A DNA stretch of 36,411 nt from an uncultured Coriobacteriaceae bacterium. GTDB taxonomy: Bacteria; Actinomycetota; Coriobacteriia; Coriobacteriales; Atopobiaceae. Every line of letters begins with the position of its first letter. The first letter of the stretch is position 1. The stretch is taken from contig CACXDP010000181.1 of NCBI GenBank assembly GCA_902766445.1, positions 1-36,411 of the forward strand. Direction: 5' to 3'. The notes under the pieces were generated by a model that did no database searches, had not been told where the DNA came from, and saw only the letters and a list, made by a program, of their open reading frames with translations. Positions 1 to 36,411 of the stretch are shown one piece after another. The position numbers and the translations under genes are program-made.

Positions 1-711
1 CAGCTCTATCACACCGGCGCCGACATATCTACTGCTGCGTACTTCTTGGCCGATGCCAACGTGGAGCCTGGCCCCATCCGTCGTTGCGACGCGTCGCTCA
101 TCTTCAAGCACGTAAACACCCTCTATGCGCTCGAGATGACAGGTGCGCAGCTCAAGAAGTACCTTGAGCTCTCAGCGACCTTCTACCAAACGTTCCATAA
201 GGGCGACCTGACGCTGTCCTTCAACCCCGAGATGCCCATGTACAACTACGACATGTTCCAAGGGGTGAACTACCAGGTGAACGTCGCCAAGGAGCCAGGC
301 AAGCGGATCGAGGGGCTGAGCCGACCTGATGGGACGCCAGTCTTGGATGATGATGTCTTTGTAGTTGCCGTGAATAGCTATCGCGCGAATTCGCATCTGC
401 TCGCACCAGGAGTGGTGTTTGAAGAGGGCGACATGCCCAAACTCTTGGAGGCCGACGTACATGGATACATTGGTGGCATACGCGAGATGATCGCCGACTA
501 CATCGAGAACGTCAAAGGAGGCACGATAACGCCTGCGTGTGATGACAACTGGAAGCTCGTCGGGAACGATTGGGACGAGAAGCTCCACCAGCGCGTCGTT
601 GAGCTCGTTGCGGACGGCGAGCTTACGCTGAACTCGGATGAGAAGCACTTGCCCGATACCCCCATCACCGAAGACGACCTCAAGGGCGCCATCGAAGAGA
701 AGGCAGCGTAG
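1..711 (+). CDS. 5'-nucleotidase / 2',3'-cyclic phosphodiesterase, C-terminal part (5' end outside window)
   Basis: The reading frame is open from base 1 (first codons QLYHTGAD) to the TAG at 709-711, so this is the 3' end of a longer gene cut by the window edge. The visible 236 residues match the C-terminal substrate-binding domain (5_nucleotid_C) of CpdB/UshA-type enzymes. These hydrolyse nucleoside monophosphates or cyclic nucleotides, usually outside the membrane. Supporting signs are the segment around ALEMTGAQLKKYLE, a YNYDMFQGVNYQVN segment like the CpdB substrate-contact loop, and VNSYRANS near residue 124. The catalytic metallophosphatase domain would lie upstream. The tail after residue ~195 is charged and has no LPXTG or membrane segment, so I see no surface anchor. 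Whether it is CpdB- or UshA-like cannot be settled without the N-terminus. Confidence 0.85.
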   Translation, partial: QLYHTGADISTAAYFLADANVEPGPIRRCDASLIFKHVNTLYALEMTGAQLKKYLELSATFYQTFHKGDLTLSFNPEMPMYNYDMFQGVNYQVNVAKEPGKRIEGLSRPDGTPVLDDDVFVVAVNSYRANSHLLAPGVVFEEGDMPKLLEADVHGYIGGIREMIADYIENVKGGTITPACDDNWKLVGNDWDEKLHQRVVELVADGELTLNSDEKHLPDTPITEDDLKGAIEEKAA

Positions 712-722
712 GGGCGGGGCGT

Positions 723-764
723 CCGGGGTTGTGTTGCTCGGAGTATCCCCGGCAACACACAACC
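723..764 (+). terminator. Possible hairpin downstream of the nucleotidase gene
   Basis: GTGTTGC (731-737) can pair with GCAACAC (752-758). The stem extends through GGTT/AACC after a 2-nt bulge. An alternative CCGGGG/CCCCGG pairing (723-728 with 747-752) overlaps it. There is no T-run directly after it; a run of six T occurs only at 807-812. Weak as an intrinsic terminator. Confidence 0.35.
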
Positions 765-883
765 GAGCGTGAACACTCCTACGTTGACACACGAAGTCAG
801 TGGGCCTTTTTTGTCGAACGGGCGGGCGCCGAACCGTTATAGTTTATGCCATGTAAGGCAAGGAATCGCGGAAGGAGAGAGCC

Positions 884-1063
884 ATGGAGCAGGAGCGCAG
901 ACGCATAAAGCGTGCTGCCGTGTCGGAAGAGACGCGACACGGACGGAGGCGAGCGGCAATCAACCCGAACGCTCGTCGCGTCGACGAGGACGTGGACGTG
1001 GAGAACGAGGAAGACGAGTACACCGAGCGCAGGCCCAGCAGACGAAGGGGTGAGCAGCGATGA
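884..1063 (+). CDS. Small 59-aa highly charged protein, translationally coupled to the C11 peptidase
   Basis: An ATG at 884 is preceded by an AAGGAG Shine-Dalgarno site (872-877, 6-nt spacing) and reads 59 codons to a TGA at 1061-1063. That stop overlaps the ATG of the next gene (ATGA, 1060-1063). The product starts MEQERRRIKRAAVSEET, is Arg-rich, has an acidic middle (DEDVDVENEEDE) and ends in RRRGEQR. It has no membrane segment or cysteines. The ribosome-binding site, the exact stop-start overlap and its place as first gene of the transcription unit support translation. The function is unknown. It could be a short regulator, an RNA-binding peptide, or mainly a coupling leader for the lipoprotein gene. 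Two longer overlapping frames here have no comparable start signals. Confidence 0.6.
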   Translation: MEQERRRIKRAAVSEETRHGRRRAAINPNARRVDEDVDVENEEDEYTERRPSRRRGEQR

Positions 1064-3234
1064 AGAGGTACGGACGCAGCGGTATTGCTATCGTGGCCTC
1101 TGTCTTGTTCGTGGCGCTCTGCCTTGCCCTATCAGCCTGCGGCACCATGGTCATGGATTCTCCGGACGACGGTGGCGAGACCCTTGAGGAGCGTGTGGCG
1201 AGCGGCCTTTCGGTGCAGGCGCAGCGTGGCAGCAAGGATCTCACTATTAATCGCGCCTCTCTTTCGGGAAAGCGTCCCTCGGGCATCGAGAAAGACAGCT
1301 GGACCGTCTTTGTGTATCTCTGCGGATCTGATTTGGAGACCCGGGGAGGCGCCGCGACGGCGGACCTCGGCGAGATGGTCGGCGCGATCGGCAGCGAGAA
1401 CGTGCGCTTCGTGGTCGAGACGGGCGGTGCGAAGGAATGGCACGGCAAGCAGGGTTCGGGCAGGAACCTCGACCGCTACGTGGTGCAGGACGGGTCGATT
1501 ACCTCCGTTGGCAGTGTCAAGACTGCTGACATGGGCGACCCCAACACGCTGGCTGACTTCCTGACATGGGGACTCAAGAACTACCCGGCTGAGCACATGG
1601 GCGTCATCATGTGGGATCACGGTGGCGGCTCCATCACGGGCGTGTGTTTTGACGAGCGCAACAGCTACGACTCGCTCATGCTCCGCGAACTCGACCATGC
1701 CTTTGCGCGCACGAGCCTCACGATGTGGCAGAAGTTCGATTTCGTGGGCTTCGACGCCTGCCTCATGGGCACGCTCGAAACAGCAAACATAATTGCGACC
1801 TATGCTGACTACATGGTTGCGTCCCAGGAGGTCGAGCCAGGGACCGGCTGGGAGTACAGCTCCATCATGGAATATCTGGCCCAGAATCCTGGATGCACGG
1901 CCAAGGAGCTTGGCCAGGCCATCTGCGACGGCTACATGGAATCGTTACCGGGGTCGCGTTCGAGCTCTGCTACGCTCTCCGTCATCGATCTCTCGCAGAT
2001 GGATGGCCTCATGCAGGACTTCTACGGCTTTTCGCAGGAGATGTACGAGACAGGCAGCAACCAGGCAGACCTCGCGGCCATGACGCGCGGCATCCGCAGA
2101 GCCGAGAGCTATGGCACAAACAACCGGATGGAGGGCTATACAAACATGGTGGACCTCGGAGGCATCGTGGATGCCTGTGCCGCCACGTCGCCGAGCGCGG
2201 AGGATGTGCGGAAGACGCTCGCCAAGGCCGTCACGTACCAGATTAACGGTCGCAACCATGCCGGTTCGAGTGGACTTTCGCTGTACTATCCCCTCAGCAT
2301 TCGGGATTCCAGGGAGCTTACGGCGTACGAGACGGTAGCCGCGAATCAATCATATCTCTCGTACGTGGACCGTCTGGCCCATGGCGCGACCTACAACGGT
2401 GGCACAGAGTACACCTCCTACACCAACGACTCTTGGTATGACAGCGACGGTCTGTGGAGCTTGCTCAACGATGAAGAAACCCTGTCACTGCTGATTGGTG
2501 CCGTGAGCAGCATGCGCTCGGTCGATCCTCACTGGGAGTACGTGGACGAACACGACCCGGAGAGTAAGCTTGTGACCTTCGCCTCAGAGCCGCAGGTGGA
2601 CGACGAGGGCGTGTATTGGATGCAGTTCGACAAGCACGGCGTTGACAACGTCGCTTCGGTGGCGGGCCTCGTGTATCGACAGGCCGAAGGTGGCGATGCG
2701 GTCGAGCTTGGCCAGACCTATGAGGTGTGGGCAGAATGGAATGAGGGCGAGGACCAGGGCTTGGTCGAAGACGGCTTCGACGGCAAGTGGCTCTCGCTGC
2801 CCGATGGGCAGAACCTCTGTCTGTACGTGGTGGAAAACAAGGCGAGCGAAAACTCCGACCTGGGCGAGGTGGTGTTCACGTCGCCGATTCGCCTCAATGG
2901 CGAGGACTGCTACCTGCGCATGACTCAAAACCTCGAGACCGGTAAGGTCGAGGTCGAGGGCGCATGGACGGGAGAAGGCGACAACGGCCTTGTCAACCGC
3001 AACTGCATCCCCATCGCCAAGGGCGACAAGGTCGTGCCGCTTTACGGAACCGATCGCAAGGTCGAGGGCAATGAGTTCACGGTGAGTGACAAGGAACTCG
3101 CGATTGAGTACAAGGATCTGCCGAAGGGCACGTACCTCTACTCGTTTGACATCACCGACGTGTTTGGCGACCGCTTCATCACCGATCAGGTGCAGTTCGA
3201 CATCGAGGAGGATGGCATCTACTTCGTCGAATAA
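1060..3234 (+). CDS. Clostripain-family (peptidase C11) lipoprotein
   Basis: The 724-aa product begins with a lipoprotein signal peptide: MKRYGRSG, a hydrophobic core, and lipobox LSAC with the acceptor Cys at about residue 27. It is therefore probably anchored to the outer face of the membrane. The peptidase C11 domain runs from about residue 83 (WTVFVYLCGSDLE) to about 440. It contains the His of MWDHGGGS (H187) and the Cys of DACLMG (C234), the catalytic dyad of clostripain-like cysteine peptidases, which usually cut after Arg or Lys. The last ~280 residues look like a beta-rich binding region with no family I recognise. The start is fixed by AAGGGG (1045-1050) and the ATGA overlap with the 59-aa gene. 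The lipoprotein form fits processing of peptides or surface proteins; the substrate is unknown. Confidence 0.92.
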   Translation: MKRYGRSGIAIVASVLFVALCLALSACGTMVMDSPDDGGETLEERVASGLSVQAQRGSKDLTINRASLSGKRPSGIEKDSWTVFVYLCGSDLETRGGAATADLGEMVGAIGSENVRFVVETGGAKEWHGKQGSGRNLDRYVVQDGSITSVGSVKTADMGDPNTLADFLTWGLKNYPAEHMGVIMWDHGGGSITGVCFDERNSYDSLMLRELDHAFARTSLTMWQKFDFVGFDACLMGTLETANIIATYADYMVASQEVEPGTGWEYSSIMEYLAQNPGCTAKELGQAICDGYMESLPGSRSSSATLSVIDLSQMDGLMQDFYGFSQEMYETGSNQADLAAMTRGIRRAESYGTNNRMEGYTNMVDLGGIVDACAATSPSAEDVRKTLAKAVTYQINGRNHAGSSGLSLYYPLSIRDSRELTAYETVAANQSYLSYVDRLAHGATYNGGTEYTSYTNDSWYDSDGLWSLLNDEETLSLLIGAVSSMRSVDPHWEYVDEHDPESKLVTFASEPQVDDEGVYWMQFDKHGVDNVASVAGLVYRQAEGGDAVELGQTYEVWAEWNEGEDQGLVEDGFDGKWLSLPDGQNLCLYVVENKASENSDLGEVVFTSPIRLNGEDCYLRMTQNLETGKVEVEGAWTGEGDNGLVNRNCIPIAKGDKVVPLYGTDRKVEGNEFTVSDKELAIEYKDLPKGTYLYSFDITDVFGDRFITDQVQFDIEEDGIYFVE

Positions 3235-3291
3235 GCGTCGGACTGGCCTATCGGGCTCATCTTTGCGCAAGTGCCCCTTGGGGAATTACTT

Positions 3292-3345
3292 GAACCGCCC
3301 CCATTTCTCGTGTCCAAGAAATGGGGGCGGTTCACTTCCTTATTC
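3292..3345 (+). terminator. Rho-independent terminator after the C11 peptidase gene
   Basis: A perfect 17-bp stem (3292-3308 with 3317-3333, left arm GAACCGCCCCCATTTCT) with an 8-nt loop is followed by a T-rich stretch (ACTTCCTTATTCTCTT). It separates the peptidase gene from the HAD gene. Confidence 0.85.
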
Positions 3346-3347
3346 TC

Positions 3348-3376
3348 TTGATGTTGTGTCCGAAGTCGGGTAGCCT
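3348..3376 (+). promoter_or_regulatory. Candidate sigma-70-type promoter for the HAD/GT4 pair
   Basis: TTGATG (3348-3353) and TAGCCT (3371-3376) are spaced by 17 nt, right after the terminator and 50 nt before the HAD start codon. The -10 box is only a partial match. Confidence 0.4.
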
Positions 3377-3426
3377 GATTCTAGGAGTCACGACGTGACG
3401 TTTGACAACGGAGGGGAGAGGGCACG

Positions 3427-4080
3427 ATGATCGCGGGCGCAATCTTTGACATGGACGGCCTGATGTTTGACACGGAGCCGATTTGGACGCAAGCATGGGA
3501 GCCGGTCTTGGCGACCATTGGCGTCGCGTATCCCCACGGTCTGGCCGATGCGGTGCGTGGCACGTCGGGCAAGAGCATGGAGGCCGTCATCAACCGTTTC
3601 CTTCCCGACGTGGACGCGTCGTATGTGCGTGAGGCCGCCTACGCCAAGGTCCACGCAGACGTCGCGAAAGGCGTGCCAAAGAAGCCCGGCCTTGACGAAC
3701 TGCTTGACTACCTGCGCGGCGAGGGCGTGCCCATGGCGGTGGCCTCCTCCAGCTCGCTTGCCAGCATAGAGACGAATCTTTCCAACGGTGGCGTGCGCGA
3801 GTACTTCGGCGAGCTCGTGACTGGCGTGGGCATGGCGCATCCCAAGCCCGAGCCCGACATCTTCCTCAAGACGGCCGAAGCCATGGGGGTCGAGCCTGCG
3901 CAGACGCTGGTCTTTGAGGACAGTCTCTCCGGCGTCCGTGCCGGTGTGGCGGGCGGCTTCATCACGATTATGGTTCCCGACATGGTGGCTCCTGACGAAT
4001 TCGCTCGCGAGAATGCCGCCTGCATCTGTTCGGACCTCCTCGAGGCGCGCGACCTTCTGGCCGCAGGGAAGCTGGGCTAG
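3427..4080 (+). CDS. HAD-superfamily phosphatase (beta-phosphoglucomutase / PGP-like subfamily)
   Basis: The 217-aa product has all four HAD motifs. Motif I is DMDGL with D8 as nucleophile and D10 as general acid. Motif II is in ASSSS (about 106-110). Motif III Lys is K140 in HPKPEPD. Motif IV is EDS (174-176). Size and the helical cap between motifs I and II fit subfamily IA enzymes, which dephosphorylate small sugar phosphates or isomerise hexose phosphates; the substrate cannot be read from sequence. The ATG follows a GGAGGGGAGAGG Shine-Dalgarno region. The stop TAG shares its last base with the GTG of the glycosyltransferase (TAGTG), so the two are co-translated. A role in glycoconjugate precursor metabolism is possible but inferred only from this pairing. 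Confidence 0.9.
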   Translation: MIAGAIFDMDGLMFDTEPIWTQAWEPVLATIGVAYPHGLADAVRGTSGKSMEAVINRFLPDVDASYVREAAYAKVHADVAKGVPKKPGLDELLDYLRGEGVPMAVASSSSLASIETNLSNGGVREYFGELVTGVGMAHPKPEPDIFLKTAEAMGVEPAQTLVFEDSLSGVRAGVAGGFITIMVPDMVAPDEFARENAACICSDLLEARDLLAAGKLG

Positions 4081-5225
4081 TGTCTCAACGCTACGCGATC
4101 TTTTCGGCGCACTATGCGCCACATACGGGTGGCATAGAGCAGTTCACAGAATGTCTTGCGCACGAACTCGTGCGCGAGGGGCATCTCGTGGACGTGGTCA
4201 CCTCACAGGTGGCGGGCCTTGCGCCGAAAGAGGAACCGGTTGAGGGGCTGCTGGTGTGGCGGCTCCCGTCAAGGAACCTGCTTGATGGGAGGCTTCCCCT
4301 CGCTCGGCGCAACGCGGGTTTTCGTGCGATGATGGCCGAGCTGGCGAAGGTGCATCACGACGGCGTGCTTGTGAACGCGCGCTACTACGACCTTTCGCTG
4401 GAGGGCGTTCGGTTTGCGCGGAAGCAGGGCATTCCGGTCGTCTTGCTCGACCACAGCTCGGCGCCGATCGGCTTCGGCGTACCCGGCTTGGATTCCGTGG
4501 TTCATCTGTATGAGCGCGAACGGACCCGGCGGATCAGACGTTACGACCCGGCGTTCTATGGCGTGTCCCTGGCTAGTGTCGAATGGCTGCGCAGCATGGG
4601 CATCTCTGCGCGTGGGGTCATCCACAACGCCGTCGATGCGGAGGGATTTCGGACGTCGTCATCGGGTCGTGACTATCGCACTGAGCTCGGCCTTGCTCCA
4701 GGGATGGCCATCGTTTCCTTCGTAGGGAGGCTCGTAGCGGGCAAGGGTGCGGACGTGTTGCTCGAAATTGCGCGTCGTATGCCGCAGGAGGTGTGCGCGT
4801 TTCTCGTGGCTGGCGACGGTCCCCAGTACCAAGAGCTGGCAAACAAGGCTCCATCGTCGTATCACCTCCTCGGTCGTCTGAACAAGCCAGACGTGAGTGC
4901 GCTTCTTTCTCAGAGCGATGTGTTTTGCTTCCCGAGCACCTATCCCGAGGGGCTGCCCACAACCCTGCTCGAGGCGGCGGCATGGGGCGTGCCCATTGTC
5001 TCCACAAACGCAGGCGGCGCACGGGAAATCATGCCTGACGACAGCTACGGCGTGGTGTTGGAAGAAGCGACCCCCGAGGGTTTTCGCAACGCCATCGAGG
5101 GACTCTTGTCGAATCGAGATCAGGCGCTGGAGCAGGGCCGTGCGGCGCGTGCCAACGTGGAGCACGAGTTCTCGTGGAGGCATACGGCGCACGCGCTGCT
5201 TGAGGCTTGGTCAAGGGAGCACTAG
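4080..5225 (+). CDS. Glycosyltransferase family 4 (GT-B fold)
   Basis: The 381-aa product has the GT-B layout. The N-terminal acceptor domain starts with FSAHYAPHTGGIEQF, the usual GT4 glycine-rich opening. The C-terminal nucleotide-sugar domain starts near FVGRLVAGKGADVLLE and includes VAGDGPQY. The EX7E motif is present in PEGLPTTLLEA with E290 and E298, the donor-binding pair of retaining GT4 enzymes. No signal peptide or membrane span is seen, so it probably works at the cytoplasmic membrane face on lipid-linked or glycolipid acceptors. Start is GTG at 4080 with a GCAGGGA site upstream and a one-base overlap with the HAD stop. Donor and acceptor are unknown; capsule, teichoic acid-like or glycolipid synthesis are all possible. 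Confidence 0.9.
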   Translation: MSQRYAIFSAHYAPHTGGIEQFTECLAHELVREGHLVDVVTSQVAGLAPKEEPVEGLLVWRLPSRNLLDGRLPLARRNAGFRAMMAELAKVHHDGVLVNARYYDLSLEGVRFARKQGIPVVLLDHSSAPIGFGVPGLDSVVHLYERERTRRIRRYDPAFYGVSLASVEWLRSMGISARGVIHNAVDAEGFRTSSSGRDYRTELGLAPGMAIVSFVGRLVAGKGADVLLEIARRMPQEVCAFLVAGDGPQYQELANKAPSSYHLLGRLNKPDVSALLSQSDVFCFPSTYPEGLPTTLLEAAAWGVPIVSTNAGGAREIMPDDSYGVVLEEATPEGFRNAIEGLLSNRDQALEQGRAARANVEHEFSWRHTAHALLEAWSREH

Positions 5226-5316
5226 GGGCCGTCCTCAACTGGCAAATGCCTGCGGTGGGCTGAGGGCCGGGCCGGGCTAGGGTCGGCTCGTAAAGTTGTG
5301 TACCACTTCTACCCGC

Positions 5317-5346
5317 TTACCGATGCGTGCGGGCATCCGCTATACT
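5317..5346 (+). promoter_or_regulatory. Candidate glmS promoter
   Basis: A good -10 box TATACT (5341-5346) lies 46 nt before the glmS ATG, with a weak -35 TTACCG (5317-5322) at 18-nt spacing. This implies a leader of about 40 nt, too short for a glmS ribozyme. Confidence 0.45.
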
Positions 5347-5391
5347 CATTGCCACATGTGACAAATCAAATCACAGAGATAGGAAGCAACT

Positions 5392-7242
5392 ATGTGTGGA
5401 GTCGTTGGATATACCGGTAGGAATCAGGCTGCGAAGTGGCTGCTTGACGGATTGCAGACGCTTGAATATCGCGGATATGATTCGGCGGGCATTCAGGTGG
5501 TTTCGGCCTCAGGCAACTTGCACGGTGTGAAATGTGCCGGTCGTGTCGCCGACCTGCGTGAGCGCGCGGCGGCTGCGAATCCCGACGGCACGTGCGGCAT
5601 CGGCCACACGCGCTGGGCGACCCACGGTGCCCCTACCGACCGCAACGCGCATCCGCACCTGGATGGCTCCGGTCGCATCGCAGTCGTCCACAATGGCATT
5701 ATCGAGAACTATCAGGAGCTCAAACGCGAGCTGATGGCGAACGGCCATGTGTTCCGCTCCGAAACAGACACCGAAGTCATTCCGCACCTCATCCAAGAGG
5801 CATGGGAAGGTCCCGCCAAGGGGAACCTTGCCATGGCCGTGCGCAATGCCTGCGATCGACTTGAGGGCTCATGGGCAGTCGGGTGCGTCTGCGCCGACGT
5901 TCCGGGAACTCTCGTGGTGACGCGTAACGGCTCGCCGCTGGTGGTGGCGTCCACCGAGGACGGGGCCTATGCGGCCTCCGACGTCATGCCCCTGGCCGAT
6001 GTCACGTCCCATGTAATTCAGCTCAACGACTACGACGTGGCGACACTCACGCCTGATGGCGGCATCACCATCGTCGACCGCGACGGTCGTCCGGTCGAGT
6101 CACCGAGTAGCTTTGACATCGATTGGGATGCCTCGGCGGCAAAGATGGGCGGCTATTCCGACTTCATGGCCAAGGAAATCAACGAGCAGCCTGAGGCTAT
6201 CGAGCGACTGCTGAAGGACCGTCTTGGCGAGCATGGTATCGAGCTGGACGAGCTGTCGATGAGCAAGGCAGAGCTTGCCGCCATCGACAAGATTGTGATC
6301 ATTGCGTGCGGAACCTCTTACCACGTGGGTCTCGTCGCCAAGGCTGCCATCGAGCGCTGGGCGAAGGTCCCTGTGGCGGTGGAGTACGCGAGCGAGTTCA
6401 ACTACAACCAGGACTATCTCGTGACCGACCACACCATGTGCCTCGTCATCACGCAGTCCGGCGAGACGGCCGACACGCTGACGGCGGCCCGTCGCATGAG
6501 GGGAATGGGCTGCAACGTCTTTGCCATCACCAACGTGCTCGGGTCCACGGCCGCTCGCGAGGCGGACGGTGCCTTGTACATTCAGGCTGGCCCGGAGGTC
6601 GCTGTGGCATCTACCAAGGCATACACCGCTCAGATGCTGGCCTCTTACCTGCTGGCCTTGCGGCTTGCGCTGGCCAACGGATCCATGACCTTGGCAGAGG
6701 TCCAGAAGCATTACCGCGACATGGAGCAGGTGCCCGACCTCATGCGTGAGGTTCTTGCCCGTCGCTGGCAGGACAAGCAGGCGTCTCATCGCTTCCGTGG
6801 CAAGACCTCCTCGCTCTTCCTCGGTCGCAACGTAAGCGCCACCACGGCCTACGAAGGCGCGCTCAAGCTCAAGGAGATTAGCTACCTGCACGCCGAGGCG
6901 TATCCCTCGGGCGAAATGAAGCACGGTCCCATCGCGTTGCTCGAGCCCGGCTTCCCAGTGGTAGCCATCGTTCCCGCCGACCACGTTCACGACAAGACCG
7001 TCTCAAACATCGAGGAGTGCCTGGCGCGTGGTGCCGTGGTCATCGGCGTGGCGACGGACGGTGACAAGGAGGTCGCGAAGCTGTGCCAAGAGGTGCTGTG
7101 GGTACCGCAGTGTCCCGACCAGCTGCTCGTTCCTGCCGTCTCCGTCATACACCTGCAGCTCCTTGCCCGTTACGTGGCGCGCGATCGCGGCTACGACGTG
7201 GACAAGCCGCGCAACCTGGCCAAGTCCGTGACGGTCGAGTAG
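5392..7242 (+). CDS. glmS: Glutamine--fructose-6-phosphate aminotransferase (isomerizing)
   Basis: GlmS converts fructose-6-phosphate and glutamine to glucosamine-6-phosphate and glutamate, the first step toward UDP-GlcNAc and peptidoglycan. The 616-aa length is normal. The protein starts MCGVVGYTG, so Cys2 becomes the N-terminal nucleophile after Met removal. The glutaminase domain continues with GIGHTRWATHG and HNGIIENY. Two SIS sugar-isomerase domains follow, including CGTSYHVG, TQSGETADT and the PSGEMKHGPIAL loop. The C-terminus PRNLAKSVTVE is the conserved family ending. The start has an AGGAAG site (5381-5386). It is the first gene of a tight run with acpS (10-nt gap) and nnr (18-nt gap). 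Confidence 0.98.
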   Translation: MCGVVGYTGRNQAAKWLLDGLQTLEYRGYDSAGIQVVSASGNLHGVKCAGRVADLRERAAAANPDGTCGIGHTRWATHGAPTDRNAHPHLDGSGRIAVVHNGIIENYQELKRELMANGHVFRSETDTEVIPHLIQEAWEGPAKGNLAMAVRNACDRLEGSWAVGCVCADVPGTLVVTRNGSPLVVASTEDGAYAASDVMPLADVTSHVIQLNDYDVATLTPDGGITIVDRDGRPVESPSSFDIDWDASAAKMGGYSDFMAKEINEQPEAIERLLKDRLGEHGIELDELSMSKAELAAIDKIVIIACGTSYHVGLVAKAAIERWAKVPVAVEYASEFNYNQDYLVTDHTMCLVITQSGETADTLTAARRMRGMGCNVFAITNVLGSTAAREADGALYIQAGPEVAVASTKAYTAQMLASYLLALRLALANGSMTLAEVQKHYRDMEQVPDLMREVLARRWQDKQASHRFRGKTSSLFLGRNVSATTAYEGALKLKEISYLHAEAYPSGEMKHGPIALLEPGFPVVAIVPADHVHDKTVSNIEECLARGAVVIGVATDGDKEVAKLCQEVLWVPQCPDQLLVPAVSVIHLQLLARYVARDRGYDVDKPRNLAKSVTVE

Positions 7243-7252
7243 GCAGGCGCGC

Positions 7253-7744
7253 ATGGCACTGGCGGGCATCGGCGTCGACATGGTGGAGATTGCGCGCATG
7301 GAAAAAACCCTTGCGCGCAGGCCTAGCTTTGCGAAGCGTGTCTTTAGCGAAGAGGAGCGAGCATACTGCGATCGCATGGCTCGTCCCGCTCAGCACTACG
7401 CCGCCCGCTTTGCCGCACGTGAGGCCGTGCTCAAGGCTTTGGGCACGGGCTTCTCGCGCGGTATTGGTGTCGCGGACGTAAGCGTCGTGCGCAACGAGGC
7501 GGGGCAGCCACAGGTGCGTCTCACAGGCCGTGCGGCGGAGATTGCAGCGGAGCAGGGTGTGCGCGAAGTGGCGCTTTCGCTCTCATATACGCATGACGTG
7601 GCCGTGGCGAATGCCGTGGCCGTTACTGATGATGTGCGGCCAAAGCTCGAGGAGCGTCCCGACCCCAAGGCGGAGCTGCGCAAGTCGTTCAGAGAGGCGC
7701 GCTCGCTCATCGATGAGCTGGAGCGCGTTGAGGCACAGGAATGA
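7253..7744 (+). CDS. acpS: Holo-[acyl-carrier-protein] synthase with a C-terminal extension
   Basis: AcpS transfers 4'-phosphopantetheine from CoA to a serine of apo-ACP, activating fatty acid synthesis. The family signatures are GIGVDMVEI (Asp9, a metal ligand) and AAREAVLKALGTG (Glu57 and Lys61). The family is usually about 120-130 residues. This product is 163, the extra ~38 residues being a charged, probably helical tail (from about DVRPKLEERPDPK to ERVEAQE). The tail reads in normal codons with no sign of frameshift. It lies 10 nt after glmS and 18 nt before nnr, the common acpS-nnr neighbourhood. The Shine-Dalgarno site is weak (AGGCAGG), consistent with translational coupling. Confidence 0.95.
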   Translation: MALAGIGVDMVEIARMEKTLARRPSFAKRVFSEEERAYCDRMARPAQHYAARFAAREAVLKALGTGFSRGIGVADVSVVRNEAGQPQVRLTGRAAEIAAEQGVREVALSLSYTHDVAVANAVAVTDDVRPKLEERPDPKAELRKSFREARSLIDELERVEAQE

Positions 7745-7762
7745 ACAAGGGAGTGATGTGCA

Positions 7763-9385
7763 ATGCAGCCGGTACTCAACGTTGAGGACGTGCGCCATGT
7801 GGAAGAGGCGCTCACCAACGCGGGCGTGAGCCTTGCCGAGCTCATGCGCCGTGCTGGCTCTGCCGCTGCGCAAGAGGTCGAACGCTTGGATGACGTCGAG
7901 TCAGTCGTGGTGCTTGCTGGTTTGGGAAACAATGGCGGAGACGGATGGGTTGCTGCCGAGCGTCTCATGTCACGGGGAATGAACGTCATGGTGGTGACGC
8001 CCGTCGAACCGGCTGCCATCGAGGCGAATCTGGCTCATGTTGTGGCGGTCAACGCCCAACGCGCAGGCGTGCCTTTTGAGGTGGCGCCGCCGCGCGAACG
8101 CCTTGAGGAGCTGTTGGAAGACGCTGACGTGATCTTGGACGCGCTCTTGGGCACGGGTTTTCACGGCGAGCCAAAGGCGCCGTTCGACATCTGGATTGAC
8201 TGCGTCAATGCCTCGGGTGTGCGCGTGGTTGCTGTGGACGTGCCGAGCGGACTCTCCGCGCAGACAGGTCATGCCCCAGGCGCCTGCATCATGGCGGACG
8301 TGACGGTTACCATGCTGAGCCTCAAGCCGGGGTTGCTCTCTGACGAAGGGCGCGACGTGACGGGAGCCATCGTGGTGGCACCGCTCGCGGAACAGACCGA
8401 GGGTCTTGTGCTCGAGGCCGATCCGGTAGCGTGGCGCGTCGAGGTGGAGGACTATATCGAGGTTACGATGCCACCCCTTTCTGCGGTGGACAAGTATTCC
8501 CGGGGGACTGTCCTTGTAGTTGGCGGATCGACACGCTATCCTGGCGCTGCGATTCTAGCGGCAAAGGCAGCGGCTCGTGCTGGCGCTGGTTATGTGACGC
8601 TGGCGGTACCCGAGCCTGTGGCGGCGATAGCGCAGATGCATCTGGTCGAGATTCCCGTGGTGGGCATGCCTTACGATCCGCATACCGGCACCTTTGCGGC
8701 CGATGCGCGTGAGGAGCTAATCAAGCTCGCCAAGCGCAGCGGAGCTGTGGTTGCGGGTCCTGGCATGATGGTGAATGCCTCCACGATGTCGGTGGTGGCG
8801 GGTCTTTTGCAATGTGGTGTGCCGCTCGTGCTTGATGCAGACGCCCTCAATTGCTTGACTGAGCTCACGGCTGGGAGGTTGGACAGCTTCCCTGAACTTC
8901 TTCGCCGCTCATCTCCGCTTGTGCTTACACCGCATCGTCGTGAGCTTGGACGCTTGGTTGGTATGGCCGACAATCCGCCCGAATCCCTTGCGGAGTCCCT
9001 CGAAGCGGCGCGGCGCATCGTATGGGCAGAGGGTGGCAACGAAGTATGCGTAGTTGCGAAGGGCACGGCGACGGCATGCGTGGGCGTCGATATCGCGTTA
9101 CTGCCGAAGCCCGGTCCTGCATCGCTTGCGACGGCAGGTTCCGGTGACGTGCTCGCGGGCATCATGGGCGCCTCACTTTCTCGCGGTGCCGAGCGCTTCG
9201 GCGGGGAAAACCTGCCTCTCATGTGTGCGCTTGCCTGCGAAGTGCATGGCTATGCTGCCGCAATTGCTGCCGAGCGCATGGGCACCCGCGGCGTTATGGC
9301 GCTCGATGTTGCCAATGCGACTGGGTTGGCAACCGATGCCTTGGAGGAGCAGGCGTCCTTCGTGGAGGAAGACTACGAGCTGTAA
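7763..9385 (+). CDS. nnr: Bifunctional NAD(P)H-hydrate epimerase / ADP-dependent NAD(P)H-hydrate dehydratase
   Basis: This enzyme repairs hydrated NADH and NADPH. The N-terminal YjeF_N domain interconverts R and S hydrates, and the C-terminal ribokinase-like domain dehydrates the S form using ADP. The 540-aa product has the epimerase motif GLGNNGGDGW (GNNGGDG at 55-61) and a C-terminal domain from about residue 240. That domain contains LVVGGSTRYPGAAILAAKAAARAG, LDADALN, TPHRRE and the AGSGDVLAG signature with catalytic Asp462. Both domains appear intact and full length. The ATG follows AAGGGAG (7747-7753) at 9-nt spacing. It ends the glmS-acpS-nnr run and is followed by a terminator. Confidence 0.97.
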   Translation: MQPVLNVEDVRHVEEALTNAGVSLAELMRRAGSAAAQEVERLDDVESVVVLAGLGNNGGDGWVAAERLMSRGMNVMVVTPVEPAAIEANLAHVVAVNAQRAGVPFEVAPPRERLEELLEDADVILDALLGTGFHGEPKAPFDIWIDCVNASGVRVVAVDVPSGLSAQTGHAPGACIMADVTVTMLSLKPGLLSDEGRDVTGAIVVAPLAEQTEGLVLEADPVAWRVEVEDYIEVTMPPLSAVDKYSRGTVLVVGGSTRYPGAAILAAKAAARAGAGYVTLAVPEPVAAIAQMHLVEIPVVGMPYDPHTGTFAADAREELIKLAKRSGAVVAGPGMMVNASTMSVVAGLLQCGVPLVLDADALNCLTELTAGRLDSFPELLRRSSPLVLTPHRRELGRLVGMADNPPESLAESLEAARRIVWAEGGNEVCVVAKGTATACVGVDIALLPKPGPASLATAGSGDVLAGIMGASLSRGAERFGGENLPLMCALACEVHGYAAAIAAERMGTRGVMALDVANATGLATDALEEQASFVEEDYEL

Positions 9386-9412
9386 ATTACAGCACTTTAG
9401 CTGGTGAGTGCT

Positions 9413-9460
9413 AAGCCCCGCTTGCGGTCCGTACAGGGACTCCAAGTGGGGCTTGTTGTT
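9413..9460 (+). terminator. Terminator after nnr
   Basis: A 12-bp stem (AAGCCCCGCTTG 9413-9424 with CAAGTGGGGCTT 9443-9454, one G-U pair) has a smaller inner GTCC/GGAC pairing and is followed by GTTGTTTAT. A separate 6-bp hairpin AGCACT/AGTGCT (9391-9412) lies just upstream. Confidence 0.75.
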
Positions 9461-9607
9461 TATCGCTTCCTGCGACTTGCCCGCTCTACCTTATCCAGAG
9501 TGGTCGAATGCGCTAGTACCGAAATGACGTCTTGGTGAGACGAACTCTCGGGAAACGCGTACAACTATCATCGGTCAGAGATTGGCAACGCGAAAGGAAT
9601 GAACTCC

Positions 9608-9976
9608 ATGCGAACCATCGGCAACATCATCTGGATCTTGTGCGGCGGTATCTTGACTGCAATCTTTTGGGCGCTGGCGGGGATTCTGTTCTATATCACC
9701 ATTGTTGGCATCCCTCTAGGTCGCCAGGCATTCAAGATGGCGAATCTCACGCTTGCTCCGTTTGGAAAAACCATCATCTATGGCGGCGGAGCCCCGTCGC
9801 TTCTGGCAAATATCGTCTGGGTCATCGTCATCGGCTTCTGGGAGGCCATAGCCTATGTCTTAGCTGGCGCTGTATTCTGCATCACGGTGGTGGGCATACC
9901 CTTCGGCCTTCAGCTTTTCAAGATGGCGAAGCTTTCGCTCATGCCCTTCGGCGCGCGTGTGCTCGACACCGTGTAA
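9608..9976 (+). CDS. yccF: YccF-domain inner membrane protein
   Basis: The 122-aa protein is two tandem copies of the YccF domain. Each has a hydrophobic span followed by a VGIPxGxQxFKMAxLxLxPFG block (VGIPLGRQAFKMANLTLAPF, then VGIPFGLQLFKMAKLSLMPF). The family consists of small membrane proteins of unknown function, found in many bacteria; about three to four hydrophobic stretches are visible here. I chose ATG 9608 because AAAGGA (9593-9598) sits 9 nt before it. The ATG at 9599 directly abuts that site. It stands alone, with the nnr terminator before it and a gene-free stretch after it. Confidence 0.9.
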   Translation: MRTIGNIIWILCGGILTAIFWALAGILFYITIVGIPLGRQAFKMANLTLAPFGKTIIYGGGAPSLLANIVWVIVIGFWEAIAYVLAGAVFCITVVGIPFGLQLFKMAKLSLMPFGARVLDTV

Positions 9977-10555
9977 CGGATTGAGGCTGCTCTAGCCGAA
10001 TGTGTCAATCCAGACCTTCAAACTCACTGCGGAACGTGTCCGGCATATGCTGAGGCTGTGTCGGTGCGGGTGTCGGTAGACTTGACCCTCCAAACGAGGA
10101 ATTTGACAAGCGCTGGCGCCAGAAACTGAATGTTGGGTCCGTGTCACCTTAGCCGATGGTACGCAATGGCACCCTCGTGGTCTGGATGATCACCCAACAA
10201 TCGACCGATGTGGAGCGTCCCTGAGCATTAGTGTACATTTAAAGCTGAAAAATTCACAAAACCCCAGTTGATGGAAATTTTTCAGAATCAAATGCGCACT
10301 GTGTAAAATACACAGTGCGCATTTGAACCTGAAAATAGTCTGTTATCTGGGGTTTTGTCGTCTCCACAAAACCAAATGTACACTATTTGCAAACCTGCCA
10401 TGTTCGATCAGGTCGTTTCTCGCGCCTGCGCCACGACTCATGCAAAGGTAGTCGAAGGAATTGCCCGCTAGAGACAAGCAAAATAACGATAAGTAAATAC
10501 CCATTCACAAGTACAGTTGATTTACGGTGAGGACTAGGGTGCAGCAGTCGCAGTT
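9977..10555. other. Gene-free intergenic region (579 bp)
   Basis: No reading frame here has a start site, codon use or similarity that I would defend. The middle holds the 153-bp inverted-repeat element described separately. The stretches on either side (9977-10228 and 10386-10555) look like non-coding or decayed sequence. The right-hand part is more AT-rich than the surrounding genes. I see no convincing terminator for the tsa fusion gene that ends at 10556 on the other strand. Confidence 0.6.
10231..10383. mobile_element. 153-bp MITE-like element with terminal inverted repeats and TA flanks
   Basis: The ends GTGTACATTT (10231-10240) and AAATGTACAC (10374-10383) are perfect inverted repeats, and a TA dinucleotide flanks each side (10229-10230 and 10384-10385). 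TA duplication is typical of IS630/Tc1-mariner insertions. Inside are a perfect 18-bp hairpin with a 3-nt loop (10288-10305 with 10309-10326), a 7-bp pair (10279-10285 with 10329-10335) and a 12-bp pair (ACAAAACCCCAG 10256-10267 with 10347-10358). Each arm can also fold on itself: 10245-10254 with 10276-10285, and 10351-10358 with 10366-10373. No transposase fits inside, so it would be non-autonomous. It is more AT-rich than its surroundings. Confidence 0.6.
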
Positions 10556-13084
10556 CTACCAAATTTGTGCCACGGGAGCTACGTCGCAGGTCCAAGCGTC
10601 AAGCTTTGCGTTGGGTGCCGCGTCGAGCGAGAGGTCAGCCAAGAGTCCTGCGCGGTAACTGCGCAGTGCTGCCAGAGCAATCATCGCACCGTTGTCGCCG
10701 CAAGCTTTCATCGGAGGCACCGTTACTCGGACACCACGCTTGCCAAACTCACGCAGATATGCCTCGCGTAGCTGCGGGTTTGCTGCCACGCCGCCGCCTA
10801 CGCAGAAGTCCGCGACGCCGCACTCCTCGACGGCTTTCAAAGCCTTGGCCACCTGTACGTCTATGACTGCCGCTTCGAAGCTCGCGGCCAAGTCGGGCAG
10901 GTTGATGGCGCGTCCAGCTTTGTTCTCCGACTGGATATAGGTGATAACAGCCGTCTTGAGGCCGCTGAGCGAGAACCGGTAATCGCCGCTATGCATCATC
11001 GCGCGTGGGAAATGAATTGCGCGACGGTTGCCTTTGGTAGCTAGCTTGCTAATCACGGGCCCTCCGGGATATCCCAGACCCAGCGCTTTGGCAACCTTGT
11101 CAAACGCCTCGCCGACCGCGTCGTCGATGGTCGCGCCGAGCAACTCATAGTCACCCCATGCACGCACATGGACGAGCATGGTATTGCCCCCACTTACGAG
11201 GCTTGCCACGAAAGGCGGTTCGAGGTCCGGCGTCGCAAAAAGGTTTGCCAGAAGGTGACCCTCCAGGTGGTTGACCGCAATGAGCGGCAACTCCGTCGAT
11301 GCGCACAACCCTTTTGCAAAGGCCACGCCCACGACGAGTGCCCCGACGAGTCCCGGGCCTGCGGTGACTCCTACGGCAGTCAGGTCGTTTGGTGCGAGCG
11401 TGTCAACTCCAAGTGTCGCTCCCGCCTGAGCTAGCGTCTCCTCAAACACGCCGACGATAGCCTCGGTATGCTTTCGACTCGCAATCTCGGGCACCACACC
11501 GCCAAAGCGCGCATGGAAGTCAATCTGGGTGGCAACCACGTTTGCGATTACGCGCCCCTCGCCATCAATCACTGACATGGCTGTCTCGTCGCAGGAGGAC
11601 TCGATGCCGAGCACGAGTGGTTCCGCAGCCTCAATGCGCGCACAAGCATCCTCGTCACGAGGGGCACACACGATGGGCCACGGTCGCACGGAAGTTTGCG
11701 GCTCCGGGATTACGGATGCGTGAGCACTTGAGGTTGCGTCTGCTGCGTCGCTGACGGAGCCTTCAGTTGGTACCGCGTGCGACCCATCCTTTTCGTAGCC
11801 GGTCACCAGCGGAAGTTCCGCCGTCATGATGAGCGCGTCGTTGCCTTTGCCGTAGTACTCGCGCCTTCGGCCGACCTGCTCGAAACCCAACGACGTGTAG
11901 AGCGCCTGACCTGCGACGTTTCCTTCTGCCACCTCAAGCGTGATGTTCTGCGCACCAAGCACGTGCCCATCGTAGGCGATACGGCGCACGAGACGTCGCG
12001 CAATGCCCTCACGCTGACGGGCAGGCGCGACCGCGACGTCGAGCACCTCGAGCGTGTCGCCGGCTCGCATACCACCGGCGAAACCGATGATCTCGCCCCT
12101 GTCATGCGCAATCCACCACGTACGACCCGGCTGTGCAAGCTCGTCCTCAAAGAGCGAATAGGACCAGGGGTTGTGTACACCTCCCGCAAATGCCTCCTGC
12201 TCAAGCGCCACTACCTGTTCCAGATCATTGACTGACATCGGGCGAAGCTGGAGGTGCAAGTCTGCCAACTCGTCGGCTACACCCGTCATCATGACGCTAG
12301 CCGGTTGGGACAGACCCAACCGTTTGCGTTCGTTTTCCTCAGCATCGGAGAGCCGCGTATAGACCGGGAGCACCAGCGCCGGATCTCCTAGCTCAGAGGC
12401 GTCGCGCGTAAGAGATTGGCGTCCCTTTTGGTCGACCCAAGCATACATCAGGGCCTCGCCGGTGGGATACCATAGGCGCTCTTCCACGACGTCTTTGAGG
12501 CCAGCCTCTTCGAAACGAACGCGATACTTAAACAAGCCGTTGCCCGTAAGTATGAGCTCGCCTGCGTCATCGCATGCCGTCCATTCCGCAACGCATTCGT
12601 CAGCGGCCTGAACCGTCTCGCTCGCAAACGTCCTGTGAGCGCCCCACTCGTCAAGCACGTAAACGCCTGGATAGACTTCACTGCGCATGGCGTCCATTGC
12701 CACGGCAAGCTTTCCTCGTATCCCAGACATCCAAGCTGTCCACGCGGTCGCATCGAGTGTCGAGCAGCCCAAGAGCGGCTTTCCAAGTCCGCAAGAAAGT
12801 CCCTTGGCAGTGGCGATGCCGATGCGCACACCAGTGAACGAGCCTGGGCCGCGACCGACGAGTACGGCATCCACGTCAGGCATAGAGAGACCAGCCATGG
12901 AAAGCACCTCGCGCGCGATGATGACAAGCTCTTCGTTGGCATGGCGCCGGCATGGGTAGTCACGACTTGCCAGCAACTCCACCGCTCCGACGACGGGCGT
13001 GCCACCCTCCTCGGCCACACGCCCCACGGCGCAGCAAAGCATGTCTGAAGAGGTGTCGATTGCAAGTATGGTTCGCTTATTCAT
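10556..13084 (-). CDS. tsaB-rimI-tsaD: TsaB-RimI-TsaD fusion: tRNA t6A37 threonylcarbamoyltransferase with protein N-acetyltransferase domain
   Basis: One 842-aa chain carries three enzymes. Residues 1-245 are TsaB (starts ILAIDTSSDMLCC, has GRGPGSFTGVRIG), the scaffold partner. Residues ~278-425 are a RimI-type GNAT acetyltransferase (LRPMSVNDL, acetyl-CoA loop QREGIAR, ALYTSLGFE). A ~60-residue Ala/Ser/acidic linker follows. Residues ~489-832 are TsaD (GIESSCDETA, metal ligands H606 and H610 in NHLEGH, D797 in CGDNGA). TsaD with TsaB and TsaE transfers threonylcarbamoyl to A37 of ANN-decoding tRNAs. I chose the ATG at 13084 because GGAGGGA precedes it by about 8 nt. An upstream in-frame ATG at 13135 has no such site. 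It is divergent from alr-UDG-tsaE. Confidence 0.96.
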   Translation of the reverse strand: MNKRTILAIDTSSDMLCCAVGRVAEEGGTPVVGAVELLASRDYPCRRHANEELVIIAREVLSMAGLSMPDVDAVLVGRGPGSFTGVRIGIATAKGLSCGLGKPLLGCSTLDATAWTAWMSGIRGKLAVAMDAMRSEVYPGVYVLDEWGAHRTFASETVQAADECVAEWTACDDAGELILTGNGLFKYRVRFEEAGLKDVVEERLWYPTGEALMYAWVDQKGRQSLTRDASELGDPALVLPVYTRLSDAEENERKRLGLSQPASVMMTGVADELADLHLQLRPMSVNDLEQVVALEQEAFAGGVHNPWSYSLFEDELAQPGRTWWIAHDRGEIIGFAGGMRAGDTLEVLDVAVAPARQREGIARRLVRRIAYDGHVLGAQNITLEVAEGNVAGQALYTSLGFEQVGRRREYYGKGNDALIMTAELPLVTGYEKDGSHAVPTEGSVSDAADATSSAHASVIPEPQTSVRPWPIVCAPRDEDACARIEAAEPLVLGIESSCDETAMSVIDGEGRVIANVVATQIDFHARFGGVVPEIASRKHTEAIVGVFEETLAQAGATLGVDTLAPNDLTAVGVTAGPGLVGALVVGVAFAKGLCASTELPLIAVNHLEGHLLANLFATPDLEPPFVASLVSGGNTMLVHVRAWGDYELLGATIDDAVGEAFDKVAKALGLGYPGGPVISKLATKGNRRAIHFPRAMMHSGDYRFSLSGLKTAVITYIQSENKAGRAINLPDLAASFEAAVIDVQVAKALKAVEECGVADFCVGGGVAANPQLREAYLREFGKRGVRVTVPPMKACGDNGAMIALAALRSYRAGLLADLSLDAAPNAKLDAWTCDVAPVAQIW

Positions 13085-13268
13085 GCAGGGTCTCCCTCCG
13101 TTATATAACGCAGAGAAGTGTAGCACGCGACGCAAGGCTGCCGTCGCGGAAACACAGCCTCGACGGAGCGATCCGGAATCCGCTGACGCATGAAAGGGAC
13201 AACACCCTTATGCGCCGGAAAGCAGCGTTGCAGCCGGGACGCAGAAGGGGTAATCAATCGTGTATCTG

Positions 13269-13297
13269 TTGCGAGTCCATCTAGGTTTGACTATGCT
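13269..13297 (+). promoter_or_regulatory. Candidate promoter of alr-UDG-tsaE
   Basis: TTGCGA (13269-13274) and TATGCT (13292-13297) at exactly 17-nt spacing lie 48 nt before the chosen alr start. This placement argues against the upstream in-frame ATG at 13190 as the real start. Confidence 0.5.
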
Positions 13298-13345
13298 TTA
13301 GAAGGCGCGCCGACGGCGTGTCAAGACGAGCAGGAGGGAGACGCG

Positions 13346-14509
13346 ATGGCACAGCGAGCAATAGGCCCGGAGGACCGCTGGGCGTGGGTTGAGATTGATC
13401 TCGACGCCATACGTCGCAACACAGCGGCACTGCGTCGCATGATGGCGCGCAATGTGCAGATGATGTGCGTGGTAAAGGCTGACGCCTACGGTCACGGCGC
13501 GGTGCAGTGCGCGAAGGCCATGCGACGCTCCGGTGGTGACCAGTTCGCCGTTGCCACCGTCACGGAAGGCGTGGAGCTGCGCAAGGCGGGCATTGCCGAG
13601 CCCATCCTGATCCTGTCGCAGCCGCCCATCGAGACGGTTCAGCGCATTGTGGACTATGACCTCATGCCCGCGCTCTATGAGCAAGACTTTGCCCTTGCTC
13701 TGGGCGAGTGCGCGGCCGCGGCCGGCAAGGTCGCCCGCTATCACTTGGCTATCGATACGGGCATGACTCGCATTGGCGTCAACTGGCGCGACGTAGTGGA
13801 GATGCGCCGATCGATTCATTTCCACCGGGGTATCGAGTGTGCTGGCACGTTCACGCACTTCGCAACTGCCGACATGCCACGTGACTGGGACTTCCAGATG
13901 CAGGCGCGCCGATTTGGCGAAGCGGTACAGGCGCTTGAGGACGCCGGTCTTAGGACGGGCCTTGTTCACTGTGCGAACACGCCGGCAACGATCATGCATC
14001 CAGAAGTCCATGAGGACATGTGTCGAGTCGGAATCGGTCTCTATGGTCTGCACCCCTCTTACGAGACGCGGCGCGAGGTGCACCTCGAGCCGGCTATGAG
14101 CGTACGTGGTCGCGTCACACGTGTCGAGTTGCCCGAGGTGGGCACAGGCGTGAGCTACGGCATGACCTATCGCGTGCCCAAGCCAAACATCCAGATATGC
14201 ACGGTTCCCATCGGTTATGCGGACGGTCTGTCGCGAACCCTTTCGGGCCAGATGGACGTCCTCGTGCGCGGTGAGCGCTGCCGTCAAGTGGGGCGCATCT
14301 GCATGGACCAGTTCATGTTTGAGGTGAGCGTCAACAACGTGCGAGCCTATCGGCCTACGACCGCCGTGGAGTACGGCGACGTGGTCACCGTACTGGGTCA
14401 TGACGGCGACGAGTTCATCTCGGCCGATGACATGGCCACTAAGCGCGACACCATCAACTACGAGGTTGTCTGCGACTTCGGCCTTCGCCTGGAGAAGGTC
14501 TACGTCTGA
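13346..14509 (+). CDS. alr: Alanine racemase
   Basis: Alr interconverts L- and D-alanine using pyridoxal phosphate and supplies D-Ala for peptidoglycan. From ATG 13346 the protein is 387 aa, normal for the family. The PLP lysine is K44 in VVKADAYGHG. The second catalytic base is Y271 in GVSYGMTYRV. The C-terminal domain has GRICMDQF. The start is chosen from AGGAGGG (13332-13338). The frame is open 52 codons further up to 13190, but that part has no family similarity and spans the candidate promoter. It is the first gene of a run with a uracil-DNA glycosylase and tsaE, divergent from the tsa fusion gene. Confidence 0.97.
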   Translation: MAQRAIGPEDRWAWVEIDLDAIRRNTAALRRMMARNVQMMCVVKADAYGHGAVQCAKAMRRSGGDQFAVATVTEGVELRKAGIAEPILILSQPPIETVQRIVDYDLMPALYEQDFALALGECAAAAGKVARYHLAIDTGMTRIGVNWRDVVEMRRSIHFHRGIECAGTFTHFATADMPRDWDFQMQARRFGEAVQALEDAGLRTGLVHCANTPATIMHPEVHEDMCRVGIGLYGLHPSYETRREVHLEPAMSVRGRVTRVELPEVGTGVSYGMTYRVPKPNIQICTVPIGYADGLSRTLSGQMDVLVRGERCRQVGRICMDQFMFEVSVNNVRAYRPTTAVEYGDVVTVLGHDGDEFISADDMATKRDTINYEVVCDFGLRLEKVYV

Positions 14510-14543
14510 CGCACGGAAACGCGCGACGACCGGAGGAAAAAAC

Positions 14544-15218
14544 GTGGCACGACAACGACGTAAGCGCACCTACCTGACTGAGGAGGATGAGACCATGCCC
14601 ATCATGCGTATCCCGGGCCACGACCATCAGAGGCCGCAGGAAGTAACCCTCGAAGAGATACGCGATTTCATGGGCAACTGCCAGCTCTGTCCGCTCGGCG
14701 AGACGCGCACGAACCTCGTCTTTGGTGTAGGCAATCCCAACGCGCGGGTCATGGTTGTGGGAGAAGGTCCCGGACGCAATGAAGACCTACAGGGCGAGCC
14801 GTTCGTCGGCGCGGCCGGACATAACCTCGACGCGCTTTTGGCGCTCGCTGGTCTGCGGCGCTCAGACGTCTACATCGCCAACGTAGTGAAATGCCGCCCG
14901 CCAAACAACCGCAATCCCAAGCCCGAGGAGATTACCGCTTGCTCTCCGTTCCTGCGCGAACAGGTGCGCTCTATCTGGCCCGACGTCATCGTATGTCTAG
15001 GCAACTTCGCCGCTCACTTCATCCTGCGCACCGAAAAAGGCATTACGAGTCTGCGTGGACGCTTCCACCAGACGGGGCACTTTGCGGTGCTCCCCACCTT
15101 CCACCCGGCGGCCGCGCTCTACCATCGCGAGTGGCAGCCCGTCCTTGAGGACGACTTCCGCTTGCTCGGCACATGGCTGGCCGAGCACCCCGCCACCCCA
15201 AACAAAGGCGGTATGTGA
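14544..15218 (+). CDS. Type-4/5-like iron-sulfur uracil-DNA glycosylase
   Basis: Removes uracil from DNA. The 224-aa product has the signature [20 protein letters not shown], the downstream block [13 protein letters not shown] and the HP motif in PTFHPAA. Four cysteines are placed as in the [4Fe-4S] family 4 enzymes: C46 and C49 (CQLC), C117 (KCRPP) and C133 (TACSPF). Two starts are credible. GTG 14544 has GGAGG at 14532-14536 (7-nt spacing). ATG 14595 has AGGAGG at 14581-14586 (8-nt spacing) and would give 207 aa, closer to the family length. I list the longer form. It lies 34 bp after alr, and its TGA overlaps the tsaE ATG (TGATG). Confidence 0.93.
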
Positions 15219-15724
15219 TGGACGCCGGCTGGCGCTGCGTGACTCGTTCCACCAAAGAGACGATTGCGCTGGGACGGCAACTCGGCGAGCTACTTGAGGC
15301 CGGAGACGTGCTCGTGCTCACGGGCGACCTTGGAGCGGGAAAGACGCAACTCACCAAAGGCATCGCAGCTGGTATGGGCGTCACCGACGACGTGTGCAGT
15401 CCGACCTTTACCATCGGAATGGTCTACGAAGGCACAAAGATGCCGCTCTATCACTATGACCTCTATCGGCTCGACAATCCCGCGCAGCTTGACGACACGG
15501 GCATCTTTGATGTGCTCGGCGACGACGGTCCGTGTGTGATTGAGTGGGGCGAGCAGTTCGCAGATCAGCTGGGAAGTGAGCGCATGGACGTGGTGCTGAG
15601 CAGGCTCGATGACGAGGCCGCGCCAGGGCAGGAACCTGCTCGTGAGGTGGCGTTCTGCGCGCGCGGAGCACGCGCCGAGGCCATTGTCGCGGCGCTGGTC
15701 GCGGCAATGGCCTCGGTCGACTGA
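15218..15724 (+). CDS. tsaE: tRNA t6A modification ATPase TsaE
   Basis: TsaE is the P-loop ATPase that drives the TsaB-TsaD threonylcarbamoyl transfer cycle. The 168-aa product has a Walker A motif GDLGAGKT at 36-43, then SPTFTI (switch-like) and HYDLYRL, followed by IEWGEQF, all typical of TsaE. ATG 15218 overlaps the UDG stop (TGATG), so it is translationally coupled. The frame is open further up, but that part lies in the UDG gene. Its partner proteins are encoded as one fusion on the opposite strand 2.1 kb away. TsaC/TsaC2, which makes the threonylcarbamoyl-AMP, is not in this window. The last ~25 residues (ARAEAIVAALVAAMASVD) are an Ala-rich helix. Confidence 0.95.
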   Translation: MDAGWRCVTRSTKETIALGRQLGELLEAGDVLVLTGDLGAGKTQLTKGIAAGMGVTDDVCSPTFTIGMVYEGTKMPLYHYDLYRLDNPAQLDDTGIFDVLGDDGPCVIEWGEQFADQLGSERMDVVLSRLDDEAAPGQEPAREVAFCARGARAEAIVAALVAAMASVD

Positions 15725-15761
15725 GTCTTGTTGCAAATACCTACACGTGCAAAAACGTTCC

Positions 15762-17234
15762 TTAATTCCCTGCGAGGTCCTTCTCAAGTAGTTCCTGCCA
15801 GTAGCCTGTGTCTTGGTAGGACCCATTGACGTAATACGTCATCTCCATGTCCTTCCAGTTCAGTTGCAGACTGGTGCGGTAAAGGCTTTCGGACTTGATG
15901 GAGAGGTCGGTGAACTCCTCCGGATTGAGCGTAGTGCCTACATACACGCTGCCCACGTATTGGATGCCTTCCTTGTCCTTGGCCACAAAGTCTACCGAGC
16001 TTATCAGAGGTGCGGCCGATCCGTTGTTGACGATGCGTGCCTCGATGCCCTCCTTGCTTTTCTCGACTTCCTCTACTTCGACTTCCTTGGCAGCGACGGT
16101 GCCGGGGAAGGGCTCCATTGCCTCCAACGTGTAAGTGGCTTTGTCCGCGCGACTGTTTATGCGGCACATCAGCGGCTGGGACGCGCCTGGCTCGATGACG
16201 CGTTTCATTGCCATGCCTTCCTCGACCTTGCTGCCCGATGTGCTGAATGTGCTGAAGTTTGCCGAGAATTCCAGCGTAGAATTGCTGTCGTTTTTTACGA
16301 TGATAACTGCAGCTCCCATTGCAGAGTTCCAGCCCTCTACGTCACCCTCGAGTGTCCCCGGTGCCGTGACGGATACCTCGGGCAAGGCAACGCTCTGGCA
16401 CCAGCAGGCATAGTAGGTTGTGGGGAAGAACAGGTCCTCGGTCGTGCCGGGTGCTTTGCCGGCCGGTTCGTAGTCATTTTCGCTCGGGTCGGATGCCACC
16501 CACCCGACGAAGGCGTAGCCTTTTCTGGTGAACCCACACTTCGGCAGTTTGATGTTTCCGGACAGGTCAGTATGAATGGGTTCTGTCTGGCCCTTGTCGG
16601 CTCCATTGCCATCGAAGGTGGCGACTGTGCGCCAAACCGCATAATACGTGTAGGCTGCATCGTCCATAGCAATCTGTGTGCCAGGCTCGATTGGCTCGTC
16701 TTTCAGCTTTTGCTGCGGGTATTCATCAGCCCAGCCGATGAACGCATATCCCTCACGCTCGACCGTGCATTCGGGGAGGGTGATGTTGCCCTCCGAGTCT
16801 GGGGCGATGCGCGTCTCGCCAGATTCCTGGGAGTCATCGTCGAGCAAATAGTTAAGGCTGACGGTGGGGCCGGTATACGAGGAATCGACCTCGGTGGATG
16901 CGGACTCCTCAGATGCTGGTTCTGCGGTTGGGACCGCTTCCTTTGACGTCGCTTTTGTGCTCGGCCGAATGAGGACGAATGCTACGAGTATTGCGACCGC
17001 GACGGCAGCCGCGATAATGATGGGGCGGCGGGACTTGTTGGTGGCTGCTGCGGCCTGACTATCCTGTGGCGTAGCCTGTTCATCGGAGATTGGCTGCGAC
17101 GGTACGGATGGCTTCTTGTCCTCAGCTTGAGCAGGTTCTTGAGCTTCTTCGGCAAGTTCACGCACGTTTGTTCCGCAATTGGGACAGAAGGGTGCGTCAT
17201 CTGTAATACTCGATCCGCAATTTGGACAAAACAT
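15762..17234 (-). CDS. Zinc-ribbon membrane protein with two InlB/Flg_new-type repeats
   Basis: 490 aa. The N-terminus is a zinc ribbon with two CPNCG knuckles (C3, C6, C17, C20). A Pro/Gln/Ala-rich linker follows, then one membrane span at about 71-89 (PIIIAAAVAVAILVAFVLI). The rest is probably outside: an acidic Ser/Glu linker, two repeats of the Listeria-Bacteroides (Flg_new) type at about 125-202 and 203-279, each with LPEC/LPKC, GYAFIGW/GYAFVGW and YYAxW, then a beta-rich C-terminal domain. Such repeats are common in surface proteins of gut bacteria and often mediate contacts; the role here is unknown. GGAGGC precedes the ATG. It is divergent from the radical SAM gene, 304 bp away, and converges on tsaE with 37 bp between. 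Confidence 0.85.
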   Translation of the reverse strand: MFCPNCGSSITDDAPFCPNCGTNVRELAEEAQEPAQAEDKKPSVPSQPISDEQATPQDSQAAAATNKSRRPIIIAAAVAVAILVAFVLIRPSTKATSKEAVPTAEPASEESASTEVDSSYTGPTVSLNYLLDDDSQESGETRIAPDSEGNITLPECTVEREGYAFIGWADEYPQQKLKDEPIEPGTQIAMDDAAYTYYAVWRTVATFDGNGADKGQTEPIHTDLSGNIKLPKCGFTRKGYAFVGWVASDPSENDYEPAGKAPGTTEDLFFPTTYYACWCQSVALPEVSVTAPGTLEGDVEGWNSAMGAAVIIVKNDSNSTLEFSANFSTFSTSGSKVEEGMAMKRVIEPGASQPLMCRINSRADKATYTLEAMEPFPGTVAAKEVEVEEVEKSKEGIEARIVNNGSAAPLISSVDFVAKDKEGIQYVGSVYVGTTLNPEEFTDLSIKSESLYRTSLQLNWKDMEMTYYVNGSYQDTGYWQELLEKDLAGN

Positions 17235-17538
17235 CAGTCAGCCTCCATGTTCGAGATTCTACAATGCCAAAAAACTTACAAAAAAATATAACAAATGCTG
17301 TGCGATGGGGCTGTTTCCTGACATGCTTGCCTGAGGAAGTGTCAGAACTGCGACTTGAAGTACTTGACCGCACTTGAGCCAAAGCTCCATATAGGGTAGT
17401 CATTTCGGACGAATCCAATCGGCAACCACAGAGGGCAGCCCTCTATGATTTTGTCCCTTCCACTACTGTCGTGATACGATAGCGGTTAGCAATCACAAGG
17501 AGTTTTTCACCAATTGCACGCGGGGAAGAGAGCAACGT
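17235..17538. other. Divergent intergenic region between zinc-ribbon gene and radical SAM gene
   Basis: No gene seen. Near the minus-strand gene is an A-rich tract (17269-17295); a possible -10 TAGAAT for that gene is at 17256-17261 on the minus strand. A small hairpin GAGGGC/GCCCTC lies at 17431-17443. The candidate promoter of the radical SAM gene is at 17451-17480. Confidence 0.5.
17451..17480 (+). promoter_or_regulatory. Candidate promoter of the radical SAM gene pair
   Basis: TTGTCC (17451-17456) and TACGAT (17475-17480) at 18-nt spacing, 58 nt before the ATG at 17539. Confidence 0.45.
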
Positions 17539-18969
17539 ATGGGTATCCCTTGGCGCGTAAGGAAATATGCTCGGCAGAACTTCAACGAGGTGTTTCACTG
17601 CACCTTGAACCCAGATGGACCGGGCGTGGTACGCATTCACCTGGTTCCTCCGGCGATGGGAAGCCATGATGCTGAGGTCGGCTCGAGCGTTGCCATAATA
17701 AACGGCCAGGACATCATCCCCGTGAATACCTCGTGGAGCATTCTCCTCATCGAGTTCATCCGTGCGGTCAACTTGTACGATGGGCGTGCCGTCACAGATC
17801 AGGATGTAGAGGAGATCCAGCGACAGACCTGCAAAGCCGTACGAAAGGTGTATCCCCTCATCAGCAAACGGCGCCTCAAGGAAGACATCTACACCATCAT
17901 GAGGACGTTCACACAAGTGGCACGAGGCGAGCGTGTGGACGAGCCAATCATGTACGTCCGTCTTGGCGACTACGCGCCGTACATGCGCGCTCCGCATCGT
18001 ATGGATCTCATGGTGAGCGCCATGACGAAGGAGGGTCGATGGCACTGCAATCAGAGGTGCGTGCACTGCTATGCCGCTGGTCAGGAGCAGGCGGAAGAGG
18101 CCGAGCTCACTACCGATGACTGGAAACTCATCATCGACAAATGCCGTGCTGTCGGCATCACACAGGTTACGTTCACCGGCGGTGAACCTACCATGCGCGA
18201 CGATTTGTTTGAACTGATTGACCATGCGCGCTGGTTCGTTACGCGGCTGAACACGAATGGAATTCGTCTCACGCCCGACTACTGCGAAGAACTGCACAAA
18301 GCGTCGCTCGACAGCGTGCAGGTCACGCTCTACTCATATGACGAGACCGTTCACAACGAGCTTGTTGGAGCTGTTCATTATGCGGACACTGTTGCTGGAA
18401 TCCAGAACGCGCTGGCTGTGGGGCTGAATCTGAGCGTCAACACGCCTCTATGCACTAGCAATCGTGAATATGCGAGGACACTGGAATTTCTGCACGGTTT
18501 GGGCGTCACCTACGTGACGTGCTCGGGTCTCATCACAACGGGCAATGCGTCCAAGCAGGAATCCGAACTGCTACAGCTTAGCATGGAAGAAATGCAGCAG
18601 ATTCTGCGCGAGGCCGTCTCGTTCTGCCATGAGCACGACATGGAGATAAGCTTCACGTCGCCCGGATGGGTAGAGCCAGGCTTTTGTATGGGTCTTGGCA
18701 TACCCGATCCGGCATGTGGTGCATGCCTTAGCAATATGGCTGTGACGCCTGGTGGGCGTGTCGTACCATGCCAAAGCTGGCTTACCGGTTGCGTCCTCGG
18801 TGACTTGCGTAACGATGCATGGGATGACATATGGCATGGTGAGCGTTGCGCGGCGATACGCTCTGCCTCGGCGCGCATGGACGGGAGCTGTCCGCTTAGG
18901 AAACGGGCCGGGAATCCAAAGCACGGCATAACCAACGCGTCTGACGTAAGCGAGGAGGGGCGCCAGTGA
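17539..18969 (+). CDS. Radical SAM enzyme with SPASM-like C-terminus (putative peptide/protein modifier)
   Basis: 476 aa. The radical SAM cluster motif is CNQRCVHCY (C170, C174, C177), followed by TFTGGEP (212-217), the SAM-binding GGEP element. The C-terminal part has cysteines at 383, 393, 396, 411, 418, 437 and 451 in the context CGAC, TPGGRVVPCQSW, LGDL and SCPL. This is like SPASM domains that bind auxiliary [4Fe-4S] clusters in enzymes that modify peptides. Residues 1-160 are unusual: a segment around 60-110 (VNTSWSILL to VRKVYPLIS) loosely resembles a PqqD-type peptide-recognition fold, which I cannot confirm. No signal peptide, so cytosolic. GGGGAAG precedes the ATG by about 10 nt. 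Its stop overlaps the GTG of the Cys-tail protein, so that protein is the obvious candidate substrate. Confidence 0.9.
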   Translation: MGIPWRVRKYARQNFNEVFHCTLNPDGPGVVRIHLVPPAMGSHDAEVGSSVAIINGQDIIPVNTSWSILLIEFIRAVNLYDGRAVTDQDVEEIQRQTCKAVRKVYPLISKRRLKEDIYTIMRTFTQVARGERVDEPIMYVRLGDYAPYMRAPHRMDLMVSAMTKEGRWHCNQRCVHCYAAGQEQAEEAELTTDDWKLIIDKCRAVGITQVTFTGGEPTMRDDLFELIDHARWFVTRLNTNGIRLTPDYCEELHKASLDSVQVTLYSYDETVHNELVGAVHYADTVAGIQNALAVGLNLSVNTPLCTSNREYARTLEFLHGLGVTYVTCSGLITTGNASKQESELLQLSMEEMQQILREAVSFCHEHDMEISFTSPGWVEPGFCMGLGIPDPACGACLSNMAVTPGGRVVPCQSWLTGCVLGDLRNDAWDDIWHGERCAAIRSASARMDGSCPLRKRAGNPKHGITNASDVSEEGRQ

Positions 18970-20276
18970 AAAAGAAGCTTGCGGCAGTATTCTGTGTGCT
19001 CGTGCTGCTCTTGTCCGTACCGCTTGCCACTGCTTGGGCGACATCGAATGACTTGGACGAAATCGTCGACTATCGCATTCGGGTTATCGTAAACTCAGAT
19101 GCGACGTTATCCATGGACTACCACGTCGAGTGGAAGGTGCTTGACTCCACAACAGAGGGTCCGCTTACGTGGGTACGCATCGGGATTCCAAACGAGCATT
19201 GCAGCAACATACGGAGCACAAGTGACTCGGTTGAGGACATTCGATACGATTCTTCGGATGGCGACTACGTGCGCATAGACCTAGATAGAGCTTACGAAGC
19301 TGGCGAGGTGGTGAGCTTCGATTTCAGCCTGATACAGGACTACATGTACGAGATGGGTAAATACGATGAGGAAGAAGAAGTGGTCTATGAGTTCATCCCG
19401 GGCTGGTTCGAAAACGCCAAGGTAGACAACCTGGAGGTGAGGTGGAACGATTACGAGGTCGCACGCGTCACTCCACCTACGACCTTGGATGATCACTACT
19501 ATGTTTGGAATCGAACTATGGACAAAGGCGAGCGTTTTAGGATAGGGGTGTATTATCCTAGCGATGCGTTCGCGTTTGATAGCACCAGATTCAAATCGGC
19601 TTCGTCAGAAACTAGTCCTGTGGAAGGTCTGATAAGCTTCCTTGTCGTTATAGGGTGCGGTATAGCATTCTTCTGGTTCCTTGAGAACAATGACAACCCA
19701 GCAGGTTGCTCCAAGTTCTTTATGTTCCTCGGTCTTTGTCCCATGCTCATTTTGATTGGGCCAATTGGGTGGCTGATACTATATTTTTTCTTTCTCAGGA
19801 AGAGCAACGCGGATTACGCAAACGGCTCGGGCTTCGTGGCCGGCAAAATGATCGAGCGCACCAAGGTCACGTACTGTCGTTTCTGCCCAAACTGCGGAAG
19901 GGCTAGGGCTGACGGTGAGACCGTCTGCAGCACGTGCGGTTGGAGACTCATCAAGAGTGAGATTCCTGTTGCAGAGGAAGATGTCCCCGAGGAGCTGAGA
20001 GACAAAGCGGAGAATGGTGAGTACGTTTACGGCAACGACCCCAACACCGTTCTACGGGTACGCGTCATGCCCCCACTACGCGTGCGGAGCCGCGGTCGTA
20101 CTGGAGGTTCGTGCGCCTGCGCATGTGGATGCGCCTGTGCGTGCGCCTGTGCGGGCGGCGGAAGGGCGGGATGCACCACGAAGGACTTCTACAACACGAA
20201 CCTCAAACTGAAGCAGCTCGCTCTGGAGCCAACACGTGCTGAAGTTTGTCAATTTGTCAGCAAAACGAAACCCTGA
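18966..20276 (+). CDS. Secreted/membrane protein with zinc ribbon and alternating Cys-X tail; candidate radical SAM substrate
   Basis: 436 aa, GTG start overlapping the previous stop (GTGA). Order: signal peptide (1-25, KKK then a long hydrophobic core); a beta-rich domain (~30-205) loosely like DUF2207 extracellular regions; membrane span ~221-239; a second, long hydrophobic stretch ~251-277; a zinc ribbon with C304, C307, C310, C321 and C324; an acidic linker; then an Arg-rich stretch (364-378). Next comes a tail with Cys at 383, 385, 387, 389, 391, 393 and 395, separated by single Ala or Gly, then GGGRAGC (C403) and TTKDFYNTN. Such a regular C-A repeat is not expected by chance and suggests metal binding or enzymatic cross-linking. 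Topology of the tail is unclear. I recognise no named function. Confidence 0.85.
   Translation: MKKKLAAVFCVLVLLLSVPLATAWATSNDLDEIVDYRIRVIVNSDATLSMDYHVEWKVLDSTTEGPLTWVRIGIPNEHCSNIRSTSDSVEDIRYDSSDGDYVRIDLDRAYEAGEVVSFDFSLIQDYMYEMGKYDEEEEVVYEFIPGWFENAKVDNLEVRWNDYEVARVTPPTTLDDHYYVWNRTMDKGERFRIGVYYPSDAFAFDSTRFKSASSETSPVEGLISFLVVIGCGIAFFWFLENNDNPAGCSKFFMFLGLCPMLILIGPIGWLILYFFFLRKSNADYANGSGFVAGKMIERTKVTYCRFCPNCGRARADGETVCSTCGWRLIKSEIPVAEEDVPEELRDKAENGEYVYGNDPNTVLRVRVMPPLRVRSRGRTGGSCACACGCACACACAGGGRAGCTTKDFYNTNLKLKQLALEPTRAEVCQFVSKTKP
20112..20174 (+). repeat. DNA encoding the (Cys-Ala/Gly)7 tail
   Basis: A low-complexity run of TGC/TGT alternating with GCN or GGN codons, with both Cys codons mixed and several Ala codons used. 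The mixed codons argue that the protein sequence, not a simple DNA repeat, is being kept. Confidence 0.7.
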
Positions 20277-20367
20277 CTTAACGGTATGACCATCACTTGC
20301 AAGTGGTGACAGTGGCAAAATAAACGGGTTGTTTGTATCGATTGATTGTGGCGGTCGAGGAGGACCT

Positions 20368-22296
20368 ATGCAGGATGGATTCGTGAAGGTCGCGGTGCGG
20401 ACGCCGCGTGTGCGGGTGGCTGATGTCGGATACAACGTCGAGATGTGCGTCGAGGCGATGCGCGAGGAGGCGGCGGCAGGAGCGAAGGTCATCGTGCTGC
20501 CCGAGCTGTGCGTGACGGGCTATACTTGCGAGGACCTCTTTTGGCAAGACACCCTGCTCGATGCGGCATGCAACGGTGTCCTTGAGCTTGCCGCGGCGAC
20601 AGCCGACATCGATGCGCTTGTCTTTGCGGGGGCACCGTTGCGCGTGGGTACCAAGCTTTACAACTGTGCAGTTGCACTCAGTGCGGGAGACGTGCTCGGC
20701 ATCGTGCCCAAGCGCTTTGTCCCGAACTTCAACGAATCGTACGAGGCTAGGCACTTCTCGACGGGGCCCCAGATTTGCGAAGTCGTCGAGTTTGCGCCGG
20801 GACACTTTGCGACATTTGGTGCTAACCAGCTCTTTGCCTGCGAGAGCGTGCCCGAGCTCGTGGTCGCCGCGGAGATATGCGAAGACCTGTGGGCACCGCA
20901 GCCGCAAAGCATCTCTCATGCGTTGGCTGGAGCAACCCTCGTCGTGAACCTCTCGGCGACGAATGCTGCCGTGGGCAAGGCCTCCTATTGTCGCAACCTC
21001 GTGGTAGGCCAGTCGGCACGCCTCGTCTGTGCCTACGCGTATGCGAGTGCTGGCTGGGGCGAATCCACCACAGACGCAGTCTTTGCGGGGCAAGGCCTCA
21101 TCGCGGAGAACGGGTGTCTGCTTGCGGAGTCGGCACCCTTTGGTCCGGGATTGGCAATGACCGAGATTGATGTGGCGTCGTTGGTTGCCGAGCGTCGGCG
21201 CATGTCCACGTTCGACGTTGCCTTGGTGCCTGAGGCGGTAGGACACATGGTGTCGCGCTTCGAGCTCGAAGTTACCGCGACAGAGCTCACGCGCCCGGTC
21301 GACCCTCATCCCTTCGTGCCCGGAGAGGAGGCCGAGCGCGCCGACCGCTGCGAGGAGGTCTTTGACATCCAGGCATATGGCCTTGCAAAGAGAATCCAGC
21401 ACACGCATGGCACCTGCGCGGTCATTGGCATCTCGGGCGGCCTGGATTCCACACTTGCCCTGCTCGTCAGCGTGCGCGCGTTTGACCTGCTTGGTCTCGA
21501 CCGCCACGGCATCATCGCCGTCACGATGCCAGGCTTCGGCACGACGAGCCGTACGAAAGGTAACGCCACAACGCTCGCTGAGGCTCTCGGCGTGCAGCTT
21601 CGTGAGGTGAGTATCGCGGCCTCGGTGCGCCAGCACTTTGCCGACATCGGACACGACGAGAACGTCCACGATGTAACCTACGAGAACGCCCAAGCGCGCG
21701 AGCGCACGCAGATCATCATGGATATCGCCAACCAGGAGGGTGGCCTCGTGGTGGGCACGGGCGATCTCAGCGAACTGGCACTCGGCTGGGCCACCTACAA
21801 CGGTGACCACATGAGCATGTATTGCGTGAACGGTGGCGTGCCAAAGACGCTCATTCGGCATCTGGTGCGCTACGTGGCCGATACCTGCGGCAACGACGTG
21901 GAGGCGCGCGTGCTCCACGACGTGCTTGACACGCCCGTCTCGCCCGAGCTTCTTCCTGCCAATGAGGATGGCACCATCGCGCAGCAGACCGAGGACTTGG
22001 TAGGACCTTACGAACTGCATGACTTCGTGCTGTATCAAGTGCTTCGCCATGGCATGAGGCCGCGCAAGCTGTATCGGCTCGCGCGCACAGCCTTTGCGGA
22101 CGCCTATGACGATGCGACGATACTCAAGTGGTTGCGAACCTTCTACCGGCGTTTCTTTGCCCAACAGTTCAAGCGCAGCTGCCTGCCCGACGGACCGAAG
22201 GTCGGTTCGGTCGGCGTCAGCCCGCGCGGTGACCTTCGCATGCCCAGCGATGCCTTGGCGACGCTGTGGCTAGCCGAGCTCGATCAGCTGGGGTAG
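20368..22296 (+). CDS. nadE: Glutamine-dependent NAD+ synthetase
   Basis: NadE turns deamido-NAD into NAD using ATP and ammonia taken from glutamine. The 642-aa product has an N-terminal nitrilase-like glutaminase domain with triad E46 (LPELCVTGY), K115 (IVPKRFVPNF) and C171 (AAEICEDLW). The C-terminal synthetase has the PP-loop SGGLDS (356-361), GTGDLSELALGW and YCVNGGVPKTLI. Length and layout match the long glutamine-dependent type. ATG 20368 is chosen for GAGGAGGA just upstream (a slightly short 4-nt spacing after GGAGG). A TTG at 20329 in the same frame is less likely. A small CACTTGCAAGTG hairpin at 20294-20305 lies between this gene and the preceding one. Confidence 0.97.
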   Translation: MQDGFVKVAVRTPRVRVADVGYNVEMCVEAMREEAAAGAKVIVLPELCVTGYTCEDLFWQDTLLDAACNGVLELAAATADIDALVFAGAPLRVGTKLYNCAVALSAGDVLGIVPKRFVPNFNESYEARHFSTGPQICEVVEFAPGHFATFGANQLFACESVPELVVAAEICEDLWAPQPQSISHALAGATLVVNLSATNAAVGKASYCRNLVVGQSARLVCAYAYASAGWGESTTDAVFAGQGLIAENGCLLAESAPFGPGLAMTEIDVASLVAERRRMSTFDVALVPEAVGHMVSRFELEVTATELTRPVDPHPFVPGEEAERADRCEEVFDIQAYGLAKRIQHTHGTCAVIGISGGLDSTLALLVSVRAFDLLGLDRHGIIAVTMPGFGTTSRTKGNATTLAEALGVQLREVSIAASVRQHFADIGHDENVHDVTYENAQARERTQIIMDIANQEGGLVVGTGDLSELALGWATYNGDHMSMYCVNGGVPKTLIRHLVRYVADTCGNDVEARVLHDVLDTPVSPELLPANEDGTIAQQTEDLVGPYELHDFVLYQVLRHGMRPRKLYRLARTAFADAYDDATILKWLRTFYRRFFAQQFKRSCLPDGPKVGSVGVSPRGDLRMPSDALATLWLAELDQLG

Positions 22297-22316
22297 GTAA
22301 GACGCTTCGCCTAAAG

Positions 22317-22339
22317 GAGGCGGGAGTCATTCCCGCCTC
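22317..22339 (+). terminator. Hairpin after nadE
   Basis: A perfect 9-bp GC-rich stem (GAGGCGGGA 22317-22325 with TCCCGCCTC 22331-22339) and a 5-nt loop, 21 nt after the nadE stop. No T-run follows, so termination strength is uncertain. Confidence 0.5.
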
Positions 22340-22464
22340 ATCGCCCCGCGGCCGTGAGCCGTGAGCCGTCGTTCGTGGCGTTTCTTTAAGCTGGATATCA
22401 TGAGGGGCTTGTTGGCAGACGATATGCGTATACTAATCACGTCTGTGTCTATACCCGAGGTCCC

Positions 22465-23337
22465 ATGGTGAGCAAACATCCAATCGCACCCAACCCCAGG
22501 TCGCTCACTGCCGAGGAGGCAGAGGAGCTCTTTGCCAAGGTTGACAATTCCGGTCATGCCGACGAGGACTCTGCCGAGCGACAACGCAAACGCCGCAAGG
22601 AAAAAGGCCATGGCGTTGACGTTGACCCCCTCTCGACGGACGACCCTTCAGGATCGAACGTCGGCCAGATCATCAAGCGGTATGCAGCCGGCATCGTGGT
22701 CGTCTTCGTGGGGGCCATCGTATTCTTGCAGCTGTATGTGGGGATCAGGCGAGCCGGAAACACAGCAAACCTCTCGGGCAACGTGAACGTCTACACCGTG
22801 GCCGAGGCTATGGACGGCGGCATCGAGTGGGGCAACGGCTTCACGCAATTCCCGCAGGACTTCTCGGTGCAGGAGGCCGACGAAAACACCGGTCGCATTG
22901 AAGTCTCGGTCATCGATACGACGTCTCCTACCGCGCTTGCCTGTCTTTCGGGCTCTCAGGTCCAGGCGACGGCGTTCGCGGTCAATTCGCTTCTCAACCC
23001 AAAGATAAGCACCGTCATCTATCACGTGAGTGTGTACTTGGACGAGAATGGGCAGATAGAGCACCTGTCTCCGTTTGGCTTCTTTAGGCCGAGTGGCGAC
23101 CTGACCCCGTTCATCACCTACGTGTGGACGAAGTCGACGACGGGTGACGGGCAGGTGCGCTTCTCCTGCGCGATTGCGGGCGTCGACGACGAACTGCAGG
23201 AGGTATTGCGAGACCAGATAACCTCGCGTGCGACACCGCTCTTTGGGGGTGGCGACGACGAAGAAGAAGAGCCAAGGTCTGACGAGGCGGAAACGACCTC
23301 TCTCGAACAAAGGGGTGCCGCGTCGTCAAGGAAGTGA
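22465..23337 (+). CDS. Single-pass membrane protein of unknown function upstream of glgX
   Basis: 290 aa, not recognised. The N-terminal ~70 residues are charged, with a basic run (ERQRKRRKEKG, 38-48), and probably cytosolic. One membrane span lies at about 74-94 (AAGIVVVFVGAIVFLQLYV). The remaining ~190 residues would be outside and look globular (VNVYTVAEAMDGGIEWGNG, then an IEVSVIDTTSP strand and a YHVSVYLDENG strand). The last ~35 residues are acidic and low-complexity (GGGDDEEEEPRSDE). The Shine-Dalgarno site is weak (GAGG). A -10-like TATACT sits at 22429-22434 without a good -35. It ends 9 nt before glgX, so the two are probably co-transcribed, but no link to glycogen is visible in the protein itself. 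Confidence 0.85.
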   Translation: MVSKHPIAPNPRSLTAEEAEELFAKVDNSGHADEDSAERQRKRRKEKGHGVDVDPLSTDDPSGSNVGQIIKRYAAGIVVVFVGAIVFLQLYVGIRRAGNTANLSGNVNVYTVAEAMDGGIEWGNGFTQFPQDFSVQEADENTGRIEVSVIDTTSPTALACLSGSQVQATAFAVNSLLNPKISTVIYHVSVYLDENGQIEHLSPFGFFRPSGDLTPFITYVWTKSTTGDGQVRFSCAIAGVDDELQEVLRDQITSRATPLFGGGDDEEEEPRSDEAETTSLEQRGAASSRK

Positions 23338-23346
23338 GATACCAGC

Positions 23347-25425
23347 ATGAATGCCATGGACAACTATCCCACCCACGAGCTTGACGGAATCAAATATCGA
23401 TGCGGCCATGTGAGCCCCTTCGGCGCGACCATACTGTATGGCAACGCCGTGAACTTCTCCGTGTTTTCGAAACATGCGACGTGGTGCGAATTGCTGCTGT
23501 ACCATCAGGGGGCAAAGGAACCCTTCGCGGTGCTTCCGTTCCCAGACGAATTCAGAATCGGTAACGTCTTTTCGATGATAGTCTATGACCTCGACTACGA
23601 GGAGCTCGAGTATGGCTATCGCTTCGACGGGCCGATTGATCCGCAGGGTGGGCATCGCTTCGACCGCCGGAAGGTCCTGCTCGATCCCTACGCAAAGCTG
23701 GTCGCAGGCAGGGATCTATGGGGTGAGCGATCAGATCCGGACGAAACGTTTGTCCACCGCGGTAAGGTGATTCCCGAGGACTTCGATTGGGGAGACGACA
23801 GACCTTTGGAGATTCCCCTGAAGGACCTCGTTATCTATGAGGCCCACGTACGCGGTCTCACCATGGGTTCGGGCAGTGGTACCAAGTACATGGGTACCTT
23901 TGCGGGTCTTACCAGCAAGATTCCCTATCTCAAGGAGTTGGGCGTCAACTGCATCGAGTTGCTGCCGATCTTTGAGTTCGACGAGTTCGAGAATAGCCGA
24001 GTCGTGGGGGAGGAGAGGCTCTACAACTATTGGGGCTACTCCACGGTGGCCTTCTTTGCACCGAAGTCGGGCTATGCTGCGTCGAGTTCCGTCAGCCTTG
24101 TGGCGGAGGAGCTAAAGAACACGATTAAACAGTTCCACCGCAACGGCATTGAGGTCATGCTCGACGTGGTGTTCAATCACACGGCTGAGGGAAACGAGAG
24201 GGGACCGTACATCTCGTTCAGGGGCATTGACAACAAGACCTACTACCTGCTCACACCCGATGGTCAGTACTACAACTTCAGTGGCTGCGGCAATACCATG
24301 AACTGCAACAACGCCGTGGTCAGGAGCTTCATCCTGGACTGTCTGCGCTACTGGGTGAGCGTGTACCACATAGACGGCTTCCGCTTTGACTTGGCCTCCA
24401 TACTCTCGCGAGATGCGAACGGCGCGCCTATGAGCAGCCCGCCGTTGCTTGAGGCCTTGGCCCAAGACCCCGTTCTCGGTAGGACCAAACTCGTGGCTGA
24501 GGCGTGGGATGCGGGTGGACTCTATCAGGTGGGAAGCTTCCCGGCCTGGGGTCGCTGGGCTGCGTGGACCGGCAAGTACCGCGACTGCCTGCGCCGCTTC
24601 ATCAAGAGCGAGGCGGAGTGCGGCCCCGAGATGCTCATGAGGATCCAGGGATCGCCCGACCTCTATGCAAACAGGAACGCCGAGGCAAGTATCAACTTCG
24701 TCACCTGCCACGACGGGTTCACGCTCTACGACATGGTCTCGTACAACGAGAAGCACAACGAGGCGAACGGAGAGGCGAACCGCGACGGTGCCAACGACAA
24801 CAACAGTTGGAACTGCGGCGCGGAGGGCGAGGTCGACGACCCCGAGATCCGCGAGCTTCGCATTCGCCAGATAAAGAATGCCGCGACCTTGCTGCTGCTC
24901 AGCCGTGGGGTGCCCATGCTGCTGGCTGGCGACGAGTTCTGCAACTCGCAGGGAGGCAACAACAACGCATACTGCCAGGACAGCCCCATCTCGTGGCTCA
25001 ACTGGGGTGATCTCAAGAGGAACCGGCCTGTCTTTGAGTATTTCAAGACGCTGATTGCGTTTCGACACGCGCACCCGGTTCTGCGCACGAAGCAGTTCTA
25101 TACGGGTGTGAACTCGAGCGGTTACCCCGAGCTCTCCTTCCATGGCCAGAGCGCCTGGAAGCTTGACGCGATGAAGCCCTTCCATACCTTCGGGTTCATG
25201 TATGCCGAGACCGTGGCGGATCATGGGGTGGAGAAGGACTGCTTCATCTACTGCGGTGTCAACACCTATTGGGAGGAGCGGACGCTGGAGCTGCCGATAA
25301 TCCCTGCCAACACGAGATGGCATGTGGTGGCGTATTCGGCAGGGGACGCTAACGAAGTGGGGAATGTCGCAGGTGGTGAGCTAACGATAGCGCCGAGAAG
25401 CAGCGTCCTCGTGCTCGGTTCTTAA
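23347..25425 (+). CDS. glgX: Glycogen debranching enzyme GlgX (GH13 isoamylase type)
   Basis: Hydrolyses alpha-1,6 branches of phosphorylase-trimmed glycogen, releasing short maltodextrins. The 692-aa product has an N-terminal CBM48-like domain (GNAVNFSVFSKHATWCELLLY) and a GH13 barrel. The barrel has DVVFNHTAEG, nucleophile D348 in GFRFDLAS, acid/base E385 in VAEAWDAGG and D456 in TCHDGFTL. NEANGEANRDG and LLAGDEF are typical of GlgX/TreX enzymes. ATG 23347 lies about 13 nt after AAGGAAG. A second ATG at 23356 is possible. It follows the unknown membrane protein by 9 nt and is convergent with pdxY. Its products would feed GlgP and the MalQ-type fusion further down. Confidence 0.96.
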   Translation: MNAMDNYPTHELDGIKYRCGHVSPFGATILYGNAVNFSVFSKHATWCELLLYHQGAKEPFAVLPFPDEFRIGNVFSMIVYDLDYEELEYGYRFDGPIDPQGGHRFDRRKVLLDPYAKLVAGRDLWGERSDPDETFVHRGKVIPEDFDWGDDRPLEIPLKDLVIYEAHVRGLTMGSGSGTKYMGTFAGLTSKIPYLKELGVNCIELLPIFEFDEFENSRVVGEERLYNYWGYSTVAFFAPKSGYAASSSVSLVAEELKNTIKQFHRNGIEVMLDVVFNHTAEGNERGPYISFRGIDNKTYYLLTPDGQYYNFSGCGNTMNCNNAVVRSFILDCLRYWVSVYHIDGFRFDLASILSRDANGAPMSSPPLLEALAQDPVLGRTKLVAEAWDAGGLYQVGSFPAWGRWAAWTGKYRDCLRRFIKSEAECGPEMLMRIQGSPDLYANRNAEASINFVTCHDGFTLYDMVSYNEKHNEANGEANRDGANDNNSWNCGAEGEVDDPEIRELRIRQIKNAATLLLLSRGVPMLLAGDEFCNSQGGNNNAYCQDSPISWLNWGDLKRNRPVFEYFKTLIAFRHAHPVLRTKQFYTGVNSSGYPELSFHGQSAWKLDAMKPFHTFGFMYAETVADHGVEKDCFIYCGVNTYWEERTLELPIIPANTRWHVVAYSAGDANEVGNVAGGELTIAPRSSVLVLGS

Positions 25426-25450
25426 TACGGAGACGAGTTGCTGCTGCGTT

Positions 25451-25527
25451 GGGGCTGCAGCAAAGTTGATGGTGACTGCTAGGGGCAATGCCCTCGTGCG
25501 TCTCCAATCAGCTTTTGCTGCAGCCCC
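25451..25527. terminator. Bidirectional terminator between glgX and pdxY
   Basis: GGGGCTGCAGCAAA (25451-25464) pairs perfectly with 25514-25527, and the stem continues through GTTGAT/ATCAGC with one G-U pair. The loop contains a small GGGC/GCCC hairpin. It lies between two convergent genes, with T-rich sequence on the plus-strand right arm (CTTTTGC). Confidence 0.65.
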
Positions 25528-25533
25528 TTGCCT

Positions 25534-26406
25534 TTACGCGAGAAGGGTGGCAACCTCGCCGAGCACGGTCTCGAAGCTCACGCCGCGGACCTCGTAGTCG
25601 GGCTGTTCGCGGGTGACGCGCATGGCGTCGCGTACTAGCGCGCCGGCAAACTCCACCGAGTCGTAGAGGTTGCGACCGGCCATGATGGCTGCAAGCAGCG
25701 AGCTTGCATAGAGGTCACCGGTGCCGTGCAACATGTAGGGCAGAAGCTCGCTTGCGATTTCGGCTCGCTCGACATCCTGTCCGGTCACGAAGTTGCGGAT
25801 GAGACCATCGCCATGCACGATGCCCTTGAGGACGACGTGCTTGGCGCCCATCTCTAGCAGGGCGTCGAGCAGTCGGGCAACGTAGGCGTTATCCACGTCT
25901 TGGCCTTGGTATTCGATGCCCGTGAGGATGGATGCTTCGGTGAGGTTGGGCGTGAGGACATCGGAACCGTCCACGAGGTCTCCCATGGCGGCGCAGAGCT
26001 CGGGCGTGTAGGTTGGGTAGCGCTGGCCGCCGTCACCCATCACAGGGTCGACGATGCGGAGTGCGCTGGGATGTTCGTTGTAGAGACGCTGGATGGCGCC
26101 GACCTGCTCTGGTGCGCCGAGGAAGCCCGAGTAGACGGCATCGAGCTCGATGCCCTCCTCGCGCCACGCATCCAGGTAGGGCGTGAGCATATCGGTGGTG
26201 TCGTGCATGTGCCAGGTGGGAAACTTCGTATGGGCCGAAAAGAGCGACGTTGGCACGGGGCACACGTCGCAGCCTGCGGCAGAGAGGACGGGAATCGCGA
26301 CGCCGAGCGAGCACTTGCCGTAGCCGCACAGGTCGTGTACGGCGGCAATGCGAGGTATGTAAGCTCCCTCGCGTCTGTAGAGGCGGACGTCCTTGGCGTT
26401 AGTCAT
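25534..26406 (-). CDS. pdxY: Pyridoxal/pyridoxamine kinase
   Basis: Phosphorylates pyridoxal or pyridoxamine in the B6 salvage pathway; its product serves PLP enzymes such as Alr and GlgP in this window. The 290-aa ribokinase-fold protein has AVHDLCGYGKCSLG, the segment YSGFLGAPEQ, DPVMGDGG (120-127), TPNLTEA and the GTGD motif (228-231, D231 as catalytic base). I chose the ATG at 26406 because AAAGGAG lies 5 nt upstream. A GTG at 26421 in the same frame includes that site and is rejected. It points away from glgP, with a 58-bp palindrome in the shared upstream region. PdxK-type naming is equally possible. Confidence 0.92.
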   Translation of the reverse strand: MTNAKDVRLYRREGAYIPRIAAVHDLCGYGKCSLGVAIPVLSAAGCDVCPVPTSLFSAHTKFPTWHMHDTTDMLTPYLDAWREEGIELDAVYSGFLGAPEQVGAIQRLYNEHPSALRIVDPVMGDGGQRYPTYTPELCAAMGDLVDGSDVLTPNLTEASILTGIEYQGQDVDNAYVARLLDALLEMGAKHVVLKGIVHGDGLIRNFVTGQDVERAEIASELLPYMLHGTGDLYASSLLAAIMAGRNLYDSVEFAGALVRDAMRVTREQPDYEVRGVSFETVLGEVATLLA

Positions 26407-26507
26407 GGTGACTCCTTTCACGTGGACTTATGGACCGACGCTGAACGCATAGGATAGGCATTCGCTCGTCGATACGCAATAGGAGATATGGGGGACTGGG
26501 GGGTACT

Positions 26508-26565
26508 TGGGGTACTTGGGGGACAGTCCCCTGGGTACCCAGGGGACTGTCCCCCAAGTACCCCA
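26508..26565. repeat. Perfect 58-bp palindrome, copy 1 of a repeat family
   Basis: Perfectly symmetric around 26536/26537 (centre CTGGGTACCCAG), 29 bp per arm. The central 38 bp (26518-26555) are identical to the palindrome at 32961-32998. The left side overlaps a 9-bp tandem repeat, GGGTACTTG twice at 26501-26518. It lies between the divergent pdxY and glgP genes, 78 nt before glgP, so it is not at a transcript end. Confidence 0.9.
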
Positions 26566-26643
26566 TACGCTCTCCATGCGCGAATTTGCCTCTTGAGGTA
26601 CCATACATCAAATGCCTCTGTTTCCGGAGTAAAGGACAAAAGT

Positions 26644-29067
26644 ATGGCAAACGCTATTTTTCGTAGCAAGAAAGACTTCGTAAGGCAATATCGTGACCGT
26701 TTCAGGTCGACCTTTGGCAAGGACTTCGAGGATGCGGACGCCGACGAGCGCTTCTATGTGCTGGCATCGCTCATCGCTCACCGTGCGCGCGTGGCCCACG
26801 TCGATACCCACGCCATGGGCGAAAAGAAGGTCTACTACTTCTCGCTCGAGTTCCTGATCGGTCCGTTGCTCGATAACTATCTGCTCAACTTTGGTGTGCG
26901 CGACCTTGTGGAGGAGGGTCTGCACGACATGGGCATCGACCTCGACGAGCTTTGCACGCATGAGGCCGACCCGGGTCTTGGCAACGGTGGCTTGGGCCGT
27001 CTGGCTGCGTGCTTCCTCGATTCGATGGCCAAGGAGGGCATTGCGGGTTACGGCAATGGCATGCGCTATCGTTACGGCCTCTTCCGCCAAGAGATTCAGA
27101 ATGGCCGTCAGGTCGAGAAGACCGACGCTTGGCTCGAGAAGGGCTATCCCTGGGAGACTCGCAAGACAGCCAGTGCCGTCATCGTGCAGTTTGGCGGCCA
27201 TGTCGAGCGCCATGAGGAGAATGGCCGCTTCTGGTTCACCACTGAGGATGCCGAGAAGGTTCTGGCCGTGCCCTATGATGTGGAAATCGTGGGCTACGGC
27301 GGCGAGAAGGTCAACAAGCTGCGCCTGTGGAAGGCCGAGCCGGCTGAGGACAACTTCGATCTCGACGCCTTCAATGAGGGTCGCTACTCCGACGCGTTCG
27401 GTTTCCGTTACAACACCGAGGCCATCTCAACGATTCTCTATCCTGCCGATGCTGGCGAGCACGGCAAGCTGCTGCGCCTCAAGCAGGAGTACCTCTTTGT
27501 GAGCGCGGGCCTGCAGACCATACTGCGCACCTACGAGTCGAATTTCGGTCCCGATTGGGAGCATCTGGGAGACCATGTGTGCGTCCATACCAACGACACG
27601 CACCCAGCCATGTGCGGCCCCGAGCTCATGCGCATCCTGGTGGACGAGAAGGGCGTGGACTTCGATCTCGCATTCGACATCGCCCGTGCGACCTGCTCTT
27701 ACACCAACCACACCGTCATGCCGGAGGCGCTGGAGAAGTGGCCCATCACGATGTTCCGTCACCTCCTGCCTCGCCTATACATGTTCATCGAGGAGATCGA
27801 CCGTCGCTTCCGCGAGAACTTCCCGCGCATGGGTTCGGACTGGCCCACGCTGCTGCAAAACACCGCCATCCTCTGGGACGGCGAGGTGCGCATGGCCAAC
27901 CTCTCGGTCATCTTCTCGAATTCCGTCAACGGCGTCTCGGCGCTGCACACCCAGATCATCAAGGACACGGTGCTCAAGGACTTCTACCGTCTCTCGCCCG
28001 AGCTCTTCAACAACAAGACCAACGGTGTATCCCACCGACGCTTCCTGACCAATGCCAACCCGGCGCTCAGCCGCGTGATCACCGAAGCCATTGGCGACAA
28101 GTGGCTCGATGACGCCATGGAGTTCGAGAAGCTCCTTGCCTTCAAGGATGACGACGGCTTCCTGGAGGACTGGGCCAAGGCAAAGCTCGCCGCCAAGGAA
28201 CGCCTTGCCGCCTATATCAAGAAGACCACCGGCGTCGTGGTCGATACCAGCACCGTCTTTGACACGCAGGTCAAGCGCTTCCATGCCTACAAGCGTCAGC
28301 TGCTCAACGTGTTCAAGATCATGGATATATACAACCGTATGCTCGCCGACTCGAACTTCCGTCCGCAGCCTACGACGTTCATCTTCTCGGGTAAGGCCGC
28401 TCAGAGCTACGTCTTTGCCAAGGAGGTTATCCGCCTCATCAATGGCGTGGCGGACGTCATCAACAATGACAAGCGCGTTAACGACGTGATTAAGGTGGTC
28501 TTCGTTCCCAACTTCGCCGTTTCCAACGCGCAGATCATCTATCCCGGTACCGAGATCTCGGAGCAGATCTCCACGGCCGGCACCGAGGCATCTGGCACCG
28601 GCAACATGAAGTTCATGATGAATGGAGCCATAACGCTGGGCACCTACGACGGAGCCAATGTCGAGATCTGCGAGCTGGTGGGCGAGGAGAACATCAAGAT
28701 CTTTGGCCTGCGCACGGCCGAGGTAGAGTCGCTCTACGCCAGTGGGCGTTACTACGCCTGGAACGAGTACAACGCCGACAAGGTCCGCTTGGGTCGCGTG
28801 GTGGACGAGCTGACCGACGGCACCTTCGCGCGCCAGTCGGGCAACTTCGAGTCGGTCCACGACGAGCTGATGGTCAACAACGACCAGTATCTCGTCTGCC
28901 GTGACTTCCACGCCTACGTCCGTGCATGGGAGGAGCTCACCGGAGCTTACGCTGACACCCGAAATTGGAACCGTGTATCGATTCACAATACGGCCAAGTC
29001 CGGATTCTTCTCCTCTGACCGAACAATACGTGAATATGCCGAAGAAATATGGCATGTTGGTGAATAG
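26644..29067 (+). CDS. glgP: Glycogen/maltodextrin phosphorylase
   Basis: Releases glucose-1-phosphate from the non-reducing ends of glycogen with PLP as cofactor (GT35). The 807-aa product has EADPGLGNGGLGRLAACF, NDTHPAMCGPELMR, VYPTDAS-equivalent NGVSHRRFL, and EASGTGNMKFMMNGA with the PLP lysine K656. The length is typical. ATG 26644 follows AAAGGA (26631-26636) at 7-nt spacing. The frame is open upstream to 26488 but that part runs through the palindrome and is not coding. It is the first gene of glgP-glgC-glgD-glgA (gaps of 44, 3 and 34 nt), so synthesis and breakdown enzymes are probably expressed together. Confidence 0.97.
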   Translation: MANAIFRSKKDFVRQYRDRFRSTFGKDFEDADADERFYVLASLIAHRARVAHVDTHAMGEKKVYYFSLEFLIGPLLDNYLLNFGVRDLVEEGLHDMGIDLDELCTHEADPGLGNGGLGRLAACFLDSMAKEGIAGYGNGMRYRYGLFRQEIQNGRQVEKTDAWLEKGYPWETRKTASAVIVQFGGHVERHEENGRFWFTTEDAEKVLAVPYDVEIVGYGGEKVNKLRLWKAEPAEDNFDLDAFNEGRYSDAFGFRYNTEAISTILYPADAGEHGKLLRLKQEYLFVSAGLQTILRTYESNFGPDWEHLGDHVCVHTNDTHPAMCGPELMRILVDEKGVDFDLAFDIARATCSYTNHTVMPEALEKWPITMFRHLLPRLYMFIEEIDRRFRENFPRMGSDWPTLLQNTAILWDGEVRMANLSVIFSNSVNGVSALHTQIIKDTVLKDFYRLSPELFNNKTNGVSHRRFLTNANPALSRVITEAIGDKWLDDAMEFEKLLAFKDDDGFLEDWAKAKLAAKERLAAYIKKTTGVVVDTSTVFDTQVKRFHAYKRQLLNVFKIMDIYNRMLADSNFRPQPTTFIFSGKAAQSYVFAKEVIRLINGVADVINNDKRVNDVIKVVFVPNFAVSNAQIIYPGTEISEQISTAGTEASGTGNMKFMMNGAITLGTYDGANVEICELVGEENIKIFGLRTAEVESLYASGRYYAWNEYNADKVRLGRVVDELTDGTFARQSGNFESVHDELMVNNDQYLVCRDFHAYVRAWEELTGAYADTRNWNRVSIHNTAKSGFFSSDRTIREYAEEIWHVGE

Positions 29068-29111
29068 GTTAGTCTTGTTGGTCGCGAGAAAGTGACGAAA
29101 GGGGAAGTTCT

Positions 29112-30251
29112 ATGAGCAAGAAGGAATGCGTTGCAATGCTTCTTGCCGGCGGGCAGGGGTCCAGGCTGGGCGTGCTCACGAGCAAAGTCGCCAAGCCGGC
29201 CGTTTCGTTCGGCGGCAAGTATCGCATCATCGACTTCGTGCTGAGCAACTGCGCGAATTCGGGGATCAGCACGGTGGGCGTGCTCACGCAGTATCGTCCG
29301 TACCTGCTGCATGAGTACCTGGGCACCGGCGAGGCCTGGAACCTCGACGAGCGCGGCGGCGGCGTGGCAATCCTGCCTCCGTTTGCAACCCAGACCGGCG
29401 CCTCCTGGTATGCCGGCACCGCTGACGCAATTACGCAGAACCTCGGTTACCTCGAGGGCCAGGATCCCGAGTACGTGCTCATCCTCTCGGGTGACCAGCT
29501 CTATCGCATGGACTACGAGGACATGCTTGCCACGCACAAGGCAAACAACGCCGACCTCACCGTCGCCGTTATGCCCGTGCCTTGGGAGGACGCTCCTCGC
29601 TTCGGCATCATGAACACCCGTGAGGACGGCAGCATCGAGGAGTTCGTCGAGAAGCCGGCAGAGCCCAAGAGCAACCTTGCCTCCATGGGCATTTACATCT
29701 TCACCGCTGATGTCCTGTTCAAGGCCCTCAAGGAGGACGCCGAGAAGGAAGGCTCCACGCACGACTTCGGTGGCGACATCATCCCGACCCTGCTCGCCGA
29801 GGGCAAGCGTCTCTTCACCTACCAGTTCAAGGCTTACTGGCGCGACGTCGGCACCGTGGCCTCCTTCCACGAGGCAAACATGGAGCTGCTTGGCGCTGAG
29901 CCTGCGTTCGACCTGTTCGCGCAGGAAGCCCCCATCATGAGCAACTCCTCCACTCGTCCGCCCGCGTTCGTCGGCCCCAAGGGCTCCGTGGACGACTCCC
30001 TCATTGACAACGGCTGCACGATCCTCGGTTCGGTCGAGCACTCCGTGATCAGCTCCGACGTGTACGTGGGCAAGGGTGCCGTCGTCAAGGACGCCATCCT
30101 CTTCCCCGGCGCGCGCGTTGAGGAGGGTGCCGTGGTCATCAACGCGATCATGGCAGAGCGTTCGGTGGTTGCCGCCGGCGCGACCTTTGGTTCTGCAGAT
30201 GAGGAAACCGTTACCCTCGGCGATGACGCCGTTGTAGAGAAGGGGGAGTAA
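29112..30251 (+). CDS. glgC: Glucose-1-phosphate adenylyltransferase, catalytic subunit
   Basis: Makes ADP-glucose from glucose-1-phosphate and ATP, the committed step of glycogen synthesis. The 379-aa protein has the nucleotidyltransferase signature AGGQGSRL (12-19) and [34 protein letters not shown] and the sugar-phosphate site region follow, with a left-handed beta-helix at the C-terminus ([17 protein letters not shown] and onward). The catalytic motifs are intact, in contrast to GlgD next door. ATG has AAAGGGGAAG upstream. Spacing to glgD is only 3 nt, which fits co-translation of a GlgC/GlgD complex. Confidence 0.96.
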
Positions 30252-30254
30252 ACG

Positions 30255-31343
30255 ATGCCCAAGGCTATTGGTCTTGTGACCTGCAATTACACCACGGCAT
30301 CCAACGATGACGTGTTCCTGGGCCGTCCCGTGGCTTCGATGCCCTACCTGGGCCGCTATCGCCTCGTGGACTTTGCCCTGTCCAATATGGTGGATGCGGG
30401 CATCCGCACCGTCGGCATGATTATGCCCAACAACTACCGCTCCCTCGTGGACCACGTGGGATCTGGCAAGGATTGGGATCTCGACCGCAAGAACGGCGGC
30501 CTCTTCATCATGCCTGGCACCGCTTTCGGCACGAGCCGTACCGGCGCTCGCTTCCTCATTCGTGACCTCGTCCAGAATCGCGCGTTCTTCACCAAGAACA
30601 GCGAGAAGTACGTCGTCCTTTCCACGGCCAACTTCATCTGCAGCGTTGACATCAATGCCCTCATCGCCAAGCATGAGGAGACCGGCGCAAACATCACCGT
30701 CCTCACCAAGACGGCCAAGTGCGATGGCAACGTTGACGTCGTGACCTTCGACGTTGAGGACGGTCGCGTCAAGGGCATGCATCAGGCCGTCAAGTTCGGT
30801 CAGGTCGCGTTCCTCGACTATGCCGTCATCGAGCGCACCCTGCTCCTTGAGCTTCTCGACTCGTTCGCGGCAGTCGATCACCTCGACCTCTTTGAGGCTC
30901 TGAACGCCGAGTATGGTCGCTTCCGTGTCATGGCTGCCGAGTTCGACGGCTACATGAAGCCCATCTTTGACAAGAATTCCTACTTCCAGGCCAACATGGA
31001 CCTCCTTGATCCCGAGGTGCTCACCGAGCTCACCGACGCCCGTCCGATCAAGACCAAGGCCCATGACAACCCGCCCGCGAAGTACGAGCCGGGCTGCAAG
31101 GTCTCCAACTCCCTCATCGCCTCCGGCGATCGCATCTTTGGTACCGTGCAGAGCTCCGTCCTCGGCCGCAACGTTATCGTTGAGCCGGGTGCGTCTGTGC
31201 GCAACTCCATCATCATGCAGGGCGTCGTCATCAAGAGCGGCGCCAAGATCGAGAACGCCATCATCGACAAGGCCAACGTCGTACCTGCGGGCACCGAGCT
31301 GCGCGGCACCGATGGCGACATTCTCTACCTAAAGAAGAACTAG
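30255..31343 (+). CDS. glgD: Glucose-1-phosphate adenylyltransferase, regulatory-type subunit GlgD
   Basis: Paralogue of GlgC that in Firmicutes forms a GlgC/GlgD heteromer and raises its activity while having little activity itself. The 362-aa product keeps the fold (LGRYRLVDFALSNMVDAGI, YVVLSTANFICSVDI, beta-helix ending DGDILYLKKN) but lacks the GGxGSRL nucleotide loop. In its place is TCNYTTASNDDVFLGRP. This loss is what separates GlgD from GlgC. AAGGGGG lies before the ATG inside the glgC end. The operon position between glgC and glgA fits the subunit role. Confidence 0.94.
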   Translation: MPKAIGLVTCNYTTASNDDVFLGRPVASMPYLGRYRLVDFALSNMVDAGIRTVGMIMPNNYRSLVDHVGSGKDWDLDRKNGGLFIMPGTAFGTSRTGARFLIRDLVQNRAFFTKNSEKYVVLSTANFICSVDINALIAKHEETGANITVLTKTAKCDGNVDVVTFDVEDGRVKGMHQAVKFGQVAFLDYAVIERTLLLELLDSFAAVDHLDLFEALNAEYGRFRVMAAEFDGYMKPIFDKNSYFQANMDLLDPEVLTELTDARPIKTKAHDNPPAKYEPGCKVSNSLIASGDRIFGTVQSSVLGRNVIVEPGASVRNSIIMQGVVIKSGAKIENAIIDKANVVPAGTELRGTDGDILYLKKN

Positions 31344-31377
31344 TCAGACACACCACGCAACAAGGCAGGGATACATC

Positions 31378-32850
31378 ATGGCAGACAGCGTAAGAAGAAA
31401 GCTCAAGATTCTCTATGCGGCATCCGAGGTCAAGCCCTTCTCAAAGAGCGGCGGCCTGGGCGACGTGGCGGGCTCCCTTCCGCGCGCGCTCAAGAAAGCC
31501 GGGGCCGAGGTTGCCGTCATCTCGCCGAAGTACGGCACCATTCCGCAAGAGTTCCAGGACCAGATGAAGCACGTGGCCGACTTCTACGTGCCACTCTCTT
31601 GGCGCAGCGTGTACTGCGGTGTTGAGAAGCTCACCTATCAGGGTCTGGACTTCTACTTCATCGATAACGAGGCGTACTTCAAGCGCGACAGCCTTTACGG
31701 CTACTTTGACGATGGCGAGCGCTTCGCGTTCTTCTCCAAGGCCATCTGCGAGTCAATCGCAAAGGTGGAGGAGCTCGAGTGCGACGTGCTTCACTGCAAC
31801 GACTGGCAGACCGCCATGGCGACCGTGTTCCTGCGCGAGTTCTACATGCAAATCCCGGCGTGCGCACACGTCAAGACGATCTTCTCGGTGCACAATGTCC
31901 TCTTCCAGGGCCAGTACTCCGACAAGGTTCTGAACGACGTGCTGGGACTCGCCGACGTACCCTCTGCTCGCGACCAGCTCTACTGTGGCCCGCAGGCCAT
32001 CAACTACATGCGTGGCGCACTGCTCTACTCTGACCTCATCAGCACAGTGAGTCCTACCTATGCCAACGAGCTTCAGATGCCGTTCTACGGTGAGGGTATG
32101 GACGGAATCTTCCGTCGCCGCGCCGGCTCGCTCTCGGGCATCCTCAATGGCATCGACACGGTGGAGTGGGATCCGGCGACGGACGAGTTCCTGCCTGCAA
32201 ACTACGACGCCAAGGACCTCAGTGGCAAGGCGGAGTGCAAGCGTGCGCTGCAGGAGGAGTTCGGCCTGCGCCAGGATCCCGAGCGTCCGCTCGTGTGCAT
32301 GGTGGGTCGCCTCACCAAGCAGAAGGGCCTCGACCTCGTGCGCTATAGCATGAACGCCCTCATGGCCCGTGGCGTCCAGGTTGCCATCCTTGGCACTGGC
32401 GACAAGGACTACGAGGACTCCTTCAAGTACTTCGACTGGAAGTACGGTGACATGATGAGTGCGCGTATCGCCTTCGATGGTGCTCTGTCGCACCGCATGT
32501 ACGCAGGCGCGGATCTCTTCCTCATGCCGAGTGAGTTCGAGCCGTGCGGCCTCACCCAGATGATCGCCATGCGGTACGGCACACTGCCCGTGGTGCGTGA
32601 GACGGGCGGTCTGCGTGACTCCGTGCAGCCGTACAACCAGTTCACGGGCGAGGGCACTGGCTTCTCGTTCGCGAACATGAACGCCGACGAGATGGCTGGT
32701 TGCCTCCTCAACGCTTGCGAGGTCTTCTGGACCAACCAAGAGGCTTGGAAGCAGCTCCAGCTCCAGGCAATGGCCGAGGACTTCAGCTGGAGTCGTGCGG
32801 CTGAGGAGTACTTGGGTCTCTATCGCAGCCTGCAGCCGGACGTCGAGTAG
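31378..32850 (+). CDS. glgA: Glycogen synthase (ADP-glucose, GT5)
   Basis: Extends alpha-1,4-glucan chains from ADP-glucose. The 490-aa product has the N-terminal KSGGLGDV motif (23-30, the ADP-glucose-binding K-X-G-G-L signature), HCNDWQT, TVSPTYANE, VGRLTKQKGLDL and PSEFEPCGLTQM (catalytic/donor-binding Glu region). The length is normal for bacterial GlgA. ATG follows GGCAGGGA at a short distance. It is the last gene of glgPCDA and is followed by a hairpin and then the second palindrome. Confidence 0.97.
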   Translation: MADSVRRKLKILYAASEVKPFSKSGGLGDVAGSLPRALKKAGAEVAVISPKYGTIPQEFQDQMKHVADFYVPLSWRSVYCGVEKLTYQGLDFYFIDNEAYFKRDSLYGYFDDGERFAFFSKAICESIAKVEELECDVLHCNDWQTAMATVFLREFYMQIPACAHVKTIFSVHNVLFQGQYSDKVLNDVLGLADVPSARDQLYCGPQAINYMRGALLYSDLISTVSPTYANELQMPFYGEGMDGIFRRRAGSLSGILNGIDTVEWDPATDEFLPANYDAKDLSGKAECKRALQEEFGLRQDPERPLVCMVGRLTKQKGLDLVRYSMNALMARGVQVAILGTGDKDYEDSFKYFDWKYGDMMSARIAFDGALSHRMYAGADLFLMPSEFEPCGLTQMIAMRYGTLPVVRETGGLRDSVQPYNQFTGEGTGFSFANMNADEMAGCLLNACEVFWTNQEAWKQLQLQAMAEDFSWSRAAEEYLGLYRSLQPDVE

Positions 32851-32896
32851 CACGTCCAGTTAGGCTCAACGTAAGGGCCGCGACATAAGGTCTGAC

Positions 32897-32931
32897 GAAT
32901 CGGGCGAATCCTCTGAGGGTTCGCCCGATTC
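32897..32931 (+). terminator. Terminator-like hairpin after glgA
   Basis: A perfect 12-bp stem (GAATCGGGCGAA 32897-32908 with 32920-32931), extended by inner CCTC/GAGG pairing. No strong T-run follows (TGCGTCTAT). Confidence 0.6.
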
Positions 32932-32942
32932 TGCGTCTATCC

Positions 32943-33016
32943 GGGCGCTGGGGGGTACTGGGGGGACAGTCCCCTGGGTACCCAGGGGACTGTCCCCCCA
33001 GTACCCCCCAGCGCCC
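32943..33016. repeat. Perfect 74-bp palindrome, copy 2 of a repeat family
   Basis: Perfectly symmetric around 32979/32980, 37 bp per arm. Beyond it, CCGG-type pairing continues after a single extra C. The central 38 bp match copy 1 (26518-26555) exactly. The first difference outside the core (T/A pair in copy 1, G/C pair in copy 2) is compensated on both arms. It lies between glgA and the GH13-GH77 gene, 104 nt before that gene's start. Confidence 0.9.
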
Positions 33017-33120
33017 CGGTCTGTGAAATCATCTGAAAACTTAGGTCTAGCCCAAACGCGCAAACACTGCTACCATCTACAAAATCTGTACCTCATACAT
33101 AACATCGGGAGGGCATCCAC

Positions 33121-36100
33121 GTGAGAGCAACACATATCACAACCGACAGCATCTATCGCACACCGTTTGGCGCCTGCCCTCTTGGTGAGTCGGTCACCTT
33201 GGCCATTGACGTCCGCGACGAAGAGAGCCCCCAGGGCCAGATACGCATATGGGTGGACGGCGAGGGTGAGACGCTGTATCCCATGAAGCCGGAGGTACGT
33301 GAGGAGAACGGCGAGCGCGTCGTGCGTCTTGTGGGTACCTTCACGCCCGAAAAGACCCAGATCATGTGGTACTACTTCAATCTTACCGCTGATGATGGCA
33401 CCGTGTGGCGCTATGGCGCGCGCAACGAGTGCAGCGTGGGCGAGGGGACCTTTGCAGCTGGAGAGCCACGCTCGTATCAGATTACGGTATACGAGCCACG
33501 TGAGGAACGTCCCCTGTGGTATCAGCATGGCATTGTGTACCAGGTTTTCCCCGATCGATTTGAACGCGGAGAAGGTTGGCGCGAGCTTGCCCAGTCGAGC
33601 CTCGACCATCACCGTAATGGACCGGGCCGTCGCCTCGTAGATGACTGGTTCCTTGCGCCCACCTACGACAAGGACCAATACGGCCGGATTTCCACTTGGG
33701 ATTTCTATGGCGGCAACTTGGATGGCGTTCGTGAGAAGTTGCCCTACCTCAAGTCGATGGGCATTTCAGTCATTTACCTCAATCCCATCTTTGAGGCGGC
33801 AAGCAACCATCGCTATGACACGGGCGACTACATGGTCATAGACCCGATGCTTGGCGACAAGCAGACCTTCGTGCGCCTGTGCGACGAGGCGCGTGAGATG
33901 GGCATATCCATCATCTTGGATGGCGTCTTCAACCACACGGGATGCGACTCGCGCTACTTCAACAAGTACGGGAACTATCCCGAGGTCGGGGCGTTCCAGG
34001 GCTCGGACAGCCCCTATGCGACTTGGTTCAAGCTTGGTGCAGCCGATGACGGCGAGTACCAGTGCTGGTGGGGCGTGGACGACTTGCCCGATGTGGACGA
34101 GTATGCCCAGTCATACCGTGACTTCATCTGCGGCGAAGACGGTGTTGTGCGCACGTGGCTGCGTTTGGGAGCAGCTGGTTGGCGCCTCGATGTCGCCGAC
34201 GAGCTACCTGACGACTTCATTGCCGCCGTCAAGGAGGCCGCGCTGGCTGAGAAACCCGACGCTCTCGTAATCGGCGAGGTGTGGGAGGACGCATCCCACA
34301 AGGTGAGCTATGGAGAGCTGCGCCAATATCTGCAGGGTTCTGAGCTTGATGGCGTCATGAACTATCCCTTCCGCAGCTCGTTGCTCGACTTCCTCACAAA
34401 CAAAACCACGGCGGTCAACGTTGCGGATCGTATGGAAGAGCTCTACGAAAACTATCCGCGCGAGGCGTTCCTCAGCTGCCTCAACCTGCTGGGAAGTCAC
34501 GACCGCGAGCGTGTTCTCACCGTGTTGGGTGACGCTCCGGCCAAAGAGACCCTCTCGGAAGAGCAGCGCCGTGACTATCGTCTGCCTGAGGGGCAGCGCA
34601 GTCTTGCGGTAAGCCGCCTTTGGGTCGCGGCCCTCTTGCAGATGACGATGCCAGGCGTGCCGTGCGTCTACTATGGTGACGAAGCTGGTATGGAGGGCTA
34701 CACCGATCCTTACAACCGTGGTACCTATCCATGGGGCCATGAGGACGAGAACTGCCGCACGATCTATCGCAATGCCATTGCGGTGCGCAAGTCGCTGCCC
34801 GAGGTCTTTGCCGATGGCGACTTCCGTCCGTTTGCGATCAACGATGACGTCTTTGCCTTCACACGCTCGCTCGACGGTGTGACGGTATGCGTGCTGGCCA
34901 ATGCGTCTCTCAAGAATGAGCATACCGTAAGCGTGCCGATGCACGGGAGCGAGGTGGATGACATCGTTCAGGGCAAGAAGCCGCGGGTTTCGGACAACGG
35001 ACAAACCTGCGCGGTACACCTGTGGCCTCTCGGTACCTCCGTGCTCTATTTCCACAACGGGAAGCGTCTGCAGCAACCCATGAAGCGCGGCATGGGCGTT
35101 ATCTGTCACATTACGAGCCTGCCCAACGACGGGGAGCAGGGCACGATGGGCGAGCCCGCGAAGCGTTTCATAGACGTCCTCGCGAAAGCGGGACAGACCT
35201 ATTGGCAGGTGCTGCCCGTCAATCCCACTGACGAATTTGGTTCTCCGTATGCGGGTCTCTCGGCGTTTGCTGGTAATCCCTACCTCATTGAGGGCTTCCA
35301 GACCAAGCTCGACAAGCTTATCGAGGGCCTTGATGACGATTCCGATTATGAGGCGTTCTGCAAAAAGAACGCTGACTGGTTGGAGCCCTACGTGGCGTTC
35401 CAAGCCATCAAGGAATTCGTGGGCGAGGAAGTGCCTTGGCATCTATGGCCAGAGAACTACCGGGAGTACCGACCCGGTATCGTGGACGAAGGTAGTTTGG
35501 CACCTGCGGCCGAGACGCACCGTCGCGCGCAATACGTATTTCAGAAGCAATGGGATGAGCTGCATGCCTATGCCAACGAGCATGGCATCCAGATCGTCGG
35601 CGATATGCCAATGTACGTGAGTGCCGACTCCAGTGACGTATGGGCTGAACGCGAGATATTCTCCTTGCAGGAGGACGGCACACCGGCCGGCGTCGCGGGA
35701 TGCCCACCTGATGATTTCGCCAAGGACGGCCAGATTTGGGGCAACCCGACCTTCCGCTGGGACGTGCTGCACAAGAGCGGTTACGACTGGTGGATGCGTC
35801 GCCTGGAGCGCATGTTGGAGCTCTATGACTTCGTGCGCCTCGATCACTTCCTTGGCTTCTCTTCGTATTACAACATCCCTGGTGGTCGTGGTGCGCTCGA
35901 AGGGTTGTGGAACTTCGGTCCGGGAGTCGACCTCTTCCGTGTGGCGCACGAGCGTCTGGGCGACCTGCCCTTCATAGGTGAGGACCTGGGTACCATCACC
36001 CCGGCCGTGCGGTTCCTGGTCGCGCTAACGGGCTTCCCCGGCATGGACGTTGTGCAGTTCTACAACGAAGACGTGCGTCAGGGATACGTGCCCGCGCCGG

Positions 36101-36405
36101 ACAAGATTTGCTATCCGAGCACACATGACACGCAGACGCTCGTTGGTTGGATCCGCAACAAGTGGCCGTTTGAACACACCGATGACGTGTACCGCGAAAT
36201 CATGGGGAAGTGCCTGCACTCCAGTGCCGATGTGGTTATCGTGCCGTTGCAGGATGTCCTCGTTCTCGGCGATGAGGCCCGTATGAACGTTCCGGGCGTG
36301 GCGGAGAACAACTGGTCTTGGCGTGCTGATGGCAATGCCGTCGCCGCTTCCACGCAGTACCTCGCATCGCTTGCCAACGATTCTGGGCGCGCGCGCAAAG
36401 AATAG
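33121..36405 (+). CDS. malQ: GH13 alpha-amylase/neopullulanase fused to GH77 4-alpha-glucanotransferase (MalQ)
   Basis: 1094 aa, two enzymes in one chain. Residues 1-~125 are a beta-sandwich like the CBM34 domain of neopullulanases. About 135-555 is a GH13 barrel (WYQHGIVYQVFPDRF, DGVFNHTG) with D357 (GWRLDVAD), E386 (VIGEVWED) and D461 (GSHDRER). A beta domain runs to ~645. From M654 (KRGMGVICHITSLPN) to the end is GH77, with D908 (VRLDHF), E954 (GEDLG) and D1003 (STHDTQ). The first would hydrolyse maltodextrins or cyclodextrins; the second disproportionates them, giving glucose and longer chains for GlgP. No signal peptide, so cytosolic. GTG start with GGGAGGG (33107-33113, 7-nt spacing). 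Confidence 0.95.
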   Translation: MRATHITTDSIYRTPFGACPLGESVTLAIDVRDEESPQGQIRIWVDGEGETLYPMKPEVREENGERVVRLVGTFTPEKTQIMWYYFNLTADDGTVWRYGARNECSVGEGTFAAGEPRSYQITVYEPREERPLWYQHGIVYQVFPDRFERGEGWRELAQSSLDHHRNGPGRRLVDDWFLAPTYDKDQYGRISTWDFYGGNLDGVREKLPYLKSMGISVIYLNPIFEAASNHRYDTGDYMVIDPMLGDKQTFVRLCDEAREMGISIILDGVFNHTGCDSRYFNKYGNYPEVGAFQGSDSPYATWFKLGAADDGEYQCWWGVDDLPDVDEYAQSYRDFICGEDGVVRTWLRLGAAGWRLDVADELPDDFIAAVKEAALAEKPDALVIGEVWEDASHKVSYGELRQYLQGSELDGVMNYPFRSSLLDFLTNKTTAVNVADRMEELYENYPREAFLSCLNLLGSHDRERVLTVLGDAPAKETLSEEQRRDYRLPEGQRSLAVSRLWVAALLQMTMPGVPCVYYGDEAGMEGYTDPYNRGTYPWGHEDENCRTIYRNAIAVRKSLPEVFADGDFRPFAINDDVFAFTRSLDGVTVCVLANASLKNEHTVSVPMHGSEVDDIVQGKKPRVSDNGQTCAVHLWPLGTSVLYFHNGKRLQQPMKRGMGVICHITSLPNDGEQGTMGEPAKRFIDVLAKAGQTYWQVLPVNPTDEFGSPYAGLSAFAGNPYLIEGFQTKLDKLIEGLDDDSDYEAFCKKNADWLEPYVAFQAIKEFVGEEVPWHLWPENYREYRPGIVDEGSLAPAAETHRRAQYVFQKQWDELHAYANEHGIQIVGDMPMYVSADSSDVWAEREIFSLQEDGTPAGVAGCPPDDFAKDGQIWGNPTFRWDVLHKSGYDWWMRRLERMLELYDFVRLDHFLGFSSYYNIPGGRGALEGLWNFGPGVDLFRVAHERLGDLPFIGEDLGTITPAVRFLVALTGFPGMDVVQFYNEDVRQGYVPAPDKICYPSTHDTQTLVGWIRNKWPFEHTDDVYREIMGKCLHSSADVVIVPLQDVLVLGDEARMNVPGVAENNWSWRADGNAVAASTQYLASLANDSGRARKE

Positions 36406-36411
36406 CGAACG

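Follow-up and report, generated by a model that had tools for sequence, protein, structure and literature searches.

A radical SAM enzyme and a membrane protein with a Cys-Ala tail are encoded side by side in a large, widespread two-gene system of gut bacteria. We observed this pairing, its conservation and the domain layout directly; the two proteins probably form a dedicated enzyme-substrate pair, in which the enzyme would cross-link or otherwise modify the anchored tail, most likely through thioethers. The system was detected in a 36,411-nucleotide stretch of DNA from an uncultured Coriobacteriaceae bacterium (contig CACXDP010000181.1), here called the window (Table 1). Its parts are of known kinds, a radical SAM/SPASM maturase and a Cys-rich substrate; their combination here, in which the candidate substrate is anchored in the membrane and bears an invariant tail, is nameless in the libraries searched, and no specific Pfam or NCBIfam family model reaches its threshold for either protein. 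The radical SAM/SPASM maturases are known mainly for acting on small peptides; if our reading is true, the substrate here is a fixed tail on a protein anchored in the membrane.

Enzyme and tail are linked in both directions

A scan for the tail pattern CACACAGGGRAGC over bacteria and archaea, each species represented by a single genome, returned at least 118 loci. The 80 titles listed were mostly those of Lachnospiraceae, Oscillospiraceae and other Clostridia, with some Acholeplasmatales, Anaeroplasma, other Bacilli and Eggerthellaceae; the named isolates among the listed loci included Gemmiger formicilis ATCC 27749 and Hungatella hathewayi WAL-18680. An enzyme homologue was encoded within the locus DNA at 94 of the 118 tail loci listed (41-75% identity over the aligned part), and a genome-wide search for the other 24 recovered the enzyme in 20, with the tail adjoining except at contig ends. 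Three of the four remaining carriers run off the end of their contig. The fourth (L043), the sole true lack of the enzyme among the 118 listed loci, is a carrier remnant whose start is missing, beside unrelated sequence. Where both genes were complete, the enzyme came first and on the same strand in 60 of 64 pairings, mostly with a spacing between an 8-base overlap and a 10-base gap. Three loci (L022, L080 and L105) carry two tailed carriers by one enzyme gene, the second carrier of L022 being on the opposite strand.

For the reverse search, enzyme homologues were sought blind to the tail in 807 genomes from four groups. All 34 homologues (each with E below 1e-170) adjoined a tailed carrier. 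Within a set of 150 genomes, by the look of its loci a single family, Lachnospiraceae, the strict tail pattern occurred in ten genomes, all of them among the 13 with the enzyme (Fisher p 2e-13), and the other three enzyme genomes carried CACACACASSGRAGC, the CASSGRAGC variant. Enzyme and ectodomain distances moreover co-varied (Mantel r 0.83, with 0 of 2000 permutations as high).

The first-pass annotation of this DNA had proposed a modifying enzyme acting on the tail of a membrane protein, in a pairing that it could not assign to a family, and had named two findings that would speak against this idea: tail proteins regularly occurring with no radical SAM gene nearby, and a well-assigned, unrelated small-molecule function of the enzyme. 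Neither emerged, as only the one remnant truly lacked the enzyme among the 118 listed loci, no NCBIfam family came near its cut-off and the closest folds were peptide maturases. Given these two outcomes and the complete linkage in the reverse search, the pair reading stands, still with no name in the libraries.

Table 1. Coordinates of the enzyme-carrier pair, its sequence features and the accessory segment in the window
Feature	Coordinates	Strand	Details and basis
Segment with the pair and one further gene	15697..20367		4.67 kb, absent from congener G114; collinear blastn
Zinc-ribbon protein with Listeria-Bacteroides repeats	15762-17234	-	490 aa; same segment as the pair
Putative tail maturase, radical SAM / SPASM(twitch)-type	17539..18969	+	476 aa; Pfam, AF2 model, fold matches
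N-terminal domain, RRE-like, residues 30-128	17626..17922	+	Secondary structure of the model; covered by SkfB and SuiB alignments
Radical SAM cluster motif CX3CX2C (CNQRCVHC), residues 170-177	18046..18069	+	Translation
SPASM/twitch region, residues 393-451	18715..18891	+	Pfam match, cysteine conservation
GTGA stop/start overlap	18966..18969	+	Short same-strand overlap or gap usual in relatives
Carrier, membrane protein with Cys-Ala tail, putative substrate	18966..20276	+	436 aa, GTG start; translation, relatives, model
N-terminal signal/anchor segment of carrier	18966..19040	+	Hydrophobic segment; helix 2-22 in model
Carrier ectodomain, residues 28-205	19047..19580	+	Beta fold, ribophorin I/OST1- and M1 aminopeptidase N-domain-like
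Transmembrane region, residues 218-240 and 249-287	19617..19826	+	Hydropathy, model
Zinc-ribbon domain, residues 295-368, CxxC...CxxC	19848..20069	+	Model; Pfam zinc-ribbon matches in relatives
Cys-Ala tail, residues 383-403, CACACGCACACACAGGGRAGC, putative modified stretch	20112..20174	+	Translation, conservation among tails
Conserved TTKDFYNTNLKLKQLA after the repeat, possible recognition element	20175..20222	+	Conservation in 133 tails

The enzyme is a SPASM/twitch-type radical SAM protein

The upstream gene product matched Pfam Radical_SAM (PF04055, 5.7e-21) and, over the gathering score, SPASM (PF13186, E 6e-9). The CX3CX2C motif read by the first-pass annotation is present, followed downstream by GGEPT, and its three cysteines were invariant in 32 relatives; the GTGA junction between the two genes had also been placed correctly. 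A SPASM-like layout of seven C-terminal cysteines had been described as well. All seven exist (383, 393, 396, 411, 418, 437 and 451) and Pfam supports the SPASM assignment, but 383 and 418 are unconserved family-wide. Across the 32 relatives, C393, C411 and C451 were invariant and C396 and C437 frequent; with only three positions invariant, the conserved set falls short of the seven cysteines of a full SPASM and, judged by these positions, is of the twitch or short-SPASM type. Comparison with NCBIfam (best 25 of 65 families) brought the enzyme near no cut-off: the best family was NirJ2 (109.2 bits against a cut-off of 500), with SkfB at 55.5/300, StsB at 59/625 and HxsC at 59.4/267.9.

An AF2 model of the enzyme (pLDDT 89.7) had its closest solved fold in SkfB (PDB 6efn; Z 27.7, rmsd 4.1, 342 aligned), the sporulation killing factor sactisynthase. 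SuiB ranked second (Z 26.5, rmsd 3.4, 352 aligned), followed by anSME, viperin and CteB (Z about 24 for CteB), with EpeE at Z about 19. As the SkfB, SuiB, anSME and viperin-like folds all lie within about 3 Z units, and gaps of a unit or so are ties, the model assigns the enzyme to the SPASM/twitch group, and its likeness to SkfB, SuiB and CteB leaves the chemistry unfixed. The SkfB and SuiB alignments both start around residue 30, at the beginning of an N-terminal domain modelled as beta-beta-beta-alpha-alpha-alpha, the topology of an RRE, and bearing the family-specific motifs HTTLNPxGPGVVRIHLVPP and NGQDIIP. This domain had no sequence match to PqqD/RRE, so that its assignment as an RRE, drawn from the model, is likely but not proven.

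The carrier presents a conserved tail, most probably to the cytosol

No Pfam or NCBIfam family matched the carrier above threshold. Its model shows an exported beta domain, followed by membrane segments, a zinc ribbon and an unstructured tail. The ectodomain was most similar to ribophorin I/OST1 (6ezn_A, Z 15.4), an exported bacterial domain thus resembling eukaryotic ones, and also aligned with M1 aminopeptidase N-domains (Z about 12; LTA4H about 11.8). Weak DUF2207 (PF09972) matches were found in 17 of 44 carrier relatives (E <= 0.05, best 1.1e-4), with none in the window carrier itself. The zinc-ribbon region was modelled with a pLDDT of about 91-97 over most of its length, and a zinc ribbon was present in 33 of 61 carrier relatives.

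A simple hydropathy count gave one N-terminal and one later hydrophobic segment in 52 of 61 carriers, relatives mostly having a single segment where the transmembrane region of the window carrier lies. This arrangement would put the tail in the cytosol, where the enzyme is, and from the topology of most members we regard the tail as most probably cytosolic. The window carrier has an extra hydrophobic stretch compared with most relatives, which makes the side of its own tail less sure.

The C-terminal region of the carrier reads CACACGCACACACAGGGRAGCTTKDFY and finishes with SCACACGCACACACAGGGRAGCTTKDFYNTNLKLKQL plus a short extension. The strict Cys-X repeat that the first reading had placed at the C terminus was confirmed as a C-A/G repeat (cysteines 383, 385, 387, 389, 391, 393, 395 and 403), although it is not terminal, as about 33 residues still follow. 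X was Ala in 695 of 700 C-X units of the repeat run. Positions inside the search pattern prove little for the at least 118 loci, since the loci were chosen by them; outside the pattern, the 133 tails compared had K (+9) in 100%, D in 90%, F in 86% and Y in 89% of cases after the repeat, and Cys at -8 in 98%. The tail core CxCAGGGRAGC was encoded by 141 distinct DNA versions with third codon positions free, indicating that selection acts on the protein; judged by its codons and by the invariant K at +9, the repeat is neither chance nor slippage. Ectodomains of carriers sharing this near-invariant tail had a mean identity of 36%. In the tail-blind set, the core was unchanged but for a GGG to SSG variant, and CACACACASSGRAGC-(S/T)VK(D/E)FF at four loci (L165, L166, L167 and L195), alongside the same enzyme family, represents natural variation of the GGG.

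The pair is accessory in the window's genus

Full-length carrier relatives occurred in only 2 of 120 further genomes of the window's family, both from the same genus as each other and the window, and both with the enzyme directly upstream. In the congener G114, about 180 other bases take the place of the 4.67-kb segment holding the pair, while both flanks (7874-15696 and 20368-24396) align collinearly at 94% identity. The segment has a GC content of 54.6% versus 60%, and no flanking repeats marking an insertion element were seen at its ends. Its absence from G114 indicates that the pair is accessory in this genus, by loss or gain. The further gene in the segment encodes a protein with an N-terminal zinc ribbon and two Listeria-Bacteroides repeats, between which we noted a hydrophobic stretch by eye; no homologue of it was found as a recurrent neighbour of the pair at other loci. 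Elsewhere in the window, one ORF (10556-13135, minus strand) combines a GNAT acetyltransferase domain with TsaD, apparently as a fused RimI-TsaD.

No conserved third gene was found near the pair, as no cluster was present in more than 15 of the 118 listed loci. ABC transporters and regulatory-type proteins, named from sequence, lie near some pairs and look lineage-specific. Regulator-like proteins, several of which begin MPKKIALFSCGWAFDLLHD, were seen within a few kb of pairs at L044, L053, L070, L095, L096, L129 and other loci. Copies of the tail were found neither in viral contigs nor in plasmids, and the enzyme search of viral contigs gave only distant radical SAM proteins (22-35%).

Proposed mechanism and alternative explanations

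We consider it very likely that the Cys-Ala tail is the substrate of the enzyme. In the mechanism that we propose, the membrane-inserted carrier would expose its beta domain on the outside and its tail on the cytosolic side, where the radical SAM enzyme probably binds the tail via its RRE-like N-terminal domain, the KDFY...LKL stretch after the repeat being a possible recognition site. A 5'-deoxyadenosyl radical would then initiate modification in the run of alternating Cys and Ala and in the GGGRAGC turn, with several thioethers between Cys sulphur and neighbouring Ala or Gly carbons as the most likely product. This chemistry, suggested by analogy, seems to us the probable one. Its donor Cys residues are evident, but its acceptors would be Ala or Gly, unlike those of most known ranthipeptides. 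Since neither a protease nor an exporter accompanies the pair as a conserved neighbour, the tail probably remains attached to the carrier once modified, where it may serve as the cytosolic end, rigid or metal-binding, of a membrane receptor or adaptor; that the carrier works as a membrane sensor or adaptor with such an end is a guess by analogy. For the complete picture, namely a widespread, uncatalogued modification system in which a membrane sensor or adaptor permanently carries an enzyme-built, multiply cross-linked Cys-Ala structure on its cytosolic tail and never releases it, we see about an even chance.

The tail could instead be modified by Ala C-alpha epimerization, carbon-carbon cross-links or Cys oxidation, which we regard as unlikely but worth weighing. 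A strictly alternating repeat suits modification of every second residue, the alternating L/D strand of an epimerized tail could make a beta-helix-like structure, and both SuiB, which forms C-C links, and the epimerase EpeE are among the fold matches of the enzyme. However, the conserved alternate residue is Cys, commonly used for thioethers by this enzyme class, and the fold is nearer to the sactisynthase SkfB than to EpeE. Anaerobic sulfatase-type conversion of Cys to formylglycine was rejected: the sulfatase motif is C-x-(A/P)-x-R, and the tail Arg sits five residues past the Cys.

It is improbable that the tail is a metal, iron-sulphur or redox device that the enzyme partners or loads without covalent change. 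The roughly eight closely spaced cysteines in a hydrophobic Cys-Ala run and the zinc ribbon preceding the tail in about half of the relatives would fit such a device, but metal sites rarely need an invariant alternate Ala together with invariant GRAG and KDFY, the tail accompanies every enzyme homologue found, and peptide modification is the activity of the closest enzyme folds.

More doubtful still is the idea that the carrier is a RiPP precursor with an unusually large leader, whose modified end is cleaved and released as a peptide natural product. Although the enzyme fold is RiPP maturase-like and the end is Cys-rich and conserved, the leader would have to be a folded, anchored membrane protein, the residues after the repeat are conserved likewise, and a conserved peptidase or exporter was not seen next to the pair. 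Our best reading keeps the tail of the membrane protein as the modified target and disfavours a free peptide. Finally, although two-codon repeats can originate by slippage, a chance neighbourhood of unrelated genes with a simple-sequence repeat has next to no probability, being already contradicted by the 141 DNA versions of the tail and by the adjoining enzyme in 34/34 tail-blind cases, across Clostridia, Acholeplasma relatives and the window's order.

Novelty and comparison with known systems

Sequences of the pair are present in public genomes, and the tail keeps its exact letters from gut Clostridia through Acholeplasma relatives to the window's order. Its invariant 20 residues offer a small, well-defined test substrate for the chemistry, and the Cys-Ala repeat provides a handle for finding further radical SAM systems acting on large proteins. 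We found no description of the pair or of the tail letters in the open-licence literature, though one may exist elsewhere. In the available part of a study that mapped more than 250 radical SAM clusters (PMC9062424), the repeat-bearing substrates named were Asp-Cys, His-Xaa-Ser and TVGG, with no Cys-Ala repeat among them.

SkfB, the best fold match of the enzyme, is also its best PDB sequence match and shares with it the radical SAM core, a SPASM/twitch end with one strongly conserved cysteine set and an RRE-like N-terminal region. It differs in having only 19% identity to the enzyme, which scores far under the NCBIfam SkfB cut-off, and in acting on a free peptide, whereas the candidate substrate here is a tail borne by a membrane protein of 300-500 aa. 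The ranthipeptide maturase CteB (PDB 5wgg/5why) is similar in that its Cys-rich substrates are encoded next door. SCIFF-type peptides, however, are short and free, use other residues as acceptors and have full-SPASM maturases (PMC8326336), while the window enzyme is twitch-like, the putative acceptors are Ala/Gly and the carrier is large and anchored. Sactipeptide and ranthipeptide systems more generally combine a short free precursor with a maturase scoring over a named NCBIfam cut-off; our candidate substrate has roughly 300-500 aa in the complete relatives examined, and the enzyme lay below the cut-off of every named maturase among the best 25 of 65 families.

The HxsA/HxsB/HxsC system of Haft and Basu, built on a His-Xaa-Ser repeat and referred to in PMC9062424, likewise joins a repeat in the substrate to a radical SAM maturase; our pair differs by its Cys-Ala repeat, its single enzyme and HxsC bits below the cut-off. 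DUF2207 proteins, too, are predicted to lie in the membrane and resemble the carriers in their N-terminal domain; neither a Cys-Ala tail nor a neighbouring radical SAM gene belongs to the definition of that family. A precedent for radical SAM enzymes making thioethers in an enzyme subunit is QhpD (cited in PMC8326336 and PMC7876137), whose target is a protein subunit in quinohemoprotein amine dehydrogenase. That substrate is a different one, with neither the tail repeat nor a membrane carrier.
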